From positions 1 to 64,000 of the IMG/VR virus record IMGVR_UViG_3300048798_000032: a DNA stretch of 64,000 nt; one strand, written 5' to 3'. Source of the DNA: a virus. This document shows, piece by piece, positions 1-64,000 of the stretch. Within the stretch, counting starts at the first letter, position 1. The number at the start of each line of letters is the position of its first letter. The notes beneath the pieces were generated by a model. That model was not told the DNA's origin. It worked only from the letters and a program-made list of their open reading frames with translations, and made no database searches. Both the position numbers and the translations under genes were made by a program.

Positions 1-93
1 CGGCTTGGCCAGCACCCCGGCAAGCTCGGCGTGCAGCTTGCGCTCGGCTTCCTCGCTGGCCGCGTGACCAGATGCGCTGATAAAGTAGGACAT
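1..93 (-). CDS. Phage gene after portal, 5' end only
   Basis: Only the first 31 codons are present; the gene leaves the window at the left edge. It begins MSYFISASGH, has an AGGAG-type ribosome binding site about 8 bases before the ATG, and starts 2 bases after the portal stop codon, so it is probably cotranscribed with portal. Phages usually have a small protein or a head maturation gene here. The visible residues do not let me assign a family. Confidence 0.7.
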   Translation of the reverse strand, partial: MSYFISASGHAASEEAERKLHAELAGVLAKP

Positions 94-95
94 TT

Positions 96-1712
96 TCAGA
101 CTCCTGTCGCCTTGCCGGCCGCCGGGCCCTGGAACGGCTCCGCGTCATCGGGTGGGGTGGTCTGCGCGCCCTGCGTCATCTGCGACTCAATCATGTCGTT
201 GAGTTGCGCCAGCGCGCCCCGCGAGGATGCGACTTCCTTCCACCGGGCCACTTCCTCAGCCGTGATGCCGGGGATGCGGGACCACAGTTCGGTGGCGGGA
301 ATGCCGAGCATCTGCACCATCTTGCCCAGCGCGTCCGCCGTCGCCGCGAAAGCGCGCGCCGAAGTGTCCCGCCAGATGATCGTGGAGGTCGTGTCGGCCC
401 AGCCGTCTTTGTTCCCGGCCGCGAGGGAGGCGAGGCGGAGGGTCTGCTTGTGCGGGTCGGACAGGATGCCCTGAAGCTCGCTGATCTTGCGGTCCAGGCT
501 GTCGCGGGTCGCTGCGAGCGCGTCGCTGCTGAGGTTCGCCACGGACCCCAGCAGGTAATACGGGGGCAACTGCGCCCCGATCGCCATGTGCCGGATCGAC
601 GCCTCACGGGCGGCGAGGAACGGTGTCAGGTCGGTGGCCGTGAACTCCCCGAACTTCGTGTCGGCGTCGTCGGCAACCCACAGCCGGTCCACCCCGGCAC
701 GGAACGGCTCACGTGGCCGGCCGTCCTCGTCGTCGGGCACCATCCCGGTCACCCAGCGCTGCCGGAACGCGGCGTACTGCTGGGCCATCAGCGTGTTGAA
801 CGTGGTCGTGTTGATCTGGTCCTGCAACGGGATCAGCGGCTCAACCTCACCGGACACGTCCATCTCGCCGTCAAGGTCGACGTCGTGCAGGAACCGGACC
901 ACCGGGCAGACACCCAGGCCGTGCTCCTCAATCACCGGTGCCCCGGTGGGCACTCCCCACCAGGCCGAGTCGCCGGGGGTGAGCACACCCGACCCGGTGG
1001 ACCAGTCGCCGGGCCAGTCCAGGGTGGGCTGATCCACCTTGCCGACGAGGGTGTACCGGTTGCTGTCGTCATACAGCCAGACGACCCGCACAGCGCCTTT
1101 CTCCGAGCGCATGACGCGTTCCTCGACGGCGTACTGCGGCCATTCGTCGTCGACGTCGTCGGCGTACAGGGCGGTCAGCCGCCGGGGTGACACGGGCCGG
1201 ACGACGGGCATGCCGATGGGCGGGCTGTCGCCGTTGCCCATCAGGGTGCCGGGCAGCACGACCGTGTAGGCGATGCCGTACTTGGCGACGGCCCGGTGCA
1301 GGCCGTGCTGGCGGGAGCCCATCCGGTTGGCGGTGAAAATGTTCCACGGGTTCGCGGAGTCGGCGAGGGCCGGTGCGGGTGACCGGCTGTCCTCCGGTGC
1401 GGCGGCGGGAGGGTCCTCGCCGGGTGAGCCGCCGAGTGCGCCCACACCCTCGGTGCCGTCGCCGCCGCCTGTGCGCATGTACCCGTCGACGTGCAGGTTC
1501 TCGCTGATGGTGGAGACAACCAGCGGCAGGAAGTTGACTACGGAGCGGTTGAGCAGCCATTTGTACTCGTCGCGGGCACCGTGCGGGACGTAAACGCTGT
1601 CGTGGTTCCCTTTCATGTACTGCGCGATGCGGTGCAGCCGGACCTGCTCCCGCTCGCGCATCGCCAGCACGCGGGTAGCGACATCCGGCACCTGGCCGGG
1701 GGTCAGTGCCAT
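96..1712 (-). CDS. Phage portal protein (SPP1 gp6-like)
   Basis: This 538-residue protein resembles the SPP1 gp6/DUF1483-type portal family. Twelve copies of such a protein form the ring at one capsid vertex through which DNA is packaged and the tail attaches. The family signature is visible in the N-terminal YVPHGARDEYKWLLNRSVVN region, in the long acidic central part, and in the helical segment PLQDQINTTTFNTLMAQQYAAF, which matches the clip/stem region of the family. Length is normal. It lies downstream of terS and terL on the same strand, as in most actinophages, although a rightward gene group lies between terL and portal here. Confidence 0.9.
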   Translation of the reverse strand: MALTPGQVPDVATRVLAMREREQVRLHRIAQYMKGNHDSVYVPHGARDEYKWLLNRSVVNFLPLVVSTISENLHVDGYMRTGGGDGTEGVGALGGSPGEDPPAAAPEDSRSPAPALADSANPWNIFTANRMGSRQHGLHRAVAKYGIAYTVVLPGTLMGNGDSPPIGMPVVRPVSPRRLTALYADDVDDEWPQYAVEERVMRSEKGAVRVVWLYDDSNRYTLVGKVDQPTLDWPGDWSTGSGVLTPGDSAWWGVPTGAPVIEEHGLGVCPVVRFLHDVDLDGEMDVSGEVEPLIPLQDQINTTTFNTLMAQQYAAFRQRWVTGMVPDDEDGRPREPFRAGVDRLWVADDADTKFGEFTATDLTPFLAAREASIRHMAIGAQLPPYYLLGSVANLSSDALAATRDSLDRKISELQGILSDPHKQTLRLASLAAGNKDGWADTTSTIIWRDTSARAFAATADALGKMVQMLGIPATELWSRIPGITAEEVARWKEVASSRGALAQLNDMIESQMTQGAQTTPPDDAEPFQGPAAGKATGV

Positions 1713-1728
1713 CGGACCCCCGTCGCTC

Positions 1729-1734
1729 TAAGCT
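1729..1734 (+). promoter_or_regulatory. -10 element for leaderless gene at 1741
   Basis: TAAGCT lies exactly 6 bases before the ATG at 1741, so transcription would start at or beside the start codon. There is no purine-rich ribosome binding site. The same TAN(3)T-N6/7-start arrangement recurs at 1981, 2312, 15692, 26607, 28739 and 31614. No clear -35 is seen. Confidence 0.55.
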
Positions 1735-1740
1735 GGGCAG

Positions 1741-1983
1741 ATGGGCGAATATGCAGCGATGACGGACTGCCCGCGCGGGTACTGCGAGGAAGCGGAGGCA
1801 CTCTGCCGTGACGCGCTCGCACTCGGCCTCGCCGAAGAAGGGCTGCACCCCGCTGGCGAACCCCGCGCTGGCTGGCACAAGATCACCCGTCAGGAAGCGG
1901 ATCCGGCTGCGGGATTGCGTGCTGGCGACTGGCAGGTGCAGGTCGTGGTCGACGTCGCCGAGGATCCGCCAGTGTCCGGTTAG
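1741..1983 (+). CDS. Small phage protein, leaderless
   Basis: An 80-residue protein (MGEYAAMTDCPRGYCEEAEA...). I do not recognise it. The two cysteines near the N-terminus (CPRGYC) could bind metal. The start is chosen because a -10 element sits 6 bases upstream. The TAG stop is also the first three bases of the TAGGCT -10 of the next gene. Confidence 0.6.
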   Translation: MGEYAAMTDCPRGYCEEAEALCRDALALGLAEEGLHPAGEPRAGWHKITRQEADPAAGLRAGDWQVQVVVDVAEDPPVSG

Positions 1984-1986
1984 GCT
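1981..1986 (+). promoter_or_regulatory. -10 element overlapping a stop codon
   Basis: TAGGCT lies 7 bases before the GTG at 1994. Its first three bases are the TAG stop of the upstream gene. Confidence 0.5.
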
Positions 1987-1993
1987 GCGGGGC

Positions 1994-2314
1994 GTGGAGA
2001 TTTACGCGAAACCTCGCCAGGGCGGGAAGACGACTGACCTGATCAGGCTGGCCGCTGACGGGTTCCTTTACATCGTGTGCGTCAACCACGCCGAGGCATA
2101 CCGCATCGCGGAGCAGGCGCGGGAGATGGGGTTCGATATCCCGTTCCCCATGACCTGGAACGAGTTCGTGCACGACCCCCCGCAGGGACGCCAGATCAAG
2201 GGGTTCGTGATCGACAACCTGGACCTGTGCATTCAGATGATGGTCCCCGAGCCAATCCGGGCTGTCTCCCTGACCATGGGTGCAGCAGTGCTCCCCGGTG
2301 CGGTACCCGGTTAG
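1994..2314 (+). CDS. Small P-loop-like phage protein
   Basis: This 106-residue protein begins VEIYAKPRQGGKTTDLI, where PRQGGKTT resembles a relaxed Walker A loop, and continues with a beta-strand (LYIVCVN) and an acidic strand (GFVIDNLDL) that could be Walker B. It looks like the core of a minimal P-loop NTPase, too short for a complete helicase. The GTG at 1994 is preferred over upstream ATG/GTG codons because TAGGCT lies 7 bases before it. Function is unknown. Confidence 0.6.
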   Translation: MEIYAKPRQGGKTTDLIRLAADGFLYIVCVNHAEAYRIAEQAREMGFDIPFPMTWNEFVHDPPQGRQIKGFVIDNLDLCIQMMVPEPIRAVSLTMGAAVLPGAVPG

Positions 2315-2317
2315 GCT
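2312..2317 (+). promoter_or_regulatory. -10 element overlapping a stop codon
   Basis: TAGGCT lies 6 bases before the ATG at 2324. Its TAG is the stop codon of the preceding gene, repeating the arrangement at 1981. Confidence 0.5.
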
Positions 2318-2323
2318 GCGGTT

Positions 2324-2644
2324 ATGAGCGCGAACTGGCTGCCAGACGAGCAGTGGGAAGCCGCAACGGATGACTCGCTGCCGGCTGGTGTCGTCGGGCT
2401 GAACGGGCAGTTCATTCCGGTACCTGACCTGTTGCCGCTGCGCTCGATCGCGACGCCCCGCGAAGTTACCCAGGTTGCAGGTTGTGATTGCGGTGGCATC
2501 GAGTGGCACGCCGAGACTTGCACGATCTGGGACAGGCCGCACGCCGAGGGAATGGCGGCGGTTGATGCGGCTAGAGAACGCATCAAGGCGTTTACCGCAG
2601 CGCTCAACGATCGGCTGCATGAAGCGCTCGGCCAGAAGCCGTGA
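2324..2644 (+). CDS. Small phage protein with Cys/His cluster
   Basis: A 106-residue protein. Residues CDCGGIEWHAETCTIW form a compact Cys/His cluster of a kind common in short actinophage proteins and probably bind zinc. The C-terminal part is helical. Leaderless start as described for the -10 at 2312. Its end overlaps the next GTG by four bases (GTGA). No specific function. Confidence 0.65.
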   Translation: MSANWLPDEQWEAATDDSLPAGVVGLNGQFIPVPDLLPLRSIATPREVTQVAGCDCGGIEWHAETCTIWDRPHAEGMAAVDAARERIKAFTAALNDRLHEALGQKP

Positions 2645-3210
2645 GCGACCTGATCGCGTTCTGGGCGGCACGGCTGGACGAGGACGAAGCCGACGCCAGC
2701 GAGGCGGCTGAGAACGATGGCCCGGACTGGCAACTCTGGGACGGCCGGAATGGTGGTGTCGGCGCGCACGGCATGGATCCAGCCTGCGATCTCTACGCCG
2801 ACGTAGGTCCGCATGTCGCCCGCCACGATCCGGCGCGTGGGCTCCGCGAGGTCGAAGCTGACCGCCGATTGCTCGCTGAGGCCGAATCGCTCGCGGGTGA
2901 TATCGGCTGGGACGACGCGATCATGCTCGCGGTGAAGCTCCGTGTCTCGGCCTGGAGCGACCATCCTGACTACCGGGCAGAAGAGTGCCGAGTGGCCCGA
3001 CTGATGATCCGGCGGCTGGCTCTTATCGGCATGGTTGCCCTGGTCGTGCTGCCCTTTGTTGCCATCGCGCTGGGTGCCGGATTGTGGGCGTTCGTGCACT
3101 GGCTGCGTGCAGGCCCGGATACGGCACGAACGGACCGCATCCTGTTCAACCCGGTGCTTGACTGGCTGGCCGACCTGCCGTTCAGGGTCACGGGCATCCC
3201 GTGCCGGTGA
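2641..3210 (+). CDS. DUF6221-like protein with membrane segment
   Basis: A 189-residue protein starting at GTG inside a GTGA overlap. Residues 1-110 match the DUF6221 pattern known from actinobacterial phages and mobile elements: DLIAFWAARLDEDEADA at the start, HVARHDPARGLREVEADRRLLAEAE in the middle, then a DHPDYRAE segment. A hydrophobic helix (LIGMVALVVLPFVAIALGA) at about 123-145 and a 40-residue tail follow; DUF6221 proteins I know of lack these, so this may be a fusion. Function of the family is unknown. Confidence 0.7.
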   Translation: MSDLIAFWAARLDEDEADASEAAENDGPDWQLWDGRNGGVGAHGMDPACDLYADVGPHVARHDPARGLREVEADRRLLAEAESLAGDIGWDDAIMLAVKLRVSAWSDHPDYRAEECRVARLMIRRLALIGMVALVVLPFVAIALGAGLWAFVHWLRAGPDTARTDRILFNPVLDWLADLPFRVTGIPCR

Positions 3211-3311
3211 ACCCCCAGGAACCCGGGCCCGGCGAGTCATGGGCACCGTGGCGGAACGAGAATCCAGCACTCGCCGGGCGGGCAAAGTGCCTGCTGGCTG
3301 AGGCGCAATGA
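3207..3311 (+). CDS. 34-residue coupled small protein
   Basis: A GTG start shares GTGA with the previous stop, and the TGA stop shares ATGA with the next start, so it is translationally coupled on both sides. Sequence begins VNPQEPGPGESWAPW. No homology recognised. Confidence 0.5.
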   Translation: MNPQEPGPGESWAPWRNENPALAGRAKCLLAEAQ

Positions 3312-3523
3312 TCATCCAGGAGGCAAACCCGCACAGGGTCGGTGCCTGCCCTGAATGCGGCAACTACCGCACCGACGGCAAGCCTCCGTACCTGCACAAC
3401 CCTGGATGTCCCCGCGAGAATGACTTGCAGATCGAGCGGTACCTGACCGAGTTGCAAACTGGCGACCTTGGTGCCCCAGTGCTCTACTGTGGCGAGCACG
3501 ATCACGGCATCGAGATCGTTTAG
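3308..3523 (+). CDS. Small zinc-ribbon-like phage protein
   Basis: A 71-residue protein with CPEC near residue 14, HNPGC near 30 and YCGEHDH near 60, giving enough Cys/His for one zinc site. ATGA overlap with the preceding gene. Its TAG stop is part of a TAGGCT hexamer upstream of the tRNA-like sequence. Function unknown. Confidence 0.6.
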   Translation: MIIQEANPHRVGACPECGNYRTDGKPPYLHNPGCPRENDLQIERYLTELQTGDLGAPVLYCGEHDHGIEIV

Positions 3524-3526
3524 GCT
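3521..3526 (+). promoter_or_regulatory. Possible -10 upstream of tRNA-like gene
   Basis: TAGGCT ends 13 bases before the tRNA-like sequence and again includes the upstream TAG stop codon. Confidence 0.35.
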
Positions 3527-3539
3527 GATCTTGCGGGAA

Positions 3540-3638
3540 GGCCGGTAGCTCAGTTGGACAGAGCGCCGTGTGGCCAGCCAAATGCGCAAGCGGCGAAGCC
3601 TGCGATCGGCAGATGCGGGTTCAAGTCCCGTCCTGGCC
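3540..3638 (+). tRNA. tRNA-like sequence with enlarged anticodon region
   Basis: The D arm (GCTC 3548-3551 with GAGC 3561-3564) and T arm (GCGGG/CCCGT around the loop TTCAAGT, 3615-3631) are canonical. Six acceptor pairs form (3540-3545 with 3633-3638). A class II-like variable hairpin, CTGC-GATCG-GCAG, is at 3600-3612. The anticodon arm is abnormal: only GCCG 3565-3568 with CGGC 3591-3594 pairs, leaving a 22-base loop, so I cannot name an anticodon. The spacer between acceptor and D arm is also one base short. It may be a degenerate tRNA, a tRNA-derived RNA or an attachment-site relic. Confidence 0.5.
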
Positions 3639-3644
3639 TTCCCG

Positions 3645-4268
3645 CTACTTCGCCGCCTCGCGCTCCTGCCTGCGGGCTGCCCACAGGGCCTTGATGCGCG
3701 GCTGGATGTCCGGCGTAATCCGCGACCCCGCAGGCAGGGACGCCAGCAGGAAATCGGCCGCGTCGGGTTCGTGGGCGTACGGATGAAACTTCCCGCAGGC
3801 AGTGCAGGTCCCGTAGCTGCTGCCCGGCGTGAGCGTGGGGACGGGGCACAGGCACAGCCGGTGAGCACGCTTCACCGACGAGCAGTCCCCGTGGAACAGT
3901 CCCGGCTGCCCGCGCCACCAGCGCCCGCGCGGGCCATCCCACTGGTGCGAGGTGTTCACATAGTCGCCCTTGCGGGACCGTCCGCCGCACCATGCGCAGC
4001 GAGTCAGCGCCCAGCGGCGGAGGTGCTGGAGCGGGTGAACCTGGATCCGCCAGTGCCAGATATGGAGCCGCCAGCCGTTGAGGAACTTCGCAGGCTGGCC
4101 GGGGACTTTCCGGTAGTGCTTGCATACTTCACCGGAATCGTGGCCACCAGGTTCGCGATGCCAGACCGTGATCAGCGTGGGCCAGTGGTGGCGTCCCTTC
4201 AGGGCACCATGGAACTTCTGTGGCCACGGGCGCCGGATCTGGAAGGCCACCACCAGCGGGTCATGCAT
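3645..4268 (-). CDS. Phage hypothetical protein with Cys clusters
   Basis: A 207-residue basic protein rich in Trp and His. It has CAWCGG near residue 91, CLCP near 139 and CTACGKFH near 155, consistent with two zinc ribbons. The C-terminal 45 residues form a charged helix (RIKALWAARRQEREAAK). I do not recognise a family. It faces the small rightward genes tail to tail across the tRNA-like sequence. Confidence 0.65.
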   Translation of the reverse strand: MHDPLVVAFQIRRPWPQKFHGALKGRHHWPTLITVWHREPGGHDSGEVCKHYRKVPGQPAKFLNGWRLHIWHWRIQVHPLQHLRRWALTRCAWCGGRSRKGDYVNTSHQWDGPRGRWWRGQPGLFHGDCSSVKRAHRLCLCPVPTLTPGSSYGTCTACGKFHPYAHEPDAADFLLASLPAGSRITPDIQPRIKALWAARRQEREAAK

Positions 4269-4340
4269 GAGGATAGCCTCTCACGCTTCCACCCTCCGTT
4301 TAGGCCAGAATGCCATGACCTGCGGGTGCCTTGATCATTC

Positions 4341-4622
4341 TTACGGGCACCTACCGGCCGGCAAGCGTGAGGCCCGTGTTCCGTGAGTCCGTATCCTCCG
4401 GTTAGGCGATGCCGCGATCAGTGGCTTCGGTGTCCCACACCAGGAGCAACGGGGGCTGATGGAGTAGGCGCGCGGAACGTGATGCCGCCCGCGCTTGTGC
4501 AGCCAGCGCATCCGGGCACGGTAGACGGTCGAGTACACGCCTGCGTAGAGGCTGTACAAGCCACCTTCCTCGCGCCGGAAGCTCGGGATGCGCCGGAAGG
4601 CTATCCGCTGCACAGCGTTCAA
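4341..4622 (-). CDS. Small phage protein, TTG start
   Basis: A 93-residue basic protein. The TTG start is supported by a strong GAGGAGG ribosome binding site 5 bases upstream. CSWCG near residue 60 is preceded by an RMRWLHKRGRHH stretch, resembling the RWALTRCAWCGG part of the neighbouring 3645-4268 product, so the two may be distant relatives. A stray insertion-element end lies just upstream (4676-4733). Confidence 0.5.
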   Translation of the reverse strand: MNAVQRIAFRRIPSFRREEGGLYSLYAGVYSTVYRARMRWLHKRGRHHVPRAYSISPRCSWCGTPKPLIAASPNRRIRTHGTRASRLPAGRCP

Positions 4623-4675
4623 GGTCCCTCCTCAGGCGAAGCCGTGAACTTTGCCCGACCGTGGCCGCTTCTGCG

Positions 4676-4733
4676 GCGCGGCGTGAGCCGCGCAGCAGGA
4701 ATCCCCGCGCCTTCAGGGCGGGGAGGACGTCAA
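4676..4733 (+). repeat. Orphan IS200/IS605 right end, type 1
   Basis: This 58-bp stretch differs at one position from the right end of the element at 14440-16165 (there at 14440-14497, opposite orientation). It contains an inverted repeat GCGCGGC/GCCGCGC and the hairpin CCCCGC-GCCTTCAGG-GCGGGG, ending GACGTCAA. No tnpA or tnpB remnant lies beside it. It is a relic of a lost copy or a tnpB-independent RNA scaffold. Confidence 0.75.
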
Positions 4734-4742
4734 TCCCTCCGC

Positions 4743-5090
4743 TCAGGCGTGATCGTTGCTGTTGAGAGCGCTGGCGAACTCGGCCTGCTCGTCCCAGCCG
4801 GTGCAGCATCTGTTCTCTGGCCAGCGGAACTCCGAGCCAGGTATGCCGCAGGGGTGCTTGTGCGGGTGAACATAATCAGCCGTCAGCCGCATCCGGTGAA
4901 CATGATCATCACAGGCCGCCATCACCGCAACGATGGACAGCGCCTCGTCGTCCAGCACGAAACCGTGCCACACGGCCTCACGCCCGCAGTGTGCCCCGGT
5001 GCCTCCCGGCTGGTGGCCGCAGACCCACACCGCCGCGTCGGGCACCGATGTGCCGAGGTGCGGCAGCGGCCTCATGGTCACCTCGCTCAC
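4743..5090 (-). CDS. Actinophage hypothetical, Cys/His-rich
   Basis: A 115-residue protein with CGHQPGGTGAHCG near residue 24, then WHGFVLDD, ACDDHVHRM and ADYVHPHKHPC. This spacing of Cys and His recurs in small actinophage proteins of unknown function and suggests one or two zinc sites. It follows terL by 9 bases on the same strand. Confidence 0.65.
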   Translation of the reverse strand: MSEVTMRPLPHLGTSVPDAAVWVCGHQPGGTGAHCGREAVWHGFVLDDEALSIVAVMAACDDHVHRMRLTADYVHPHKHPCGIPGSEFRWPENRCCTGWDEQAEFASALNSNDHA

Positions 5091-5099
5091 GACGGTCAG

Positions 5100-7844
5100 T
5101 TAAAAACCATGCACACGCCCTGACCTGGGCTTCTTCGGCGGATCAGCCGCCCGTTTGGCCAGCAGCAGCCGGCGCACCATCCGGGCCCCGATCACGCACA
5201 CCGCCGCGTCGATCTTCTTCGGCGAGTCCCTGGACTCCTTCGCGATGGCCACACCCCACCGGTTCGGGTGCCGCCGCGTGTTGGCCACATGACGGCCGAT
5301 CCGCGAATCGCCGTCGTGCCGGAACGACCTCTCCTCAGTGATCTCCGTCAGGGTCAGCTCACACGCCGCCGTGAAATCGTGCACGTGGTTCTGCGCCCGC
5401 ATGTCCCACGCGATCACCTGCGGTTCCCGGCCATGCGGTACCGCCTCGATCTCCAGCCGTTCCGCGTACCGTTCCGGCCACGTGACCTTGGTAAAGGATT
5501 CCCACTCGCGGACGTCGGCGAAGAACCCGCACACCTGCCAGCGGTCAAACATCTGCTCCACTGCCGCGTCAACCTCAGCGACGGGGACAGACCACGTATA
5601 GCCGGGCTCGTGCGGGCTGGGGGGTGCTTCCCACACGTCCACGCAGAACACGTAGCCGGTCTCCACGTGGCAGGCGACCAGGGCGGTGGCGTCCCTCGTC
5701 CTCGAGCCGTCGAAGAACGCCACGATCTCGTCGCCGTCACAGATCACCTGCGTGGCGTCGGCGAGGAGCGCCCACTCCTGCTGGGTCACCCACGCGTCAT
5801 AGGTGGCCGTGGGCTGGTTCAGGTAGAAGCGGCGCGCGGTGTCGGGCTTGGTCCGCAGCGACAGGATGCGGTCCCGGATGATCTCCTGGTCCACCCAGAA
5901 CGAGTCCCCGTAGGCGAACTCGATGCCCTTCCGCAGGCTCTCGTCATCGGTGAGGCTCGTGTCCGGGGGCGCCACCCGGGCGTCGTACAGGATCAGCGCA
6001 CCCGATTTCGTGCGCCCTTCCTCCTGCGCCACCCACGCGTCGAACGTGGCCTCGGCGACCGATCCGGCACCCGGCTCCCACGCGTTCGCGGTCTCAATCG
6101 CCCGTGACCCGCTCTTGGCGAGGTTCCGGTCAATGGTGGCGGCCAGGTCCACGCCGCCGTTGGCGATTTTCCAGTGTTCCGGCTCGTCTTCCCCGCAGAA
6201 CGTGACCTCGGCGCCCTCCGCAGCGGCGGCCGACGACGTGATGGCCTCGAGCTGGCCGCCACCGGGGCTGTAGATGACCGTCTTGCCTGGGTCCAGGCCG
6301 TACTCCCGGACCACCTTGGAGCGTTTCGCCGTCATCGCCCGGATGTGGCGCATCGTGTTCGCCGTCGCCGACTCGCTGACGCCGGCGATCTGCACCAGCG
6401 GCATGTCCACCGGCTTGCCCCGCACCCCACCAGGCATGCCGGGGTCGAAACGGTCCAGCCGCACCGGGCCCAGCAACTCGGTGAGTGATATGGCGGCTAC
6501 GGAGGGGCTGTTGTGCGTCGGGATGAGCCCCTCGCCGGCCAGATAGAGGCTCGATGGTGACGAGACCGTCACGCACCGGACGGGAACGCTCTCTGACGGC
6601 TCGATGGCGGTCACCGTGCGCACCTGTGAGTACGGGATCTGCGGACCGCGAGACTTCAGGAGTGCCAGTTTCCGGGCCAGCGAGAAGATCGGCTCCTCAG
6701 CGTAGGCGGTCACGCCGATGCGCCACCTGCGGCCCACCGTCCGCCCGTTGAGCTTTGCATCGGACTCGTTCACGCGCGGGTAAAGCCCGAGCGTCCTGAT
6801 GAGCGCCGCCGCATCAAGCGCGAGACGCCGGCACATCAGCGTGAGCTCGCACCCGGTGTAGCCACGGCCCGGCGCGGAACCGTCGCTATCCATCAGCCCG
6901 CGCAGCAGGTCAAGCCGCTGCTTGTAGGAACCGCGCATATAGGACGCGGGGATGTGCTTGTCGTTGAGTACGCCGATCTGACGCAACGCGTGCATCGCCG
7001 CGCCTTTCAGCGCAGGGTCGGCACCGCCGAGGCGCACGCGGTATGCGTGACCGGACGGATTGCCGGTGATTCTCGGGTTGCCGAGTGGCAGCCCACCGCG
7101 CTCGGCCGCCGCGCGAAGTTCCGGCAGGTCGGCCACGTCCACGGTAATCCGGGCACAGTCGCTGTCACCATCGCCGAGCCAGTAGCCCAGCAGGTACGGG
7201 TCAAGGGGAAAGCCGGCTTCCGGGAGGTCAAGAGCAGGTGTCGGCAGCGTCTTCCACCGTGCGACACCGTTCGTGTAGCACTTCGTGCGCCCGGTGGTGA
7301 GCGTGCGCGTGTACCGGATTCCCAGGTCGTGCGCCTGCTGCGTGGTCACAACCCGCGGGATGCGCTTTGGTCCGCCGACGAACTCGGCAAGCGGCCACAG
7401 ATGCTCCGCGTCGGCGATAATCTGCGTCCTGTCACGGAACGTCAGCCGGTAGCAAGGGCGCTCCGTCATGACATCACTCACGGCCAGGACGGTGCAGGGT
7501 GCGCCGGTCTCGTCCAGGAGCCGGTCACCGGGGCGCACGTCACCCATTGTCGTCCAGCCAGACGGCGTGGGCAGCGGGGTGCCCAGCGCCAGCGCCTTAC
7601 CTGTCCCTTTTGGGTGCCTTCGTACCGCATGCTGGTAGATCCAGCGGCCATCAGGGTGCAGGGCGTAGTACCAGAGCAGGAAACGGACCTGTGACTCCGT
7701 GTACTCCCAGTTCATCCCCGCTCTGGGGCCGTTCGGGTGCCGCAGGTACGTCCCGGCCCACTCGATCGCTATCCAGCCGAGCGTCAGATCCGGGATACCC
7801 GGCGGCAGTGTGACCAGACGGTCGGCCGGGGCGATCTCGCCCAC
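5100..7844 (-). CDS. terL: Terminase large subunit with in-frame intein
   Basis: A 914-residue precursor. After removal of residues 84-445 the 552-residue product is a normal phage terminase large subunit, the ATPase-nuclease motor that cuts and packages DNA. The Walker A motif PKGTGKS is split by the intein between K83 and S446. Walker B lies in EVTFCGEDEPEHW. The RNase H-like nuclease begins at IVAFFDGSRTRDATALVACH. Because the intein sits in the ATP-binding loop, packaging requires splicing. It follows terS and three small genes on the same strand and precedes the portal gene. Confidence 0.93.
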   Translation of the reverse strand: MGEIAPADRLVTLPPGIPDLTLGWIAIEWAGTYLRHPNGPRAGMNWEYTESQVRFLLWYYALHPDGRWIYQHAVRRHPKGTGKALALGTPLPTPSGWTTMGDVRPGDRLLDETGAPCTVLAVSDVMTERPCYRLTFRDRTQIIADAEHLWPLAEFVGGPKRIPRVVTTQQAHDLGIRYTRTLTTGRTKCYTNGVARWKTLPTPALDLPEAGFPLDPYLLGYWLGDGDSDCARITVDVADLPELRAAAERGGLPLGNPRITGNPSGHAYRVRLGGADPALKGAAMHALRQIGVLNDKHIPASYMRGSYKQRLDLLRGLMDSDGSAPGRGYTGCELTLMCRRLALDAAALIRTLGLYPRVNESDAKLNGRTVGRRWRIGVTAYAEEPIFSLARKLALLKSRGPQIPYSQVRTVTAIEPSESVPVRCVTVSSPSSLYLAGEGLIPTHNSPSVAAISLTELLGPVRLDRFDPGMPGGVRGKPVDMPLVQIAGVSESATANTMRHIRAMTAKRSKVVREYGLDPGKTVIYSPGGGQLEAITSSAAAAEGAEVTFCGEDEPEHWKIANGGVDLAATIDRNLAKSGSRAIETANAWEPGAGSVAEATFDAWVAQEEGRTKSGALILYDARVAPPDTSLTDDESLRKGIEFAYGDSFWVDQEIIRDRILSLRTKPDTARRFYLNQPTATYDAWVTQQEWALLADATQVICDGDEIVAFFDGSRTRDATALVACHVETGYVFCVDVWEAPPSPHEPGYTWSVPVAEVDAAVEQMFDRWQVCGFFADVREWESFTKVTWPERYAERLEIEAVPHGREPQVIAWDMRAQNHVHDFTAACELTLTEITEERSFRHDGDSRIGRHVANTRRHPNRWGVAIAKESRDSPKKIDAAVCVIGARMVRRLLLAKRAADPPKKPRSGRVHGF
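6510..7595 (-). other. Class 3 intein with LAGLIDADG endonuclease
   Basis: Residues 84-445 of the terL precursor. The first residue is Ala rather than Cys or Ser, as in class 3 inteins. The three marker residues of that class are all present: W150 (EHLW, block B), C424 (PVRC, block F) and T443 (PTHN, block G). It ends in N445 followed by Ser. Block C (LLGYWLGDGD, about 218-227) and block E (LLRGLMDSDG, about 313-322) are intact LAGLIDADG motifs, so the homing endonuclease is probably active. Confidence 0.88.
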
Positions 7845-7847
7845 CGG

Positions 7848-8417
7848 TTACGCCTTAGCCGCGAGACCAGCCAGGAACTCGTCAATCACCCAGTTGCGCC
7901 GCGCGTCGGCCAGCGCGTTGTGCTCACCCTCGGCCTGCTGCGGAACCTTTGGGTTGCCGAGCCGCTCGCACTCCTGCTTCAGGTCGTTCGTCCACATCGG
8001 GACACCCTTGGGCAGGCTGACCATGGTTCCCCAGAGCTGGCAGAGCGCCACATGGTCATACGCCCCGTACCAGGCCCACAGCGACGGGTCAGGCGTGGCG
8101 AGGATGAAGTCGCGGACCTCGTTGGCGATCAGCCAGCGGGGACGCACGTCCGAGTTGTACCGGTCGATGGCGAACGCCCACCGCTTTCCCGAGGCCGGCC
8201 CCATCTTTGTGATGAGATCGGGCAGCGTGCCGCATGGCATCAGCGGCAGCGAGGGCACGACGTTTTCACATAGCCAGTCGCTATCGGCAATGCGGTCCCA
8301 GTCCGCATCGGCATTGACCGCGTAGTATTGGCGGCCGTCCTCGGCGACCATGCCGATCGAGATCAGGTCGATCGTGTGGCCGTCCTCAAGGAACTCGGTG
8401 TCGTACCAGATGCGCAT
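7848..8417 (-). CDS. RNase AS-like 3'-5' exoribonuclease
   Basis: A 189-residue DEDDh-type exonuclease resembling mycobacterial Rv2179c (RNase AS). The first acidic pair is D6/E8 in YDTEFLEDG, followed by VNADADWDRI. The middle Asp is in YGAYDHVAL, and the final His/Asp pair is in EHNALADARRN. In mycobacteria this family removes adenylate-containing RNA tails. Actinophages often carry a copy, possibly for RNA turnover. It ends 3 bases before the terL start. Confidence 0.82.
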   Translation of the reverse strand: MRIWYDTEFLEDGHTIDLISIGMVAEDGRQYYAVNADADWDRIADSDWLCENVVPSLPLMPCGTLPDLITKMGPASGKRWAFAIDRYNSDVRPRWLIANEVRDFILATPDPSLWAWYGAYDHVALCQLWGTMVSLPKGVPMWTNDLKQECERLGNPKVPQQAEGEHNALADARRNWVIDEFLAGLAAKA

Positions 8418-8758
8418 CAGACGACCCGCTGGAGAAATCGGCAGCCGACCATCGTGCCCTCGTCGTTGCGCACTTCGGCGAACGGGGCCAGAAGGTCACC
8501 GCGATGGCAGGCCAGGGCAACGACCAGCGAGACGATGTAGTCGGTGTCCTTCTCGCGCGGCGGGAGGTCGTGGACGTGGCCGTACTCCACCAGCTCGCAC
8601 CTGCGCCCGCTCTGCGGTGACAGGCTCGTGCCCAGCTCGATCACGGCGACGCGCGCCACCGTGCCCGATGGCGGGATGACCTCCTCGGGGCCGTCCGCGA
8701 TCGTGCGCTCCGGGCCGTAGACCGCGATCGGGTGCGGGGTCAGGTTGACGAGAGTCAC
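8417..8758 (-). CDS. NLTPHPI-type conserved protein
   Basis: A 113-residue protein starting MTLVNLTPHPIAVYGPE. This N-terminal motif marks a small, widespread family of unknown function in bacteria and phages, with the later conserved segments DTDYIVSLVVALA and GCRFLQRV. It overlaps both neighbours by a few bases. No catalytic role known. Confidence 0.7.
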   Translation of the reverse strand: MTLVNLTPHPIAVYGPERTIADGPEEVIPPSGTVARVAVIELGTSLSPQSGRRCELVEYGHVHDLPPREKDTDYIVSLVVALACHRGDLLAPFAEVRNDEGTMVGCRFLQRVV

Positions 8759-9054
8759 GGCGCATCACCGTCAATGTCGTGCTCGGCCCCGATGACCACC
8801 CGGCGGGCGAACAGCGTCAGCGTGACCCTGACGACATCGGCGGGCCCACCAAGCTCCATCTCGTGAATCTTGATGCCGTGCTGGGCAACAAGGAGCGCCT
8901 GCCCGTTGATCCGCACCTCGTCGGGGACGACTATCGAGCCACCTGCCGTGTCATCTGTCCGCAGGCCGCGCTCAACGATCTCAATAACGGCAGCGGGAGG
9001 CAGAGGCGCGGTCCCGGGACGTCCCACGGTCCCCGGGTAGTCACCGGAACCCAT
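8755..9054 (-). CDS. Phage hypothetical protein
   Basis: A 99-residue protein. The ATG at 9054 is chosen because it shares ATGA with the terS stop. The second half alternates hydrophobic and charged residues (VPDEVRINGQALLVAQHGIKIHEM), suggesting a beta-rich fold. Not recognised. Confidence 0.6.
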   Translation of the reverse strand: MGSGDYPGTVGRPGTAPLPPAAVIEIVERGLRTDDTAGGSIVVPDEVRINGQALLVAQHGIKIHEMELGGPADVVRVTLTLFARRVVIGAEHDIDGDAP

Positions 9055-9518
9055 CAGGCACCCCCGGCGAGCTTCTTGCGCCACGACTGCATGCTCGCCA
9101 CACCAGCCGCCTTGTCCGGGTCGTCCTTCCCGGCCTTCTCCAGCTCAATCCGGACCCGGCGCCGGTCCCCTTCGGTCACCAGCAGGCGCGCCGTGTGCGA
9201 CGACCACGACGCGAACAGCATCGCCGACAGTTTCTCCGCGTCCAGCATCTCCGACAGAACCTCAGCGGCGACGTACGCCTCCATCCAGTCCGAGGCTTCA
9301 TACCACGCGCTCTGGCCCGAGAAGCGCAGCGCCTGGTACCACTTCTTCGCTGTCGGATGCCACTCACTGTCAGCCAGCGGCACCCTGAAAGTCCCCCGTG
9401 GTGACGGTGTGCCACCCGGGGGGCCGGGACGGGCCGTGGGGGCCTTGTCCGTGGGCTCAGCCTTATGGTGCCCATGCCGCTGATCAGTCCTCTTCGGGAC
9501 CGGGCCGCGTGCTGCCAT
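9054..9518 (-). CDS. terS: Terminase small subunit
   Basis: A 154-residue DNA-recognition subunit of the packaging terminase. It starts MAARGPVPKRTDQRHGHHK, the usual N-terminus of actinophage terminase small subunits, and carries the family core WHPTAKKWYQALRFSGQS followed by YEASDWMEAYVAAEVL and a basic helical C-terminus. The ATG at 9518, with GGGAG about 10 bases upstream, is preferred to a TTG three codons earlier. Confidence 0.82.
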   Translation of the reverse strand: MAARGPVPKRTDQRHGHHKAEPTDKAPTARPGPPGGTPSPRGTFRVPLADSEWHPTAKKWYQALRFSGQSAWYEASDWMEAYVAAEVLSEMLDAEKLSAMLFASWSSHTARLLVTEGDRRRVRIELEKAGKDDPDKAAGVASMQSWRKKLAGGA

Positions 9519-9780
9519 GATCGTCAACTCCCGTTGCGGGATCCGCGGTGGCTGCCGTTGCGGCTGCCAGCGCCTTTGCCTGCCTTACCTCACGTGCTGC
9601 CGGGACACCCTCCAGCCAGGGAAGGAACATCTCAGCGATCCGGATCGTCGCCGTCGCGGCCTGATCCGGATGCCGGTCCACCTTCCCCGGCGGGGCGGCT
9701 GGCCCGATCAGCGCCGCAGCCGCCACCAGGGCAGCCCGGCGCGACGCCGCCAGAGCTTCCCGGGCCGCAGCGGCGTCCAC
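9484..9780 (-). CDS. Phage hypothetical, Ala-rich helical
   Basis: A 98-residue protein from GTG, mostly alpha-helical with an Ala-rich N-terminus and an IRIAEMFLPWLEGV core, ending in an acidic tail. It overlaps the 5' end of terS by 35 bases. Unknown function. Confidence 0.5.
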   Translation of the reverse strand: MDAAAAREALAASRRAALVAAAALIGPAAPPGKVDRHPDQAATATIRIAEMFLPWLEGVPAAREVRQAKALAAATAATADPATGVDDHGSTRPGPEED

Positions 9781-9786
9781 GGCGGC

Positions 9787-10152
9787 CTAACTGATCACGT
9801 TCGCGTTGATGCCCGGGTCATCCTGGCCGTCGTCGGCGACCAGCGGCCCCCGGCGCGTCTCCCGGTGCATCCCCGGGTACGCCGAAGGATGCAGCGCCGC
9901 CTCTTCCTCGCGCTTCAGCCGGGCCTCCTGCTGCTCCCTGGACTCCGCGGCACCCGGGACATCACCGGGAAGCCGGGCGTGCAGCTCGTCCACCGTTGGC
10001 GTCCGCTCAGGCACCGGCTGCGGGTGGCCGGCGGGTTCTGATGTCCCCGCGCCCGTGCTGCTAGCCGGCGGGGCATTCTCCTTCACCGGCACCCCCGGCG
10101 TACCTGGCGTGGCGGGTCCCGGCTTCGGGTCAGGCGTCTTCGCGTCAGTCAT
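9787..10152 (-). CDS. Phage Pro-rich disordered protein
   Basis: A 121-residue protein. ATG 10152 has AAGGA six bases upstream. The first 55 residues are Pro/Thr/Ala-rich (TPDPKPGPATPGTPG), followed by the charged helix ESREQQEARLKREEEAAL and an acidic end. First gene of the leftward packaging operon, bordering the TGTTCCGG array. Function unknown. Confidence 0.55.
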   Translation of the reverse strand: MTDAKTPDPKPGPATPGTPGVPVKENAPPASSTGAGTSEPAGHPQPVPERTPTVDELHARLPGDVPGAAESREQQEARLKREEEAALHPSAYPGMHRETRRGPLVADDGQDDPGINANVIS

Positions 10153-10177
10153 GACCATTCCTTTCGCTACAGCGCAA

Positions 10178-10762
10178 TGTTCCGGTGTCCCATTGTTCCG
10201 GTGCGCGAAATGCGCCGCCGTTGTTCCGGCTGTTCCGCCCATTCCCGCGGGCTAGCCGGAACATTGCGCAATTTTTGGCCAATCGCCTTTCTTGGCGCAC
10301 CTTTTCAGCCGCCGCAGGCTTCAAAAAGCGGGGCGATTCTGCCACGCTATGACGTGCCGGTCGCGCGCCGGCTCAGCTAGGGGGCCAGTCCCCACGCCCC
10401 CCTGCCGGTGCGGCGATGTTCCGGCCGCAGCGCGGCACTGTTCCGGTCACTGCCTGTCCACCGACCGGGCATCGCGCCGCAGGTCAGCCGGCGTTCCAGC
10501 CGGTGCCGACCCAAGCGGCTGGTGGCGAGCCCGGCGCGGCTGTGCCGCACGCTGCGGAGCTGCTGGCCTGGTACTCGGCCTGATGGTGAGCGGCTGTCCT
10601 GGTGGCACCCAGAATGCCGCTGGCGGCTGTTCCGGCAATGGAACGCAGGCTCGTGCGCGGGGCGCTGTTCCGGTCTCGCGTTCCGGCTGTTCCGCTTGTT
10701 CCGGTCAATTGACGCCGGATGTTCCGGTGAATGGCGCAGAGGAATTGACATTGACCGGAACG
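10178..10762. repeat. TGTTCCGG repeat array (operator or origin)
   Basis: Between the leftward gene at 10152 and the rightward gene at 10849 there are ten exact TGTTCCGG octamers: + strand starts 10178, 10194, 10222, 10417, 10439, 10628, 10666, 10697 and 10720, and one inverted at 10256. Near copies are at 10231, 10679, 10688 and 10755. Spacings of 9 or 16 bp recur. The inverted copy at 10755 lies between the -35 and -10 of a promoter. No convincing gene lies in these 696 bases. Confidence 0.8.
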
Positions 10763-10773
10763 GCGCGCATACT
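10745..10773 (+). promoter_or_regulatory. Rightward promoter with embedded repeat
   Basis: TTGACA (10745-10750), 17 bases, CATACT (10768-10773). The spacer contains CCGGAACG (10755-10762), a near-copy of the array repeat, so a protein binding it would block polymerase. Drives the lipoprotein/clamp/ATPase group. Confidence 0.65.
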
Positions 10774-10848
10774 GAGGACATAAGCGAGGCCCGCGCAACG
10801 GGAATTGCCGGGCCTCATGATCACAGATGAACCGTTGGAGGTTCTGTG

Positions 10849-11079
10849 ATGAGGAAGATTCTAGCCGCTCTCGTGCTGGCCGTCACGCTGGCCGGATGCG
10901 GTACGGTGCATCACCAGCCGGCGGGATGCGTCTCGCCGTCTGAGCCTGCCGGGACTGCGATTCAGGTCAACGGGGATGGCAGCGCGGTCGTTGCCCCGTC
11001 GCTGGACGTGGCCAACTACGTGTGCGTGTCCACTGGTGCCCGGTTCACCTGGGTTGCCACTGCGGTGCCGGTCCGGTGA
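10849..11079 (+). CDS. Small lipoprotein
   Basis: A 76-residue protein with a lipoprotein signal: MRK, a hydrophobic run (ILAALVLAVTLAGC) and the lipobox LAGC at about residue 18. The mature part has about 58 residues and two further cysteines. The ATG at 10849 is 7 bases after GGAGG; a GTG one codon earlier is possible. First gene of the rightward early group. Superinfection exclusion is one possible role, but nothing in the sequence proves it. Confidence 0.65.
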   Translation: MRKILAALVLAVTLAGCGTVHHQPAGCVSPSEPAGTAIQVNGDGSAVVAPSLDVANYVCVSTGARFTWVATAVPVR

Positions 11080-11312
11080 GCACCACCACGAAGCACACCT
11101 GCGGTGGCCCGGTGTTCGGCCGCAAGACGCCCGGGTGCCCGCGCTGTGACGAGCTGACCGCCGGCGCGGCCCCGGTCGTGCAGGCGTGGCGCTCACGTCC
11201 CACCAGGGCGCAGGAAGACGCTCAGCGGTGCGCCGAGATCAGGGCTCACTTCGCTGGCGGGCGGCACAACTCCGGTGGCTGTGGCCCGGTCTGCACGTTC
11301 GGGGAGTGGTGA
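11076..11312 (+). CDS. Actinophage zinc-ribbon protein
   Basis: A 78-residue protein from the GTG of a GTGA overlap. HTCGGPVFGRKTPGCPRC near the N-terminus is a frequent motif of small actinophage proteins and forms a CxnCPxC zinc ribbon; a second Cys pair (GGCGPVC) is near the C-terminus. Possibly binds nucleic acid; function unknown. Confidence 0.75.
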   Translation: MSTTTKHTCGGPVFGRKTPGCPRCDELTAGAAPVVQAWRSRPTRAQEDAQRCAEIRAHFAGGRHNSGGCGPVCTFGEW

Positions 11313-11401
11313 TCATGAGCCGCCTCGTGTGGCACGGCCACAACCTGATCGCGTTCTGGTTCTGCCGTCTGGGCGAGCGTTTGATGGGCGGCTCACGGTG
11401 A
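11309..11401 (+). CDS. 30-residue coupled small protein
   Basis: Start at GTG 11309 (GTGA overlap) or ATG 11315. Contains MSRLVWHGHNLIAFWFC, amphipathic and partly hydrophobic. Its stop shares GTGA with the next gene. Not recognised. Confidence 0.5.
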   Translation: MIMSRLVWHGHNLIAFWFCRLGERLMGGSR

Positions 11402-11628
11402 GCCCCGTGACCGACCGGACGCTGGCGCTGGCCGAGCTGGCCGAGCTCCACCACAACGAGTGGACGCTAGAGCAGACCGCGCTGTGGCTGGACGCGTGCC
11501 AGAGCGCGGACATGGAGTCATGGGCTAACGAGCGCGCCGGCGAGGAAGATTTCGCGGCTCAGTTGCGTCCGTCCGCGGTGCTGGCAGCCGAGTGGTCGGC
11601 TGAGGCCAGCATGGCTACTCAAAAGTAA
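11398..11628 (+). CDS. Small helical phage protein
   Basis: A 76-residue acidic, helical protein starting at the GTG of a GTGA overlap (VSPVTDRTLALAELAEL). Contains WTLEQTALWLDAC and DMESWANERAGEEDF. Unknown function. Confidence 0.6.
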   Translation: MSPVTDRTLALAELAELHHNEWTLEQTALWLDACQSADMESWANERAGEEDFAAQLRPSAVLAAEWSAEASMATQK

Positions 11629-11695
11629 CGTCCCGGTGCTGGTTGCACAGCGCCGGGACGGGCGAACCATCCGAGACCACTGGAGGGTCTAAGAC

Positions 11696-12841
11696 ATGTC
11701 CACCGTAACAGGCTTGAAGATCACCGTGAACCGCGCCGAGTTCGCTGCCGCGGTCGCGTTCGCCGGCAAGGCACTTCCGCGCAGCCCGGCTGCCGCGGTG
11801 CTCGCAGGCATGCGGCTTGAGGTCGCTGACGGGCACCTGACCGTCGCCGCGTTCGACTATGACGAAGCGCGCCGCGTGCACGTCGCCGGCGAGTTCGCTG
11901 AGTCTGGCGTGATCCTGGTGAACGGCGCGCAACTCTCAGCGGTCGTCAAGGGCATGGCCAAGGGCAAGACCGTCACGGCCGAACTTGAGGCTGGCGGCAA
12001 CGGCCTGACGCTGCGGTGCGCTGGCGCTGTCTCGCAACTGGCCGCGCTGCCGCTGGACGACTACCCGGCGCTGCCGCCGATGCCCGCACTGTCAGGCACC
12101 GTAGACGGTACCGCGTTTGCCCGGTCAGTGGCCCGTGTCGCCGTGGCGGCGAGCCGCGATGACACGCTGCCCGTGCTCACGTGCGTCCAGCTTGAGACCG
12201 GCACCGGTTCGCTCACGCTGGCCGCCACCGACCGCTACCGGCTGGCGACGGATGAACTGCACTGGACGCCGGCCGGGCTGGACGCTGAGTCGGGCCGGTA
12301 CCTCGTGCCGGCAGCGGCGCTGACCGCGTTCGCGAAAGGCTGCAGCGGCAAGGTGACCGTGCACTTCGGCACCGATCCCCGCACTCCTGCCGGTCACGCC
12401 GGTTTCAGCGACGGCACGCGCGAGATGATCGTGCACTGCATGGGCGGCGAGTATGTGAGGTACAGCCAGATCCTGCCGGGCAGCTGCGAGGCGTCGGCCG
12501 TGCTGGACGCCAGTGCACTGGCTGGTGCCGTCAAGCGCGCTGGCGCGATGGTTGAGCGCAACATGCCGGTGCGGCTCACGTTCGACGGCTGCACGTCGGT
12601 GGTCACGGTGACTGCGGTGCGTGATGGTGCTGTCGCCAGCACTGAGCATGTTCCCGCCGAGTTCACCGGAACGCCGCTGGATGCCGGCTACAACCCGGCG
12701 TATCTCGGCTCGCTGCTGAGCGGCGTTGACGGTACCGCGCGGCTCAGTTTCAACGGTGCCACCAAGCCAGTCCAGGTGACCAGCAACAGCAGTAAGGACG
12801 CCTACCGGGCGATCTGCATGCCGATCCAGAATGCAGCCTGA
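11696..12841 (+). CDS. dnaN: DNA polymerase III beta-type sliding clamp
   Basis: A 381-residue phage copy of the bacterial beta clamp, the ring that tethers the replicative polymerase to DNA. All three repeated domains are visible: ITVNRAEFAAAVAFAGKAL at the start, FARSVARVAVAASRDDTLPVL near 142 and ASALAGAVKRAGAM near 270, with the typical ATDRYRLATDEL segment near 182. A GGAGGG site lies 9 bases upstream. The C-terminal end (AICMPIQ) resembles the VMPMRL hydrophobic C-terminus of cellular clamps. It suggests the element directs its own replisome assembly. Confidence 0.9.
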   Translation: MSTVTGLKITVNRAEFAAAVAFAGKALPRSPAAAVLAGMRLEVADGHLTVAAFDYDEARRVHVAGEFAESGVILVNGAQLSAVVKGMAKGKTVTAELEAGGNGLTLRCAGAVSQLAALPLDDYPALPPMPALSGTVDGTAFARSVARVAVAASRDDTLPVLTCVQLETGTGSLTLAATDRYRLATDELHWTPAGLDAESGRYLVPAAALTAFAKGCSGKVTVHFGTDPRTPAGHAGFSDGTREMIVHCMGGEYVRYSQILPGSCEASAVLDASALAGAVKRAGAMVERNMPVRLTFDGCTSVVTVTAVRDGAVASTEHVPAEFTGTPLDAGYNPAYLGSLLSGVDGTARLSFNGATKPVQVTSNSSKDAYRAICMPIQNAA

Positions 12842-12979
12842 CCCGCCCAGCCTGACCGGTATCCAAGCCGGGACCCTCGTGCGAACCGGGGGGCACGCAC
12901 GTGCCAAGCCTTCAGGCCACCAGCATGAGCCGATGGCCTGAGTCATCCCCAGATACCGCCAGGAAGTGGAGACACGATC

Positions 12980-14332
12980 ATGATAGACCAGGAAGCCATC
13001 ATCGACGCGGAACTAGTGGACGACGACAGCGCGGGCACGGCGGTTGCGGAAACGCGCCCGCGTGCCTCCATGGCCGTTGCCCGGCACGAGGAGCAGATCG
13101 ACGGGGCGTGGCTGCTGAACCTTGCGGACGCCTGGATCGGGCGGCACTGCTATATGTCCGATGCGGCGCGGCACACGCTGGCGCTGTGGACGATGGCGCA
13201 GCACTTCCGCAGCAATGGCCGGATGATCTGGGAGAAGTTCGGTCACCTGCTGTTCATCGCCGAGACGCCCGGATCGGGCAAGTCGACCGCGATGACGATC
13301 GGCGGCTACCTGTGCGCGCCGTGGTTCTTCGGGCTCGACCTGAACCCGACAGCACCAGGGCTCTGCATGACGATCGGGCAGGAGCACGCCGTGGTGTGCA
13401 TCGACGAGGCGCACCGGCTGATCGGGCCGAAGGGCACGAAGAAGGCCGACGTCGTGACGATCATGTGCGGCTCGTTCGAGAAGAACGGCTCGTACCTGAA
13501 CGGGCGCGGCGGCAAGGCGACCCGCGTCAGGGTGTGGTCGCCCATGATGATCGCCGCGAAGAAGGACCCGTTCCTGACCAGCGCCGGCGAGGAGATCAGC
13601 GACGTGATCGACCGCTCGGTGCTGATCATGATGTCCAAGCCGCCCGCCGACGACGACCCGGAGAATCCCGCGCTCATGCCGCTGACGGCCGAGACGGAGA
13701 TGATGGGCGCCCAGATCGCCGCACGCGCCGCCGCGTGGGCCGCTCAGGCAATGGCCGACCCTGACCGGATGCGCACTGCCATGGCCGCCGCGCGGACGGC
13801 TGCGGCACAGACTGGGCTGGTGGGCCGTGACGCTGACGTGTGGCTGGCCATGTTCACCGTCGCCGCGCTGGCCTCACCCGGTCATCTGGAGGTGGCCTGC
13901 CAGGCCGCCGCGGAGTTGCGGCTGCACCGCCCGGCCGCGCAGGAGGTGGAGACCGACCCGCTGCGCGAACTGGAGGCCGGTCTCATGCGGGACGGCGCAC
14001 CGCTCGGCTGGGGTGCTGCTGTCACGCCAGCCAGGGTGCACGAGGTTCCGGTGGCGGCCGCAGCCGGCGAGGCGGCCGGGTCAGCCGATCCGCAGATCCT
14101 CGGGGACATCGCGGATGTGTGGCCGGATGGTGAGGCGAAGATGGCGAGCGCCGGCCTGGTGGCGCGGCTCGGCTGGGATGTGAGCGGCCCCGATGAGGTG
14201 CGCACCGCCCAGCGGGAGCTGGCGGCGCTGCTGAAGCCGCACGGCGTGGTCCCGGTCAAGGTCCGGATCGGTGACCGGACGGTGTGGGGATACCGGCTCG
14301 CGGACTTTCCGGCGCTGGCGATGGCTGCGTAA
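12980..14332 (+). CDS. DUF3631-like replication ATPase
   Basis: A 450-residue P-loop ATPase. Walker A is AETPGSGKST (about 95-104) and Walker B is VVCIDEAHRL (about 138-147). RVRVWSPMMIAAKKDPFL and DVIDRSVLIMMSKP follow, as in the DUF3631 ATPase domain found next to primases in actinobacterial phages and conjugative elements. The C-terminal 80 residues (DIADVWPDGEAKMASAGLVARL...) look like a winged helix. It lies just after the clamp gene, supporting a role as helicase or primase-associated motor. Confidence 0.8.
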   Translation: MIDQEAIIDAELVDDDSAGTAVAETRPRASMAVARHEEQIDGAWLLNLADAWIGRHCYMSDAARHTLALWTMAQHFRSNGRMIWEKFGHLLFIAETPGSGKSTAMTIGGYLCAPWFFGLDLNPTAPGLCMTIGQEHAVVCIDEAHRLIGPKGTKKADVVTIMCGSFEKNGSYLNGRGGKATRVRVWSPMMIAAKKDPFLTSAGEEISDVIDRSVLIMMSKPPADDDPENPALMPLTAETEMMGAQIAARAAAWAAQAMADPDRMRTAMAAARTAAAQTGLVGRDADVWLAMFTVAALASPGHLEVACQAAAELRLHRPAAQEVETDPLRELEAGLMRDGAPLGWGAAVTPARVHEVPVAAAAGEAAGSADPQILGDIADVWPDGEAKMASAGLVARLGWDVSGPDEVRTAQRELAALLKPHGVVPVKVRIGDRTVWGYRLADFPALAMAA

Positions 14333-14343
14333 GCCGCACCACC

Positions 14344-14390
14344 AGGAAACTGCCTGTCACCTGCGCAAACGGGTGGCGGGCAGGTTTCCT
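14344..14390 (+). terminator. Long hairpin after replication ATPase
   Basis: An imperfect inverted repeat AGGAAAC...GCCTGTCACC / GGGTGGCGGGCAGGTTTCCT with a loop of about 9 bases, 11 bases after the ATPase stop. There is no T-tract, as is common in actinobacteria. Likely ends the 10.8-14.3 kb transcript. Confidence 0.6.
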
Positions 14391-14439
14391 GTGTACACGG
14401 TGTGCAGAAACGTACAGTCAGTCAGGAACCATGAACGAG

Positions 14440-14497
14440 TTGACGTCCTCCCCGGCCTGAAGGCGCGGGGATTCCTGCTGCGCGGCTCACGCCGCGC
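14440..14497 (-). repeat. Right end / omega-RNA scaffold of copy 1
   Basis: Read on the - strand: inverted repeat GCGCGGC..GCCGCGC and hairpin CCCCG-cgccttcaggc-CGGGG, ending GACGTCAA. In TnpB systems this region is the 3' scaffold of the guide RNA, with the guide read from the DNA just beyond the end (here 14439 and leftward). It is 98% identical to the orphan at 4676-4733. Confidence 0.7.
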
Positions 14498-15683
14498 TCC
14501 GGTGGGTTCCTGTTTCACGGACAGCCGCCGGGGCAAGCCCCGGCCTTACGCCGTCTCCGCAGGCGTTTAGAGTGTCCCTGCGTCCCAGGGCCACTATGTT
14601 CCGGGCCGCGTTGACGTCCCGGTCATGCGCTGCTCCGCACCCGCCGCACGTCCATGCGCGGACACTCAGCGGCTTCGGGCCGTCCTTCACGCCGCACACC
14701 GAGCACACCTGCGACGTGGGCTCGAACCGGCCGATCTTGCCAAAGGTGCGGCAATGCCGGGCGGCCTTGTATTCCAGCATTCCGGTGAAGGTGGCCCACC
14801 CGGCGTCGTGCACTGACTTGGCCAGCCTCGTGCGCGCCAGGCCCCTGACGCACAGATCCTCCACGTACACCGCTTGGTTTTCGCGGATGATGCGCGTGGA
14901 TTCCTTGTGCAGCCAGTCCCGGCGCGAGTCGGCCACGTGGGCGTGGACCCTGGCGACCCTAACCCGGGCCTTGGTGCGGTTGCTGCTGCCCTTGGCCTTG
15001 CGGGACAGGGCCTGCTGCGCCTTGCGGAGCTTCCGCTCAGCCCGGCGCAGGAACTTCGGGGAGGCGACCTTCCGGCCATCCGACAGGACCGCGAAGTGGG
15101 TCAGCCCGAGGTCGACGCCTACCTCAGTACCCACCTCGGGGAGTGGGTCACCGGGGACCTCGACCACGAACGAGGCGAAGTACCGGCCCGCCGCGTCCTT
15201 GGTCACGGTCACGCTGGACGGTTCGGCGGGGAGCGGGCGGGACCAGCGGACTGGTATGTCCCCGATCTTCGGCAGCCGCAGATTCCCGTTCGGGAGCACC
15301 TTGAACCGGGCGTTGGCGGTGAACCGGGCCGACTGACGGTGGTCCTTGCGGGACCGGAACCGCGGTGGTGCCACCTTCGGCCCCTTCCGCTTACCCGTGG
15401 CGGAGGCGAAGAAGTTCCGGTAGGCGGTGTTCAGGTCCGCGAGGGCCTGCTGAAGCACCACCGACGACACGTTGCCCAGCCACGCCCGTTCCGGGGTGGT
15501 CTTGACAGTGGTCAGCTGGGCCGACAACTCGGCGTCGGTGATGTACGGCTCCCCGGCGGCGAATGCTTCCCGCCGCGCGGCCAGCGCGTCGTTGAACACC
15601 ACCCGGGTGCAGCCGAACGCCCGGCCGAGGCCCTGCCGGTGCCGGGGGGCCGGGTCGAGGCGGTAGTTGTACCGGAGCTGCAC
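14487..15683 (-). CDS. tnpB: TnpB RNA-guided nuclease (IS605 family)
   Basis: A 398-residue TnpB, ancestor-type of Cas12. RuvC residues are intact: D191 (GVDLGL), E275 (VEDLCV) and D354 (AAHDRD). The zinc ribbon uses C327, C330, C346 and C349. TnpB cuts the empty donor site under omega-RNA guidance, which helps keep the transposon. The GTG at 15683 is chosen because a TATACT -10 lies 6 bases upstream, predicting a leaderless mRNA. The reading frame continues further upstream without a credible start. Confidence 0.88.
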   Translation of the reverse strand: MQLRYNYRLDPAPRHRQGLGRAFGCTRVVFNDALAARREAFAAGEPYITDAELSAQLTTVKTTPERAWLGNVSSVVLQQALADLNTAYRNFFASATGKRKGPKVAPPRFRSRKDHRQSARFTANARFKVLPNGNLRLPKIGDIPVRWSRPLPAEPSSVTVTKDAAGRYFASFVVEVPGDPLPEVGTEVGVDLGLTHFAVLSDGRKVASPKFLRRAERKLRKAQQALSRKAKGSSNRTKARVRVARVHAHVADSRRDWLHKESTRIIRENQAVYVEDLCVRGLARTRLAKSVHDAGWATFTGMLEYKAARHCRTFGKIGRFEPTSQVCSVCGVKDGPKPLSVRAWTCGGCGAAHDRDVNAARNIVALGRRDTLNACGDGVRPGLAPAAVRETGTHRSAA

Positions 15684-15689
15684 CCGCTC

Positions 15690-15697
15690 AGTATAAT
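15690..15697. promoter_or_regulatory. Overlapping divergent -10 elements, tnpA/tnpB
   Basis: TATAAT (15692-15697, + strand) lies 7 bases before tnpA ATG 15705; TATACT (15690-15695, - strand) lies 6 bases before tnpB GTG 15683. The two hexamers share four base pairs, so polymerase cannot occupy both. Both mRNAs would be leaderless. Confidence 0.65.
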
Positions 15698-15704
15698 TGG
15701 TTTT

Positions 15705-16121
15705 ATGGCCGAGTACGGCACCGTACGCACTGGCAGGCATTGTGTTTTCATCCTGCACGCACACTTGGTTTTCGTCACCAAATACCGGCATCAGGTGTTC
15801 ACCGCCGCGCACCTGGAACGCATGGAGGAGATCATGCGGGACGTGTGCGCGGACTTCGGCACCGAACTGGCCGAGTTCAACGGCGAGGCAAACCACGTCC
15901 ACCTACTGGTGAACTTCCCGCCCACCGTGGCCCTCTCCCGGCTGGTCAACAGCCTCAAAGGCGTCTCGTCCCGCCGGCTGCGGCAGGAGTTCCCCAGCCT
16001 CGTAAGGCACTACTGGCGGGCTAAGCGACTGTGGTCCGGGTCGTACTTCGCCGGATCGGTCGGCGGGGCACCCATCAGCGTCCTGCGCCAGTACATCGAG
16101 CAGCAAGACCGGCCGGCTTAG
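15705..16121 (+). CDS. tnpA: TnpA Y1 HUH transposase (IS200/IS605)
   Basis: A 138-residue single-strand transposase. The HUH motif is H64-V-H66 in GEANHVHLLVN and the catalytic tyrosine is probably Y130 in VLRQYIEQQ. Length and layout (LHAHLVFVTKYRHQVF at the start) are typical for the family. Acts as a dimer to excise and insert the element as single-stranded DNA through the hairpins at its ends. Confidence 0.9.
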   Translation: MAEYGTVRTGRHCVFILHAHLVFVTKYRHQVFTAAHLERMEEIMRDVCADFGTELAEFNGEANHVHLLVNFPPTVALSRLVNSLKGVSSRRLRQEFPSLVRHYWRAKRLWSGSYFAGSVGGAPISVLRQYIEQQDRPA

Positions 16122-16232
16122 GGCACGGGCTTTCACCTCCGCCCTGAAGGACGGAGCACTAGCCCGCATTTTGGTAGCCCAAGCCCCAGCGGATCTGATC
16201 CTCGGCGGCTGGCGGTGCGTAGCTGTCGCACA

Positions 16233-16436
16233 TCAGGACACCGGATCAAGGCGGTCAGCGGCTGCGCGCAGGAACTCTGCCAGTGGCTTGCCCACATCCA
16301 GATCCACCGTGACTTCGGAGATGCGCAGCGGCGTGCTGGGTGGCATGCGCAGCCGCACGGTGGGAGTGAACGAGCCGATCCTGGCTTCGCTGCCATCACT
16401 GGAGCGCACGATCAAGTCCATGCCAGCCATCTCCAT
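16233..16436 (-). CDS. Small phage hypothetical protein
   Basis: A 67-residue protein beginning MEMAGMDLIVRSSDGSEA, beta-rich with a DVGKPLAEFLRAAADRL helix at the end. It starts 2 bases after the HNH gene stop and ends about 70 bases from the insertion element, so it appears uninterrupted. Function unknown. Confidence 0.55.
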   Translation of the reverse strand: MEMAGMDLIVRSSDGSEARIGSFTPTVRLRMPPSTPLRISEVTVDLDVGKPLAEFLRAAADRLDPVS

Positions 16437-16438
16437 TT

Positions 16439-16765
16439 TCAGATCAGCCCGGGGTGACGTTCGCTTGGGCGTGTCCGCGCCGCTGCCATCTTGCGCCGGA
16501 TCTGGCCCCACGCCTCGCCGCCCTGCCCTGAGCTCCGGCGCGTGTGGTGCGGTGCGCAGATAGCTCTCAGCATTTCCGGGTGGTGATCCCACGGTGCGCC
16601 CATGTGGTCGGCCTGAGACGCCCGCACAGCGCAGGGTGCGCCGTCCTCGCCGGGCAGTTCACCCCAGCGGCAGCGGTACCCGTCGCGCACGAGCACGGAC
16701 GCCGACAGGGCATCCCAGCCAGGGGGCAGCGGTACCGACCGCCAGGAACCGGGGCGGCTGACCAT
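16439..16765 (-). CDS. HNH endonuclease
   Basis: A 108-residue HNH nuclease. RDGYRCRWGELPGEDGAPC gives one zinc Cys pair, ASQADHMGAPWDHHPEMLRAIC the HNH core, and APHHTRRS the final His. HNH proteins of this size next to terminases help cleave packaging substrates in many phages. The ATG at 16765 is chosen because it overlaps the stop of the upstream peptide (TGATG). Confidence 0.8.
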   Translation of the reverse strand: MVSRPGSWRSVPLPPGWDALSASVLVRDGYRCRWGELPGEDGAPCAVRASQADHMGAPWDHHPEMLRAICAPHHTRRSSGQGGEAWGQIRRKMAAARTRPSERHPGLI

Positions 16766-16839
16766 CAGCGCCAGCGCACGAGCCAGAGAATCAGCAGGAT
16801 TACCAGCACCAGGACGATCACGCCACCGCCGACGTACAT
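16765..16839 (-). CDS. 24-residue membrane peptide
   Basis: MYVGGG followed by a single hydrophobic helix (VIVLVLVILLILWLV) and a basic RWR end. It has a strong GGGAGG site 4 bases before the ATG and its stop overlaps the HNH start (TGATG). Very similar one-helix peptides occur in actinophages; role unknown. Confidence 0.6.
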   Translation of the reverse strand: MYVGGGVIVLVLVILLILWLVRWR

Positions 16840-17021
16840 CCTGCCTCCCTGGCATCATCGCTAGGCTTGGACCGCACCAGACTCAGGCACCGGGGGGTTC
16901 CGTGGCGTGGCCGTCGCCCGAGGATGCGGCCTGGGACGGCGCACGTGATGGCCTGCGCGGCGCACGGCTTCTGCGCCTTCCTGCACCCGCTGGCGGACGG
17001 ACGGTGCCTGGTGTGCGCGGC

Positions 17022-17570
17022 TCAGGTCTCCGTGGCCGGCGTGCCGGGAACCAGCGCCACCTGCGTTGCCGGGCCAGACGTCACGATGATCGCCTCGGCA
17101 CCGGTGAATCCCGTGGTCTGCCCGACCACCGACAGGGACAGGTTCGGCGTCGGCGTCCCCGCGGCCACGGTGGCGGACAGCGTGTCGGTGGAGACGGTCA
17201 GCACGGCACCGGAGTTGTCCGGGTCGGTCAGCGTCCACGCCCACGTGTCCGCGGGTGCCGGGGCCGGCTCGCCCTTGGCGTCCAGGCCGCCGAGGGTGAA
17301 CGGAAGGACGTTGCTGTCGAGGATGTCGATGGATGCGGTCACGGGAGACTCACTCTCTGAGGTGGGGGTGCCTGGGATGAGGACAATCGAGGCCGGCCGG
17401 AGCGTGACCCGGTTGCGCAGCCACGCGTAGGCGACATTCGCGGTCTGCTGGTAGAAGTTGCCGCCGGCGGTGGCGAGCTGGGCGGCGAACTGCCGGTCGG
17501 CCTGGTCGGCGGCGGCGTATGCGGCCGAGCCGGGGACAGCGGCCGGATCGGGTGGGGTGGGCGTCGTCAA
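17022..17570 (-). CDS. Phage protein with Ig-like domain
   Basis: A 182-residue protein. The N-terminal 60 residues are helical (AAYAAADQADRQFAAQLATA); the C-terminal 110 are beta-rich with Thr/Val repeats (LTVSTDTLSATVAAGTP, LSLSVVGQTTGF), as in bacterial Ig-like modules. Such domains decorate phage particles, so a virion role is plausible. The 182 bases downstream (16840-17021) contain nothing I can identify. Confidence 0.6.
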   Translation of the reverse strand: MTTPTPPDPAAVPGSAAYAAADQADRQFAAQLATAGGNFYQQTANVAYAWLRNRVTLRPASIVLIPGTPTSESESPVTASIDILDSNVLPFTLGGLDAKGEPAPAPADTWAWTLTDPDNSGAVLTVSTDTLSATVAAGTPTPNLSLSVVGQTTGFTGAEAIIVTSGPATQVALVPGTPATET

Positions 17571-17657
17571 GGAAGCGCCTCCGTTTTCCCGGGGAGCGCT
17601 GAACAGGGGGGGATGACGCGGGGGGTGATGACCTGCGGTTATGCGCCGTGCTGGCGG

Positions 17658-17963
17658 TCAGGCGGCGCAAGAGAGGCTTTTGCTGGCCTCGATCGCAGCA
17701 ATCTCGCGGTAGTCGTAGACGTTCCAGCGGCCGATCTTGCCGAGTGGCTCGATGCCGTAGCGCTCGATCCAGGTGCGCACCGTGGAGGCGGGAACGCCGA
17801 GCAACTCACCAGCCCGGGTGGGGGTGACGATGTCCTCGGGCTCGATGCCAGGACGGGGCGGCATTGACCACCACCCCGGCACAGGAAAATCCCGTCGGCG
17901 CTCAGCGGGCGGGATTTGGGCACACGTATCTAGGTCGGTAGCGTCCCAGATTTTAGCGATCAT
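17658..17963 (-). CDS. MerR/excisionase-like HTH protein
   Basis: A 101-residue DNA-binding protein. The HTH lies in PTRAGELLGVPASTVRTWIERYG (about 48-70), followed by a basic wing (GKIGRWNVYDYREIAAIE). It could be an excisionase/RDF or a regulator. No integrase gene is seen in the window. Confidence 0.7.
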   Translation of the reverse strand: MIAKIWDATDLDTCAQIPPAERRRDFPVPGWWSMPPRPGIEPEDIVTPTRAGELLGVPASTVRTWIERYGIEPLGKIGRWNVYDYREIAAIEASKSLSCAA

Positions 17964-18011
17964 GTCAAAGGCTGGCCTGCGGGCACGCCGCAGAACGCGC
18001 CTTCAAGAGCA

Positions 18012-18962
18012 TCAGGTGCTCCTTGAAATACAGCGGGTGCCCACGGAAGTCGCGGCCGACTGGGTGGATCTTGCCGCCTTTCCGAGTTCCTCCAGCTGGA
18101 CCTGGTACACGCGGCCCATGAGCAGGTCGTAGGACGGCCCAATGTAGGCATTCGGGCAGTCGGTGCAGCGGACTTTGGGTTCCCATCCGCCGTCGTGAGC
18201 CTCGTACTGGACGAGGGTTTTCCCTTTGCACTCGTCGCAGCGGACCTCAGTGATGCGCCGGCGCTGGCGGGACTTGCCGAGCATCCCTCGCGCCCGGCCG
18301 TTGAGGGCAAGGAACTCCAGGCCGGCCCCTGTGCCGTCCAGGGTCACGTCTTCCCAGGCGTCGCCGGACGTGTCGTACCTGATGGGCTGCAAGGCTACCC
18401 AGGGCTGGCCGGCTTCATTGAGCACGAGTTCGGGGGTCTCGTCACCGTGCTCGGCAATAACCTCATCCACCCGGATGCGGGTGGCGGCGCGAGTGTACTC
18501 GTGCGGTTCCAGTGACAGGAGGGTGCCAAGGTAGCGGTTGAGGTAGCGGCATGCGTGGTCCAGTGCCACCGAGTCGCGGCGCCGGCCATCCGGGTAGTCC
18601 GACAGGTCCGCAATCCCGTAGACCCGTTCTTCCCACGACAAAGTAACGTGAACGATCTCCCGCATGAACGCCTGGACATCGGCGGCGATGGGGATCGGCG
18701 GCTCGCGGGAGCCCGAGACGCGCTCCTCAAGTTGCTCGCTGCGGGCCAGTAGCCCCCGCAGCTCCACATAGGTCAGCGGAAGCTCAGTGATGGCGCGGGC
18801 GATGTATTGGGTGTCTGTCTCGCAGAACGCCCTCGGGCACAGGTTCGCGTTGCCCTGGTAGTCGCGTTCCTCGCAGCGCATTCCCCGGGCGCACGGTGTC
18901 AGCCCGGCCTGGTCGCTGTAGGTGTCTGGTTCAGGATCCCGGTAGTGCCCGCGACGTCCCAC
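18012..18962 (-). CDS. Actinophage protein with zinc ribbons
   Basis: A 316-residue protein from GTG. Cys clusters CARGMRCEERDYQGN...LCPRAFCETD at the N-terminus and VRCDECKGKT / KVRCTDCPN near 235-265 form two likely zinc sites. The middle part is helical. Similar proteins occur in actinophages, with unknown function. The start is directly next to the TAA of the upstream gene. Confidence 0.65.
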   Translation of the reverse strand: MGRRGHYRDPEPDTYSDQAGLTPCARGMRCEERDYQGNANLCPRAFCETDTQYIARAITELPLTYVELRGLLARSEQLEERVSGSREPPIPIAADVQAFMREIVHVTLSWEERVYGIADLSDYPDGRRRDSVALDHACRYLNRYLGTLLSLEPHEYTRAATRIRVDEVIAEHGDETPELVLNEAGQPWVALQPIRYDTSGDAWEDVTLDGTGAGLEFLALNGRARGMLGKSRQRRRITEVRCDECKGKTLVQYEAHDGGWEPKVRCTDCPNAYIGPSYDLLMGRVYQVQLEELGKAARSTQSAATSVGTRCISRST

Positions 18963-19157
18963 TTACCCCCCTGAACTGCGAGAAGCACCGGACTGTAACT
19001 CTCTGCCTGAGCTAGAGGTTAGTGTGCCGTATCCGTTAGGGAAGTGCCAATAGAACCGTGTTCGGGTGGCAAGCAGGAAGATCAGGCCCGCGGCGAGGAG
19101 GATGAGCGGCAGTGCTCCGGATAGATCGTGAGGTGGGCATGCAGGCTGAACGCTCAC
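18963..19157 (-). CDS. Small membrane protein
   Basis: A 64-residue protein with one membrane helix (ALPLILLAAGLIFLLATRT, about 15-33). Its stop codon directly abuts the GTG of the next gene. Unknown function. Confidence 0.55.
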   Translation of the reverse strand: MSVQPACPPHDLSGALPLILLAAGLIFLLATRTRFYWHFPNGYGTLTSSSGRELQSGASRSSGG

Positions 19158-19258
19158 TCAGGCCACCCGCCTCGCCGCCGCATCTTGGACCGCGCCGAAC
19201 GCGATCTTCGCGCATTCCGGGTCACCCCGGGTGCAGTCGGCTGTGAACCAGGAACCCC

Positions 19259-19306
19259 GGCCCGCGAGGACCGGAATCCCCGCCGTTCACGGCGGGGAGT
19301 AGTCAA
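19259..19306 (+). repeat. Orphan IS200/IS605 right end, type 2
   Basis: The core GGAATCCCCGCCGTTCACGG and following bases match the right end of copy 2 (29949-30005) at nearly all positions, including the CCCCGCCG-TTCA-CGGCGGGG hairpin and the GTCAA end. No transposase remnant is beside it. It cuts into the gene at 19303-19368. Confidence 0.7.
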
Positions 19307-19368
19307 GAGTGTGCCCCGTTCCCGTTCGGTGCCATCTCTGCGCCGACGCGGATCTTAGTCTTGGCCAT
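19303..19368 (-). pseudogene. Gene start truncated by element end
   Basis: A good AGGAG site lies 8 bases before ATG 19368. The frame reads MAKTKIRVGAEMAPNGNGAHS and stops inside the orphan element end. The well-formed start and short length suggest the 5' remnant of a gene interrupted by a former insertion. It is the first gene after the DUF2637 gene. Confidence 0.5.
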
Positions 19369-19414
19369 GTGAACCGCTCCTGTGACTAGGTCATCAAAGC
19401 ATCACCGATGACGC

Positions 19415-20278
19415 TCACCCTTCCTGTCTCACAAGGTGCGGTCGCTTGTCCTCTTTGATCCACCGTCCCGCAGTCGCCTTTGAGACACCAACCGACTCAG
19501 CCAGTGCGGCCTGAGTGATCGACGGGTTGGCGCGGATGAGGCGGCGTGCCCTGGCTCGCTGCTCCGGTGTGGCGCGAGGCTTGGATGAGTCATTCGTACG
19601 TCGTTGCTGCGTCATCGGATGCGGGTCAGGTGAGCCGGTAAGTGACTCACCGGATGCGTCATCGGTCAGATCATCAGCGACGAGAGATTCATCCGCTGAT
19701 GCCTCATCGTCGCTGGCCGGCCCATCGGCGGGCGCTTCATCCCGGCGTGCTTCCCACCTGCTGACCGCTTCCCGTGGGTCAGTGATACCGGCCCACGTCG
19801 CGTCGAACATGACCTGCGCCGACCGGAGCGGATGCCACGCCCACCGGGTCATCCCGAGACGCAGCGCGTGCGGTTCAACGAGCCCCCTGGCCATCAGCGC
19901 GTCACGGGACGCCCGGCGCGAATGGACCGCCCACAGCCACGGTGACGACACGGACATGAGCCCGAACGCCACCGCGGCAAAGGTGGGGCGCCAGCCGGGC
20001 CCGGCGTAGTGGTCGTAGTTCATCGCGCCGATCACCGCGGCGAACGTGTACGCGGCCAGCCGTAGGCGCAGCGCTGAGTCGTTGGCGAGCTGCGCGACGT
20101 GCGCGTGATAGCCGAGGTAGACGGCGATGGACTCCAGCGCCAGGGCCACCAGGATCTGGCCGCCTAGCGGCCAGTGCAGGTGAGTGCGCAGGAATGCGAG
20201 CTGGCCAGCGAACGCCACCGCGTTGACCAGGGCGACAGGAACCGCTGCGGCGATGGGGTGGGTCTTGCCGGTGCTCAT
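19415..20278 (-). CDS. DUF2637 membrane protein with C-terminal HTH
   Basis: A 287-residue protein. Residues 1-125 carry about four membrane helices with the DUF2637 signature (HWPLGGQILVALALESIAVYL), a family of actinomycete plasmids and integrative conjugative elements, often near tra/spd genes. After an acidic linker, residues 235-285 form an HTH (NPSITQAALAESVGVSKATAGRWI). Probably linked to DNA spread between hyphal compartments. Last intact gene of the traB operon. Confidence 0.78.
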   Translation of the reverse strand: MSTGKTHPIAAAVPVALVNAVAFAGQLAFLRTHLHWPLGGQILVALALESIAVYLGYHAHVAQLANDSALRLRLAAYTFAAVIGAMNYDHYAGPGWRPTFAAVAFGLMSVSSPWLWAVHSRRASRDALMARGLVEPHALRLGMTRWAWHPLRSAQVMFDATWAGITDPREAVSRWEARRDEAPADGPASDDEASADESLVADDLTDDASGESLTGSPDPHPMTQQRRTNDSSKPRATPEQRARARRLIRANPSITQAALAESVGVSKATAGRWIKEDKRPHLVRQEG

Positions 20279-20374
20279 CTGGCTATCCTCCGCTTTCGTC
20301 CTCGTTGGTGACGGGGTTTGAACTGCCCGTTTCCGTCACTCTCCGTGACGCTTGCGGGTTGCCCCTCCCCCATC

Positions 20375-20452
20375 CGGCCATTGCCCGGCCATTAGCCGTG
20401 GCCATTCGGCGGCCATTGCCCTATGCAGCCACATCCCGGCCATTCGGCCATT
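20375..20452. repeat. CGGCCATT repeat array beside traB (clt-like)
   Basis: Five copies of CGGCCATT (GGCCATT starting at 20376, 20387, 20411, 20438 and 20446) and one TGGCCATT (20399) lie within 78 bases, 35 bases after the traB stop. Streptomyces plasmids carry 8-bp direct repeats (clt/TRS) near traB that the winged-helix C-terminus of TraB binds during transfer. The repeat word differs from the known GACCCGGA. Confidence 0.65.
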
Positions 20453-20486
20453 GCGTGCACGGACGTGTGCGGGTGCGCGCCCGTCG

Positions 20487-22577
20487 TCACAGAGGGTGAG
20501 AGTTCAGCCAAGCCTCACCCTCGGCAGTGATCTTGAACTTGGCGCCCTTCCCCTTGCCGGGCGGACCCACCAGGCCGTCGAGCCGAAGGCGGTTCATCCA
20601 GGCTGTGACCTCGTGCCTTTTCGCGCCGAGTTGATCAACCAAGGCGCGGCCGGAAACGCCCTCACCTGCGGAAAGCTGCAAAAGCCGCCGCTTCTGCTCG
20701 TCGGTGATCATGGTCTTGCGGGCTTCCTCGGCCCACGCTGCCGAGGTGAAGCGGTCCAGTTGATCTTGCGGCACGCTGGCGAGCCGGGCGGCCATCTCCT
20801 CGTTCTCGCTGGCCACGCGATCATTCGCGGCGCGCTTGCCGTCGAGTTTGGCGAGCAGCGCGCGGGCTTCCGGGTCGAGCGCGGAGTCAAGGCTGCCGTG
20901 TTCCATGTCGTACGCTCCGAGGTCGCCGGGGGTCTCCGGTGCGGGGGAGGGGGTTGTTACTGGCGGGTAACTTCCCGGTGGCCCGGCCGGTCCGCCACCC
21001 GCCGTGACCGTGACCTTCGCGCTGGGACGCTGCGGCAGGCCAGCCTCCAGCTTCACCGGGCGGTCGCGGCGCTCGTACGCCAGTTCACGGACGTCCAGCA
21101 GGTCGGACAGGTTGAAGGCGCGGCCGATCTCCGAACGGCCACCCGCCTCGCGCTCACCGATCCACCAGACGCCCGAGTGCGCCTCGCCGTAGGCGGACAT
21201 GTTCGGCGCGTCAGCCTCCCCGGCGGCGTGGTTCGCATCGGTCTGGTTGCAGCGGCCGATGCACGCCAGGTCTGCCTGGCTGCGGACGTTCGCGCCGCCG
21301 AACCACTGGGCTACGCCGCGCTGGCCGGCGAGCAGCACGGCCAGGGCCTCGCTGCGGTGCTTGGACGTGATGTGCTGGAGCCGCTCGGACGCGCCGGGAA
21401 TCTTCATCAGCGCGTCGATCTCGTCGGCGACCAGGACGACGCCCGGCTGCTCGCTGGAGGGGATCAGCGTGGCGACGTCGCGGCCGAGCAGCGGCCGGCC
21501 GTCGATGATGCCGCACAGCCAGTCCAGGATCGCGATCGCCTTGCGGGACTGGCCTGGGCCGATCGCGCTCTCGTAGCAGGCCGGCGACCACTCCAGCGCC
21601 TCGATCGCCTTCGACACGTTGATGTACACCAGCAGCGCGTCATCGCAGGCGGTCACGGCTTCGCACACGTCGGAGATCAGCGTGGTCTTGCCGGCATCCT
21701 TCTTGCCGACCATGATGACCGTCTTGCCGCCGTGGGAGTCGAACAGGGTCATGCGGAGCGGGCGCCCGCTGTCGGGGTCCTGGCCGACGATCAGCGGCTG
21801 CGTGATGGTGCGCGGCCCGGTCAGGTCGATCTCCGGTGCGTCATCAAACAGCGGGTGCGGGATCGGGTGCTTCCACGGGTCGCGGAGCTGGATACGCAAC
21901 CGCAGGCGGCCGGGCTTGGGTGCGCTCGAATGCACGCGCCCAAACGGCAGTCCGCGGCGTTCGGCGTAGCGCTCCTCGAGGTCCCGGCCCGCTAGCGACG
22001 TGGCGCGGCGGCCCGTGCCGGTCGTGTCGAACTCGAGCACTTCACCGAGCCGGGTCTCCTCGTGGCTGATCAGGTGCGCACCACCGATGCCGAGGGGGTG
22101 CGCCTCGCGGAGCGCGCCCATCTTGCGTGCGCGCCACGTCTTCGCCGCGGTGACCACCTCGTGCCGGTGCAGCCAGCGCAGGCCCCACAGTGCGAGCGCC
22201 AGCCACACCCACGTCACCGCGCAGTACGGGCCGTACAGCGGGCCGTGCCAGGTGGCCAGCGCAAGCCAGCCGCCCGCGAACACGGTCCCGGTCAGGACTT
22301 GCCGGGCGTGCTTGAGCCGCTTCTCCGGATCGGCGCGCTTGTGCGCTTTGCGCGCCATCCGGGCATGCAAAAGCGCGCCAACGGCAACGGCGGCGAGTGC
22401 GATGTCGAGCGCGGGAACGTGGGTCAGGTGGAACGTCTCCGACGCGACCCACAGTGCGACCGCACCGGGAAGCGCGGCGCGTGCGGCCTGCTCGGCTGGC
22501 TCACGCTTCAGCGCGGCGTGATGCGCGTCGACAGCGGCAGGCGCGCTTGGCGATGGCGGCAGTTCAGCGAGGGCCAT
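20487..22577 (-). CDS. traB: TraB-like FtsK-type DNA translocase
   Basis: A 696-residue protein. Membrane helices occupy about 35-135. The motor has Walker A GKKDAGKT (291-298) and Walker B VVLVADEID (380-388). A Pro-rich linker and a C-terminal winged helix (DEQKRRLLQLSAGEGVSGRAL...) follow, the same order as in Streptomyces TraB, which pumps double-stranded DNA from donor to recipient mycelium. Neighbouring DUF2637, hydrolase and regulator genes support the assignment. An FtsK-like role in resolving the element is the alternative. Confidence 0.85.
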   Translation of the reverse strand: MALAELPPSPSAPAAVDAHHAALKREPAEQAARAALPGAVALWVASETFHLTHVPALDIALAAVAVGALLHARMARKAHKRADPEKRLKHARQVLTGTVFAGGWLALATWHGPLYGPYCAVTWVWLALALWGLRWLHRHEVVTAAKTWRARKMGALREAHPLGIGGAHLISHEETRLGEVLEFDTTGTGRRATSLAGRDLEERYAERRGLPFGRVHSSAPKPGRLRLRIQLRDPWKHPIPHPLFDDAPEIDLTGPRTITQPLIVGQDPDSGRPLRMTLFDSHGGKTVIMVGKKDAGKTTLISDVCEAVTACDDALLVYINVSKAIEALEWSPACYESAIGPGQSRKAIAILDWLCGIIDGRPLLGRDVATLIPSSEQPGVVLVADEIDALMKIPGASERLQHITSKHRSEALAVLLAGQRGVAQWFGGANVRSQADLACIGRCNQTDANHAAGEADAPNMSAYGEAHSGVWWIGEREAGGRSEIGRAFNLSDLLDVRELAYERRDRPVKLEAGLPQRPSAKVTVTAGGGPAGPPGSYPPVTTPSPAPETPGDLGAYDMEHGSLDSALDPEARALLAKLDGKRAANDRVASENEEMAARLASVPQDQLDRFTSAAWAEEARKTMITDEQKRRLLQLSAGEGVSGRALVDQLGAKRHEVTAWMNRLRLDGLVGPPGKGKGAKFKITAEGEAWLNSHPL

Positions 22578-22580
22578 GAC

Positions 22581-23462
22581 TCATTCCCTGATCGTCCAGT
22601 GACCGTCTTTGGTCGGGTCGTGAGTCTCGGCCCACTCCAGGTGCTCCCTGAAGTAATCGACCGTCCGCTTCACCGCGAGATGCAGACCGGCCGCCACCTC
22701 GTGGAAGCCGTCCGCGAACTCGAACGTGGTCCGCAGCGCGGCCGGGTGGACGCCGGGGCCATGGATCAGGCCGTCCGCATAGGCCGCGAACGCTTCCCCG
22801 TAGCCCGCGAAACCTCTCGCCTCACGGGTCATGAAGTCGATGTGCTCGGGCAGCCCGACCGGCTCGAACTCCGCGATCCGCTGCTGGGCTGCCGCATGGT
22901 CTGGGGGGATCACCGCCGTGATGGTGGCGAATCGCTGCCGGGCCGGGGGTGGTGCGGGACCGTCGGCGGGGGGAAGGGCCGGGGGTGGTGCGGCGCGGCG
23001 CACACCGGAACTGGTCCGGGCCGCCGGCTCCGGCGGTGGCACGGAACGCAATGCCCGAAGGGAGCCAGCGTCGGGCTGCTTGCCATCTGCTCGTGCCTGC
23101 CGCTTGGCCTGGGCCTTCGCGCGCGCATCCTTCAGTGCGGCGATCATGGCGACTGCGGCGGCGGCGATGGAGGCACCCACCGTGCGGTCCTTGCCTGCCT
23201 TCACGTCCTGCCGGATGCGCCACAAGGCCATGAACAGCCCCACGACGCCAACAGCAATCCCGGCAATGAGGGCACCGGTATCAGCGCGGGCGCCAACCGC
23301 CAGTGCCCACCCCAGAAGCGAACCCGTGACCGCGCTCGCGATACCGAGGGAACGGGCGAGCTGCTCGCGGTCGGCCCACCGATGCTGCTGGACGGCCAGG
23401 AGCACGAACAGCGCGGCGAGTGCCACGAATGCCAGCCATGCGACGGCGGTCAGGAAAGACAC
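22581..23462 (-). CDS. Membrane protein of transfer operon
   Basis: A 293-residue protein with three membrane helices (about 5-25, 40-60, 65-85), a charged Ala/Lys-rich helix, a Pro-rich linker (PPPALPPADGPAPPP) and a soluble C-terminal domain of about 110 residues (HIDFMTREARGFAGYGEAF...). It precedes traB by 3 bases. Its position suggests a spread/Spd-like accessory; sequence similarity does not prove it. Confidence 0.6.
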   Translation of the reverse strand: MSFLTAVAWLAFVALAALFVLLAVQQHRWADREQLARSLGIASAVTGSLLGWALAVGARADTGALIAGIAVGVVGLFMALWRIRQDVKAGKDRTVGASIAAAAVAMIAALKDARAKAQAKRQARADGKQPDAGSLRALRSVPPPEPAARTSSGVRRAAPPPALPPADGPAPPPARQRFATITAVIPPDHAAAQQRIAEFEPVGLPEHIDFMTREARGFAGYGEAFAAYADGLIHGPGVHPAALRTTFEFADGFHEVAAGLHLAVKRTVDYFREHLEWAETHDPTKDGHWTIRE

Positions 23463-23743
23463 GCTTCCTCCTCGGTGATGTCTTGCTGAACTTCAGCCTC
23501 GGCCAGCAGTCGGCCACGCCGGCGCTTCTCCGTCCGCCACGTCGACACGAACAGGCACGCACCGACGAGAGAAGCCGTCCACAGGTAGGTCACGAGCAGG
23601 CTCACGTCTGGTGCGGTAGCCAGAGCGCGGTAGTCGGCCAGCGCGTTGCGTGACAGGTGGACGGAGGTGTCTGGCTCAAGGCTGCCGATCAGGCCGGCCG
23701 CTAGGCCGCTGAGCAAGATGCCGGTGATGACGGCGGCGCGCAT
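23450..23743 (-). CDS. Small two-helix membrane protein
   Basis: A 97-residue protein with helices at about 3-21 and 52-70 and a charged tail. ATG 23743 shares ATGA with the transglycosylase stop, and the end overlaps the next gene by 13 bases. Spd-like by position. Confidence 0.6.
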   Translation of the reverse strand: MRAAVITGILLSGLAAGLIGSLEPDTSVHLSRNALADYRALATAPDVSLLVTYLWTASLVGACLFVSTWRTEKRRRGRLLAEAEVQQDITEEEACLS

Positions 23744-24225
23744 CAGTACCAGCTCCACTGGAGCTCGTGCCGCCATGCGTTGCACGGCGTGAGGTACCGG
23801 CCGCTGATGTAGCCGAGACCCCAGCGGATCTGCGTCACGGCGCTGGTCTGCCAGTTGGTGCCAGCGCTGGCCATCTTGCCGGGGGGCAATGCCTGCGGGA
23901 TGCCGAGCGCGCCGGAATCTGGGTCAACAACCTCGGGTGACCAGGTTCCGGCCGACTCGCGGGTCCACAGCCAGTCCAGGCACGAGGTCTGGTGACCGGT
24001 CCAGCCGTAGCCGCTGGCCGCCATGTCGTTGGCGAGCTGCTCGTTGCTGGAGTAGTGAGCGGGTGCAGCGATCGCCATTGTTGCCGCGTCGGGAGCGTGG
24101 TGTCCTGACGGCTGGTGGCTGGCACCCTGGATCAAACCCGCGGCAACGAGCGCAGCACCGAAACCGGCGGCGGCTCGCTTGACTGTGACCGTGTGGCCGT
24201 AGCGCGGGTAGCGGTAGCGGGTCAT
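23743..24225 (-). CDS. Lytic transglycosylase-like protein
   Basis: A 160-residue lysozyme-fold protein. An N-terminal hydrophobic segment (AAAGFGAALVAAGLIQGA) is an anchor or signal. The catalytic glutamate is E90 in WLWTRESAGTW, followed by SGALGIPQALPPGKM and the TQIRWGLGYISGRY helix typical of this family in actinobacteria. It would open peptidoglycan locally during transfer or infection. ATGA overlaps on both sides. Confidence 0.82.
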   Translation of the reverse strand: MTRYRYPRYGHTVTVKRAAAGFGAALVAAGLIQGASHQPSGHHAPDAATMAIAAPAHYSSNEQLANDMAASGYGWTGHQTSCLDWLWTRESAGTWSPEVVDPDSGALGIPQALPPGKMASAGTNWQTSAVTQIRWGLGYISGRYLTPCNAWRHELQWSWY

Positions 24226-24407
24226 CGGCGACGCCGGTTCTTGCGCCTGCACCGGGGGCATACCGGCGCGTCCGGGCCCGGGTCGCGCTCACCGGGACCG
24301 AGGACGAGGGAGGCTCCGCATATGCCACGAGGCTCGAAGCCGAGCAACTCCTTGAATATCTGCCAGCGGCCCACGATGTGGGAGTAGGGGTCATGTCTGG
24401 GGGCCAT
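24222..24407 (-). CDS. Small CxxC protein
   Basis: A 61-residue basic protein (MAPRHDPYSHIVGRWQIFKELLGFEPRG split over its first half) ending CPRCRRKNRRRR. ATGA overlaps with both hydrolase genes. Unknown function. Confidence 0.55.
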   Translation of the reverse strand: MAPRHDPYSHIVGRWQIFKELLGFEPRGICGASLVLGPGERDPGPDAPVCPRCRRKNRRRR

Positions 24408-24940
24408 CAGCGCACCTCCGCGTAACCGATGATTCCGCCCGCGTTCGCGGCGAAGTTGCTGAGCGGCACTACGTCAAGGGGCCACCCCGTGGCGTATGCC
24501 TGTTCCACCGTGTTGCGGCCAAGCAGGATCCCGACGTGACCGGGGTAAGACCACGAGCCATCGGCGCCGGGGGCGAATACCAGGTCCCCGGCCGCGCGCC
24601 GGCTGGCCGGGACGTGCCGCAGGCCGAACCACTGGTCTGCGGCGGTGCGCGGGATGTCCTCACCAGCCGACGCGTAGGACTCCATCGTGAGGCCCGAGCA
24701 GTCGTAACACGATGGGCCCGTGCCGCCCCAGCAGTAGGGCTTGCCGAGCTGTGCGCGCGCGTAACCGATTGCGGCGAGCGCTGCCCCGCGAGCGGGCGTG
24801 CTGTGCGCGGTCTGGGCGGCGTCTGCGGGCTGCGTGTGGTGGTGCCCGCTCACTGCGGCAGCGAGGACGACACCCACGGCGGCGAGCGCGGCCACCTGCC
24901 GTGGGGATGTCCTGCCGTAGCGGTACCCGTAGTAGGCCAT
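24407..24940 (-). CDS. NlpC/P60 peptidoglycan peptidase
   Basis: A 177-residue protein: an N-terminal hydrophobic helix (VAALAAVGVVLAAAVSG), then an NlpC/P60 domain with catalytic C81 (CYDCSGL) and H135 (YPGHVGI). It would cleave cell-wall peptides beside the transglycosylase encoded in the same operon, a pairing common in type IV-like and TraB transfer modules. Confidence 0.87.
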   Translation of the reverse strand: MAYYGYRYGRTSPRQVAALAAVGVVLAAAVSGHHHTQPADAAQTAHSTPARGAALAAIGYARAQLGKPYCWGGTGPSCYDCSGLTMESYASAGEDIPRTAADQWFGLRHVPASRRAAGDLVFAPGADGSWSYPGHVGILLGRNTVEQAYATGWPLDVVPLSNFAANAGGIIGYAEVR

Positions 24941-24943
24941 AGG

Positions 24944-25216
24944 TCAGGGCCGTCCCAGGCAGCGGGCAAGACTGCGGAGGAATTTAGTGCGCAGGAGAGC
25001 CGGCGGCGGGTAGCGGAGGAAGTCGTAACCCTCGGCGTCCACGCCCGCAATGACCTTGCCCTTGCACCGCTGGCACTGGCCAGCGAACTCGGGCTTCCCC
25101 TTCCGCTTGGTCCAGGTGAGGGCATGCCCTCTGGTGCCCAGAGCGCTCGTCATGGCATCCCGGAGCCTGCGGGCCTGCTCCGTGGGCGTCTGCGGCCGGC
25201 GCGTCCTGGTGGGCAT
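24944..25216 (-). CDS. Small zinc-finger protein
   Basis: A 90-residue basic protein. GHALTWTKRKGKPEFAGQCQ and RCKGKV form a single CxxC knuckle. The start MPTRTRRPQTP lies one base after the upstream stop. Similar small Cys proteins accompany conjugative-element genes; function unknown. Confidence 0.6.
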   Translation of the reverse strand: MPTRTRRPQTPTEQARRLRDAMTSALGTRGHALTWTKRKGKPEFAGQCQRCKGKVIAGVDAEGYDFLRYPPPALLRTKFLRSLARCLGRP

Positions 25217-25217
25217 C

Positions 25218-25397
25218 TCAGGACCCGTATGGCGAAGACGAGGACGACTTGCGCTTGCGGCTGCCCGTGCGCCGCTGCTGGGGCTTGGGCAGCAGGCCGA
25301 CCGCCCTGCCGACATCCCGGCCAGCGCTGATCAGGACGCAGAGCACGACGATCACCAGCACGGCGATCACGCCGACGACGAGAGCGTCACCTGCCAT
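25218..25397 (-). CDS. Small membrane protein
   Basis: A 59-residue protein with one helix (ALVVGVIAVLVIVVLCVLISA) and a basic Ser-rich tail (RKRKSSSSSPYGS). The ATG at 25397 is the most likely start; a GTG two codons earlier is possible. Confidence 0.55.
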   Translation of the reverse strand: MAGDALVVGVIAVLVIVVLCVLISAGRDVGRAVGLLPKPQQRRTGSRKRKSSSSSPYGS

Positions 25398-25488
25398 GTG
25401 GCTCACACCCCAGGACGGGTGATGCTTGGCGGTGTGGGCTGTGGCTGCGGGGACCATGTGGGGCTTCTCTCGTCGGTGCGGGTTTTGA

Positions 25489-25630
25489 CCGTCAGGTGCG
25501 CGGCGGCGGCTACGGGGGGCAGGCCGCCTTCAGGCCGCGCACCTGACGGGGATTGCGCCACCGGACACGGGGCCTGGTCCGTGCCCGGTGGCTGAGCCGC
25601 CGCTGTGCCAGCCCAGCGACGGCGGCCTAG
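25489..25630. repeat. Three tandem inverted repeats
   Basis: First: 16-bp arms (CCGTCAGGTGCGCGGC with its complement, 25489-25504 and 25534-25549) around a nested GGCGGC/GCCGCC stem. Second: GCCACCGGACACGG / CCGTGCCCGGTGGC (25557-25592, one mismatch, 8-base loop). Third: an imperfect GCCGCCG..CTG / CAG..CGGCGGC (about 25594-25630). They lie in the non-coding gap (25398-25644) after whiB. Possible terminator, processing site or replication/transfer origin. Confidence 0.6.
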
Positions 25631-25644
25631 GAAGGCGGGAAGGA

Positions 25645-26001
25645 TCATGCCGCGGCCCGCTTCAGCCTGCGGATCTCGGTGCGGCGCTCGTTGGGTGACA
25701 GGCCACCCCATACACCGTGGATACGGTCCGGGGTGTCCCACTCCAGGGCTATCGCGTACTCACCGCACTGGGTGCGGACAGGACAGCCTGCACAGACCGT
25801 CTTGGCCGCCCGGACGGATTCACTCTTGGGCGGGTAAAAAATCCCCGTGTCAATGAACTGGCAGGCCGCGAAGTCGTACCACGCAGGTATCTCGCCGGTC
25901 ACCGGATCGCGCGTCGCCAGCAGGGCGCCGCTGCCGGGGACAGCCGTCAGCAGCGGCCCAGCGGCACCAGGGCTCTCCGCTATGCGAGAGACGCGGGTCA
26001 T
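25645..26001 (-). CDS. WhiB-family transcription factor
   Basis: A 118-residue WhiB-like protein. The four iron-sulfur cysteines are C47, C70, C73 and C79; the GVWGG turn (HGVWGGLSPNERR) and a basic C-terminal tail follow. AGGAGG lies 5 bases before the ATG. WhiB proteins bind sigma factor region 4. Phage copies such as TM4 WhiB can repress host whiB genes and exclude other phages, so this one may reprogramme the host. Confidence 0.9.
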   Translation of the reverse strand: MTRVSRIAESPGAAGPLLTAVPGSGALLATRDPVTGEIPAWYDFAACQFIDTGIFYPPKSESVRAAKTVCAGCPVRTQCGEYAIALEWDTPDRIHGVWGGLSPNERRTEIRRLKRAAA

Positions 26002-26035
26002 GATGCCCTCCTGAGCCAGCGATGGCACGGAGCGG

Positions 26036-26224
26036 TCACGCCGCAGCCTTGTCCCCGTAGCTCGCCAGTGCCGGGGCTGCCGCTGCGAGTGCCCGCTGAA
26101 GTGCGGCCTCGTTGGCGCGGGTCTCGGCCAGCTCGGCCATCAGGACACGGCGGCGCGGCTTGCGGTGGAACAGATGGAATCGACGGTGCTTGGTGTGGGC
26201 GTGCCGGGCTGTTACGGTTGCCAT
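26036..26224 (-). CDS. Small basic helical protein
   Basis: A 62-residue protein: a His/Arg-rich N-terminus (MATVTARHAHTKHRRFHLFH) and a helical Ala-rich second half. GAGAGGA lies about 7 bases before the ATG. Unknown. Confidence 0.55.
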   Translation of the reverse strand: MATVTARHAHTKHRRFHLFHRKPRRRVLMAELAETRANEAALQRALAAAAPALASYGDKAAA

Positions 26225-26311
26225 CGGGCTTGTCCTCTCGTACCGGGATTGGACGGGTTGCGAACGGCTCGGATGTTCCAGCATCCGGGCCGTTGTTTTG
26301 CGTGCGGGGGA

Positions 26312-26506
26312 TCATGACTCTGCCTCGGGCCACGAGGTGATGGCGTCTAGCCAAGCCCGGGGGATGAGCCACAGCGAGCCGATCCGGCGGGCCGGGGCGC
26401 GGCGCTTGAGAGTGTGCACCGATACGCCGGTCAACTCAGAAACCTCAGCGATAGGCAGCAGCAGCCTGCGGTCTTCCTCTCGGGCAGCTACAGCCGATGC
26501 GCTCAA
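26312..26506 (-). CDS. Small HTH protein, TTG start
   Basis: A 64-residue excisionase/MerR-like HTH protein (LLLPIAEVSELTGVSVHTLK, basic wing RRIGSLWLIPRAWLDAI). TTG at 26506 has AGGAG 6 bases upstream. First gene of the leftward transfer operon; in pSAM2-like elements the corresponding gene is an Xis or Pra-type activator. Confidence 0.65.
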   Translation of the reverse strand: MSASAVAAREEDRRLLLPIAEVSELTGVSVHTLKRRAPARRIGSLWLIPRAWLDAITSWPEAES

Positions 26507-26545
26507 GGATGGCTCCTGGTGTCCAGATCGGTCATCTCTTGCACT

Positions 26546-26574
26546 AATGTAAACGTGATAGTTGGTGTAGTCAA
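26546..26574 (-). promoter_or_regulatory. Leftward promoter of transfer operon
   Basis: Read leftward: TTGACT (26569-26574), 17 bases, TACATT (26546-26551). It faces the GntR gene promoter, so the 112-bp gap 26507-26618 is a divergent switch. In pSAM2 the GntR protein KorSA represses such a promoter. Confidence 0.65.
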
Positions 26575-26606
26575 CCCGCGTCTTTCACTAGATCAGTCGC
26601 GTGAAC

Positions 26607-26612
26607 TAGCCT
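26607..26612 (+). promoter_or_regulatory. -10 of leaderless GntR gene
   Basis: TAGCCT lies 6 bases before ATG 26619, with TTCACT 17 bases upstream as a weak -35. The nearby CACTAGATCAGTCGCGTGAA CTAG region contains paired CTAG words that may be operator half-sites. Confidence 0.55.
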
Positions 26613-26618
26613 TGGCGC

Positions 26619-27086
26619 ATGCGCGTACCCGACTACGCCGACCCGACGCCGGCCTATCAGCAGATAGCGGCCGACCTGCGGGCCCGCATCAAGGCGGCCG
26701 AGTACAATCTGGGTGGCAGGCTGCCGTCAAACAAGGCGCTGGTGACGGCGTACGGCGTGTCCGAGGGAACAGTCCGGGCCGCACTTGACGAACTGCGCGC
26801 CGAGGGCATCGTGGCCACGCAGTCCACGCGGGGAACCTATGTCGTGGGCATGCCGAGGAAACCGGCGGATGACGATTCGGCGATGGCTATCGCGCAGATG
26901 CGGGACGAGGTACGCGACTTCGGCCGGCGCATGGACGCTCTGGGCCCAGAAGAACTCCGGGCGGCCTTGGTGCGCCTGGAGCTCAACCTGATCGACCTGT
27001 ACGGGAAGCTCGGGTTCGACTATCCCCGCGAGGACGAGGTGCCCAGCCAGGACACCGGGACGGCGGCACATGGGAACTCCGCATAG
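26619..27086 (+). CDS. GntR-family regulator (KorSA-like)
   Basis: A 155-residue protein. The winged helix occupies residues 1-80 (PAYQQIAADLRARIKAAEY, RLPSNKALVTAYGVSEGTVR AALDEL, GIVATQSTRGTYVVG), and the rest is helical, unlike the larger ligand domains of FadR or HutC types. Small GntR proteins beside traB operons (KorSA, KorA) repress transfer and replication. Probably autoregulated through the divergent region. Confidence 0.85.
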   Translation: MRVPDYADPTPAYQQIAADLRARIKAAEYNLGGRLPSNKALVTAYGVSEGTVRAALDELRAEGIVATQSTRGTYVVGMPRKPADDDSAMAIAQMRDEVRDFGRRMDALGPEELRAALVRLELNLIDLYGKLGFDYPREDEVPSQDTGTAAHGNSA

Positions 27087-27864
27087 CGCCGATGTCGTCA
27101 GCATCGGCAGGCACACCGCCTACCGGGCCGACTTCGGGAGCCTCGCCGCCCAGCAGATGCGGGCAGCGAGAGAGAAGTCCGGGTGTGACCGCGCCGCGTT
27201 CGCCGCAGTGCTGACCGGGCTGCTTGGCTGGGGCGTCTCGGAACCCGCGCTAGCGCGGTGGGAGAGAGGCACCACACCGCCGGGGGACGTCCTGCTGGCC
27301 GCCGCATCCGCGTCCGAGGGCGGCCTGATCGCGCCGCCGGGCACACTGCTCGGGCCGGTGCCGCACAGCTTCCCGGCGTCTGCACTGGAAGGGCCGTGGG
27401 TCACCGCCTACCAGTTCACCCACAATGGCACGCCGTGTCACCATGCGGACATCGCCATCGTGGCAGCCGAGACTGAGCGCCAGATCCGGGCAGCGAACCA
27501 TCCACCGGAACCCCGCACCGAGGGACGGGCGCAGCCGTTCCGCAATGAGATCGAGGCGCGGCTAGCGGGACGGCATCTCATCGGGCACTGGAAGAACACG
27601 AGCGACGCCCGGTACTTCGGCTCGCTGCACCTTGCGGTGCTCCCCGGCGAGACCGTGATGGAGGGCTATTACACCGGTCTCGCCAGCGACATCGGCGTGT
27701 CGGTTGGGCCGTGGCGCTGGTGCCGTCTGGAATATGCGGCGCGAGCTGAGGGTGCATTGGCCGGCCTGACCCTGCACGAACCGGCCGCGGTCTACGAGGC
27801 CGTGATGAACCATTCGCAGTACGGCGCGGGACTCGCGCTGCATGAGATCGGAGAGGAAGCCTGA
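27070..27864 (+). CDS. XRE-type HTH regulator
   Basis: A 264-residue protein. Residues 25-75 form an XRE HTH (MRAAREKSGCDRAAFAAVL, GVSEPALARWERGTTPP). The C-terminal 150 residues are a mixed alpha/beta region with no family I recognise (HNGTPCHHADIAIVAAETER...). It overlaps the GntR gene by 17 bases. May be a second repressor of the element or a stress-linked switch. Confidence 0.75.
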   Translation: MGTPHSADVVSIGRHTAYRADFGSLAAQQMRAAREKSGCDRAAFAAVLTGLLGWGVSEPALARWERGTTPPGDVLLAAASASEGGLIAPPGTLLGPVPHSFPASALEGPWVTAYQFTHNGTPCHHADIAIVAAETERQIRAANHPPEPRTEGRAQPFRNEIEARLAGRHLIGHWKNTSDARYFGSLHLAVLPGETVMEGYYTGLASDIGVSVGPWRWCRLEYAARAEGALAGLTLHEPAAVYEAVMNHSQYGAGLALHEIGEEA

Positions 27865-28265
27865 TGGCCCTGACCAAGCCGGAAGTCCGCGATGTCATCG
27901 ACGTCTACATCAAGGCGTGGGAGACGCAGGATCCGGACCTGATCGTGACCATCTTCACCGAGCAGGCGACCTACCACGAGCGCATCATGGGCGAGCCCAT
28001 CCCGGACCGCGAGGCGATCCGCCGCTACTGGCAGGACAAGGTGGTCGGCGCTCAGGCCAACATCTCCTGCCGCCTGCTGAATCTGTACCTGGACGGGGAG
28101 ACGGCGATAGCCGAGTGGCTGGCCGAGTTCGATGACATTGCGCAGGGCTGCCGTAAGCGCATGCAGGAGATCGCCGTCCTTGAGTTCGAGGACGGCAAGA
28201 TCGCGTCGCTGCGGGAGTACTGGGCGAGCGTGACCGTGGGGGACTTGCACGGGAGCGCAGTCTGA
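27864..28265 (+). CDS. SnoaL/NTF2-like protein
   Basis: A 133-residue cone-shaped NTF2-fold protein (VIDVYIKAWETQDPDLIVTIF, REAIRRYWQDKV, EYWASVTVG). The family includes polyketide cyclases and many small-ligand binders. Downstream of two regulators by TGATG overlap, so it could sense a ligand or be cargo. Substrate cannot be inferred. Confidence 0.8.
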   Translation: MALTKPEVRDVIDVYIKAWETQDPDLIVTIFTEQATYHERIMGEPIPDREAIRRYWQDKVVGAQANISCRLLNLYLDGETAIAEWLAEFDDIAQGCRKRMQEIAVLEFEDGKIASLREYWASVTVGDLHGSAV

Positions 28266-28321
28266 CCCGGGCTTTGGGCGGCGCAAGCCCCGGCGTTCAG
28301 GCCGGGGATAGCCGCTTGCCC

Positions 28322-28726
28322 TCAACTGGGCCTGCGCTGGCCCTCGACGTAGGCCCGGATGATCGACAGCGGTGCGCCACCGCAGGATGCGGCGAAGTAG
28401 GACGGGGACCACAGGTGCTCGCGGTGAGTACGGACCCGGTACCGCTGGCGGAGCCTGCGCGCCGATACGCCCTTGAGGGAGTTCACCAGCCCGGCGACTG
28501 GGACCTTGGGCGGGTACTCGATCAGCAGGTGCACGTGGTCGTCCTCGCCGTTGCACTCCACGAGGGTGGCGCCGAAGTCCTCGCACACCTTCCCGAAGAC
28601 CCCGGTCAGGTAGCTGATCATTTCCCCGGTGAGGACGCCGCGCCGGTACTTGGTCACGAAGACCAAGTGAACATGCAGGGCCGAAACCGCGTGCCTGCCT
28701 CGGCGGTAATCATCGATGGTGTCCAT
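28322..28726 (-). CDS. tnpA: TnpA Y1 HUH transposase
   Basis: A 134-residue protein with HUH residues H64 and H66 (DDHVHLLIE) and likely catalytic Y126 (IIRAYVEGQ). A TACCAT -10 lies 8 bases before the ATG. Same family as 15705-16121 with many substitutions; complete. Confidence 0.9.
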   Translation of the reverse strand: MDTIDDYRRGRHAVSALHVHLVFVTKYRRGVLTGEMISYLTGVFGKVCEDFGATLVECNGEDDHVHLLIEYPPKVPVAGLVNSLKGVSARRLRQRYRVRTHREHLWSPSYFAASCGGAPLSIIRAYVEGQRRPS

Positions 28727-28734
28727 AGACCAAC

Positions 28735-28744
28735 ATGGTACAGT
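28735..28744. promoter_or_regulatory. Overlapping divergent -10 elements, copy 2
   Basis: TACCAT on the - strand (28735-28740) for tnpA and TACAGT on the + strand (28739-28744) for tnpB; the latter is 6 bases before GTG 28751. The arrangement matches copy 1 although the bases differ, so it appears selected. Confidence 0.55.
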
Positions 28745-28750
28745 GGTCGT

Positions 28751-29959
28751 GTGCTGTCCCGATACCGCTACCGCGTGTACCCGGAGCCGGGTCAGATGAT
28801 CACGCTGGCCCGGACGTTCGGGTGCGCCCGCGTGGTCTACAACGACTCGCTGCGGCTGCGGGAAGACTCCCACGCGGGCGGCCAGAGGATCTCCGACACC
28901 GAAGTGCAGCGGCAGGTCGTCACCCTCGCGAAGACCACCCCGGAGCGGGAGTGGCTGGGTGAGGTGGCGTCGGTGGCGCTGGTGCAGGCGTGCCAGGACG
29001 CGCGCCGCGCCTACCGAAACTGGTTCGATTCGCTGTCCGGGAAGCGCAAGGGCCGCAAGGTCGGGCACCCGCGATTCCGGTCCCGTAAGGACAACCGGCA
29101 GTCGGTGCGGCTCACCCGTAACGGCTTCACCCTTCGTGGGGACAGGCTGTACGTGGCGAAGGTCGGCGACCTGAAAGTCCGCTGGTCCCGGTCGCTGCCA
29201 TCGCAGCCGTCCAGCGTCACCATCATCCGCGAGGCGGACGGGCGCTACTACGCCTCGTTCGTGGTGGAGGTGGCCGCCACCCCGCTGTCGGCCGTCAGCC
29301 GCGACATCGGCCTGGACCTCGGCCTGGCCGTCCTGGCCGCAACCTCGGACGGTGAGCTGATCGCCAACCCGCGTCACCTGCGGGCACGGGAACGGCATCT
29401 CGCACGGGCACAGCGGGCACTGGCCCGCAAGGCCAAAGGCTCCGCCAACCGGCAGAAAGCCAGGGTCCGCGTGGCGGTGCAGCACCGCAAGGTCCGCGAG
29501 GCGCGGGCTGACCACCTGCACAAGACAGCGCTTCGGCTAGTCCGTGATAACCAAGCGGTCTACGTCGAAGACCTGGCGGTATCCGGCCTGGCCAGGACCA
29601 GGCTGGCGAAGTCCGTGCACGACGCCGGGTGGGCGACGTTCGTCCGGCTGCTGGAAGAGAAAGCGCAGCGGTACGGGCGCACGGTGGTCAAGGTTGGCCG
29701 CTGGTTCCCGTCCAGCCAGATCTGCTCCATGTGTGGCGTGAAGGACGGCCCGAAGCCGCTGAACGTCCGGGAGTGGACCTGCGGCGACTGCGGCGCTACG
29801 CACGACCGGGACGTGAACGCGGCGCGCAACATCCGCCTGGAAGGCAGGAAGGTGGCGGCCGGGCAGGCCGACACCCTAAACGGCTGCGGAGGGACTGTAA
29901 GACCGGGACGTGTCCCGGCTGGACCCAGTGAAACAGCAACCCACCGGAGCGCGGCGTGA
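28751..29959 (+). CDS. tnpB: TnpB RNA-guided nuclease
   Basis: A 402-residue TnpB with intact RuvC residues D189 (IGLDLGL), E273 (VEDLAV) and D352 (ATHDRD), and zinc cysteines C325, C328, C344 and C347. GTG 28751 is chosen from the TACAGT -10 and from alignment with copy 1 (LSRYRYRVYP versus LRYNYRLDP). Likely functional if its omega-RNA is made from the 3' end and right end. Confidence 0.88.
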   Translation: MLSRYRYRVYPEPGQMITLARTFGCARVVYNDSLRLREDSHAGGQRISDTEVQRQVVTLAKTTPEREWLGEVASVALVQACQDARRAYRNWFDSLSGKRKGRKVGHPRFRSRKDNRQSVRLTRNGFTLRGDRLYVAKVGDLKVRWSRSLPSQPSSVTIIREADGRYYASFVVEVAATPLSAVSRDIGLDLGLAVLAATSDGELIANPRHLRARERHLARAQRALARKAKGSANRQKARVRVAVQHRKVREARADHLHKTALRLVRDNQAVYVEDLAVSGLARTRLAKSVHDAGWATFVRLLEEKAQRYGRTVVKVGRWFPSSQICSMCGVKDGPKPLNVREWTCGDCGATHDRDVNAARNIRLEGRKVAAGQADTLNGCGGTVRPGRVPAGPSETATHRSAA

Positions 29960-30005
29960 GCCGCGCTGGAGGAATCCCCGTCGTTCACGGCGGGGAGGAT
30001 GTCAA
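29949..30005 (+). repeat. Right end / omega-RNA scaffold of copy 2
   Basis: Overlaps the tnpB stop region. Inverted repeat GCGCGGC..GCCGCGC, then hairpin CCCCGTCG-TTCA-CGGCGGGG, ending GATGTCAA. The DNA from 30006 on would be the guide. The orphan at 19259-19306 is of this type. Confidence 0.7.
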
Positions 30006-30009
30006 AAAG

Positions 30010-30030
30010 CCCGGCGCTTGCAACGCCGGG
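30010..30030 (+). terminator. Perfect hairpin after element end
   Basis: CCCGGCG-CTTGCAA-CGCCGGG directly follows the right end. It could be a terminator of the resident DNA, and would also be the guide portion of the element's RNA. Confidence 0.5.
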
Positions 30031-30677
30031 CCGTGCGGCTGCTGTGAGGATGCGGGAGGCCGGGCCAGCGCTCACACGCCGGGGCGGTTGATCGCTGGCC
30101 GGAAGATCCACGGCAGCCGTACCGGCACTTCCTGGCTGCCGCTGGCAAAACTGTTCCCATTCGCCCATGTCATGCGCCAACCATAACCCTCCTGCTGAGG
30201 TTTACGGTGGATGTGCTGGGGGTGGCTGCATCGTGCAACCGTTCGCATCGGCCTGCCAGCGAAAACGGTTCACGTCCCGCAATCCCGCATGTCGCAATAT
30301 TCCCGTATGTCACGATGGCGCAGTTCTTGCGGCAGCGGGCAGCCGGGCGTAGCGTGAGCGCAATTGCGTGGATGGGCCGGGGGAGGCCCCGGTAACGGTG
30401 GGGAATGCGCCATGCAAATCCCTGGCCGCACCGCGTGATGAACGGGATGAGGCTGGCCAGCCCGTGAACGCCAGCGGCGGGGGCGTGTCGCGGTGCGCAC
30501 TATTGCTTCCGGCCCTGCCGCTGGCCCGGATGGCTACCCCGGCTTACTGAACGCGTGCACCGTTTTGGCTGTGCCGTTACCCTGCCAGCGGGTAATGTCG
30601 TGGAGCGCACCGCGACAGACAGTCCTGTCCCGACAGCGGACAGTTGTGGCTTATGTCCGCATTGAGAGGTGTGCCCT
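30031..30677. other. Non-coding stretch between element and 30.7 kb genes
   Basis: About 650 bases without a credible gene. Contents seen: two 15-base direct repeats CCCGCATGTCGCAAT / CCCGTATGTCACGAT (30284 and 30302, period 18), a perfect hairpin CCGGGG-GAGG-CCCCGG (30377-30392), and clustered GACAG words around 30604-30640. Possibly regulatory. Confidence 0.45.
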
Positions 30678-30959
30678 ATGCCCGGCCTGATCGTCGCCGC
30701 ACTGGGAGTCGCCACCGCCGCCCTGGTGGCGGCTGGGCTGGCACTGTGGCTGCTCTGGCAGCGCAGGCCCAGCCGGGACACCGGGGAGGTAGCGGTGATA
30801 CCGATGGTGACCGCCGAGCGGCTCGGTCACGAAGTGTCGGCGCTGCGCTGCGCACTGGCCGACGTGTTCGAGTACGCCGAGACATCCCCTCCCGCCGACC
30901 TGGTGCCGACGAGTCCGCAGCCAGCCCTGAGCCTGATTCAGGGTGAACGCAGTGCTTAG
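30678..30959 (+). CDS. Small membrane protein
   Basis: A 93-residue protein with one N-terminal helix (LIVAALGVATAALVAAGLAL) and a soluble part of about 65 residues (VSALRCALADVFEYAETSPP). ATG 30678 has AGAGG about 9 bases upstream. It ends tail to tail with the regulator gene. Unknown. Confidence 0.55.
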   Translation: MPGLIVAALGVATAALVAAGLALWLLWQRRPSRDTGEVAVIPMVTAERLGHEVSALRCALADVFEYAETSPPADLVPTSPQPALSLIQGERSA

Positions 30960-31438
30960 GCTACGGGCCGGTCACCCTGTTCCTTCTGGGCTTTCATGAG
31001 CGTGGCCAGTCCGATCAGGGCACGGCGGATCGCCGTTTCCCCCGGCTCGTCCAGATCCTCCATGTTCCGAATCCGCTCCAGGGCCGGATTGCTGTAGTGC
31101 GGCAATTCGGGCGCGGCGGACTTGGAGCGCTGCCGCACGATTTCCGTCAGAATCTCGGCGGCATCGGTGCGGCCAGCGCTCGTGAGTTCTTCGGGTGTGA
31201 CACCTACGGCGTAGGCCATGTGTGCGAGCGTCGCGGCACTGGCGCGGGCCGGGACACCTCGCTCGCCGCGTCGGCTGCCTGTTCCCTTTTCGACCTCTAG
31301 CCAGTAGGCAGCCGTGATCACGGCGTCTGGTGGGCTCATCTCGGCCATGCGCCGGACTGCGGCGGATGCCTTCAGGCCCAGCGCTTCGCGGGCAATGCGG
31401 ATCAGATCCGCCTCGGGGGGTGGAGTTGCGGTCTCCAT
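30956..31438 (-). CDS. XRE-like transcriptional regulator
   Basis: A 160-residue protein starting METATPPPEAD. Residues 12-85 resemble an actinobacterial XRE-type HTH with an inserted charged loop (LIRIAREALGLKASAAVRR, YWLEVEKGTGSRRGERG, ATLAHMAYAVGVTPEEL). The rest is helical. Divergent from the regulator at 31626; both are flanked by copies of the same operator. A cI/Cro-like pair is a reasonable guess. Confidence 0.75.
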   Translation of the reverse strand: METATPPPEADLIRIAREALGLKASAAVRRMAEMSPPDAVITAAYWLEVEKGTGSRRGERGVPARASAATLAHMAYAVGVTPEELTSAGRTDAAEILTEIVRQRSKSAAPELPHYSNPALERIRNMEDLDEPGETAIRRALIGLATLMKAQKEQGDRPVA

Positions 31439-31453
31439 AGCGGGATGCTCCAG

Positions 31454-31626
31454 CTCCGTCAGGCTCCTGATGACTAACGATGACACTAGCCCACGGGAAG
31501 CGTTACCGCATAGGGCCACGCGGGGGCAGACATACGATCCCGGCTTTGAGCCGGGCCGAAAATGACTACAGAAGAGTTCTGACAAAACCTTGCGTGTCAT
31601 CGGGAGTCATCGGTAGCCTGACGGGG
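31454..31626. promoter_or_regulatory. Inverted duplicate operator-promoter pair
   Basis: Two 33-base arms, 31454-31486 (read on -) and 31594-31626 (read on +), match at 28 of 33 positions: GTGTCATCG..AGTCATC.G.AGCCTGACGG.G. Each arm contains GTCATC twice, 10 bp apart. In the right arm TAGCCT acts as -10 for the gene at 31626; the left arm has GAGCCT instead and precedes the regulator at 31438. Confidence 0.75.
31614..31619 (+). promoter_or_regulatory. -10 of leaderless XRE gene
   Basis: TAGCCT lies 6 bases before GTG 31626; TTGCGT 18 bases upstream may be the -35. Both TCATCGG operator words (31597 and 31607) fall between them, so a bound repressor would block this promoter. Confidence 0.6.
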
Positions 31627-31877
31627 TGAGCGAAGACACCGCAGCCCCGGCCCGTCTCCTGGATAGTGCCGAACTGAAGCGCAGGCGCATCCTTGCTGGC
31701 TACAGCCAGCCCGAGCTTGCTACGAGGGCCGGGATTAACCAGGCGCACATCTCGCGGCTGGAGGCCGGTGCCCGTGACGTGAAGCCCGCGACGCTCCGCA
31801 AACTGGCCAAGGTCCTGCAATGCAAGATGACTGATCTGATGCCGCAGCCGGTCAGCGACGGGCAGCGTGCATCATGA
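31626..31877 (+). CDS. XRE-family HTH repressor-like protein
   Basis: An 83-residue classic XRE protein: ELKRRRILAGYSQPELATRA, GINQAHISRLEAGARDVKPA, TLRKLAKVLQCKMTDLMP. This is the whole DNA-binding domain with no ligand or protease domain, like Cro or an antitoxin. No toxin gene is adjacent. Leaderless GTG start. Confidence 0.85.
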   Translation: MSEDTAAPARLLDSAELKRRRILAGYSQPELATRAGINQAHISRLEAGARDVKPATLRKLAKVLQCKMTDLMPQPVSDGQRAS

Positions 31878-31924
31878 CCGCCAACCGCAGGTATGACCCC
31901 TGCTGCTGCGAAGGTGCGCGATGA
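31874..31924 (+). CDS. 16-residue coupled peptide
   Basis: MTANRRYDPCCCEGAR, with ATGA overlaps on both sides. The CCC run could bind metal. Supported only by the coupling. Confidence 0.35.
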   Translation: MTANRRYDPCCCEGAR

Positions 31925-32262
31925 GTGCCCCGCCCAGCATCCCCCGCCTGCCGCGCGCGCTCCCCGTCGCCGCGCTCTGGCCCGAACCGCGCACCCCCGC
32001 CGAACTCCGCGCCTGCGGTGCCCTGTACCGGGCCGGAATCCAGGATGCCGGCTCCCTCACCCGGTGCACCGCCGGGGGGCTGCTCAAAGTGGACGGCTTC
32101 GGGGTGTGGGCGCTGGAGCAGGTCCGCCAGCGTCTCGGGCGGCTCGGCCTGTCGCTGCTCGGTGAGCAGGTGCAGTCTGCGTCGGCATGTGAGCAGGCCG
32201 TGAGCGCGATGCAGGACCACAAGCGCAGCGGCGGGAAGAACGGGCCACGCCGGGCCGCATAA
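31921..32262 (+). CDS. Alpha-CTD-like helix-hairpin-helix protein
   Basis: A 113-residue protein. Residues 20-80 (TPAELRACGALYRAGIQDAG, SLTRCTAGGLLKVDGFG, ALEQVRQRLGRLGLSL) follow the fold pattern of the RNA polymerase alpha C-terminal domain, which contacts DNA and activators. A free copy could act as a decoy or adaptor. Followed by a terminator hairpin. Confidence 0.65.
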   Translation: MSAPPSIPRLPRALPVAALWPEPRTPAELRACGALYRAGIQDAGSLTRCTAGGLLKVDGFGVWALEQVRQRLGRLGLSLLGEQVQSASACEQAVSAMQDHKRSGGKNGPRRAA

Positions 32263-32269
32263 GAGACTT

Positions 32270-32300
32270 CCGCCCGGCCGGGGTCAGGTCGGCCGGGCGG
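32270..32300 (+). terminator. Strong GC hairpin
   Basis: Perfect 11-bp stem CCGCCCGGCCG / CGGCCGGGCGG with a 9-base loop, 8 bases after the preceding stop codon. Separates the regulator group from the long late array. Confidence 0.75.
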
Positions 32301-32352
32301 TGGCGAAGGGCATCGCAGTCCTTCGTGATCAAGATAGCAGAAGGGTATCGCA

Positions 32353-32538
32353 GTGACCATCACCAGCGCCGTCCCCGTCCTGACGGCTCAGGAAGTGGCC
32401 GACCTCTGGCGGGTCCGGAAGTTCACCGTGACCCGGTGGGCGAAGGCAGGCAAGATTCCGGCGGTCAAGACCCCCGGCGGCGACTGGCGTTTCCCCCGGG
32501 CCGAAATTCTGGCCCTCCGGAACGGCGGCACGTCATGA
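32353..32538 (+). CDS. Excisionase-like HTH protein
   Basis: A 61-residue MerR/Xis-type HTH (LTAQEVADLWRVRKFTVTRW, basic wing TPGGDWRFPRAEILALR). GTG 32353 follows a GAAGGG-type site. First gene of the 32-64 kb array. Confidence 0.7.
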   Translation: MTITSAVPVLTAQEVADLWRVRKFTVTRWAKAGKIPAVKTPGGDWRFPRAEILALRNGGTS

Positions 32539-33056
32539 CCCACACCGTGGACGCAGCCGGCCGTGAGCATGAACTGACCCTGACCGAGGAACGCCACGCG
32601 ATCGAGCGCCAGTTCCCCGGCTGGGAAGTGCGGATGAAAGACGGCCATCCGCAGGCCACCAGGGGCGACGCGACCCTGGCGGCTCCCGCGATCGGGGTGA
32701 TGGGCCACATGATCGCGGACTACGAGCACCGCGAAGAGGCCCGCATCCGCCGTGAGGCCGCCGGGGCCGTCGCGCGGGGTGTGGCGCTCATGGACGAGCG
32801 CGACCCCGGCTGGCTGGAACACATCGACCTGAACCGGCTGAACCTGCGCAGCAACTGCAACTGCATCGTGGGCCAGCGGTCCGGCGGCAACTACAGCATA
32901 GGGCTGCGGGTCCTGGGGCTGGGTCTCGATGGCGAGCCTGCCTCCCGCTACGGATTCGACACGGGAGTCCTCGCCTCGGGCCTGTACCGGCTGGCCTACG
33001 ACGCCCTTGAAAACGAGTGGCGGAAGGTCATCACCGAGAGGCGGTCAGCGGCATGA
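32535..33056 (+). CDS. Actinophage protein, tandem paralogue A
   Basis: A 173-residue protein. The second half (GVALMDERDPGWLEHIDLNR, CNCIVGQ, YGFDTGV, LYRLAYDALENEWRKVI) matches the next product (GAAMLDEHDNGWWREDVERA, CVLGQ, HGFVADS, WNELTGAWHDLITRRR). The N-terminal 80 residues (ERHAIERQFPGWEVRMKDG) are an extra domain. Function unknown. Confidence 0.7.
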   Translation: MTHTVDAAGREHELTLTEERHAIERQFPGWEVRMKDGHPQATRGDATLAAPAIGVMGHMIADYEHREEARIRREAAGAVARGVALMDERDPGWLEHIDLNRLNLRSNCNCIVGQRSGGNYSIGLRVLGLGLDGEPASRYGFDTGVLASGLYRLAYDALENEWRKVITERRSAA

Positions 33057-33448
33057 GCACGGCAGCGGGGACCCCAGAGCAGTACGCCGTTTCCCTTGGC
33101 GCCGCCATGCTGGACGAGCACGACAACGGCTGGTGGCGCGAGGACGTGGAGCGCGCGATCGACCTGGACACGCTGCAGATGCAGGACGGCCGCACCTGCG
33201 TGCTCGGCCAGCGCTGCCCGCTGGAAGTCCTGGAGGACTACCGTCGTGGCCACCACACACAAGCGCCGCCCTACTTCGCCTATGCGGCGCTGCTGGGCGG
33301 CGGCGATTGGCCCGGCCGGGATCGCTGGGCAATCGTCCATGGCTTCGTGGCAGATTCCGGCAGGTGGAACGAACTTACCGGCGCCTGGCACGACCTCATC
33401 ACCAGGCGCCGCAAGGGCGCAGCAGAAGCGGGCGAGCTGGCGCAATGA
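33053..33448 (+). CDS. Actinophage protein, tandem paralogue B
   Basis: A 131-residue protein sharing the LDE-x-GW / CVLGQ / HGF / WxxLI core with its upstream neighbour, indicating tandem duplication. This core is widespread in actinophages, with unknown function. ATGA overlaps at both ends. Confidence 0.7.
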   Translation: MSTAAGTPEQYAVSLGAAMLDEHDNGWWREDVERAIDLDTLQMQDGRTCVLGQRCPLEVLEDYRRGHHTQAPPYFAYAALLGGGDWPGRDRWAIVHGFVADSGRWNELTGAWHDLITRRRKGAAEAGELAQ

Positions 33449-34239
33449 CCACCACCAAGGCCCCCGCCACCCGCAAGCCACGGGCCACCAAGAACGCGGC
33501 GGCGGGGACGGACATGCGCCCCCTGCTGCCGTGGCTGGCCGACGCCGCCGACACGCTGCTCGCCGAAGCCGCGCCGCAAGCCGCGCCGCAAGCCGCCGCC
33601 CCGGTGCTGTTCGGGCCGGGGGAACTGGCCCAGATCGCCACCCTGCCACCTCTGACCCTCCCGACGTGGGACGAGAACTACCAACGGGCCCTGCGGGTGG
33701 CCTGCCCCCGGTGGACGTGGTACCTGGCCAACACGCCGGAGCACCGCCATGCCCAGGAGATGTGGCAGTGCGGATGGTGTGACCGGACGTTCGACATGGT
33801 CACCCCCGACCATGAGCCGTGCAGCCAGGTGCACCCGCTGGACGCTTCCGCAACGCCCGTGCGTGGCCCGTTTGAGGCCGCCGCGCAGACCGTGACCATC
33901 ACCCTGCCTCCCGCCGTCGCTGAGGGTTCAGGGACCCCCGCACCAGACCCCGAGCCAGTTCAGGACACACCCACGCTCGGTGCCCTGGACGAGAACGCGG
34001 AGAGGCACCTCGCAGCGTTCGTGGCCGCACACGACGAAGAGGACGCCCCGGACTTCCCCGCAGAAGACACCCCAGACACCCCCGGGCCGGCTGAAGCCTC
34101 CTTGTCCCCGGAGGCCGGCCCGGGGGCCCAGACCGGCAGCGACGAGGACGGGCAGGACGGCACAGCGCTTGATCAGGCTGGCCCCCTGCCCGTAGGCGAC
34201 TGGCAGAAGTCCGGCACCGGGGGGAAAGCGGCGGAATGA
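33445..34239 (+). CDS. Phage protein with zinc knuckle and disordered tail
   Basis: A 264-residue protein: a basic N-terminus, an APQAAPQAA repeat, a central domain with WQCGWCDRTF, and about 120 residues of acidic, Pro-rich disordered sequence. Unknown; the central domain may bind DNA. Confidence 0.6.
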   Translation: MTTTKAPATRKPRATKNAAAGTDMRPLLPWLADAADTLLAEAAPQAAPQAAAPVLFGPGELAQIATLPPLTLPTWDENYQRALRVACPRWTWYLANTPEHRHAQEMWQCGWCDRTFDMVTPDHEPCSQVHPLDASATPVRGPFEAAAQTVTITLPPAVAEGSGTPAPDPEPVQDTPTLGALDENAERHLAAFVAAHDEEDAPDFPAEDTPDTPGPAEASLSPEAGPGAQTGSDEDGQDGTALDQAGPLPVGDWQKSGTGGKAAE

Positions 34240-34520
34240 TCGTCATCGGCCCGGAACTGCCCACGCTGCCCGGCATTCCCTCGCAGATCGGTCCCGTCCT
34301 GTGCCCGGACTGTAACCAGCGGCTGGCCGCCGTCCACCACCTCGCAGACGGTGACGGCTACATGGCCACGCTGATCTGCGATGGCTGCGGCGCGGCCCGC
34401 GAACTGGACCCCGAGTCGTACACCGCTGGGCTTGCGGCAGGCGTCCTGCACGAGCACCAGAAGTGGCACGAGTCCGACGGTTCTCAGTGCGCAGCCGAAG
34501 CTGAGCAGGTGCGGACATGA
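34236..34520 (+). CDS. Zinc-ribbon phage protein
   Basis: A 94-residue protein with LCPDCNQR (about 22) and ICDGCGAAR (about 47), a four-Cys zinc ribbon. ATGA overlaps on both sides. Unknown function. Confidence 0.65.
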   Translation: MIVIGPELPTLPGIPSQIGPVLCPDCNQRLAAVHHLADGDGYMATLICDGCGAARELDPESYTAGLAAGVLHEHQKWHESDGSQCAAEAEQVRT

Positions 34521-34885
34521 CCACCGACACCACAACCCTCTCTCTCGTCGCCGCGATGTTGACCGACGAAGACCGGGGCAAAGCACTCACTGAGCTAGCC
34601 GGTAAAGCCGAATGGATGCGTCATGGGGAAGTCACGGCAGAACTGGCCAAGCTAGCTCACCGTTCCCTGTCACCAGGACGACGGGCTGACTTGTTCGAGT
34701 CCTTCAAGGAGCACATCGAGCGCGCGACAGCACTCCGTGCCGGGGTCGCGTACTGGACTGAGTTCTTCGACGCAAGCGACTTCCTGGGTACCTGCGGGGA
34801 CTGTCAGGACAGGGCTGCCGAACTGATTGCGGACAGGGCTGCTGAGCTGCTGTTCGCCCTGGTGCATGGAGAGGGGGAGAAGTAA
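34517..34885 (+). CDS. Helical phage protein
   Basis: A 122-residue, mostly helical protein (MTTDTTTLSLVAAMLTDEDR). CGDCQDRA near 92 is a single CxxC. Immediately before the 34885 gene. Not recognised. Confidence 0.6.
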   Translation: MTTDTTTLSLVAAMLTDEDRGKALTELAGKAEWMRHGEVTAELAKLAHRSLSPGRRADLFESFKEHIERATALRAGVAYWTEFFDASDFLGTCGDCQDRAAELIADRAAELLFALVHGEGEK

Positions 34886-35784
34886 TGGCATTCAACGAGC
34901 AAGGTCTCAACAGTTACGTCGATGTCGCACAGCGCATCGCAGACTTCCGCGAACGCTACCCGGACGGGTCACTGCAACCTGCGGACCAGGCGAACCCGTT
35001 TGATATCCGCCAAGTCGAAGGCGTGGACAAGGCTGGCAAGGAGTTCAAGGCCACATTCATTGTCTACCGGGCGGCGGCCTACCGTACCCCGGACGACCAG
35101 CGGCCAGGGATCGGCATGGCATGGGAGGTATTCCCCGGCCGCACCCCCTACACACTCGGCAGCGAACTAATGAACGCGGAGACCTCGGCATGGGGCCGGG
35201 CAATCGTCGCCGCCTTGGCGTCGGACTCTAAGCGAGGCGTGTCTAGCCGCGAAGAAGTGCGTAACCGCTCTGCTGAGCAGGACGAGAGCTGGCGTGATCA
35301 GGCCCCCGTCAACCGGAACCCGCGCCAGCAGGCCCGTACGCCAGACAGCAGCGAGTGGGAGACCGCACCCGCCGGCAACAGCGCGAACGGCCATGCTCCC
35401 GCGCAAGCTCCCGCCGACGACGGGCCTGACGGGGAAGCGCAGGAGATTGCCCAGCTCGCACACGAAGCCCGTCAGGTCAGCGACGTTTCCGCACTGACCG
35501 CGAAGGCGCATGACGCGGGCAAGCTCAGCAAGGTCATCGTCAACCCGGCTACGGGCAAGAGTGGCCCGCTCGGCCGTTACCTCGGATGGCGCAGGCAGCA
35601 GGTCACGGCCGAAGTCGCCGCCTTCGCCGCGCTGACCGAAGCCGGTAAGGCCGCCGGCCTGGAGGATGAGGCCCTGGGCGCCGTGGTTGAGGAACTGACC
35701 GGCGCGAACATCGAAGCAGCCACGGTCGCGCAGATGAAGGAAGCCACGGCCAAGCTTGCGGCGAGAGCGGGTGCGCCGGCGTGA
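34885..35784 (+). CDS. Putative ssDNA-annealing (ERF-like) protein
   Basis: A 299-residue protein. The N-terminal 130 residues include YVDVAQRIADFRERYPDGSL and GSELMNAETSAWGRAIVAAL; the latter resembles a conserved helix of ERF-type annealing proteins and related actinophage proteins. A disordered linker and a helical C-terminal domain follow. The nearby DnaQ-like exonuclease (36979) and HNH genes fit a recombination cluster. Assignment is tentative. Confidence 0.5.
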   Translation: MAFNEQGLNSYVDVAQRIADFRERYPDGSLQPADQANPFDIRQVEGVDKAGKEFKATFIVYRAAAYRTPDDQRPGIGMAWEVFPGRTPYTLGSELMNAETSAWGRAIVAALASDSKRGVSSREEVRNRSAEQDESWRDQAPVNRNPRQQARTPDSSEWETAPAGNSANGHAPAQAPADDGPDGEAQEIAQLAHEARQVSDVSALTAKAHDAGKLSKVIVNPATGKSGPLGRYLGWRRQQVTAEVAAFAALTEAGKAAGLEDEALGAVVEELTGANIEAATVAQMKEATAKLAARAGAPA

Positions 35785-36374
35785 CCACTCCTCCTGCCCT
35801 CACCGTCCAGCAGCGCCTGACCCTGGCGAAGTGGCTGCTGGAGAGCATCGGCAACCAGCGCAAGGACGACCTTGTGCCAGCAAGCCGGGACGAGATGCCC
35901 TCTGGCAGCCGGGTAGCGGCCATGTTCGGCGGCAAGGTCGCCGCCTGGGTGGTCATGCCGAAGCCGAAGCAGCCGGGCGCTTATGTGTCCGACCCGGTGA
36001 AACTGCTCGCCTGGGTGCGGGAGAACTTCCCGCACCAGGTCGTGCCGGTGACTGAGGTCGTGGAGTCACCGGAGCTGATCGAGCACCTGCGGAAGCACTT
36101 CCCCTCGGCGCTCAAGGTGACCGACACGGTAGAGACCTACCTGGTCTCCGACATCTGCACCGGACTCAAGGACCGCGGTCACTTCTACGACGGCGACGAG
36201 GAGAAGGTCTCCGACATACCGGGGATCACGCTGCCCGAAGCTGAGCCGCCAGTCCCCACGGTCACCCTCACCGACGACGCGGAGGCGGTCATCGGTGAGG
36301 CGTGGCGCGGTGGGGCCATCCCCGTAAGTGAACTGCTCGCACTGCCCGGCGGCGGTGAACCTGATGCCACCTGA
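35781..36374 (+). CDS. Phage hypothetical protein
   Basis: A 197-residue protein from GTG (GTGA overlap). The N-terminal helix (LTVQQRLTLAKWLLESIGNQ) and GGKVAAWVVMPKP, then KLLAWVRENFPHQV and an acidic C-terminus. Conserved-looking but unassigned; same cluster as the putative annealing protein. Confidence 0.6.
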   Translation: MTTPPALTVQQRLTLAKWLLESIGNQRKDDLVPASRDEMPSGSRVAAMFGGKVAAWVVMPKPKQPGAYVSDPVKLLAWVRENFPHQVVPVTEVVESPELIEHLRKHFPSALKVTDTVETYLVSDICTGLKDRGHFYDGDEEKVSDIPGITLPEAEPPVPTVTLTDDAEAVIGEAWRGGAIPVSELLALPGGGEPDAT

Positions 36375-36522
36375 GTACACCACTCCCGAGGACGGCGACC
36401 TAGTGCTCTGGGCGGCGTGGGCCGAGGACCATCTGGACTGTGCGGGCTGGAGCTTCGACGGCCACGCGCTCACCTGCGCATGCGGAGCGCCTATCCCGCT
36501 CGCCGCTGAGGTTTCGGCATGA
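36364..36522 (+). CDS. Small zinc-binding protein
   Basis: A 52-residue acidic protein (PEDGDLVLWAAWAEDHLDC) ending with CACGAPIPL. Overlaps the previous gene by 11 bases and shares ATGA with the next. Confidence 0.5.
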   Translation: MPPEYTTPEDGDLVLWAAWAEDHLDCAGWSFDGHALTCACGAPIPLAAEVSA

Positions 36523-36887
36523 CCGCCACCGAACAGCGCTCCGTACACGATCCGGTCGCTGTCGAGCAGAAGATCGAAGAGACGAAGAACCGGATCGCCA
36601 AGGGCGTCACGATCATCACCGAAGCCGAGAAGAAAGCCAAAGCGGCCCGGACCAAGTTCGACTTCGAGTTCGCTCTTGCGATGGGCCGTGCCACAGGTCC
36701 AGCGACCAGCCACAAGTATCAGGCGACCGTCGACACGATTGAGTGGCGGAAGATCGCCGAGGGTGCCGAGATCGCGTTCAAGCACGCTGAGCGCACCGCC
36801 CACGCGCTGGACAAGGAACTGTTCGCGTGGCAGTCGATTCTCAACTCCGTCCGGTCGATGTACAGCGCCGTGGGGGTGCGCGGGTGA
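36519..36887 (+). CDS. Coiled-coil phage protein
   Basis: A 122-residue protein, almost all helix with heptads (VEQKIEETKNRIAKGVTIIT, AEGAEIAFKHAERTAHALDK). Unknown. Confidence 0.6.
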   Translation: MTATEQRSVHDPVAVEQKIEETKNRIAKGVTIITEAEKKAKAARTKFDFEFALAMGRATGPATSHKYQATVDTIEWRKIAEGAEIAFKHAERTAHALDKELFAWQSILNSVRSMYSAVGVRG

Positions 36888-36982
36888 ATGTAATCCAGGC
36901 ACGCGAGGAACTGGTCAAGGCTGCTATCGGATGGCACACAGAGAACTCACTGCCCGCCGTCGGTGAGGGGCTGGACTCATGA
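36884..36982 (+). CDS. 32-residue coupled protein
   Basis: GTG within GTGA; VNVIQAREELVKAAIGW...; stop within the ATGA of the exonuclease gene. Amphipathic helix. Supported by tight coupling. Confidence 0.5.
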   Translation: MNVIQAREELVKAAIGWHTENSLPAVGEGLDS

Positions 36983-37578
36983 GCGCACCGATCGCTTTCC
37001 TAGACACTGAAACGACAGGGCTTGACCCCGACCGGCATCAGATTTGGGAAGTCGCCCTCATCACACCTGACGGCGGCGAGCATGTCTGGCAGTTCCCCAT
37101 TGACGAGATGGAAGCCGACCCGTTCGCGCTGAATATCGGCCGCTACTGGGACCGCCGCTGGCCCCCGGGCATCAGGGAAATCTCACTTCCCGCTGCCATC
37201 TACTCGGCGCACACGCCGGAGTCGCGGCGCAAGAACTTCCCCGGTCAGGGCCGCGCGATCACCCCTGGCCCCGAATGGTGCCGCCACTTCCGCGACCTGA
37301 CCGCCGGGCTTCACCTCGCTGGCGCGGTCGTGTCGTTCGATGAGGAACGCCTGCGGCGGCTCCTGCACCGCAACGGCGTGCTGCACCGCTGGCACTACCA
37401 CCTTTGTGACGTGGAAGCGCTTGCCGCCGGGAAGCTCGGCCTTGAGCCGCCGTGGAACTCCGACGACCTGTCGGCCGCGCTCGGCGTCACGGTCAGCGAT
37501 GAAGACCGGCATACCGCCCTCGGTGACGCCCGCTTTGCCAAACGCATTTACGAGGCGGTTATGGCTGGTGACCGATGA
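36979..37578 (+). CDS. DnaQ-like 3'-5' exonuclease
   Basis: A 199-residue DEDDh exonuclease. D9 and E11 in FLDTETTGLD, a middle Asp in AVVSFDEERLRRLL, and the final His/Asp in EDRHTALGDARFAKR. Resembles the polymerase III epsilon subunit family. With the phage clamp it could proofread, or it may resect ends for recombination. Confidence 0.85.
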   Translation: MSAPIAFLDTETTGLDPDRHQIWEVALITPDGGEHVWQFPIDEMEADPFALNIGRYWDRRWPPGIREISLPAAIYSAHTPESRRKNFPGQGRAITPGPEWCRHFRDLTAGLHLAGAVVSFDEERLRRLLHRNGVLHRWHYHLCDVEALAAGKLGLEPPWNSDDLSAALGVTVSDEDRHTALGDARFAKRIYEAVMAGDR

Positions 37579-38156
37579 GAAGTGTGGAAGAACGCTTTCT
37601 GTCTCACGTTGATAAGCGTGGACCCATTCCCGCCCATCGTCCCGACCTGGGTGCATGTCATCTATGGACTGGCTCGGTTGACGAGAAGGGTTACGGATGC
37701 TTCGGTGACGGTAAGCGCTCCAGGAAAGCGCATGCCTTCGCGTATGAAGCGGCCAAAGGCCCAATTCCCGAAGGCAAAGAACTTGATCACCTATGTCGTA
37801 ACCGGCCTTGCGTCAATCACGCATACCTAGAAGCGGTAACCCATCGGGAGAATTGCCAGCGAGCACAGTATTTGCAGGAAACATGCTCACGAAATCACCC
37901 GCTGCCAGATCCGGGCCCTGATGGCCGGCGTATCTGCCGCGAGTGCGCCAATGAGCGCAACCGGGCATACAAGAAGCGCCAGCGCGCAAGTCGGACCCCA
38001 AAAGAATCACGGCCATTTACGCATGGCAGGGGTGCGTACACGCATCACGGCTGCCGATGTGAAGTGTGCTGTGACGCGGAAAATTCCTACAAGCGTCAGT
38101 GGCGACGAGACCAGAAAGTGCGGATCTATGACGCGGTGATGCGGGGTGCGCTGTGA
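37575..38156 (+). CDS. HNH endonuclease (homing-type)
   Basis: A 193-residue protein. The HNH core GKELDHLCRNRPCVNHAYLE followed by VTHRENCQRA is the HNH_3 pattern of free-standing homing nucleases, preceded by WTGSVDEKGYG and AHAFAYEAAKGPIP. Two extra Cys clusters (RICREC, CRCEVCC) follow. Its codon choice is less GC-biased than its neighbours, suggesting recent transfer. Confidence 0.85.
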   Translation: MRSVEERFLSHVDKRGPIPAHRPDLGACHLWTGSVDEKGYGCFGDGKRSRKAHAFAYEAAKGPIPEGKELDHLCRNRPCVNHAYLEAVTHRENCQRAQYLQETCSRNHPLPDPGPDGRRICRECANERNRAYKKRQRASRTPKESRPFTHGRGAYTHHGCRCEVCCDAENSYKRQWRRDQKVRIYDAVMRGAL

Positions 38157-38350
38157 CCGCCGTCCGCGAACCAAGCCTCAAGCGGCGCTGCAACAAGAAG
38201 AGGGGCTACAGCTCCCGCGCTGAGGCCGAGGAACACCGGGACCGCCTGATCGCCGAGGGCGACGAGGCACGCAGCCTGGATGTCTTCTGGTGCATTCACC
38301 ACCGCCTGTATCACGTGGGACACCTCGGGATGCCGGGGAGGGCGCTGTGA
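38153..38350 (+). CDS. Small basic phage protein
   Basis: A 65-residue protein from GTG (GTGA). CNKKRGYSSRAEAEEHRD and WCIHHRLYHVGHL give C..C-HH..H, a possible zinc finger common in small phage proteins. Confidence 0.6.
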   Translation: MTAVREPSLKRRCNKKRGYSSRAEAEEHRDRLIAEGDEARSLDVFWCIHHRLYHVGHLGMPGRAL

Positions 38351-38880
38351 CCCTCACCACCAGAACACCACTTCGCCGCTGTGGCCAGATGTGGGCAACT
38401 GAATACGACGCCCTCCACTCCAAGCTCTACCTGGCTGGGGGACAGGAAGTTATCTCCTGCTACATCGGCTGCGGGGGATTCCACCTGCGGCCTGAAGTCA
38501 AAGACGCGCCGAGTGGGAGCAGGGAGCCAGCAAAGGCCCGTGCCCTACTGGCCCAGGTGAGCAGGAAACGCCAGCAGGAGAACCGTGACCGCAGGCGCAT
38601 GGCGAAGCAACTCTACCCAGAGCAGCCCTTGTGCACGGTCTGGGAACTGGCCAGCAACACGGCAGTGAATCTCCCGGCCGATGTGCTCGCCGGGTGCCAC
38701 CAGTGGGCCGACGACCTCCACGAGCCGCTGACCCGTGGCCGCAGTGGCTCTATCACTGACCCGTCAAACGTGGTCCCGCTGTGCCGCCCATGCCACGACG
38801 TCATCACATTCGCACCCGAATCCACGCTCCTGTGGGCGTACGAGGTTGGGCTGTTGCGTCACTCCTGGGAGGCAGCATGA
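38347..38880 (+). CDS. HNH endonuclease
   Basis: A 177-residue protein. The C-terminal half has LCTVWELA, ADDLHEPLTRGRSGSITDPS and NVVPLCRPCHDVITF, an HNH fold with a His-metal site. The N-terminus has CYIGCGGFHL. Second HNH nuclease in a row. Confidence 0.75.
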   Translation: MTLTTRTPLRRCGQMWATEYDALHSKLYLAGGQEVISCYIGCGGFHLRPEVKDAPSGSREPAKARALLAQVSRKRQQENRDRRRMAKQLYPEQPLCTVWELASNTAVNLPADVLAGCHQWADDLHEPLTRGRSGSITDPSNVVPLCRPCHDVITFAPESTLLWAYEVGLLRHSWEAA

Positions 38881-39158
38881 GCGAGCGCGTACAGGTCGAG
38901 GCACCCCCCTACGACCGCTCAGCCACGGTCACCGGCGCCCTGCTGGTCATGCGGCAGCGGATGACCGACACCGAGAACCCGCTTGAAGTCGCCAGCATGG
39001 TCGCCGACGTCGGAGCGCTAGCCCTGGACTGGCTCGGCTACCCGGTCAGCGGTGAGCCAGAGGTCAGCATTCGTATCGGTGCCGACGAAGCGCCAAACAA
39101 GGCCCAGATCATTCTGACGTGGCCGCTCCCACCAGTTGAGAGCGGTGGCACCACATGA
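38877..39158 (+). CDS. Phage hypothetical protein
   Basis: A 93-residue protein (MSERVQVEAPPYDRSATVTG); helical middle and beta-like C-terminal third. ATGA overlaps on both sides. Unknown. Confidence 0.55.
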   Translation: MSERVQVEAPPYDRSATVTGALLVMRQRMTDTENPLEVASMVADVGALALDWLGYPVSGEPEVSIRIGADEAPNKAQIILTWPLPPVESGGTT

Positions 39159-39526
39159 AGCCCAGGCCCGCGTACTTCGCCGTCAAGCTCGGCGCGAGCG
39201 GCCAGACCGTCACAAAGCCGGGCGGTTTCACCGAACGGGAAGCCGACGAATTCGCGGCCACCCATGGGCGCGTCACAAGCAACTTCGTCATCCCCGTCTA
39301 TGTTGTCGGGCCGGTTCAGGCTGACCTATTCGGGGGGTGGCGCGTGATCGCCTGCCTGTCCAATCACGCCGCCTGGATCATCCTGGCCGTCGTCGTGATT
39401 GTGACCCTTTTCAACCTGGTCCAGCGGCTAAGGGGAAGACATGGAGCCGGGTGTACCTGTACCCGTTGCTGGCGGCGGGCGGAAGCTAATGCCCGCAGCC
39501 GTGAATACGAGGGGCGGTCCTGGTGA
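39155..39526 (+). CDS. Phage membrane protein with CxnC tail
   Basis: A 123-residue protein. Soluble N-terminal 65 residues (YFAVKLGASGQTVTKPGGFT), one membrane helix (AAWIILAVVVIVTLFNLV) and a basic tail with CTCTRCW. Possibly a fusion of two small genes. Confidence 0.6.
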   Translation: MKPRPAYFAVKLGASGQTVTKPGGFTEREADEFAATHGRVTSNFVIPVYVVGPVQADLFGGWRVIACLSNHAAWIILAVVVIVTLFNLVQRLRGRHGAGCTCTRCWRRAEANARSREYEGRSW

Positions 39527-40038
39527 GCCTCCGCATTGTGCCTGTCACCTATGAGACTGCGGCCGGATTCAACCGGATGTGGCATCGCACCCACGAACGC
39601 CCCCCCCCATCACACAAGTTCTCTATCGGGGTGGCTGACGACATGGACATCTTGCGGGGTGTGGCCATCGTCGGCCGCCCGGTCTCCCGTTTCTACGACA
39701 ACGGCCTGACACTAGAAGTCAACCGGACAGCCACGGATGGCACGAGGAACGCCAACTCAATGCTGTACGGCTCGTGCTGGAATGCGGCAAAAGCACTTGG
39801 GTTCCGGCGGCTGATCACCTACAACGTGACGCCCACCGAGGGGCCAGCGTGTGAGGGTACCTGCCCTCATGAGTCCTGTTTCATAATCCGCGCCAGCGAA
39901 TCAGGGGCAAGCCTGAAAGGTGCCGGGTGGGTAATCATCGCGCAGCGCCCACCACGGCCCGGCTGGGACACACCCTCGCGCCCGCGTGAATCGCGTGGTG
40001 CCGACTGTCTTCCCCGCACCCTATGGGAGGCATCGTGA
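39523..40038 (+). CDS. XF1762-family protein
   Basis: A 171-residue protein from GTG with the family signatures HKFSIGVADDMDILRGVAIV, RPVSRFYDNGLTLEVNRTAT, SMLYGSCWNAAKALGFRRLI and ESGASLKGAGW. The fold is GNAT-like. Common in phages, with no known substrate. Confidence 0.82.
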   Translation: MSLRIVPVTYETAAGFNRMWHRTHERPPPSHKFSIGVADDMDILRGVAIVGRPVSRFYDNGLTLEVNRTATDGTRNANSMLYGSCWNAAKALGFRRLITYNVTPTEGPACEGTCPHESCFIIRASESGASLKGAGWVIIAQRPPRPGWDTPSRPRESRGADCLPRTLWEAS

Positions 40039-40253
40039 AGCGCAACCTCTTCAGTGCCGCTTCTGTCCTCGCCGCGCTTTCGTTTATCGCCACCATCTAC
40101 CGGAAGGCTGCCCGGCCACATATACCCGGATTGCCTGAAGATGGTGAGCCTCTTTCCGGTCAGGAAGTACGGCGCTGGATAGGTATCCGGCAGACCTATG
40201 AAGCAGTGGATATCAGTGAACCCGTAACCCCGCACCGAGGGGAGGGTAGATGA
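40035..40253 (+). CDS. Small membrane-anchored protein
   Basis: A 72-residue protein from GTG (GTGA). N-terminal hydrophobic segment (LFSAASVLAALSFIATIY), then a soluble acidic tail. Unknown. Confidence 0.55.
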   Translation: MKRNLFSAASVLAALSFIATIYRKAARPHIPGLPEDGEPLSGQEVRRWIGIRQTYEAVDISEPVTPHRGEGR

Positions 40254-40477
40254 GCGCCGCATTGAAGCCGCCCTTTCCCGCCGGGGGGATTATCCGTTAC
40301 TGCCCTCATTGCAGGCAGCCATGGCCGGTACCTGATACCTGCGAATGCGATCACGGCAAGACAGTTCACAACCTCAGCAAGGACGGGAAGCAGCGCACAG
40401 AGTGCTCTGTGTTCACCGTGGAGGGTCCTTGCGGGTGCACGGAATACACCCCTGCGGAGGTGCCCAGTGGCACTTGA
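40250..40477 (+). CDS. Cys-rich zinc protein
   Basis: A 75-residue protein with YCPHC, TCECDHG and PCGC; two metal sites are likely. Unknown. Confidence 0.6.
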   Translation: MSAALKPPFPAGGIIRYCPHCRQPWPVPDTCECDHGKTVHNLSKDGKQRTECSVFTVEGPCGCTEYTPAEVPSGT

Positions 40478-40712
40478 AAGTGACATCCGCATGGCAGACG
40501 AGGCAGGCAGGTCGCGGTCAACCCTGGACAGCAGTTACGCCGAGGCACGGGCACTTGCGCTGATCGGGAGTGCGGGGACTACGGCAGAGCAGGACCGGGC
40601 AGCGGCGCTCACGCTGGCGGAATGGGCACGTGACGGAAACGAGTTGGCGGACTGGCTCGAAATGTGCGGGCTGGCACGACCGAAAAGCGCGGCGACGGGA
40701 GTAAGGTCATGA
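40467..40712 (+). CDS. Small helical phage protein
   Basis: An 81-residue protein from GTG; YAEARALALIGSAGTTAEQD and WARDGNELADWLEMCGLARP. Overlaps the previous gene by 11 bases. Unknown. Confidence 0.55.
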   Translation: MALESDIRMADEAGRSRSTLDSSYAEARALALIGSAGTTAEQDRAAALTLAEWARDGNELADWLEMCGLARPKSAATGVRS

Positions 40713-40849
40713 GGCAATTCTATCGTAAATGGCGCTGGATTGCACTGGAGAATGCCTCCACTATGCTACCGTGGGAATGGTGGCGAGTGCGCGTTGACCC
40801 ATTCTGCCGAGGCTGGCAGAAAGCCGTGCGGAATGGGGAGATAGGGTGA
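40709..40849 (+). CDS. 46-residue Trp-rich protein
   Basis: MRQFYRKWRWIALENAST...; seven Trp in 46 residues. ATGA and GTGA overlaps. Unknown; possibly membrane-associated. Confidence 0.5.
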   Translation: MRQFYRKWRWIALENASTMLPWEWWRVRVDPFCRGWQKAVRNGEIG

Positions 40850-40971
40850 AGAAAGCCCTTCCCGTTGCTGCGGGTTTGACCATTCTGGCCGCCATTTTCG
40901 CACGTTCCGGCTATCGCTGGGCATTGCGCCATGACTGTCTTGGCTGCGAATTGTGGAATGGTGCGGCATGA
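40846..40971 (+). CDS. 41-residue hydrophobic protein
   Basis: GTG within GTGA: VKKALPVAAGLTILAAIFAR..., one possible membrane helix, and CLGC near the end. Coupled by ATGA to the methyltransferase. Confidence 0.5.
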   Translation: MKKALPVAAGLTILAAIFARSGYRWALRHDCLGCELWNGAA

Positions 40972-42638
40972 CCCCTCTTAATTCCCATTCACCCGGCCGG
41001 GTAGCTGGGGAAGGGTACCCGGCCGGTGGAGGGCCCGGCGTCAACCTGGATCTGTTCGGCGGCCCTGGTGGGTGGGCCGAGGCCCTGGCCGCGCTCGGCC
41101 TGACTGAGATCGGGATCGAGCTCGACGCGGCAGCGTGCGCGACCCGCCGGGCCGCAGGCCACCTAACGATCCGGGCCAGCGTCGCGGCCTTCCCGGTTGA
41201 GCAGCTCGCCGGGCGCGTGCGCGGGCTAGCAGGCAGTCCCCCTTGCACCACTTTTTCGCAGGCTGGCCTTGGTGCGGGTGTCAGGGTCATGGAGATCCTC
41301 GCTCTGGCCATCCGTGACGCGCTCGCTGGCCGCAAGACAAGGGCGCGGCGGATGCGGGAGATGGCCCGTGCGCTCCGTGCCGCCTGGTGGACCGACGCGA
41401 AAGTCAAACTCGATGCTCGGCTCACCCGCGCGGAACGGTCGGCGCGCATCTGGAAGGCCGTCAGGTCGGCCGCCCTGGTCATCGAGCCCGCGCGGTACAT
41501 CCACGCGTGCCGTCCCGAGTGGATAGCGCTGGAGCAGGTTCCCGCCGTCCTGCCGCTGTGGCAGGCGTACGCCACCGAACTCCGCAAGCTGGGCTACTCG
41601 GTATGGGTGGGCAAGCTCAACGCCGCAGATTTTGGTGTGCCGCAGACCCGCGTCAGGGCCATCCTCATCGCCAGCCGGGTACGGAAGGTCACGGTGCCGG
41701 AGCCGACCCACTACGACCCGCGCAAGGGTGATCAGCTCTGGGGTGAGCACTGGGTCAGCATGGCCGAGGCGCTCGGCATAGGCGCGACCGGCCGCCCGGC
41801 ACCCTCCGTGACCGCCGGTGGAACGTCTACCGGGGGTGCCGAGCCGTTCGCCCGCGGTGGCCGGGGCGCGCTCGAGGCCGAGCGGGACGCCGGCCGGTGG
41901 GTGCTGCGGATGGACACCCAGGCGCACGCGTCCGTCCGTGACGTGACAGCGCCAGCGCCAGCGCTGAAGATTGGCCATTCTGCTGCGGATTGTCAATGGG
42001 TGCTGCTGCACACCAACCGTGACCAGCGTCCCGATGGCACCCGGCAGACCGCAGACCCGCATACCGCGCCCGCGCCCGCGCCCGCGCTGACGAGCAAATC
42101 GGGTGGCCAGTGGGAACTGCACCGCAGCAGGGGCGCGAGTGTCAGCCGCCGCGACCATCCCGCCGATGAGCCAGCACCAACGATTACCGGCGCTGGCGGC
42201 AAGCCTGGCGGCAACCTGACGTGGAAACTCCGCAACAACAACAACAACAACAACGCGTGTGAACGGTCAACCGATGAACCGGCTGGGACGTTGTTCTTTG
42301 GCCAGCGGTCCAACTGGGCGGCATGGGTGACCGAGCGCCCGGCAACGACCGTTCAGGGCGACCCGCGGATCGGCCGGCCGGGGCACAAGGGCCCCGAGTC
42401 CGGTGGCGAGTCACAGTTCGCCGTGGACTCCGTCCGCATCACGGTCACCGAGGCTGCGGTACTCCAGTCGTTCAGGCCGGACTATCCGTTCCAGGGGACT
42501 AAGTCGGCGCGGTTCCGGCAAGTGGGCGACGCCTGGTGCCCGCTGGCGGCTATCGCTGTGGTCGGCGTGGCTACCGGTATCGACTGGCGCCCGGTCGCTG
42601 AGAAGTACACCGAGTCGTGCCGGGAGCAGGCCGCATGA
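40968..42638 (+). CDS. C5 cytosine DNA methyltransferase
   Basis: A 556-residue enzyme that methylates cytosine using S-adenosylmethionine. Motif I is LDLFGGPGGWAEAL (about 27-40), motif IV GSPPCTTFSQAG with catalytic C93, motif VI ALEQV in place of the usual ENV, motif VIII QTRVRAILIAS, and a C-terminal motif X. The target domain carries several spaced P-A-x-T repeats (RPAPSVT, EPAPTIT, ERPATTV) and a run of seven Asn from (AAC)7. No cognate nuclease is adjacent, so it is likely an anti-restriction orphan. Confidence 0.9.
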   Translation: MTPLNSHSPGRVAGEGYPAGGGPGVNLDLFGGPGGWAEALAALGLTEIGIELDAAACATRRAAGHLTIRASVAAFPVEQLAGRVRGLAGSPPCTTFSQAGLGAGVRVMEILALAIRDALAGRKTRARRMREMARALRAAWWTDAKVKLDARLTRAERSARIWKAVRSAALVIEPARYIHACRPEWIALEQVPAVLPLWQAYATELRKLGYSVWVGKLNAADFGVPQTRVRAILIASRVRKVTVPEPTHYDPRKGDQLWGEHWVSMAEALGIGATGRPAPSVTAGGTSTGGAEPFARGGRGALEAERDAGRWVLRMDTQAHASVRDVTAPAPALKIGHSAADCQWVLLHTNRDQRPDGTRQTADPHTAPAPAPALTSKSGGQWELHRSRGASVSRRDHPADEPAPTITGAGGKPGGNLTWKLRNNNNNNNACERSTDEPAGTLFFGQRSNWAAWVTERPATTVQGDPRIGRPGHKGPESGGESQFAVDSVRITVTEAAVLQSFRPDYPFQGTKSARFRQVGDAWCPLAAIAVVGVATGIDWRPVAEKYTESCREQAA

Positions 42639-42694
42639 ACAATCCCATCCCTCTATCCCCTCTAAGAGCAAAGCTCAGCGAGGAGGGGAGAGGG

Positions 42695-42898
42695 TCAGGA
42701 GTCGGCGGAGACCTTCTCGAACTCAGCCTGATAGCGGCGCACCTGCTCGCGGGTCAGCTTGAGCGTGGCCGCGATGTCGGCCTGCGTGATGTCGCTGCCG
42801 CGGGCCTCCACGATGGCGCGGCCGAGCGCGAGCCGGGTCTCTCTCACCTGCTCGCGGGCGGCCAGATAGGCGTCTCGCGCAGCAACGACGTTGGCCAT
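42695..42898 (-). CDS. Leftward HTH regulator
   Basis: A 67-residue protein on the opposite strand to the array: MANVVAARDAYLAAREQVRE, then DITQADIAATLKLTREQVRR, a sigma-like HTH. AAGGTG lies about 8 bases upstream. It faces the minihelix region (42899 onward) and may control it. Confidence 0.7.
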   Translation of the reverse strand: MANVVAARDAYLAAREQVRETRLALGRAIVEARGSDITQADIAATLKLTREQVRRYQAEFEKVSADS

Positions 42899-43093
42899 GG
42901 CACCGGTCACCTTCCGATTGTCACATGGATGTGGCCTAGGGCAAGTATGCAACATAGACGGGTGCCACGCAACATGTTGCACTGCCACATACTGTGTGGC
43001 ATAGTCGGGACCAGCGTGGCGAGGCCCGGCGGTGCGGGGCATGACCGGTCGCGGCTATGGCTAGCCCGGGTTGGGCGAGGCATGGATTCACCA

Positions 43094-43133
43094 GGGCGGA
43101 TGGCATACAGCCGGGTTCGGGTCCCGGTCGCCC
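43094..43133 (+). ncRNA. T-arm-like minihelix 1
   Basis: GGGCG, a 12-base linker, a T-arm hairpin CCGGG-TTCGGGT-CCCGG, one base, CGCCC. Followed by ACGCTGGGCTTGGC. See the finding for the four-copy comparison. Confidence 0.6.
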
Positions 43134-43228
43134 ACGCTGGGCTTGGCAGGCCAGTGGCATCGCTGGCCCCGGCATGGTTCGGCTGGGCGCGTCATGGCTC
43201 GCCAAGGCCGGGCTAGGCAAGGAACTAC

Positions 43229-43268
43229 GGCCGACAGGAAGGCACTGGGGTTCGAGCCCTCAGCGGTC
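43229..43268 (+). ncRNA. T-arm-like minihelix 2
   Basis: GGCCG, 12 bases, TGGGG-TTCGAGC-CCTCA, one base, CGGTC (outer stem with one G-U). The outer stem differs from copy 1 in both arms yet still pairs. Followed by ACGCAGGGTGCGGC. Confidence 0.6.
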
Positions 43269-43386
43269 ACGCAGGGTGCGGCAGGGCAGTGCCAGGCAGG
43301 CCCCGGCGCGGCTCGTTATGGCTGGGCACGGCAGAACCCGGCTTGGTATGGCCCGGCAAGGCAAGGACGCAACGAAAGGGAGAGCG

Positions 43387-43959
43387 ATGGACTTCCGGAT
43401 CACGATCAAGGGCACGGACAGCTTGCTGATGCACAATGCGCGGCTGGCCAATCCGCTCGACCCGGCCGCGAAAGCGGTCAAGAAGCTCACGGGCAAGCGG
43501 AACAAGACCGATGACGACTACGAGGAACTCGCCCACGTTGAGTGGCAGGGGTCGTTCTACTTCGATCCCGACGTCGGCCCGTTCATCCCCGGCGACAACA
43601 TCTGGCGTTCGCTCTATGACGCGGCCAAGAAGCACAAGAAGGGCCCGCGCATCAAGGAAGGCGTGTTCATCGCCACCAGCATCAACCCGATCGCCTATGC
43701 GGGTGCGCGCAGCCTGGACGCGCTGTGGGCTGACGAGAACTTCAAGCACTTCGCCTCGGTGAAAGTCGGCACGGCGCGGACCTCCCGCTGCCGCCCGATG
43801 TTCCGCCAGTGGAAGGTCGCAGCCGATGGCGTGCTGGACACGAATGTCATGGACCTAGCCGAACTCCAGCAGGTTGCCGAGACGGCCGGCTCACTGATCG
43901 GGCTAGGGGACTGGCGCCCGCGGTACGGCCGGTATGTGGCCGAGGTGGAGAAGGTCTAG
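43387..43959 (+). CDS. Conserved phage protein, unknown function
   Basis: A 190-residue protein (FRITIKGTDSLLMHNARLAN, DDDYEELAHVEWQGSFYFD, GDNIWRSLYDAAKKHKKG, LIGLGDWRPRYGRYVAEVE). I know this pattern as a widespread phage family near replication/recombination genes, without an assigned role. GGGAG lies 7 bases before the ATG. Flanked on both sides by minihelix regions. Confidence 0.75.
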   Translation: MDFRITIKGTDSLLMHNARLANPLDPAAKAVKKLTGKRNKTDDDYEELAHVEWQGSFYFDPDVGPFIPGDNIWRSLYDAAKKHKKGPRIKEGVFIATSINPIAYAGARSLDALWADENFKHFASVKVGTARTSRCRPMFRQWKVAADGVLDTNVMDLAELQQVAETAGSLIGLGDWRPRYGRYVAEVEKV

Positions 43960-44068
43960 GTCTCACCTGGGCGTGGCGGGGCGGCGCAAGGCAATCCCAG
44001 GCTTCGCGGGGCGTGGCCGGACAGTGCACTCCTGGCCAAGGCAGCACCAGGGCTTGACAGGGCATTCA

Positions 44069-44109
44069 GGGTGACCGGCAGGCATCAGGGTTCAAGCCCC
44101 TGACACCCG
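44069..44109 (+). ncRNA. T-arm-like minihelix 3
   Basis: GGGTG, 12 bases, CAGGGG-TTCAAG-CCCCTG, one base, CACCC. Followed by GCGCAGGGTGCGGC, almost the same as after copy 2. Confidence 0.6.
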
Positions 44110-44203
44110 CGCAGGGTGCGGCTTGCCTGGGCGAGTCGGGCCTGGGCGCGGCCATGCGAGACCGGTCACGGCCGGGCAGTACCTGGCTAGCCGAGGCAAG
44201 GAA

Positions 44204-44244
44204 GGGCGACATGGCAGACATCAGGGTCCGAGTCCCTGACGCCC
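44204..44244 (+). ncRNA. T-arm-like minihelix 4
   Basis: GGGCG, 13 bases, CAGGG-TCCGAGT-CCCTG, one base, CGCCC. Followed by ACGCTAGGCATGG. Ends 38 bases before the next gene. Confidence 0.6.
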
Positions 44245-44282
44245 ACGCTAGGCATGGATACGCAAGACGGAAGGAATCAGGA

Positions 44283-44843
44283 ATGGCAGACAGGGCACCA
44301 TTCGAGCCCATCGGAGAACAAGCCCGGTGGCGCGTGATCTATGAGGCACTGAAAGACGTCCCAGTGGGCGAGACGATTACCTACGAGCGTCTCGGGACTG
44401 TTCTCGATCTTGACCCGAAGGACGACCGGAGCGTCATTCAGCAGGCCATGCACCGCGCAGCCTACGAGTTGGAGACGCAGGACAAGCACGCGGTCGACTC
44501 GGTGCGCGGCATTGGCTACCGCGTCGTAGAGCCTGTAGAGCACATGGGCCTAGCGGTCAGGCAGCAGAAGCGTTCCCGCAGGGCCTTGGAGCGCGGCCAG
44601 TCCAAGGTTGTCAACGTGGACCTCACTGGCATGGAACCGGAAATCCGCAAGGCGTTTGAGGTGCTAGCGACCGGGTTCGCACTTCAGGCCGACTTTAACC
44701 GCCGCATCGAGAACCGGCAGGCGCGACTGGACCGGGCACTGCGTGAGATCAGCGACACGCAGGACACCGACCGCAAGCACAGCGACGAGGAGATCACCGA
44801 ACTCCGCGAACGGCTGGCGCGGCTTGAAGCGGGCACTACCTGA
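44283..44843 (+). CDS. Winged-helix and coiled-coil protein
   Basis: A 186-residue protein. Residues 10-80 look like a winged helix (RWRVIYEALKDVPVGETITY, VIQQAMHRAAYELETQDKHA, GIGYRVVEP). Residues 125-186 form a coiled coil (LDRALREISDTQDTDRKHSD). Probably a DNA-binding regulator or replication accessory. Confidence 0.65.
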   Translation: MADRAPFEPIGEQARWRVIYEALKDVPVGETITYERLGTVLDLDPKDDRSVIQQAMHRAAYELETQDKHAVDSVRGIGYRVVEPVEHMGLAVRQQKRSRRALERGQSKVVNVDLTGMEPEIRKAFEVLATGFALQADFNRRIENRQARLDRALREISDTQDTDRKHSDEEITELRERLARLEAGTT

Positions 44844-44931
44844 GTCTTCTGGGGCAACGCGTGGCTGGGCACAGCTAGGCGAGTCCAGGCGTGGCGCGGC
44901 ATGGCAACTACAAGCGGGAAGGTGGCCTTAG

Positions 44932-45894
44932 TTGGCCCGCATCCGGAGCATCAAGCCCGAGGCGTTCACGTCAGAAACGCTGGCCAGCCGCCATGTTCAT
45001 GCGCGGTGGACGTTTGCCGGGCTGTGGTGCTACGTGGATGACGAGGGTCGCGGGCTGGCGAATCCCGGTCTTATCAAGGCTGCCGTTTGGCCGCTAGATG
45101 ACGACATTTCAGTAACCCAGGTGGGCGCATTTCTGGATGACCTTGAAGCCGCCTATGTGATCTGCCGCTACGAAGTTGACGGTAAGCGATACCTGCATGT
45201 CGTCAACTTCGGGGAGCACCAGCACCCGAACCGGCCGCTCCCCAGTAAGTTGCCCGCCTGCTCACGGAGGACTCACGGAGGACTCAGTGAGCAGGCAGTA
45301 CGCACTCATCCGGAAGGCCCTGGCGGTGCTCCTGGCACCCCGGCGGCATCTTCTGAGGCCACGACCACCGAAACCGGGATCCAGGGCGACATAGGCGCAG
45401 GTCAAGACCCACTCACTGAGGACTCAGTGAGTGGTCACGGAGTTGTTAATCCAAAGCCGTCCGGTACCCCTCCTACTCCTCTCCGTTACGAACAAGGAGA
45501 AGGAGATGGAGGGGGAGATGGAGTTCAGCAGGCTACGCCTGCTGCCGCGAAGGACTCGCGGCAGCTCACGGTCACGCAGCGCTCAAAAAGGCTTACCGAC
45601 GCCTATGCCGAAGCCGAGCCGATGTGCAAGTGGCCGGCCGTGAACACCGCCGTCATCCGGGCAATCAAAACCGAGAAGTACGCCGACGAGGAAATCCGCG
45701 ACGCCCTGCTGCGAATGGCCAAGGACGGCACGGGCGTGACCATTGAGTCGCTGCGGGTCGAGCTGGCCGGCTTCGGCAAGCGTGGCTCTGGCCAGCAGTC
45801 CGCTACAAGCCAATCCACGGGGGCCGACCGTGCCCGTGCTGCCCGTGAGGCGGGCCAGCGTGTTCAGGCAATGCTCGAAGGAGGGAACCGGTGA
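44932..45894 (+). CDS. Phage replication initiator-like protein
   Basis: A 320-residue protein starting ARIRSIKPEAFTSETLASRH, then ARWTFAGLWCYVDDEGRGLA and NPGLIKAAVWPLDD, the N-terminal domain of phage replisome organisers. A disordered middle and a helical C-terminal domain with repeated charged motifs follow. TTG 44932 has AAGGTGG 6 bases upstream. With the next gene it forms the usual initiator/loader pair. Confidence 0.75.
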   Translation: MARIRSIKPEAFTSETLASRHVHARWTFAGLWCYVDDEGRGLANPGLIKAAVWPLDDDISVTQVGAFLDDLEAAYVICRYEVDGKRYLHVVNFGEHQHPNRPLPSKLPACSRRTHGGLSEQAVRTHPEGPGGAPGTPAASSEATTTETGIQGDIGAGQDPLTEDSVSGHGVVNPKPSGTPPTPLRYEQGEGDGGGDGVQQATPAAAKDSRQLTVTQRSKRLTDAYAEAEPMCKWPAVNTAVIRAIKTEKYADEEIRDALLRMAKDGTGVTIESLRVELAGFGKRGSGQQSATSQSTGADRARAAREAGQRVQAMLEGGNR

Positions 45895-46385
45895 ACGCTG
45901 CCGAGATCGGGGACCTGCTCGGCTTCGCCGCGCTCTACGACAACCGCAAGGCGTCCGACCCGGATGTCATGGCTTGGCTCAAGGCCATCGGTGATCTGCC
46001 CTATGCGGACTGCGAAGCCGCGATTGCCGCGCACTACGGCGACAGCACCGAGCGCGTCATGCCGGGCCACATCCGCACGCGGGTCAAGGCGGTCCGTGCC
46101 GAACGTCTCGCCCGGACTCCACTGGCCCCTCCGGCCCCATCACTCACCGAGCAGCCGTCGCTCTACCGGGAAGCCCTGCGCCGGCAGGTTCAGCGCCTCG
46201 CTGACGGGTTCGCGGTCCCGGCCGCCATCAAGGGCGCACCGGGGGACGGGGAGCCGCCAGCGGAGTACGTGGCCGCACGGAAGGCCCCGCCTGACGCCGA
46301 GCCACCGAAGCCGGATCCGCAGGCGATCGCCCGCGAGCAGGTGGCCGAATCCCGCAAGGAACGGCGGGAGGGGTGGCCGTCGTGA
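45891..46385 (+). CDS. Replication accessory-like protein
   Basis: A 164-residue protein from GTG (GTGA). AEIGDLLGFAALYDNRKASD, DLPYADCEAAIAAHYGDSTE and MPGHIRTRVKAVRAERLA match small actinophage proteins encoded directly after replisome organisers. May help load the helicase; not proven by sequence. Confidence 0.6.
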   Translation: MNAAEIGDLLGFAALYDNRKASDPDVMAWLKAIGDLPYADCEAAIAAHYGDSTERVMPGHIRTRVKAVRAERLARTPLAPPAPSLTEQPSLYREALRRQVQRLADGFAVPAAIKGAPGDGEPPAEYVAARKAPPDAEPPKPDPQAIAREQVAESRKERREGWPS

Positions 46386-46794
46386 CCGAGGCCGAGGTCC
46401 GCGAGCTGCTGAACGTCTGCGGCGAGTACGACGGCACCGAGTACGGGGAACCCGCGGTGGTGTTCTGGGCTGAGGCCCCGGACTGCCGGTGGCTGCCGAA
46501 CCTGGCCTGCGACGAGGCTCCCGCCGCAGCAAAGATCGCGAGCCTGCTCCTCGGTGATCGGCGTCCCAAGAATCCCGCCGCGTACTGCCGCAAAGCCATC
46601 CAGAGCGACCCTGATCCGGTAGCCCGGTTCGCCATCCCGCCGCTGGCATGGCCGCCCTGGTGCGGCGAGTGCGATGAGCGCGACCGGACCCGCGAGACCG
46701 AACCGCGGCCCGGTGCCGTAGTCACCGTCGAACGGTGCCCGAACTGCCACCCCCTGCGAGACGCAGACCCCAACCCTCCACGAGGAGCAACGGC

Positions 46795-46798
<4 letters not shown>
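46382..46798 (+). CDS. Phage protein with zinc ribbon
   Basis: A 138-residue protein from GTG. N-terminal helical part (VTEAEVRELLNVCGEYDG) and C-terminal WCGECDERDR...RCPNCHP zinc ribbon. Unknown. Confidence 0.6.
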
Positions 46799-47720
<922 letters not shown>

Positions 47721-47724
<4 letters not shown>

Positions 47725-48059
47725 CCACCTCCACCTCATCCATCAACGAACTCGTCGCGTTCGCGCTTGCCGAACGTGAAACCTGGACCGAGGCCGGCCT
47801 CCGGGCCGCACTTGCCTCCGCGGCCGCCAGTGGCTGGCCCTACCGGCAGGCCGCCGCCGAGGTTTGCCGCCTGGTGTTCATCGATGATGCCACCCCGCAG
47901 GCCCTTGTCGAGGCCAGCCGGAACCCGGTCAAGGCCCTGCGTCACCAGCCGAAGCCCGCTCCTGGCACCGAAGTACGGGGCGCTGCGCTGGCACGGGAAG
48001 CACTCCAGCACCGGCATGACGGTGCCCGGTGGACGTGGGAAGCGATCACTGATGCATGA
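47721..48059 (+). CDS. Helical phage protein
   Basis: A 112-residue protein from GTG (GTGA): INELVAFALAERETWTEAGL, then PYRQAAAEVCRLVFIDDATP. Unknown. Confidence 0.6.
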
Positions 48060-48729
48060 CCCCGATCCCGCTGCTGGCCTCGTGCTTACCGATCCTGAGC
48101 ACGAACCAGGCCTGGTTGCGGCCGTCGTCAACCTGGGCCGTCTGGCGCTCGCGTTCGGCCGCATCGACCGGACCGCCTGCTATCACCCAGACGGCGCGAC
48201 CAGGGAGTCCGACAGCGACCACACGGTGATGCTCGGGTGGCTTGCCCCCGCGCTGGCCACGCGCTGGCTCCCGCAGCTTGACGTCGGCCTGGTGGCCCAA
48301 TTCGCGCTGATCCACGACATGCCCGAGGTGTACGCCGGGGACACGCCGACACTGCGGATCAGCGACGAGGGCCGCGCCGCCAAGGCCGAACGGGAAGCCG
48401 CCGCCGTCGACCGGCTTCGTGGCGAGTTCGGCTACCACCTCTGGTGGGTGACGAACACCCTGGACCGCTACGAGGCGCAGGTTGAACCCGAAGCGCGGTT
48501 CGTACGCGGCCTGGACAAGTGCCTGCCGAAGATCGTCCACCTGCTCGACGGCGCGGCCGGCCTTCGCGAGGAGCGGATGGGCAGCACCGAACTTGCCGGG
48601 GTGTTTGCCCGGCAGGAAGCCGACATGGCCCGGTACGTGGGTGAGTTCACCGACCTGATGGACCTCCGCGCCGAACTGGTACGCCAAGTCGTCGCGCTCG
48701 TTGCCGAAAGCGAGACAGCCAGTGCCTGA
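48052..48729 (+). CDS. HD-domain phosphohydrolase
   Basis: A 225-residue protein. The HD metal site is SDSDHTVMLGW (about 56-66) and ALIHDMPEVYAGD (about 85-97); KAEREAAAVDRLRGEF and DKCLPKIVHL follow, as in YfbR/HDDC2-type 5'-nucleotidases. May recycle nucleotides during infection. Confidence 0.78.
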   Translation: MHDPDPAAGLVLTDPEHEPGLVAAVVNLGRLALAFGRIDRTACYHPDGATRESDSDHTVMLGWLAPALATRWLPQLDVGLVAQFALIHDMPEVYAGDTPTLRISDEGRAAKAEREAAAVDRLRGEFGYHLWWVTNTLDRYEAQVEPEARFVRGLDKCLPKIVHLLDGAAGLREERMGSTELAGVFARQEADMARYVGEFTDLMDLRAELVRQVVALVAESETASA

Positions 48730-48814
48730 GACCACCCTTGCCGGCTATGGCGCGTTCCTGGACGCTAAGGCCCGGCTGGCACCGTGCCGGCGCGCGGAGA
48801 GGAGGGGCGTGTGA
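48722..48814 (+). CDS. 30-residue coupled protein
   Basis: GTG start: VPETTLAGYGAFLDAKARLA..., ends with the basic RRAERRGV that also encodes the next ribosome binding site (GAGAGGAGG). Overlaps the HD gene by 8 bases. Confidence 0.4.
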   Translation: MPETTLAGYGAFLDAKARLAPCRRAERRGV

Positions 48815-49092
48815 TGAACCGCGACGACCTCGAGGCGTTCCTGTGGCGGGTCATCGGCTTCCGGGCGACTGCGGGTCTGGTGGATTCCATTCTGGCCGCC
48901 GCCGACGCCTATGCCTCGCTGGAGTCCGGACGGCTGCTGGCTGCGCGGAGCCAGTACCGGCCACCGCTTGAAGCCAGCCTCACCGCCAGCCGGCGCGCGG
49001 TGCTCTTGCAGTGCGGCGACCCTCCCGAGGTGACGGTCCAGCGCAGGGCGGCTCTGGAAGCGGCACTGCGTGACGGGACCGAGGCTGCCTGA
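48814..49092 (+). CDS. Helical phage protein
   Basis: A 92-residue protein (NRDDLEAFLWRVIGFRATAG, RRAVLLQCGDPPEVTVQRRA). AGGAGG lies 8 bases upstream; TGATG overlap with the previous stop. Unknown. Confidence 0.6.
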   Translation: MNRDDLEAFLWRVIGFRATAGLVDSILAAADAYASLESGRLLAARSQYRPPLEASLTASRRAVLLQCGDPPEVTVQRRAALEAALRDGTEAA

Positions 49093-49162
49093 TGTCCTGC
49101 GGTCTATCCCCTGAAAGATCAGCAACGAGGAGAGAAGGGCACGGAAATGAGCAGCAATAGCA

Positions 49163-49252
49163 ATGGCGGAAGTGGGCGCGGTCACCGATGACATCACGTT
49201 CGGCGGCATCGTCCGCGACATGGAAACCCGCACCGAAGGGGAGAAGCGATGA
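49163..49252 (+). CDS. 29-residue protein ending TEGEKR
   Basis: MAEVGAVTDDITFGGIVRDM..., ending RTEGEKR. The last codons (ACCGAAGGGGAGAAGCG) double as the ribosome binding site of the next ATG, with which it shares ATGA. Confidence 0.5.
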   Translation: MAEVGAVTDDITFGGIVRDMETRTEGEKR

Positions 49253-49425
49253 CCTACTCATCTGGTGCTGACCATCGGCCAGTTGGTGAGCGTACATATA
49301 GCCAACTCGTAGAGACCGAAAACGAGGCCATTGCCACGAACTGGGATGGCAATCAGGAACGCCATCTCCAAAACGTAGCCGACGAGCGCAACCGCCGCGA
49401 TGACAATGAAAGGGCGAAGGTATGA
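49249..49425 (+). CDS. 58-residue charged protein
   Basis: MTYSSGADHRPVGERTYSQL, ending with a charged helix (VADERNRRDDNERAKV). ATGA overlaps at both ends support this frame. The opposite strand reads as a hydrophobic protein, which I judge an artefact. Confidence 0.55.
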   Translation: MTYSSGADHRPVGERTYSQLVETENEAIATNWDGNQERHLQNVADERNRRDDNERAKV

Positions 49426-49871
49426 ACCGCGCATTGAACGCATTCGTAACTAGGTCAGCCTTCAATCTCACGCTTGGGCATACCCATCTCGACTTGCTGC
49501 TAGACCTCGGTTACGCAGCAGAGGATGGCAGATACAAAAGCATCTACATCCGGCACCCCGGCGTTAAGGGCCTGGAACTGCGCGGCCTGATAGAGCACGC
49601 CAAGCATGAGCATAAGCCCGGCGAGGTTGAACTCGTGTGGAAGCTCACCCGCGCAGGGGAACTAGTTCATGGGCTACTGGTGGAGGCAGCCGTCTTCCCT
49701 GACAACCAGTTCGTTCAGGTTCTGCCGCACATCAGCGATGACGATGAGGCGGAAGAAATCGAGCGCAACCGGAAGATGACAGTCCAGGAGTGGCGCCAGC
49801 GAGAGCGCGAGCGGGCGGCGATCGAGGAAGCGCACCGCCTCAAGCTCGGAGAGGACTTGGTGACCGAGTAA
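49422..49871 (+). CDS. Phage hypothetical protein
   Basis: A 149-residue protein (LTLGHTHLDLLLDLGYAAED, LELRGLIEHAKHEH) with a C-terminal coiled coil (EWRQRERERAAIEEAHRLKL). Unknown. Confidence 0.6.
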   Translation: MNRALNAFVTRSAFNLTLGHTHLDLLLDLGYAAEDGRYKSIYIRHPGVKGLELRGLIEHAKHEHKPGEVELVWKLTRAGELVHGLLVEAAVFPDNQFVQVLPHISDDDEAEEIERNRKMTVQEWRQRERERAAIEEAHRLKLGEDLVTE

Positions 49872-49904
49872 CCCCCCAAGAACTCAGCGAGGGAGAGAGA
49901 CCTG

Positions 49905-50384
49905 ATGACCGAGACGGAGCCACAAGACACAGTTACCGGCGATCCCGTTATGGACCTGCTGGAAACCGCCTGGGGCGTGATCGCATATGCTGACTGGGAC
50001 GAGACCAGCAAGAGTCCCGGCTGGCAGGTAGCGGCCGAAACGTGGCGTGACCGCTACCACGCCTACCTCAAGGCTGCCGCCGAAGAGGCACCGAAGCCAG
50101 AGCCCAAAGGACGCCGCGCCCGCGTGGAAGTCAAGGGCTTCCGTGACCTCGGCATCGTGCGTGTCTCCGAGACCACCCTTGCTGGTGAGCCCATGCTGCA
50201 CGCCGAGTGTGACGACGGGTCATCGGCCGACTTCCCGCCCTCGTCGCTGCATTTCATCACATGGCTTCCGGAGGGCGCGGTGGGCAAGACCAATCCGCCA
50301 CGCGCTCTTGGTGTCGCTGTGGATGGCTGGGAGAGCGATGAGGACTCCGTGTACGACGACGGCCGAGAGGAGGAGCCGTTCTGA
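49905..50384 (+). CDS. Phage hypothetical protein
   Basis: A 159-residue protein: N-terminal helices (DLLETAWGVIAYADWDETSK), basic linker, beta-rich second half (RVSETTLAGEPMLHAECDDG). Preceded by AGCGAGGGAGAGAGACCTG, the recurring start-associated sequence. Unknown. Confidence 0.6.
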   Translation: MTETEPQDTVTGDPVMDLLETAWGVIAYADWDETSKSPGWQVAAETWRDRYHAYLKAAAEEAPKPEPKGRRARVEVKGFRDLGIVRVSETTLAGEPMLHAECDDGSSADFPPSSLHFITWLPEGAVGKTNPPRALGVAVDGWESDEDSVYDDGREEEPF

Positions 50385-51349
50385 TGACCGAGACCGGGGG
50401 ATTCCCCGTACCTGAAGCTGACAGCAGCCTAGGAGACCTAGCCGCCGATCTGGCTAAAGCAGAACGCTCTTGTGTATGCGGTAGCCCAGATCAAATTCGC
50501 ACCGAGGGAGAGAAGCCGCAAACCGCAGGCGTGACCCGGTGGTACCCGAAGCCGCACCCGTTCGACATGGTGCGGTGGGACGGCAGCCTTGAAGCTCTGG
50601 CCGCGCTCCAGGAAATCGGTGCCGGACCTGACCTGCGCCCCGATGGCACCGTTAGCATCTACTGCTACCTCAGTGATGACGAGGCAATTCTTAGCCGGGG
50701 TGACTGGGTAGCGAACGACCCTGAGGCCGGTAATCGACCGTGGGCCATCACGGCGAGAGAGCACGCAGAAGGCTACGAGCCAGCAGGAGAGCCCACTTCT
50801 CCCGTCGCCGCGAATTTGACCTCCGGCTCGGCAGGCACAGTCATGCGCACTGGCCGCACCTTGAGCAAGGAATCCCCGGTTACCGGGGGACTGGTCACCC
50901 TCTACCGGGTCACTGCTGGCGATGGCCCTGACGTCTGCGTCGGGGCGGTGCCTGCGGCTGAAGCGGACATGATCGTGCGTGCGGTCAATGAGTACTTCGC
51001 CCGCTACGACGGAGAGCGTGTCCCCGTTCTCCGTCAGGCTCTTTGGGACTGCTACGGCGCGGCCGGGGGAGACCAGGACGGCGACCAGGCGTGCCCGCCT
51101 GCTGGTGCGATGGCCCCGGATGTGCATGTGCTCGCGGTGGAAGCGGTCCGCGAGTTGCGCCGCGACTACGGCGAAGACGAGCCCTTGGTCCGGGCCGACG
51201 AGCGAAGTCGGATTGCCCTGCTGGCCCAGGAGTACGGAGCCACGTACCCGACTTGCCCCTGCCAGCCAGAACGAGGCATCGGGGATCAGTCGCACATAGG
51301 CGGCAGCCCAGCCCCCTTCGCCGACCTGATCCGGGGTGATCAGCCTTGA
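50384..51349 (+). CDS. Mosaic phage protein
   Basis: A 321-residue protein that looks like a fusion: residues 1-42 end in the IRTEGEK motif seen at ends of small genes in this array. Residues 50-140 are a domain with HPFDMVRWDGSLEALAALQE and GDWVANDPEAGNRPWAI. The rest includes VHVLAVEAVRELRRDYGEDE. No enzymatic motif recognised. Confidence 0.6.
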   Translation: MTETGGFPVPEADSSLGDLAADLAKAERSCVCGSPDQIRTEGEKPQTAGVTRWYPKPHPFDMVRWDGSLEALAALQEIGAGPDLRPDGTVSIYCYLSDDEAILSRGDWVANDPEAGNRPWAITAREHAEGYEPAGEPTSPVAANLTSGSAGTVMRTGRTLSKESPVTGGLVTLYRVTAGDGPDVCVGAVPAAEADMIVRAVNEYFARYDGERVPVLRQALWDCYGAAGGDQDGDQACPPAGAMAPDVHVLAVEAVRELRRDYGEDEPLVRADERSRIALLAQEYGATYPTCPCQPERGIGDQSHIGGSPAPFADLIRGDQP

Positions 51350-51513
51350 CCGCCGAAGCCCTTGCCAGTTCCGCACCCATGACCTGGCAGGCTGCCGACC
51401 TTGACCGGCTGGCTGATGTAACAGGCTGCCGGGTACCTGGCAGCAGAGGTGAAGCGGGGACTATGCCGGGTGAAGTCAAGGGCGCGGCGGCGAGGGAAGA
51501 GAGGGCGGCATGA
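51346..51513 (+). CDS. 55-residue protein, relative of 54733 product
   Basis: TTG within TTGA overlap, or internal ATG at 51379. WQAADLDRLADVTGCRVPGS resembles WAADLDRLAEVTGCDVPPR in the protein at 54733-54972. Unknown. Confidence 0.5.
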   Translation: MTAEALASSAPMTWQAADLDRLADVTGCRVPGSRGEAGTMPGEVKGAAAREERAA

Positions 51514-51872
51514 TCACGGCACTTATCGTCATCGCCTCAGTGGCCGCCTACTTCGGCACCGGCTTTGCGGTAGCAGCTCGCCGCCGACCTGGCATGTGGG
51601 AGAAGGCCCGCAAGGCCTGGGCTGCCGAAGACAATATCCGGGGCAGCGTGAAGGGCCAGTTCATCAGCGTAGTGCTGGTGTGGTGGGCTTACCTTCCCAT
51701 CGCATGGCTGAACCAGGGCCTCAGCGGGTTCACTGCTGCCGGTGATCCACAGGAACTTGACCGGCGTGCGGAAGAACGCGAAGAACAGGTTCGCGTCCGC
51801 GAGCGCCACATAGCCGACCTGGAGGCTGAGAACGAGCGGCTGCGGCACCAGCAGGAAGGCATCTCGCCGTGA
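51510..51872 (+). CDS. Membrane and coiled-coil protein
   Basis: A 120-residue protein: two membrane helices (ALIVIASVAAYFGTGFAVAA, FISVVLVWWAYLPIAWL) and a coiled coil (DRRAEEREEQVRVRERHIAD). Holin- or spanin-like layout, but no lysis genes are adjacent. Confidence 0.6.
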   Translation: MITALIVIASVAAYFGTGFAVAARRRPGMWEKARKAWAAEDNIRGSVKGQFISVVLVWWAYLPIAWLNQGLSGFTAAGDPQELDRRAEEREEQVRVRERHIADLEAENERLRHQQEGISP

Positions 51873-52111
51873 CCACCTCCCACCGTGCCTCCCGCCGCTG
51901 GCCCCTCCATGCACTCAAGCAATGGGCGATGGACTACGACCACACCACTGCCCGGCAAATCGCAGCGAGGGACATAGCCGGGCTCATCGCAGCCTCAGCG
52001 CCAGCAGTCCCGCATTGCGCGGTAGGCGTGGACCTATGCCCAGGATGCGCACGTGCGGACCAGGCGGCGATAGACGCGGGGATAGCGAGGAAGGCGGAGA
52101 AGTGGCGATGA
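51869..52111 (+). CDS. Small zinc-knuckle protein
   Basis: An 80-residue protein from GTG; ends with PHCAVGVDLCPGCARADQAA, a Cys cluster. Unknown. Confidence 0.55.
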   Translation: MTTSHRASRRWPLHALKQWAMDYDHTTARQIAARDIAGLIAASAPAVPHCAVGVDLCPGCARADQAAIDAGIARKAEKWR

Positions 52112-52218
52112 ATACACGCTATTCAATTGTCAAGTGCCTGCTTCCAGAATACCATCTGCTGGGCCGTTCCGGGGGATATGCTGGAGAAAAGCGCAGCGAC
52201 GGGAGAAATGCGCAATGA
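52108..52218 (+). CDS. 36-residue coupled protein
   Basis: MNTRYSIVKCLLPEYHLLG..., ATGA at both ends. Lower GC than neighbours. Unknown. Confidence 0.5.
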   Translation: MNTRYSIVKCLLPEYHLLGRSGGYAGEKRSDGRNAQ

Positions 52219-52409
52219 GGCAGCCAATCCACGAATGGATGCACCGCAAGCCATACACCACCAAAGTGGCCGCCGTCCTTGCGCTGACCCTGGTTACTGG
52301 CATCGGTGAAGCGCTGGGCGGCGAGAGTGCCAAGGCATCCGTCGCTGCGGCTTTCTGGATATTCGCTGGCCTGATCTTCGGCATGGCGCTGGGGGAGTGG
52401 AAGCCGTGA
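52215..52409 (+). CDS. Small membrane protein
   Basis: A 64-residue protein with two hydrophobic stretches (VAAVLALTLVTGIGEAL and ASVAAAFWIFAGLIFGMAL). Holin-like size, but unproven. Confidence 0.55.
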   Translation: MRQPIHEWMHRKPYTTKVAAVLALTLVTGIGEALGGESAKASVAAAFWIFAGLIFGMALGEWKP

Positions 52410-52666
52410 GCCCAGCGCAGCGGGACCTCATTCCCGCCGTCCACGCCACCACCCTGGACGAGCTGCGGGACCACCACGAGGACACCGTGGGCAGCGCGGC
52501 CAGTTACCTGGAGGACCGCATCAGCGAGGTCCGCGCCGGCCTGGCAGCCGGGCGCATCCCCGAGCGCCCGATCATGCGGGCAGCGGCCGAACTGGACCGG
52601 GCCGTCGCCTCACTGCGGGCAATAGCGGACACGGAAAAGATCAGCGGCGGGAGCGTGGCGCAATGA
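52406..52666 (+). CDS. Helical phage protein
   Basis: An 86-residue protein from GTG; TTLDELRDHHEDTVGSAASY, AAAELDRAVASLRAIAD. Unknown. Confidence 0.55.
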   Translation: MSPAQRDLIPAVHATTLDELRDHHEDTVGSAASYLEDRISEVRAGLAAGRIPERPIMRAAAELDRAVASLRAIADTEKISGGSVAQ

Positions 52667-53043
52667 CCGCCATTGAGCAAGCGGTATCCGATGAGGCACT
52701 GGACGCGGCCATGGCCAAAGTGCCCGGTCGGCATCTCGGTTTTGCTGGTGGCTGGGAACCGGCGATCTCGCGGAAAGATGCCGCAGCAATCCTCGAAGCC
52801 GCCGCCCCTTTTCTCGCCGCTGATGCCCTTAAAAACGCGGCTGCGGAAACGGAACGGCTCCGTACTGCTGTCTCCGCGCTTTCCGGCGCTGCGGCCAGGA
52901 ACGCGGCAAAAGCCGGGGCGGAACGCCAACGCCTGGAGACTGCGCTGGCTGAATGCAAGTTCACCCGTAAACGCCGCACCGGGGGTGTGGAGATGGTCCG
53001 CTGGTCCGACGTTGAGCGTGTGCTGGGCGGTGGCGATGCCTGA
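52663..53043 (+). CDS. Helical coiled-coil phage protein
   Basis: A 126-residue protein: AAILEAAAPFLAADALKNAA (a motif also present as AALDAAAPLLADACAKAI in the 61289 product), coiled coil, then EMVRWSDVERVLGG. Unknown. Confidence 0.6.
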   Translation: MTAIEQAVSDEALDAAMAKVPGRHLGFAGGWEPAISRKDAAAILEAAAPFLAADALKNAAAETERLRTAVSALSGAAARNAAKAGAERQRLETALAECKFTRKRRTGGVEMVRWSDVERVLGGGDA

Positions 53044-53194
53044 GATCACGCCACCGGAGCGCGGCACCCTCGCCAGCGTCCCCGTGGACAGGTGGCGTCT
53101 CCCGAGCCCCAAATGCAGCGAGGGTGACCATTACGCCTGCACCTGGTGTGCGGGATGCGACTGCCATGACCCGCATCTGAGGGAGCCAGCATGA
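53036..53194 (+). CDS. 52-residue Cys-rich protein
   Basis: C-terminal KCSEGDHYACTWCAGCDCHD, five Cys and two His, likely one or two zinc ions. Overlaps the previous gene by 8 bases; ATGA with the next. Confidence 0.6.
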   Translation: MPEITPPERGTLASVPVDRWRLPSPKCSEGDHYACTWCAGCDCHDPHLREPA

Positions 53195-53427
53195 GCCGCG
53201 AGGAATGCATCCACGAACTCGACCCGCAGGGCTGCTCGGTGTGCACGGGCCGCGACGCGAAACCGCCTCCCGGTGTCCTTGACCCGTCAAAGTCTGGCCC
53301 GTGGTTCAGTGCCCGCTATCCGGGCCCGTGCTCGCTCTGCGATGAGCCGTTCGATGAGGATGACGAGATCCGCGCCGACGGCGAGGGTGGCTACCTTGCT
53401 GGGGCTTGCGGCAAGGAGGAGGCGTGA
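53191..53427 (+). CDS. Small zinc-binding protein
   Basis: A 78-residue protein: CIHELDPQGCSVC and CSLCDEPFDEDDEI, with acidic regions and DGEGGYLAGACG. Unknown. Confidence 0.6.
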   Translation: MSREECIHELDPQGCSVCTGRDAKPPPGVLDPSKSGPWFSARYPGPCSLCDEPFDEDDEIRADGEGGYLAGACGKEEA

Positions 53428-54125
53428 CCACGATCCGGCCACCTATCCCGGTCACCTGCATGGACCGCCCGCTGACCGGTGGGCTGGTCATTCCCTATGT
53501 GAATGTCCACCTAGCCGATGGGGGAGCAGACTTCCGCACCGCCCACCATGCCCGCTACGAGAAGTGCTGGACGGAGGGACTGTGCCAGACCTGCGGTGGC
53601 CGGCTCGCCGGGCTGGCAGTCCTGTTCGGCGGCCCGGGCCAGCTCCGCAGGCGGCATTTCAGCGAGCCGCCGCTGTGTGCCCCGTGTGCCCTGTATGCCT
53701 CGCAGGCGTGCCCGATGGTCGGCGGCCGGATGGAAACCTACGCCGGCCGCGACCCGGTAGCCGTGGGATCACGCGGGAAGCGGTGCGCTGAGCCGGGCTG
53801 TGACTGCGGCGGGTGGGTTCCCTCCGACCCGGCCGTCCAGGGCCACCCCGGCGACCCGGCGCACCCGTGGTATGCGCTGTACGTCCGTCCCGGCGCGTAC
53901 AGCGTCACGGCTTACCGGGCAGTGGTGCGGTGCTCGGACCGGGGCTGCGAACACGGACGGCTGCTGGTGAACGGTGCCCTTCTCGCAGATGCGCCCTTGA
54001 AAGCGGTCCAGGTGTCGGAACCGGGCCGGGGCCGCATCTGGAAACGGCTGGATACTGCCGCCCTGGCTGAACTGCTCGGGCCGCTGCCGGACCTGTCCCA
54101 GCATGAGACGGCGGTGCTGCCGTGA
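53424..54125 (+). CDS. Large zinc-binding phage protein
   Basis: A 233-residue protein from GTG. CQTCGGR, CAPCALYASQACP and CAEPGCDCGG give at least two zinc ribbons; the C-terminal part has AYRAVVRCSDRGCEHGRLLV and a helical end. Unknown. Confidence 0.6.
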   Translation: MTTIRPPIPVTCMDRPLTGGLVIPYVNVHLADGGADFRTAHHARYEKCWTEGLCQTCGGRLAGLAVLFGGPGQLRRRHFSEPPLCAPCALYASQACPMVGGRMETYAGRDPVAVGSRGKRCAEPGCDCGGWVPSDPAVQGHPGDPAHPWYALYVRPGAYSVTAYRAVVRCSDRGCEHGRLLVNGALLADAPLKAVQVSEPGRGRIWKRLDTAALAELLGPLPDLSQHETAVLP

Positions 54126-54736
54126 CCGGGTGTGCCCGGCCCGGCTGCGGCAAGCCAGCCACCACGGACGGCCATTGTGAGAGCGACTACCGGTATCTGC
54201 TGCACACCGGCCAGCGCGGCGGTTTCCGTGACCCGTCCGCAGCCCGCGGGCACGTGATGGCGCTGCGCGGGCTCGGCTGGACGTGGCAGCAGATCGCGGA
54301 CGCCGCCGGAACCTCGAACTCGGTCCCGTTCTGCCTCGCCAGCGGCAGGTACAAGACGATCCGCCGCAAGTCGGAGGTGGCTCTCCTGTCGGTGCCGCTG
54401 CTGCCCGCCGAATCCCACCGCGGCGTGAATGCGGCCGGCACCCGCCGGCGGGTGCCGGCGCTCGCGTGGATGGGCTGGAGCGGCGCGGAGATAGCCCGCC
54501 GCGCCGGCTGCCATCACGCGACCCTGCACACGGAAATCTACCGGGGAAGCCTGTCAGTGCGCCTCGCGGGACGGGTGCGGGTGATCTACCGGGAACTGTC
54601 CGCCACGCCGGGACCGTCGCGGATGGCCGCGGTGAAGGCACGCCAGTTCGGCTATGCCCCGCCGGCGGCGTGGGACGGGGACGAGATCGACGATCCGCGC
54701 GCACGGCCGAAGGGTGTCCGGAAGGTGGCGGCGTGA
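54122..54736 (+). CDS. Double-HTH DNA-binding protein
   Basis: A 204-residue protein from GTG. N-terminal Cys knuckle (CARPGCGKPATTDGHC), then two HTH segments: WTWQQIADAAGTSNSVPFCL and WSGAEIARRAGCHHATLHTE. Known from actinophages as a DNA-binding protein; specific target unknown. Confidence 0.65.
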   Translation: MTGCARPGCGKPATTDGHCESDYRYLLHTGQRGGFRDPSAARGHVMALRGLGWTWQQIADAAGTSNSVPFCLASGRYKTIRRKSEVALLSVPLLPAESHRGVNAAGTRRRVPALAWMGWSGAEIARRAGCHHATLHTEIYRGSLSVRLAGRVRVIYRELSATPGPSRMAAVKARQFGYAPPAAWDGDEIDDPRARPKGVRKVAA

Positions 54737-54972
54737 CGGCCCGGGTGCGCCAGGTGGCCGCCCACCTTCCCGCCGTCGTGGCCGTGGGTGACCGTGCCGG
54801 GATGCAGAGGCTTGTCTGCAAGGCCATCCGCGCCGAGGGCGGCCTGTACGCCCTGATCGCGATGCTGGCGTGGGCTGCCGACCTTGACCGGCTGGCCGAG
54901 GTGACGGGATGCGATGTGCCACCACGCCGGGATGAGGCCAGGGACGCGGCGGCGGGACGGAGGGCGGCGTGA
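54733..54972 (+). CDS. Helical protein, relative of 51346 product
   Basis: A 79-residue protein from GTG, with AWAADLDRLAEVTGCDVPPR near the end. Unknown. Confidence 0.5.
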   Translation: MTARVRQVAAHLPAVVAVGDRAGMQRLVCKAIRAEGGLYALIAMLAWAADLDRLAEVTGCDVPPRRDEARDAAAGRRAA

Positions 54973-55142
54973 CCGGCGCATGCCTGCTCTGCCAGCCCAA
55001 TGAGACAGTCCCTCTCGCTGAGATTCTTGATCATCTGCGCCTGATACATCCCAGCCAGTGGGACGGACTGGAGACCTGGCCGGACGGGTCTCCAGTCATC
55101 TACGAGGACACAGAGTTGTTCTGGCTGGAGGCGGGGGAGTGA
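54969..55142 (+). CDS. 57-residue small protein
   Basis: GTG within GTGA: VTGACLLCQPNETVPLAEIL...HLRLIHPSQW, a C2H2-like spacing (CLLC, HLRLIH). Stop shares GTGA with the next gene. Confidence 0.55.
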   Translation: MTGACLLCQPNETVPLAEILDHLRLIHPSQWDGLETWPDGSPVIYEDTELFWLEAGE

Positions 55143-55498
55143 CCATCTACGTTGACCCGCTCTCCGTCCGGTGCCCGTACTGCGCGACCGTCGCTGGTGG
55201 CCATTGCACCGCAGAGCCGAGCCTGAGACAGCGGCGGTCGCACGCAGTGCGGATCCGGTTCGCTCTCGAGATGGCAGCTCACTCTGACCCAGCCCTGGAC
55301 GCCTTCCCCGGATTCGGCCCTACGTCACCGTGCGGCATATGCGGTTCAGGACTTCCGCAGCGCCACCGGGTGGTCGATGCGATAGCTGGCCGTCTTGCCG
55401 CTGGCGAGAGTGAAGGTGACGTAGCAGCGGACTATGACCTTCCCCTGGAGGCTGCCCGGCTGGTGGGGGAGTGGGCGCGTAAGTGGGGTGTGGCATGA
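55139..55498 (+). CDS. Zinc and DUF433-like HTH protein
   Basis: A 119-residue protein from GTG: CPYCATVAGGHC and PCGICGSG, then GRLAAGESEGDVAADYDLPL which resembles the DUF433 antitoxin HTH. No toxin seen. Last gene before a strand change. Confidence 0.55.
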   Translation: MTIYVDPLSVRCPYCATVAGGHCTAEPSLRQRRSHAVRIRFALEMAAHSDPALDAFPGFGPTSPCGICGSGLPQRHRVVDAIAGRLAAGESEGDVAADYDLPLEAARLVGEWARKWGVA

Positions 55499-55529
55499 AA
55501 ACCCGGCACCGACGGGAGGAGTCAGCCTG

Positions 55530-55706
55530 TCACTTCGCGGGTCGCTGCGGCATCTCGTTGATGTCGCCCACGAACCACCGGGCGAACTTCCGCAGCACCG
55601 CCGAGCGGTTGGAGTCGGGATCGGCCTGCTTGGCCGCTTCGTCTAGGCGCTTCCACAGATCGTCATCCATGCGGATACGGCGGAACGGTGTTCCCTCGGC
55701 TGGCAT
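55530..55706 (-). CDS. Ribbon-helix-helix repressor-like protein
   Basis: A 58-residue leftward protein: RRIRMDDDLWKRLDEAAKQA followed by NRSAVLRKFARWFVGD, a standard RHH dimer fold. GGAG lies 8 bases before ATG 55706. A longer version from 55757 is possible. It is divergent from the next rightward promoter and may repress it. Confidence 0.75.
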   Translation of the reverse strand: MPAEGTPFRRIRMDDDLWKRLDEAAKQADPDSNRSAVLRKFARWFVGDINEMPQRPAK

Positions 55707-55762
55707 CTTGTCGTCTCCGTTGTCGGCCCTTGTGACGGTCACGGCCAATCCTCTCATTAGTC

Positions 55763-55791
55763 TTGCCTGTAGCGTCAGTATGCCCTACAAT
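55763..55791 (+). promoter_or_regulatory. Rightward promoter in the late array
   Basis: TTGCCT (55763-55768), 17 bases, TACAAT (55786-55791). Lies between the RHH gene and the rightward genes from 55831. Confidence 0.65.
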
Positions 55792-55830
55792 AGAGACATC
55801 AGCAAGCACTACAGAGATGGAGGGTCAGCA

Positions 55831-56222
55831 ATGAGCACCACGCAGACCGCCAGCACCGCCAGCCTCACCACACTCCCGGCTGGAACCCTGGTCTCCTACC
55901 ACGGCTCCATCTACGACTGGCACGGCCTGTACGTGACCCTCAAGACGTGCGGCTGCCGCGCCTGCCTGTCGTCGGGGGACCTGCGGTACGTGCTGGCCGA
56001 CGCCGGCTGGGCGGACCCCATGAACCACGATGCCGAGCTTGAGCACGTCCGCCCGCAGAGCATCACGGTCGCGGAGGACGCTGGCAGACGGTGTGTGAGG
56101 AGCACGGGTTCGTGTGCTCGCACGAGACGCTGTCGCTGGCCCGCCAGTTCGCTTCGTGCCCGGAGGAGTGGTGTGAAGTGTGCTCAGGTGATGAACCCGA
56201 TGAAATCGCCTCGGGGGAATGA
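55831..56222 (+). pseudogene. Frameshifted phage gene
   Basis: The ATG frame (MSTTQTASTASLTTLPAGTL...) is convincing up to about 56080 (ITVAED), then turns into Arg/Ser-rich noise. One frame over, the sequence continues naturally as WQTVCEEHGFVCSHETLSLA...PEEWCEVCSGDEPD and stops at 56222 with an ATGA overlap to the next gene. A single base is missing near 56080-56082, by mutation, sequencing error or programmed shift. Confidence 0.75.
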
Positions 56223-56599
56223 CTTCAATGACTGAGATGCGCATGACGGTCACAACGAAGTCCATCCAGACTGTCGTCCAGCCCGTCTTTCCCGATGCCG
56301 ACCCGGCAGAGCGCCCATGGCTGGACGAGGTAATCGCCCGCTTCGGTGAGCCCAGCGTTTACGTGGTGCCCACCCGGCTCCTGGGAACCAGGAGCACGAT
56401 CCGTGAGTGCTGGGTCTGGTTCCCCGAGGGCAAGAACTGGAATCTAGCCCTGGACCAGCACCCGCGCTACTGGATCGTCAAGGCCAATGCGGAGTGGGGC
56501 AACAAGGCCAGCGCAGAAGCCCGGATTGATGGCACCGCGCCGCCGCCCGCGTCGGCTATCCGTTCCGTCCTCGTCGCAGCGATGTTCCTGGAGGGCTGA
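56219..56599 (+). CDS. Phage hypothetical protein
   Basis: A 126-residue protein (PERPWLDEVI-type helix, RECWVWFPEGKNWNLALDQH, HPRYWIVKANAEWG). Beta-rich. Starts at the ATGA that ends the frameshifted gene. Unknown. Confidence 0.6.
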   Translation: MTSMTEMRMTVTTKSIQTVVQPVFPDADPAERPWLDEVIARFGEPSVYVVPTRLLGTRSTIRECWVWFPEGKNWNLALDQHPRYWIVKANAEWGNKASAEARIDGTAPPPASAIRSVLVAAMFLEG

Positions 56600-56603
56600 C
56601 CAA

Positions 56604-57017
56604 GTGAGCACCGATACCCCCCGTATGCCAGTCAGCTACGACGAGGACATCTCACGGGAGCCAGAGGGCGAGACAACCGAGTTTCCCGTCTGCACCCAGC
56701 ACCCCCTTACCTACTGGTCCTCGTGCCCGGACTGCCGTGCGCAGGTGGCAGCAGAGCAGGCCGAGCAGGACGCAGGGAACGCCACCGAGATCGTCCAGCA
56801 CAACCGCGAGTTCGATGAGGCTCTCCGGATGGCCAGCGGCGCACTCAACCACACCATCGCTGAGCTTGGCCACCTGATGAGCGACAGCGTCCACGACATA
56901 GAGCTGACCGAGTCCACCCTCGGCGATGACGCGAAGGCCGAACTTGAGACCGCAGCCCGTGCAGTCCGGAACGTACAGCGGATAGCCACTCTGCGGCTGA
57001 AGATGATGGAGGGCTGA
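56604..57017 (+). CDS. Phage protein with coiled coil
   Basis: A 137-residue protein from GTG: EFPVCTQHPLTYWSSCPDCR zinc knuckle, then helices (ALNHTIAELGHLMSDSVHDI). Unknown. Confidence 0.55.
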   Translation: MSTDTPRMPVSYDEDISREPEGETTEFPVCTQHPLTYWSSCPDCRAQVAAEQAEQDAGNATEIVQHNREFDEALRMASGALNHTIAELGHLMSDSVHDIELTESTLGDDAKAELETAARAVRNVQRIATLRLKMMEG

Positions 57018-57020
57018 CCA

Positions 57021-57260
57021 GTGGGCACCAGCAAGCTCGGCCGCATTCCGTTCCGCACCGCCGAGATCATCCCGGACGAGCCAGACGGCCGGCGCGTCAC
57101 CTACGTCACGGGAATCAACTGCTCTGGCACCCACCAGAACGAAGTGATCCAGCGCGTGCGCCACCCTGACGGCCAGGGGTTCGAGTACGTCATCATGCGC
57201 GGCCTGTCGTCGGCTAAGGCTGCGGCAATATGCCTGATCCTGAATGCACCGGAGGTCTGA
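57021..57260 (+). CDS. Small phage protein
   Basis: A 79-residue protein from GTG (IPFRTAEIIPDEPDGRRVTY, GFEYVIMRGLSSAKAAAICL). Alternating strands and helices. Unknown. Confidence 0.55.
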   Translation: MGTSKLGRIPFRTAEIIPDEPDGRRVTYVTGINCSGTHQNEVIQRVRHPDGQGFEYVIMRGLSSAKAAAICLILNAPEV

Positions 57261-57263
57261 GCA

Positions 57264-57428
57264 ATGAGCGCCAGCGGGCTTCCTTATGCCGACTTTGACC
57301 GCTACTGCGACGAGCACAATATCAAGCCGGGCGAGGAACCAGCCGCTTTCGCCGCATGGCTGCACGAGATCAGCAACGGCAAATGGAATGGGCAGATGGG
57401 GCAAGTCTCGCCGGGGGAGTCCCAATGA
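57264..57428 (+). CDS. 54-residue phage protein
   Basis: MSASGLPYADFDRYCDEHNI..., with GGAGG 10 bases upstream and an ATGA overlap to the next gene. Unknown. Confidence 0.6.
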   Translation: MSASGLPYADFDRYCDEHNIKPGEEPAAFAAWLHEISNGKWNGQMGQVSPGESQ

Positions 57429-57718
57429 CTACCGCAACAGACCAGACCTGGGAGGTAGTTCCCTCCCCCTCGTCGCCGCGAATTAAAACCAGCACTGAGG
57501 GAGAGCAGGCCACATGTGCAGCCTGCTACCAGGAAATCACCCTCCTAGGTGGTAGCTGGACAGACCCAGACGGATGCACGAACTGCTACGGCGACTTGTC
57601 TGCACCTTATGTACCACACAAGCCCACAGAGGGAGAGCACCCAATACCACTAGCCAAGCCTGCTGACCCATTCTTCGGTATCCCTAACGCTGACGACGAG
57701 CAGAACGAGCCGTGGTGA
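57425..57718 (+). CDS. Mosaic small protein with TEGE motifs
   Basis: A 97-residue protein that looks assembled from modules: residues 1-28 end in STEGEQ, residues 29-71 (ATCAACYQEITLLGGSWTDP, NCYG zinc knuckle) end in PTEGEH, then a Pro-rich tail. The DNA of each TEGE is the start-associated sequence seen before real genes here. Confidence 0.5.
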   Translation: MTTATDQTWEVVPSPSSPRIKTSTEGEQATCAACYQEITLLGGSWTDPDGCTNCYGDLSAPYVPHKPTEGEHPIPLAKPADPFFGIPNADDEQNEPW

Positions 57719-58113
57719 CGATGCCCTACCCACCGAAGCCCCCGACGCCGCAGATCGTCGGCGCGATCCTCAAGCGCGCAGGGTTCAACCGGTCACAGTC
57801 CAGCGGCGTCTACGTCCGGACTGCCGGTTACGCGGTGCGCAAGTCCCGCACTCAGCCAGATGCCGTTGAGGTCCGGTGGTGGCCCGACTTGCCCGACTTG
57901 CGCGAGGTTGCGCCTGACGCTGACGACGACATCACGGGCCGCCGGTACCGGTGGCTCCAGCGGTACGCCGACGCAATCACCACCGACGCGCTCTATCACG
58001 GGCGCTTCGTGGTCCGGTTCACCAGCCAGGACGGCAAGGTCACTGTTTACCTGCGCCGCCCGGCCGCCGTCGTTGAGAACTTCAAGACCAGCACCGACGA
58101 GAACGGGGGCTGA
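57715..58113 (+). CDS. Phage hypothetical protein
   Basis: A 132-residue protein from GTG: PTPQIVGAILKRAGFNRSQS, beta strands, RRYRWLQRYADAITTDALYH. Resembles a small nucleic-acid binding fold, but I cannot name it. Confidence 0.55.
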   Translation: MTMPYPPKPPTPQIVGAILKRAGFNRSQSSGVYVRTAGYAVRKSRTQPDAVEVRWWPDLPDLREVAPDADDDITGRRYRWLQRYADAITTDALYHGRFVVRFTSQDGKVTVYLRRPAAVVENFKTSTDENGG

Positions 58114-58116
58114 GCT

Positions 58117-58431
58117 ATGGCCGACAAGCACACCGAACGGGCACTCGGCAACGAGCGGAAACGCCATACTGACCAGGCCCGCGCGATGGCCATGCGTATC
58201 CAGCGGGAAGCGGGCTACATCCTGGACGAGCTCGACGGCGGCCACATCCCGTCTCACCATCTTGTCGCTGACGCCGTTGAACTTGAGCGCCGGATGGCCG
58301 CCCTGGAAGCCATCAAGGACACGTCTGGCATCTACGAGGCGCAGCTAGCCGCTATGGCCGACGCCGATGAGAACGGGGTAGTAGCTCCCAATGCCTGCCT
58401 CGCCATGGCTGCGGCAGCGACGGCGGCCTGA
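58117..58431 (+). CDS. Helical phage protein
   Basis: A 104-residue protein (ARAMAMRIQREAGYILDELD, SHHLVADAVELERRMAALEA). Unknown. Confidence 0.55.
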   Translation: MADKHTERALGNERKRHTDQARAMAMRIQREAGYILDELDGGHIPSHHLVADAVELERRMAALEAIKDTSGIYEAQLAAMADADENGVVAPNACLAMAAAATAA

Positions 58432-58432
58432 C

Positions 58433-58939
58433 GTGACCGCGATGCGCGAGGTTCCGTCACCCACGCGAGGCAGCGGCGCGACCGTCTGCTGCGGCGGCCA
58501 CCGCGAGCGCTGCCTGTTCGGTCATATGCACTCCTGGTCGACCTGGTACGAGGGCGGCAAGCTCCAGCGGACGACCGACACCTTCCACTGCCACGTCTGC
58601 GGCGGAGTCTGCACCGCCGACGAGGAAGACTGCCCGGCCACGTCGGCACCGCACACGAGCACGAGCTCGGCCATCGTCGCCGGGACGAGCCTGCGCGCAA
58701 GCCGGCGCACCGCGGGCTTGGCCGGGCGGTACGTGAACGCCGACCCGCCCCCATCGCATCCACCGGACGACCCCATCTGGATCGAGCACGCCGCGATCGC
58801 GCTGGCTGAAGCACATGGTGCGTCCATCGCTCTCACTGGCGCCATCCTGAACGCGCAGCGCAAGATAACCGATCTGGCTGTCGAGTGGGCAGAGCGGCAG
58901 TCTCCGCAGAGAACCCCGCACCAAAAGGGGGAGCAGTGA
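58433..58939 (+). CDS. Zinc-binding phage protein
   Basis: A 168-residue protein from GTG: CCGGHRERCLFGHMHSW, TFHCHVCGGVC, then a helical part. Ends QKGEQ, whose codons form the next ribosome binding site (AAGGGGGAGCA). Confidence 0.6.
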   Translation: MTAMREVPSPTRGSGATVCCGGHRERCLFGHMHSWSTWYEGGKLQRTTDTFHCHVCGGVCTADEEDCPATSAPHTSTSSAIVAGTSLRASRRTAGLAGRYVNADPPPSHPPDDPIWIEHAAIALAEAHGASIALTGAILNAQRKITDLAVEWAERQSPQRTPHQKGEQ

Positions 58940-59130
58940 CTCCCGAAGCGCGGACCGCAATCAAGCGCGCCTATCTTGACGGCGCATCTATAGACGAGAT
59001 CGCCTGCGCCGCCGGAGTGGCCGCCGACCGCGCCGAGACCTACCTGCGCTGGTGGTGTGACCGCGGCTGCCCGGGAGCCGAGAAGGACAGTGAAGGCAAC
59101 TACAGGCTTGCCGGTAAGGGGGAGCAGTGA
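58936..59130 (+). CDS. Small HTH-like protein
   Basis: A 64-residue protein from GTG: AIKRAYLDGASIDEIACAAG, DRAETYLRWWC; an HTH. Also ends GKGEQ encoding GGTAAGGGGGAGCA before the next GTG. Confidence 0.6.
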   Translation: MTPEARTAIKRAYLDGASIDEIACAAGVAADRAETYLRWWCDRGCPGAEKDSEGNYRLAGKGEQ

Positions 59131-59330
59131 GCGCGCTATCTCCCGCTGAGTGGTCCCGGAACTGGCAAGCCCTTAAGGACTACCTGGCCGCGGAGATCGA
59201 CGCGAACCTTGAAGTCGCGGTGTCCTGTGACGGCGAGGAACTCAAGCCCACGAAGGCAGCCCACTACTCGCTGGTGGCTGCTCAGCGCGCCACGCTGGCC
59301 AAGATGCGGGAACTGGAGGCTGGGCAATGA
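59127..59330 (+). CDS. Small helical protein
   Basis: A 67-residue protein from GTG (ALSPAEWSRNWQALKDYLAA). Unknown. Confidence 0.55.
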   Translation: MSALSPAEWSRNWQALKDYLAAEIDANLEVAVSCDGEELKPTKAAHYSLVAAQRATLAKMRELEAGQ

Positions 59331-59611
59331 GCCGCCACGACGAAGACATCGCCTCCGACTACGCCGACTGGTCAGGCGATGACGGGGACGACGGCGATGA
59401 CCGTTATGAGGAATACAAGGACGCCGTGGCCATGGGCTACATCTGGCCGGACGGCACCCAGCGCGAACCGCCCGAACCTGACTGGTCTGCCAGGGAGTAC
59501 GCCGAGCACTGCGAAGAGATGCACGGGGGCGGCGCATGCGACTGCCCGATGGTGCCGCTCGAACCAGCATCGCCCGGTGATCCTGGCTACTCCGACGAGC
59601 CTCCGTTCTGA
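59327..59611 (+). CDS. Acidic phage protein
   Basis: A 94-residue, strongly acidic protein (DYADWSGDDGDDGDDRYEEY) with a CDCP motif. DNA-mimic acidity would suit an anti-restriction protein, but there is no sequence proof. Confidence 0.5.
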   Translation: MSRHDEDIASDYADWSGDDGDDGDDRYEEYKDAVAMGYIWPDGTQREPPEPDWSAREYAEHCEEMHGGGACDCPMVPLEPASPGDPGYSDEPPF

Positions 59612-59630
59612 ACCCCGCACCGAAGGAAGG

Positions 59631-59822
59631 ATGAGTGAGATGCCCGACTGGTACCGAACCCACAACGCGAGCCCAGACGCCTACCCGGACAGTGAGTACA
59701 CCGACTGGGCGCAGGACAACGGGCTGTATGTCGATGCGGCCGGAAATGTGGACTACGGCCCACCTGTCCCGGACGGCGACGTGATGCCATTCGACTCTTG
59801 CGCCGAGTGGCGCGAGGACTGA
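59631..59822 (+). CDS. Acidic small protein
   Basis: A 63-residue protein (MSEMPDWYRTHNASPDAYPD); acidic and Tyr/Trp-rich. Preceded by ACCCCGCACCGAAGGAAGG. Unknown. Confidence 0.5.
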   Translation: MSEMPDWYRTHNASPDAYPDSEYTDWAQDNGLYVDAAGNVDYGPPVPDGDVMPFDSCAEWRED

Positions 59823-59825
59823 CCC

Positions 59826-59936
59826 ATGCCACACCGCAGGGTTGTACGCCGGGTGGTGCTGGCTCCAGTGGGCTGCCTGATGTGGGTGGCGATTCCTCTC
59901 CTGTCCCTCGGTGCGATTTTGGTTGTGGTGATCTGA
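59826..59936 (+). CDS. 36-residue membrane protein
   Basis: MPHRRVVRRVVLAPVG... one basic N-terminus and one hydrophobic helix to the end (LMWVAIPLLSLGAILVVVI). Immediately before the 59937 gene. Confidence 0.55.
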   Translation: MPHRRVVRRVVLAPVGCLMWVAIPLLSLGAILVVVI

Positions 59937-60176
59937 ATGCCCTGCTGTAGTGAGCACGGATGCCGCCGCAAGACACCCATCGGTGTCAGCCGTGGAGCTT
60001 TCTCAGGACGCATCTACGCGATCACCCGGTCACGTCTCATCAGCGATGACGGTGGCCACTCGGGAACCTTTGAGGCCAGCGAGAAGCACGACATCACCAA
60101 CGCTATGAAGTTCTTCATCAAGGCTAACCGGGAGTGGGTAGAGCAAGTGCTCAGCGAGGAGAACGGCGGTGCCTGA
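59937..60176 (+). CDS. Small phage protein
   Basis: A 79-residue protein (MPCCSEHGCRRKTPIGVSRG, ITNAMKFFIKANREWVEQVL). Cys/His N-terminus. Unknown. Confidence 0.55.
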   Translation: MPCCSEHGCRRKTPIGVSRGAFSGRIYAITRSRLISDDGGHSGTFEASEKHDITNAMKFFIKANREWVEQVLSEENGGA

Positions 60177-60483
60177 CCTGCCCGCGATCGAGCGCCCCAA
60201 CGGGAAGCTCTACCGTCCCCGCAAACTGGTGGCCTGCCCAGTCAGTGACACCTACGACGAGATAGCCGCGGTGGTCGTCTTCGGCACCCACGATCCAGAC
60301 CGCGCGCAGGCTCTCGCTGACTCACTGGTCCGCTGTGACGTGGACAGCGGCTACGTTGCCGCGAATCCCGGCCGCGTCTGGTGGCGCGACGGATTCGAGT
60401 GCGGCCAGCGGGTGTGGGTCGTTGACGACGAGCACGGCCGGGCTGGAGTGCTGTTCGAGATAGTGGAGGACGGGAATGCCTAG
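60169..60483 (+). CDS. Phage hypothetical protein
   Basis: A 104-residue protein from GTG (GKLYRPRKLVACPVSDTYDE, DRAQALADSLVRCDVDSG). Overlaps its neighbours by 8 bases. Unknown. Confidence 0.55.
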   Translation: MPDLPAIERPNGKLYRPRKLVACPVSDTYDEIAAVVVFGTHDPDRAQALADSLVRCDVDSGYVAANPGRVWWRDGFECGQRVWVVDDEHGRAGVLFEIVEDGNA

Positions 60484-60706
60484 CCACAAGAGCACCCAGC
60501 TAGCAGGTCACGGACTCCAGGCTGAAGGCAAGCCCTACACGATCGCAGGCAGTGAGCTGATCCGGGTTCAGTGTGGACGCCATGGCCGCGGGCTGTGCTC
60601 TTGTGGAGCGGCCTCTGAAGTGCTGCCCACCGATGCCGCGCGGAAACGCTGGCACGCTGCCCATAAAGATCAAGAGCGGCAACGACAGGAGCAGGGTGAT
60701 GGCTGA
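60476..60706 (+). CDS. Zinc-knuckle protein, C-terminal repeat
   Basis: A 76-residue protein with GRGLCSCGAASEVLPTDAAR and the end KDQERQRQEQGDG, encoded in a 41-bp sequence repeated at 62221-62261. Unknown. Confidence 0.55.
   Translation: MPSHKSTQLAGHGLQAEGKPYTIAGSELIRVQCGRHGRGLCSCGAASEVLPTDAARKRWHAAHKDQERQRQEQGDG
60666..60706 (+). repeat. 41-bp direct repeat, copy 1
   Basis: Matches 62221-62261 at 40 of 41 positions. Spans the end of one gene and the start codon region of the next. Confidence 0.9.
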
Positions 60707-61040
60707 CGAGCTGCGGGAGGAAATGATCCGCTCCGTCCAGAACCGGGCGTGGCGCAACAAGCTCGGCAAGGGGTTCAGCACCAGCGATGTCCCGCTGGAG
60801 TTCTGTCTTCTGTCGGCCGAGGTGTCCGAGGCGTTCGAGGCATGGCGCAGGCAAGACCCCCGTGCCCTCGGTGCCGAACTGGCCGACGTGATGATCTTCC
60901 TGGCTGGCCTTGCGGAGATGACGGGCACCGACCTCCAGGCCGAGGTTCTGGCGAAGCTGGCAGTCAACGAAGGCCGCACCTACGAACGGCTGGCGAACGG
61001 ATGCAGCATCAAAACCCGGGCTGGAGGCCAGGATGGCTGA
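60699..61040 (+). CDS. MazG-like nucleotide pyrophosphohydrolase
   Basis: A 113-residue protein with EFCLLSAEVSEAFEAWRRQD and ALGAELADVMIFLAGLAEMT, the ExxE...ExxD metal pattern of MazG/dUTPase-like all-helical hydrolases. It may clean up dUTP or lower (p)ppGpp-like signals. Starts at the ATG inside the 41-bp repeat. Confidence 0.75.
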   Translation: MADELREEMIRSVQNRAWRNKLGKGFSTSDVPLEFCLLSAEVSEAFEAWRRQDPRALGAELADVMIFLAGLAEMTGTDLQAEVLAKLAVNEGRTYERLANGCSIKTRAGGQDG

Positions 61041-61296
61041 ACCCGGCCTGCTCACCGAGCTAGACGAAGCCGAGCACTGCCGCTGCGGCAAGACTCACGA
61101 GGAGTGCGCCGAAGACGGCGGCTGCCGCTGGTCGCGCCTGGACAGCAGCGAAGCCGAAGCCGTGAGACTCCTGGAATACGCCCTGCACCTCCGCAGGAAC
61201 GGGGAGAACGCTCCAGGAGGCACCGAGACATGGGCCCAGTGGGATCGTGACGCAGAGACGTTCCTGCGGGCGAGGATTGAGGCGAGCGGTGCCTGA
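61033..61296 (+). CDS. Small Cys-containing protein
   Basis: An 87-residue protein (EHCRCGKTHEECAEDGGC). Overlaps its neighbours by 8 bases. Unknown. Confidence 0.55.
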   Translation: MAEPGLLTELDEAEHCRCGKTHEECAEDGGCRWSRLDSSEAEAVRLLEYALHLRRNGENAPGGTETWAQWDRDAETFLRARIEASGA

Positions 61297-61660
61297 CTAT
61301 CCTTCCGAAGCGCTGGCCGCAGCAACAGCCGCACTCGTCCAGTACTGGAACGGCGACAAACTTGGCGCCGACGAGTACAAGGGAAGCGCCCGCGCAGCAC
61401 TGGACGCTGCTGCCCCTCTCCTCGCTGATGCTTGCGCAAAGGCGATCCTCCAGCACATGGAAGATCATGGGCTGCCGATGCATGTGGACCTGCCAGCCGA
61501 CGCGGCAGTACGGCGGAACATGCGCCGGATCCACTTCACCACCGCTGCCCGTGTCGCTGCCAGCGCATTCAGCACCGACGAGGAGATGAAGCGGCAGGCA
61601 GCCGAAGCCCTGGCCACTGGTGACTACATCGCCTGCCAGATACCCGAGAGCGGAGAGTAG
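61289..61660 (+). CDS. Helical phage protein
   Basis: A 123-residue protein from GTG (ALAAATAALVQYWNGDKLGA, AALDAAAPLLADACAKAILQ). Shares the latter motif with the 52663 product. Unknown. Confidence 0.55.
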   Translation: MPDYPSEALAAATAALVQYWNGDKLGADEYKGSARAALDAAAPLLADACAKAILQHMEDHGLPMHVDLPADAAVRRNMRRIHFTTAARVAASAFSTDEEMKRQAAEALATGDYIACQIPESGE

Positions 61661-61693
61661 CCCGATGCCCGCACTGCTGCCAGGGGAGCGGTG

Positions 61694-62119
61694 ATGGGTA
61701 CCGGCTGGCGGCCGCGCAAGCGGAGAGGTGCCGACAAGCGTCAGCGTCAGAAGCTGGTCGGTGTCCGGCTCGTGGACGCGGAGTATGAGGCCATCAAGTC
61801 CGCGGCCTATCGCAAGGGTGTCTCTCCCGGTGCGCTGCTGCGGGACGCATTCGCTGAGAACAGGCAGTTGCGTGCCGAGGTGGCGCAGTTCCGCAAGGAT
61901 GCCCGTGACGCGCTGCTCGTCGTGACGGTGCTCATACGCAAGCTCGGCGGCCATGCCCTGATCGCTGACGCCGACCTCGCCGTCGAAACCGGCGCGCTGA
62001 TCCGGTTCCCGGAAATGGGCGGCTACAGCCTGACCATCAAGGACGGCCCGGCCAGCGGTGGCCCGCGGCTCGACGACTACACCGGCAGTGGGCCCGGCCA
62101 GCAAGGAGGGGAACGATAG
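61694..62119 (+). CDS. Ribbon-helix-helix-like protein
   Basis: A 141-residue protein: basic N-terminus, VGVRLVDAEYEAIKSAAYRK and GVSPGALLRDAFAENRQLRA form an RHH plus coiled coil; acidic Gly-rich tail. Possibly an accessory relaxosome or regulatory protein. Confidence 0.6.
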   Translation: MGTGWRPRKRRGADKRQRQKLVGVRLVDAEYEAIKSAAYRKGVSPGALLRDAFAENRQLRAEVAQFRKDARDALLVVTVLIRKLGGHALIADADLAVETGALIRFPEMGGYSLTIKDGPASGGPRLDDYTGSGPGQQGGER

Positions 62120-62220
62120 ATGCTGCGCGATCGCCTCTGGCTGCACCGCCACCGACCTGCCCCCGCAGCGTGAGGGTTCCCGTGTCGTGCGCGGGGCGAT
62201 GTACAAATGGGAGCCGACGC

Positions 62221-62261
62221 AAGATCAAGAGCGGCAACGACGGGAGCAGGGTGATGGCTGA
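62221..62261 (+). repeat. 41-bp direct repeat, copy 2
   Basis: The frame across it reads as the end of a lost gene (...MYKWEPTQDQERQRREQGDG) with no good start; upstream DNA 62120-62220 also reads as protein in that frame (CCAIASGCTATDLPPQREGS). A decayed relative of 60476-60706 is likely. Confidence 0.8.
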
Positions 62262-62706
62262 ACCACTCCACGTCGGCACCCTCAGCGCTGACCATCTTTA
62301 CCGCGTCCTGGTGACCGGCAGCCGCACTTGGGACGATCCTGAAGCGGTCGTGTTCGAACTCGCCGGGCTGTCGCTCCAGCACGCGCCAATCGTCGTGATC
62401 CACGGTGCAGCCAGAGATGGTGCCGACCGGTTCGCCCGCTTGGCCGCGAACGCGATCGGCGTACCCGAGGAACCCCACCCGGCCGACTGGCACAAGTACA
62501 ACCGCCGCGCCGGGATGATCCGCAACGCCGAGATGGTGAAGGCTGGGGCCGATGTCTGCCTCGCCTTCATCATGCCCTGCCGCTTGGCGAGCTGTGACCG
62601 TGGCGGCCCGCACGGCACCCACGGGGCAACCCATTGTGCAGACCTAGCCGGGAAGGCAGCCATCGAAGTCCGGAGATTCACGAGCAGCAGCGGCGAGGAG
62701 ATGTAG
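62254..62706 (+). CDS. DUF2493/SLOG-family protein
   Basis: A 150-residue Rossmann-like protein. VLVTGSRTWDDPEAVVFELA, VVIHGAARDGADRFARLAAN and MIRNAEMVKAGADVCLAFIM are the family motifs (GSR, HGxxxGAD, RN..M). SLOG proteins bind nucleotide-derived ligands, and phage copies are common. Its start lies inside the 41-bp repeat. Confidence 0.82.
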   Translation: MAEPLHVGTLSADHLYRVLVTGSRTWDDPEAVVFELAGLSLQHAPIVVIHGAARDGADRFARLAANAIGVPEEPHPADWHKYNRRAGMIRNAEMVKAGADVCLAFIMPCRLASCDRGGPHGTHGATHCADLAGKAAIEVRRFTSSSGEEM

Positions 62707-62815
62707 CCATCTTGCCGGGCAGTACAGCAAGCAAGACGCTTACGGAGCACTACAGGAAGCGGCATGACGGTTAATTGCGTTGCCCGATCAGCCCCGAAGA
62801 TGGAGAGTCCTGAAC

Positions 62816-64000
62816 ATGGAAATGCTGACCAAGCACCTGATGAACTGGGCGTCGATCCTGGAGCCGAACACTCTGGAGCAGGCGCGGCGCACCTCCGAGA
62901 TGCCGTTCATCCATCCTTGGGTGGCATTGATGCCAGACGCCCATCTCGGCAAGGGCTCCACGGTCGGCTCCGTCATCCCCACCCTCGGCGCGATCATGCC
63001 CGCGGCGGTCGGGGTCGACATCGGCTGCGTAGACGCTCAGAGCGAGTACCTGTCACCGTCTGGCTGGCGCAAGATCAGTGAGTACCGCGGCGGTCCCGTC
63101 ATGCAGTACGAACCGCTCACCGGACTAGCCCGGTTCGTAGAGCCGTCGGCCTACATCGTGAAGGCGTGCGAGGAGTTCTACCAGCTTAAGACCAAATACG
63201 GCATCGACCAGATGCTGTCCGCCGATCATCGCGTCCTCTGCTGGAAGATCACGGGCCGCGCTAGGTGCCGGGTCATGATGGTGATCCCCGCCGCTGATTT
63301 CGCGGCTGAGCACGCTCGACTGAGGCAGGGATTCAAGGCGGAGTTCAAGACTACGTTCACGCCGGACTTGGATACCAAAGTCGATCTGAGTGATGCGCAG
63401 ATTCGGGTGCAGGTCATGGCAAACGCCGACAGCACCTTGAATCACGGGGCAGCCGTCCTTCATCTCCAGAAGGAACGCAAGATCACGCGCGCCCGGCAAC
63501 TCCTCGCTGATGCCGGTATCGCCTGGACAGAAAACGCCAACCGGGACGGCACCGCGACCATCCGGTTCCACGCGCCGATCGCGGAGAAGTCCTACGAGCC
63601 ATTCTGGGAAGCGTCGGCCGCGCAACTTGCGGTGATCGCGGAGGAATGCTTGCTCTGGGATGGCAATCTGGATGACCGCTGCTTCTACACCAGAACCCGC
63701 GCCGAAGCCGACTTCATCCAGTACGCGTTCACGGCCTGCGGCTACCGCGCCGTGCTCCGCTCGGATGACCACTACCGGGATGGACAGCCCGACTACCGCG
63801 TGTTTGCCAACACCAACACCATGATCAGCATGAGTGGTGTTCCCAAAACCGAGATCACCACAGAGCCAAGCCCCGACGGCTACGCCTACTGTTTCACCGT
63901 CCCGTCGGGCTTCTGGGTGATGCGCAGGGGTGGCAACGTGGCCATGACCGGCAACTGCGGTATGCATGCCGTTCAGACGAGCCTGACTGCGGCCGACGTC
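62816..64000 (+). CDS. rtcB: RtcB RNA ligase with intein, partial
   Basis: The gene continues past the window (395 codons visible). RtcB joins RNA 2',3'-cyclic phosphate and 5'-OH ends in repair and tRNA maturation. Host sequence MPFIHPWVALMPDAHLGKGS, AVGVDIG is interrupted before the catalytic/metal-binding cysteine, and resumes at CGMHAVQTSL. RtcB in phages may counter anticodon nucleases. Confidence 0.88.
   Translation, partial: MEMLTKHLMNWASILEPNTLEQARRTSEMPFIHPWVALMPDAHLGKGSTVGSVIPTLGAIMPAAVGVDIGCVDAQSEYLSPSGWRKISEYRGGPVMQYEPLTGLARFVEPSAYIVKACEEFYQLKTKYGIDQMLSADHRVLCWKITGRARCRVMMVIPAADFAAEHARLRQGFKAEFKTTFTPDLDTKVDLSDAQIRVQVMANADSTLNHGAAVLHLQKERKITRARQLLADAGIAWTENANRDGTATIRFHAPIAEKSYEPFWEASAAQLAVIAEECLLWDGNLDDRCFYTRTRAEADFIQYAFTACGYRAVLRSDDHYRDGQPDYRVFANTNTMISMSGVPKTEITTEPSPDGYAYCFTVPSGFWVMRRGGNVAMTGNCGMHAVQTSLTAADV
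63026..63955 (+). other. Intein at RtcB active-site cysteine
   Basis: Residues 71-380 of the precursor (310). Begins C71 (CVDAQSEYLSPSGWRKIS), block B DQMLSADHRVLCW, and ends VAMTGN with C381 next. The residue before N is Gly, not the usual His. A segment LAVIAEECLLWDGNLDD resembles the second half of a LAGLIDADG endonuclease, so homing activity may be reduced or lost. Confidence 0.8.

Follow-up and report, generated by a model that had tools for sequence, protein, structure and literature searches.

The alpha protein of phage P4 binds the type 1 repeats of its ori and crr regions. In the P4 record these annotated repeats are mostly TGTTCACC, with spacings of 9-11, 22 and 43 bp, and crr adjoins the alpha primase gene. 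The repressors of cluster A mycobacteriophages act at over 20 sites, which are scattered across the promoters and intergenic spaces of the whole genome (PMC9283540), and the parS of RedRock consists of 8-bp direct repeats (PMC7157519). Finally, Wetzel et al. studied RepA phages, found no repeated motif in the region that they inspected, and suggested that the origin lies within or just upstream of repA (PMC7157519).

The window analysed here comes from a large phage of an actinobacterium and covers bases 1-64,000 of an IMG/VR virus record of 103,428 bp. Within 10178-10727 the exact octamer TGTTCCGG occurs ten times, nine times on the plus strand and once on the minus strand. Near copies, with two GTTCCGG cores beyond those of the ten exact octamers, raise the counts across 10150-10800 to 12 for GTTCCGG and 14 for GTTCCG, which bears out the initial annotation's description of ten exact octamers plus near copies in some 600 bases. 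The array is made up of three groups:

10178..10263, plus strand: left group, with exact octamers at 10178, 10194 and 10222, TGTTCCGc at 10231 and the inverted (minus-strand) exact copy at 10256
10417..10446, plus strand: middle pair of exact octamers, starting at 10417 and 10439
10628..10761, plus strand: right group, with exact octamers at 10628, 10666, 10697 and 10720, near copies cGTTCCGG at 10679 and TGTTCCGc at 10688, and the inverted 7-mer CCGGAAC at 10755-10761

The array is real and is confined to one locus. A search of the full record, as the initial annotation had proposed, found only four octamers in the other 102.8 kb (6175, 14597, 93316 and 93409), all inside called genes and none near the array, so the concentration of ten at this locus is far beyond chance. 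At the record background, ten octamers in 650 bp have a Poisson probability of ~3e-23; in none of 500 Markov simulations of the region was there more than one. The copies point mostly one way and are irregularly spaced, at 9-38 bp within groups; these 8-bp words do not fit a classical iteron origin, which has repeats of 17-22 bp at regular spacing. No second octamer cluster, of the kind that would form a separate crr-like cis region, was found in the record, and no segment beside the array is strongly AT-rich. The minimum of the cumulative GC skew, the origin check that the initial annotation had suggested, does fall inside the array region at 10512, though the signal is weak, and both divergent transcription and the net skew of a circular map confound it. 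When the 700-bp region served as query, searches for similar DNA returned no phage match and only short, unrelated plasmid matches, and Rfam returned no RNA family for the region.

By our own gene calls, the array fills the largest non-coding gap of the record (10153-10848), which separates leftward packaging genes from a rightward promoter for clamp and ATPase genes. The divergent arrangement of packaging and replication genes that had been read from the sequence is confirmed, the rightward replication genes being the clamp and the ATPase. The principal features around the gap are:

5100..7844, minus strand: terminase large subunit, 914 aa, with an intein-like LAGLIDADG insertion
9787..10152, minus strand: first leftward gene and start of the packaging arm, 121 aa, no family match
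10745..10773, plus strand: rightward early promoter TTGACA-17-CATACT (TTGACA 10745-10750, CATACT 10768-10773)
10849..11079, plus strand: first rightward ORF, 76 aa, lipoprotein-like
11696..12841, plus strand: DNA polymerase III beta-like sliding clamp
12980..14332, plus strand: P-loop ATPase with a DUF3631 C-terminus, Walker motifs recognized by eye

Leftward from 10152 there are two ORFs without a strong family match, a phrog_226 protein, an RNase-like gene, the terminase and the portal, while small ORFs precede the clamp and then the ATPase on the rightward side, from 10849. The terminase large subunit is ~360 aa longer than its relatives, and the extra, LAGLIDADG-matching length is probably an intein. 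Integrase, excisionase-like and XRE genes at 65-69 kb make it probable that the phage is temperate. Apparently the map is circular and the record complete, because the gene that follows the portal in the related prophage L005 sits at the opposite end of this record, matching a spacing of ~280 bp.

Conservation of the cluster in L005 supports a function for the array. This prophage is only moderately related in the module: its clamp is 45% identical, and the sole stretch of the ATPase reported by tblastn is the C-terminal 75 aa, at 48% identity. Nevertheless, L005 carries seven copies of GTTCCGG (eight of GTTCCG) in ~150 bp upstream of a matching promoter, clamp and ATPase, a cluster with a Poisson chance of ~6e-11. 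Its position is that seen in the window and its orientation is mostly alike, although the flanking DNA differs, and it is the arrangement of the right group (10628..10761) that is kept. Beyond L005, no array was found in Frankia and Streptomyces clamp relatives, and a search through 395 genomes of the class for further TerL-group hosts brought up none in the six flanks inspected.

Besides the early promoter, no perfect TTGACA promoter turned up in the record, and no sigma-70 promoter that reads leftward was convincing. The initial annotation placed an inverted octamer in the 17-bp spacer of the early promoter, with the geometry of an operator. The promoter and its spacing stand, but the spacer copy (10755-10761, CCGGAACg) matches at 7 of 8 positions and is not an exact octamer. 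In L005 the counterpart is TTGCAT-17-CATACTGAGG, which has in common the TTG, the 17-bp spacing and CATACTGAGG. Its spacer lacks GTTCCGG and holds a different palindrome, ACCGCATGCGGT, in place of the octamer, so the spacer site is not a constant part of the array. A putative operator in the promoter spacer is thus possible for this phage only, and not for L005, where promoter and array are retained without it.

Arrays of the same octamer also occur in other viruses. Viral contigs were scanned for three closely spaced copies of TGTTCCGG, and further scans used triple GTTCCGG or the reversed octamer; in all of them the figures come from the matches listed and are minimum counts, and the samples may be biased. 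In each scan, coding repeats or regular tandem repeats seem to account for most of the matches listed; those for TGTTCCGG look mostly like coding repeats, set apart by multiples of three. Irregular arrays made up at least 24 of the 120 matches listed for TGTTCCGG, one being the window itself, and at least 7 of the 120 listed for the reversed-octamer control, none of these 7 with inverted copies. Six contigs that share one protein family (L215, L218, L237, L268, L270 and L272) have 7-14 octamers, some in each orientation, immediately 3' of, or overlapping the end of, a gene for a TOPRIM-domain protein of 884-984 aa. Other arrays adjoin genes for a Toprim+DUF5906 protein (L273, 5 bp away), a Prim-Pol+AAA protein (L271), a Toprim protein (L194) and, outside the 24 irregular cases, a D5_N/DUF5906 protein related to P4 alpha (L073). 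SNF2-type helicases are the neighbours of irregular arrays in L209, L223 and L047, and unrelated genes in L111 and L208. The link between octamer arrays and primase genes, drawn from the neighbours of TGTTCCGG arrays among the matches listed, is an association rather than a measured enrichment, six of the cases coming from one family. Across 90 sites beside TOPRIM genes, T at position -1 and GG are kept while the flanks are free, giving the same edges as in the window. As separate observations, tandem runs of the 9-bp CTGTTCCGG, with up to 16 copies, occur in L034, L070, L212 and others, which are prophages of ~50% GC, and L185 has an array of ACGACAGG (11996-12134) within a replication-initiation gene (phrog_1032).

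Since clusters of TGTTCCGG adjoin DNA-priming genes in unrelated phages, the array is most likely to be a replication start. The primase-side arrays, together with the likeness to the octamers of P4 ori and crr, lead us to favour a P4-like origin over a switch for repression alone, and we consider it rather probable that the array is such an origin, possibly with one autoregulatory site in the promoter. The window shares with P4 irregular clusters of TGTTC octamers near replication genes, at spacings of 9-11, 22 and ~40 bp. In contrast, P4 uses the word TGTTCACC, and neither its pair of cis regions nor its TOPRIM-type primase-helicase was found here, while in the window the octamers run mainly in one direction and are placed around a predicted cos. 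The arrays at TOPRIM genes resemble that of the window in the octamer and its edges, in being irregular and multi-copy, and in lying by a replication gene; they differ in their more evenly mixed orientations, in their position 3' of the primase gene, and in that no clamp operon was seen beside them. A search of this genome for TOPRIM_3, Prim-Pol, DUF5906 and P4-alpha matches returned none. Because no alpha-type primase is detectable, the array would at most work like the P4 origin and is not classed as one. Further points against an origin are the largely uniform direction and uneven spacing of the sites, the want of a strongly AT-rich neighbour, and the arrays elsewhere beside helicase or unrelated genes; points in favour are the conservation in L005, the GGAACA runs in RepA-like genes of actinophages and, weakly, the position of the GC-skew minimum.

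From these comparisons we infer binding, the identity of the initiator, origin function and autorepression. A phage-encoded initiator would assemble on the irregular octamer cluster and open the DNA at an origin adjoining the operon that would supply the clamp and the ATPase, and through the inverted 7-bp copy between the promoter elements the initiator might also repress this operon. As candidate for the initiator we propose the DUF3631 ATPase (12980-14332), for which one homologue was found. AlphaFold models of the whole protein (pLDDT 33) and of its C-terminal 96 residues (pLDDT 50) were too poor to be used, and Foldseek on them gave nothing significant; we do not count as evidence a match at E 1.9 to 1ka8, the origin-binding domain of P4. 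If this proposal is true, it would name the replication start for a group of large actinobacterial phages, beside cos and the early promoter, point to DUF3631 ATPases as initiators, and turn irregular TGTTCCGG clusters into a searchable origin signature for phages that lack replication studies. One would then also have to ask why an almost identical octamer serves phages that are not related to one another.

A possible but less probable alternative is that the octamers serve a transcriptional switch only, with a phage repressor or activator controlling the rightward early promoter and the leftward packaging gene. The sites concentrate by both divergent gene starts, one 7-bp copy lies within the promoter spacer, the L005 array is upstream of the conserved promoter, and the genome encodes several regulators (GntR at 26619, XRE at 31626, and a further XRE at 2909-3439 of L002). 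However, no octamers occur near any regulator gene, the L005 spacer is without a site and its array begins well upstream of the promoter, and comparable arrays elsewhere adjoin primase genes, not regulators. A stoperator network is not supported and was rejected, as the sites are at one locus only. Cluster A operators and stoperators are likewise asymmetric, biased in orientation and present at an early promoter, but they are 13 bp rather than 8 bp long and genome-wide rather than at one locus, and the regulators here are of GntR and XRE types. The initial annotation had left the choice between a stoperator-like region, an origin, or both; its stoperator half is not supported, given the single locus, and its origin half gains from the arrays at primase genes and the P4-like spacing.

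The genome also encodes a RepA-like initiator, whose locus could be the real origin in place of the array:

44932..45894, plus strand: RepA-like replication initiator (phrog_2149, E 9e-38)

This gene has its own repeats at 45263-45436 (GGACTCACGGA, ACTCACTGAGGACTCAGTGAGT), unlike TGTTCCGG. Because these repeats are different, two origins in this phage are possible, as is another role for the array. The gene also carries a GGAG-rich tract. In RepA-like loci of actinophages (L138-L143 and L152-L165), GGAACA units lie inside the initiator gene in all 20 of 20, with 2-5 units each. They are mostly set in 8-bp steps that cycle through all reading frames, which suggests selection on the DNA, and the tandem units resemble an origin that, like the one in lambda O, lies within the initiator gene. 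CTCGCGA repeats are often present upstream of them. These initiators resemble the present case in repeating a GGAACA/TGTTCC core at a replication gene and in belonging to a family found in this genome, but their repeats are mostly 8-bp tandem units inside the gene, and this phage's own copy differs. It is conceivable, if rather doubtful, that TGTTC-core octamers are an origin word common to replicons whose initiators are unrelated, owing either to one winged-helix domain that different proteins carry or to a conserved host factor. Equally doubtful is the set of replicons that such sharing would take in: P4 alpha with TGTTCACC, the Toprim, DUF5906 and Prim-Pol phages and the present clamp/DUF3631 phage with TGTTCCGG, and the RepA-like loci with GGAACA.

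A predicted cos within the array, absent from the initial annotation, was newly found here from an alignment of the window with the prophages L008 and L005 and with both ends of the records of Corynebacterium phages Poushou and Juicebox:

10345..10403, minus strand: predicted cos, cut at 10348/10349 (minus strand CCGGCACGTCAT before the cut, AGCG after it), with a GTGGGG-CTG-GCCCCC element at 10380-10403

The element common to the aligned sequences is GGGTGGGG-x-CCCC, followed by CAT and then the cut; the record ends of MalagasyRose agree, with CAT before the cut and AGCG after it. Three further terminase relatives (L181, L183 and L185) have the cos element as well. It is very unlikely that the octamers are terminase-binding, cosB-like sites around cos, even with five copies 85-170 bp away on the terminase side. 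The L005 array lies ~500-650 bp from cos, beyond an HNH gene and beside the promoter and clamp, with no copies on the terminase side, and no GTTCCGG cluster was found at cos in L181, L183, L185, L008 or Poushou, which bear cos but are without the clamp/ATPase module; the octamers are thus not conserved as cosB sites would be. Because the octamers are missing from relatives that bear cos, we assign the array to the replication module; that it goes with the clamp and ATPase rather than with cos follows from L005, which has both. As an observation in its own right, the terminase relative L008 has a cluster of GTAGGAACC/GGTTCCTAC sites (919-1078) adjoining a primase-like gene.

Less probable still is a partition centromere of short direct repeats for a ParB- or omega-like protein. 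In its favour, the RedRock parS is likewise of 8-bp direct repeats (PMC7157519); against it, those repeats differ in letters, integrase genes are present, and no match to ParB_N (PF02195) was found, a search that leaves room for a small RHH-type ParB.

Further genes in the record deserve mention. Two OrfB/TnpB-like genes are present (14487-15902 and 28415-29959), the first, with a Cas12f1-like TNB domain, lying directly downstream of the clamp/ATPase pair. A module at 17658-27086 resembles actinomycete conjugative elements, and holds a MerR/excisionase-like gene, a weak DUF2637 match, a 696-aa AAA ATPase and the GntR regulator. An RtcB-like RNA ligase gene runs from 62816 in the window to 64915 in the record, possibly with an intein (NCBIfam intein-containing RtcB models). 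Finally, a TROVE/VWA (Ro60, Rsr-like) protein is encoded at 71011-72588 of the record (L002:7011-8588), and just upstream of it (L002:6585-6705) is a weak full-length Y-RNA-like (YrlA) match of 20.5 bits (E 0.57).

Follow-up and report, generated by a model that had tools for sequence, protein, structure and literature searches.

Non-coding spacers on either side of a gene at 43387 hold four similar units of 40 or 41 nt in the window analysed here, a 64,000-nucleotide stretch of viral DNA (positions 1 to 64,000 of IMG/VR record IMGVR_UViG_3300048798_000032). An earlier note on this DNA had taken the units for a repeated T-arm/acceptor minihelix RNA with covarying outer stems. What are these units, how widely do they occur, and what could a phage use them for?

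The four units in the window

All four units were recovered where the earlier note had placed them, in the non-coding spacers flanking the gene and all on the + strand, with covariance model E-values of 1e-13 to 3e-9 (Table 1). Units 1–3 were inside the training set of this model (R1, built from 68 distinct class I copies) and unit 4 (44204) was outside it. A descriptor combining a 6-bp T-stem, the T-loop, a 5-bp outer stem and a GG in an 11- or 12-nt linker gave exactly four matches in the 64 kb, which are the four units, none on the opposite strand and none in 40 order-3 Markov simulations. No match comparable to the four was found by R1 elsewhere in the 103,428-bp record. Unit 4 ends 38 nt ahead of the start codon at 44283.

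The plan first proposed for the unit has to be redrawn. Its 5-bp outer stem and T-loop hairpin stand, but instead of a 12–13-nt linker, a 5-bp hairpin and one extra base, the unit is better described by an 11- or 12-nt linker and a 6-bp T-stem that sits flush on the outer stem, giving a stack of 11 bp. What had been called a conserved tail is really the A/G-C dinucleotide of the element followed by the first bases of an NNGGC pentamer tract. Full-length tRNA genes underlying the units were looked for with ARAGORN and Rfam and none exist there: ARAGORN called no tRNA at the four units, and Rfam, at gathering and E-value levels, returned nothing relevant to them. A tRNA gene was thus rejected (40–41 nt, no anticodon arm, no ARAGORN or Rfam call). 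A CRISPR array was also rejected, as the stems of the units vary freely and the spacers are periodic pentamers. No intrinsic terminator (GC hairpin and U tract) was seen in the region, and no terminator or sigma-70 promoter in the window scored above threshold. Folding of single copies by MFE was unremarkable (z of -0.1 to -1.1) and one copy misfolded; since single-sequence folding is uninformative for these units, the evidence for their fold is comparative.

Table 1. Elbow units, Vipr-like gene and pentamer tracts in the window.
Feature	Positions	Strand	Composition or description	Score
Elbow unit 1, class I	43094..43133	+	GGGCG·GATGGCATACA·GCCGGG·TTCGGGT·CCCGGT·CGCCC, then AC	52.3 bits, E 6.9e-12
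Elbow unit 2	43229..43268	+	GGCCG·ACAGGAAGGCA·CTGGGG·TTCGAGC·CCTCAG·CGGTC, then AC	47.8 bits, E 1.3e-10
Elbow unit 3	44069..44108	+	GGGTG·ACCGGCAGGCA·TCAGGG·TTCAAGC·CCCTGA·CACCC, then GC	59.0 bits, E 9.6e-14
Elbow unit 4, 12-nt linker	44204..44244	+	GGGCG·ACATGGCAGACA·TCAGGG·TCCGAGT·CCCTGA·CGCCC, then AC	42.8 bits, E 2.9e-9
Vipr-like gene, phrog_4652	43387..43959	+	Cas7/Csm3 RAMP-type fold (predicted)
Probable degenerate NNGGY tract ahead of unit 1	43010..43093	+	pentamer print-out	weak
NNGGY tract, units 1–2	43134..43228	+		lag-5 autocorrelation 0.47
NNGGY tract, unit 2 to Vipr-like gene	43269..43386	+		phase score 0.79 (mean 0.14)
NNGGY tract, gene to unit 3	43960..44068	+	more degenerate	lag-5 0.46; below 0.6 phase threshold
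NNGGY tract, units 3–4	44109..44203	+		lag-5 0.48; below 0.6 phase threshold

Some other features of the window were noted in passing. A tRNA match in Rfam (3540–3639, +, 32.4 bits), which ARAGORN missed, spans 100 nt with a long insertion and is possibly an odd or decayed tRNA. By eye, a large FtsK/translocase-like ORF lies at 19415–22577 beside a second ORF that may encode a membrane protein; a like pair is found near elbow copies in an Actinocatenispora genome (L155, 1438–4645), and the pair looks like an integrative element or phage-plasmid module. An ORF at 46735–47724 (+) contains a long low-complexity stretch of Ala and Thr only, likely a coding repeat of variable length. Two TnpB-like ORFs of the IS200/IS605 type (14487–15902, -; 28274–29959, +; by eye) each overlap an opposite-strand ORF that resembles TnpA.

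Anatomy and covariation of the element

The element is composed of a 5-bp outer stem, a linker of 11 or 12 nt, a 6-bp T-stem, a 7-nt T-loop and an unpaired A/G-C. In class I the acceptor/T stack has 11 bp (5+6). In class II (R2), defined by a ATGGTCGNAG linker and a 6-bp outer stem, it has 12 bp (6+6). For a test of the pairing, 248 sites were picked by the linker GG, T-stem and loop alone, leaving the outer stem and two linker pairs unused. All five outer pairs were formed in 98% of these sites and in 0–1% of them after a slide of 1–3 nt. Pair 7–13 within the linker was standard in 246 sites, and pair 14–29, which joins linker to T-loop across the T-stem, in all 248, where A-U, G-C, C-G and U-A all occur. 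By mutual information these two pairs rank among the stem pairs. The presence of G.T pairs and the absence of A.C pairs in the 248 sites indicate that the RNA has the sequence of the coding strand. With kinship between copies ignored, the class I alignment (A1) is 99.4% paired with a covariation of 0.898, against 0.189 when shuffled and 0.10–0.17 when slid, and the class II alignment is 100% paired with a covariation of 1.006 against 0.180. The check suggested at the outset, a covariance model and a search of actinophages, has therefore been run and gives the structure overwhelming support: covariation in homologues confirms a repeated minihelix RNA.

Among 205 copies, columns 9, 10, 23 and 25 are invariant, column 24 is kept in 204 and R26 in all. 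The GG at 9–10 was part of the selection, yet it was absent from only 6 of 409 candidates. These residues are those of the tRNA elbow, namely GG (18–19) and T54, T55, C56, R57 and A58. The hallmarks of the tRNA-elbow/T-loop class of RNAs are all there: a UUCRA T-loop on a paired stem, the GG and, in the covarying pair 14–29, a tertiary contact between D side and T-loop. What the element imitates, in minimal form and without an anticodon arm, is the tRNA elbow and acceptor arm, and its linker is a D-loop substitute that provides the GG and two covarying tertiary pairs. The idea of a T half lacking the D part must be abandoned, because the linker, with its invariant GG, 1-bp mini D-stem and pair to the T-loop, supplies just what the D-loop brings to a tRNA elbow. 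Reviews (PMC4810234, PMC4919913) cover the tRNA elbow and the molecules that read it, among them RNase P, RNase Z, the T-box and the L1 stalk.

Both classes share the tail N73-C74-notC75. The helix is followed by A or G, then C, and the third base is seldom C (C74 in 97% and 94%, C75 in 5% and 3% of class I and class II copies, respectively). C74 is encoded by all 31 tRNA genes of Streptomyces and all 41 of Amycolatopsis (72/72), and the full CCA by six in each (12/72). Judged by sequence, the phage element bears the 3′ signature of host pre-tRNAs. Position 1 is G in 93% of class I copies. Position -1 is A in 71%, unlike in host tRNAs, which are C-rich there, so this part of the signature is not tRNA-derived.

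Distribution among phages

The element is not special to this phage and is present in many actinophages. In total, 448 class I and 75 class II sites were collected in about 200 loci, from Streptomyces and Mycobacterium phages, Gordonia phages and a few prophages. More than 100 loci with the element came from pattern scans of IMG/VR, against only nine stretches from 85,000 genomes of bacteria and archaea. BLAST with unit 1 found no match, whereas unit 3 (51 nt) matched 122 phage records, all of Streptomyces or Mycobacterium phages, and every one of the matches listed lay outside annotated features. A consensus query reached at least 80% coverage in at least 137 phage records. For units this short and divergent BLAST is insufficient and a covariance model is needed: R1 matched all 15 records tested, with 1–15 copies each on one strand, except for a 17-nt fragment. 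None of the 75 loci with at least two copies had mixed strands. Class II is carried by Konstantine, Endor1, Dagobah, Trine, MakoManhole and Fromanvirus phages, and both classes occur together in 12 loci. R1 matches were present in two of 150 Streptomyces genomes, as four clustered copies each.

A plasmid search for the element gave no match, and Giles and phiC31 were negative for it. The cluster M mycobacteriophages Bongo and Rey have unusual repeats. They are not members, nearly all their matches being 15–17-nt partials of the T-arm. Rfam returned no match in 13 loci rich in copies, and the element is an RNA class absent from that database. ARAGORN calls that overlap some copies are probably artefacts. 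For the Camvirus phage Kamino, the published paper reports that there are no tRNA genes and nowhere uses the word 'intergenic'. No account of the element was found in the literature searched, which left out most subscription journals, and an earlier report is possible.

A Vipr-like gene and pentamer tracts beside the units

The first reading of the locus was incomplete in that it overlooked the homologue of a Cas7-fold Vipr protein encoded at 43387 and the pentamer tracts around it, and it is these that explain the local arrangement in the window. The profile of the gene matched PDB 36pp_D ('SUSP1 Vipr protein') with an E-value of 4e-53. Its AlphaFold2 model (pLDDT 91.4) matched chains of Csm3/Cas7 from type III/VII CRISPR systems with a best E-value of 4e-6 and a TM of about 0.4–0.55, that is, the same fold type and not a close one. 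The product is a clear sequence homologue of the Vipr protein 36pp_D with a predicted Cas7-type fold.

The tracts (Table 1) compare with a lag-5 autocorrelation baseline of 0.27 ± 0.05 for 115-bp windows across the sequence and with a phase-score threshold of 0.6. In 10 of 12 other vipr loci, as in the window, tracts lie on the strand of the gene, and none were found on the opposite strand. The tract between unit 2 and the gene has GGCAAGGA near its 3′ end (family D3), and many tracts of the window end in this sequence. More generally, tracts of about 75–130 nt of NNGGY (GGC/GGT) stand by vipr-like genes in the window (43010–44203) and at loci L303, L304, L065, L047, L193, L009, L157, L156, L307 and L309, in phages of actinobacteria, Salmonella and Pseudomonas. 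They could be a guide-like RNA of Vipr.

Elbows flank the vipr-like gene on one or both sides in LittleE, MakoManhole, prophiBWHA-1, L304/L038, L065, L047, L193 and L009, and follow it in Trine. LittleE has nearly the layout of the window: a pair of elbows upstream of the gene is spaced by 135 nt and a pair downstream by 144 nt. Conversely, Felixounavirus BPS15Q2 and Pseudomonas phage Medea1 have tracts without elbow arrays. In BPS15Q2 (L307, NC_031939 43200–47500) four tracts surround the vipr homologue; their separators are different hairpins (AAGAGTCTT...GAGGGTTTTTAA) and each tract ends in a conserved handle (GGTATGGGTAGTTA / GGATGGNAGTAGCC). Elbows adjoin a tract in only 9 of 205 elbow loci, all nine with a vipr-like gene (a weak match in L205). 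As the elbow stands without tracts outside vipr loci, it is not a Vipr component as such and is a general device of actinophages.

Position in ordinary phage operons

In six annotated phages, 45 of 48 sites were clear of annotated genes. They typically lay 6–40 nt past a stop codon and 27–61 nt ahead of a start codon, with medians of about 13 and 43 nt. Copies in annotated phages are concentrated in the early/replication arm. In phages of Streptomyces and mycobacteria the element commonly has another hairpin behind it, which begins at +3 to +6 and is followed by the ribosome-binding site.

In gene gaps of BroPlease (L002, 1015–1176 and 3205–3346) the sequence GTGTGWTAGGCTGAG, which resembles a -10 motif (TAGGCT), recurs. 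At the 3205 gap a bulged elbow copy follows it closely. Some elbows may be in leaders of short transcripts. In L154, L151 and L155, a GTG in GGGTGACC makes elbow copies look like ORF starts, and their translation yields false peptides of a typical form (GxEPxxLPV). Gene-calling programs may therefore annotate such spacers wrongly, for example as Trine gp40 and LittleE gp35.

What the element could do

Among the functions listed in the earlier note, a processing signal is retained here as the best reading; packaging and a decoy found no support. We propose, with a probability of roughly 0.6, that the elbow is a transcript punctuation mark cut by the host enzymes of pre-tRNA maturation, RNase P and/or RNase Z. 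These enzymes recognise the elbow and measure along the acceptor/T stack (PMC4919913, PMC4810234). The element combines an elbow with an acceptor/T stack, whose length in class II is exactly the 12 bp of tRNA and in class I is 11 bp, and with a 3′ end as in host pre-tRNAs. Something that separates both cistrons and non-coding units, resembles a pre-tRNA elbow and carries the host 3′ signature is explained most simply as a target of the pre-tRNA enzymes of the host. That the element alternates with the tracts around vipr genes speaks for such a separator. G9/G10 would dock on U24/C25 as G18/G19 do on Psi55/C56, and this docking would create the flat elbow face that is clamped by RNase P RNA and RNase Z. 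Cuts would fall ahead of position 1 (RNase P) and/or just past the acceptor strand (RNase Z), leaving structured transcript ends. In most phages the early mRNA, which is polycistronic, would be split between the stop codon of one cistron and the ribosome-binding site of the next, and at loci of the window type the cuts would separate NNGGY-tract units, possibly the RNAs bound by Vipr, beside the Cas7-fold Vipr gene. As to the cutter, the G at position 1 suits RNase P. CCA is an antideterminant for RNase Z (PMC4919913), and the avoidance of C75 suits this enzyme. Counter-points to the whole tRNA-enzyme reading are the class I stack of 11 and not 12 bp, the A found at position -1 in most copies, and the scarcity of C at position 75, which would let RNase P pair with RCCA only in part. 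Other elbow binders, such as the ribosome, TruB or the CCA-adding enzyme, could be the reader instead.

It is unlikely that the element is an uncut protective knot that, alone or with the next hairpin, blocks 5′-3′ (RNase J) or 3′-5′ exonucleases and stabilises cistrons in the manner of viral exonuclease-resistant RNAs. Such a knot would leave the N73-C74-notC75 signature of host tRNA genes unaccounted for and would not need the exact elbow consensus, any stable hairpin being enough, even though the compact fold with its linker-to-loop pair crossing the T-stem, the stop-to-start placement and the further hairpin that often comes next would all agree with it. The nearness to stop codons (often 6–16 nt), the fairly constant distance to starts and the contacts of the ribosome with tRNA elbows (PMC4810234) would suit an element for the ribosome or a translation factor, aiding re-initiation or insulating cistrons somewhat as the intergenic tRNA-like IRES of some eukaryotic viruses. 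We consider this quite improbable, since a separate ribosome-binding site is visible past the element and the vipr loci hold many elbows in long non-coding arrays, far from starts. Transcription through untranslated gaps, with the element as an antiterminator binding RNA polymerase or as a block to Rho loading, is very doubtful: neither a tRNA elbow nor C74 would be necessary, although finding one copy in each real gap between the genes of early operons, on their strand, would be expected. Known put-type elements are few per genome, unlike the phage elbow. There is only a slim chance that the copies act in trans, as small RNAs or decoys that titrate tRNA-binding proteins such as RNase P or RNase Z; a copy number that reaches 15 in a genome and a faithful elbow would serve this purpose, but the copies sit between genes at set distances from stops and starts and not as stand-alone genes, and decoys would have no need to occupy every gap. 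A DNA-level repeat, a mobile element or eroded tRNA genes, suggested by the dispersed copies and the resemblance to the 3′ part of a tRNA, is hardly credible given the compensatory changes (G.U, no A.C), the tertiary covariation, the strict strand bias, the lack of a 5′ or anticodon part and the R1 matches in just two of 150 Streptomyces genomes.

Punctuation by pre-tRNA enzymes thus stays our preferred reading. A broader version, in which actinophages use the mini elbow as a general cut signal for both mRNA cistrons and pentamer-coded Vipr RNAs, is put forward tentatively, at somewhat less than even odds. It would include natural tRNA-guide arrays and a non-CRISPR RNA format of period 5.

Comparison with known systems

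The miniature fold is new and its kind, tRNA mimicry, is known. The element is a structured RNA that has gone unannotated and is absent from Rfam; at least 137 phage records, well-studied teaching phages included, carry it, and a single genome can have as many as 15 copies. If its use is confirmed, tRNA punctuation would extend to phages. Cleavage by RNase P or RNase Z would make it a second, tRNA-based route of phage mRNA processing beside the RNase III sites of T7, and perhaps the smallest natural elbow substrate. Beside Vipr genes, the elbow offers a concrete idea of how such RNAs arise.

Like tRNA (RF00005), the element has a TTCRA T-loop, a GG docking element, a stack of 11 or 12 bp and an unpaired N73-C74 tail. 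It differs in lacking the anticodon arm, in a D-stem of at most one pair and in its length of 40–41 nt; it gets no Rfam call and rarely an ARAGORN call, and implies no amino-acid identity. A structured element between cistrons recalls the tRNA punctuation of mitochondrial transcripts (Ojala 1981, as cited in PMC4565877). It also recalls the RNase III sites of the T7 early genes, where intercistronic structure is recognised by a host RNase, as may be the case for the elbow. Compared with these two systems, a mini elbow replaces the whole tRNA or the RNase III hairpin, and its cleavage is a proposal. Bacterial YrlA Y RNAs mimic the elbow to engage tRNA enzymes. So does the TYMV TLS (PMC4810234). 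The phage elbow is much smaller than both, operon-internal, present in many copies per genome and found in DNA phages. In the Felixounavirus Vipr locus NNGGY tracts flank the gene too, separated by other hairpins, whereas the actinophage tracts are separated by elbows. The arrangement in the window may be a natural counterpart of engineered tRNA-guide-RNA arrays.
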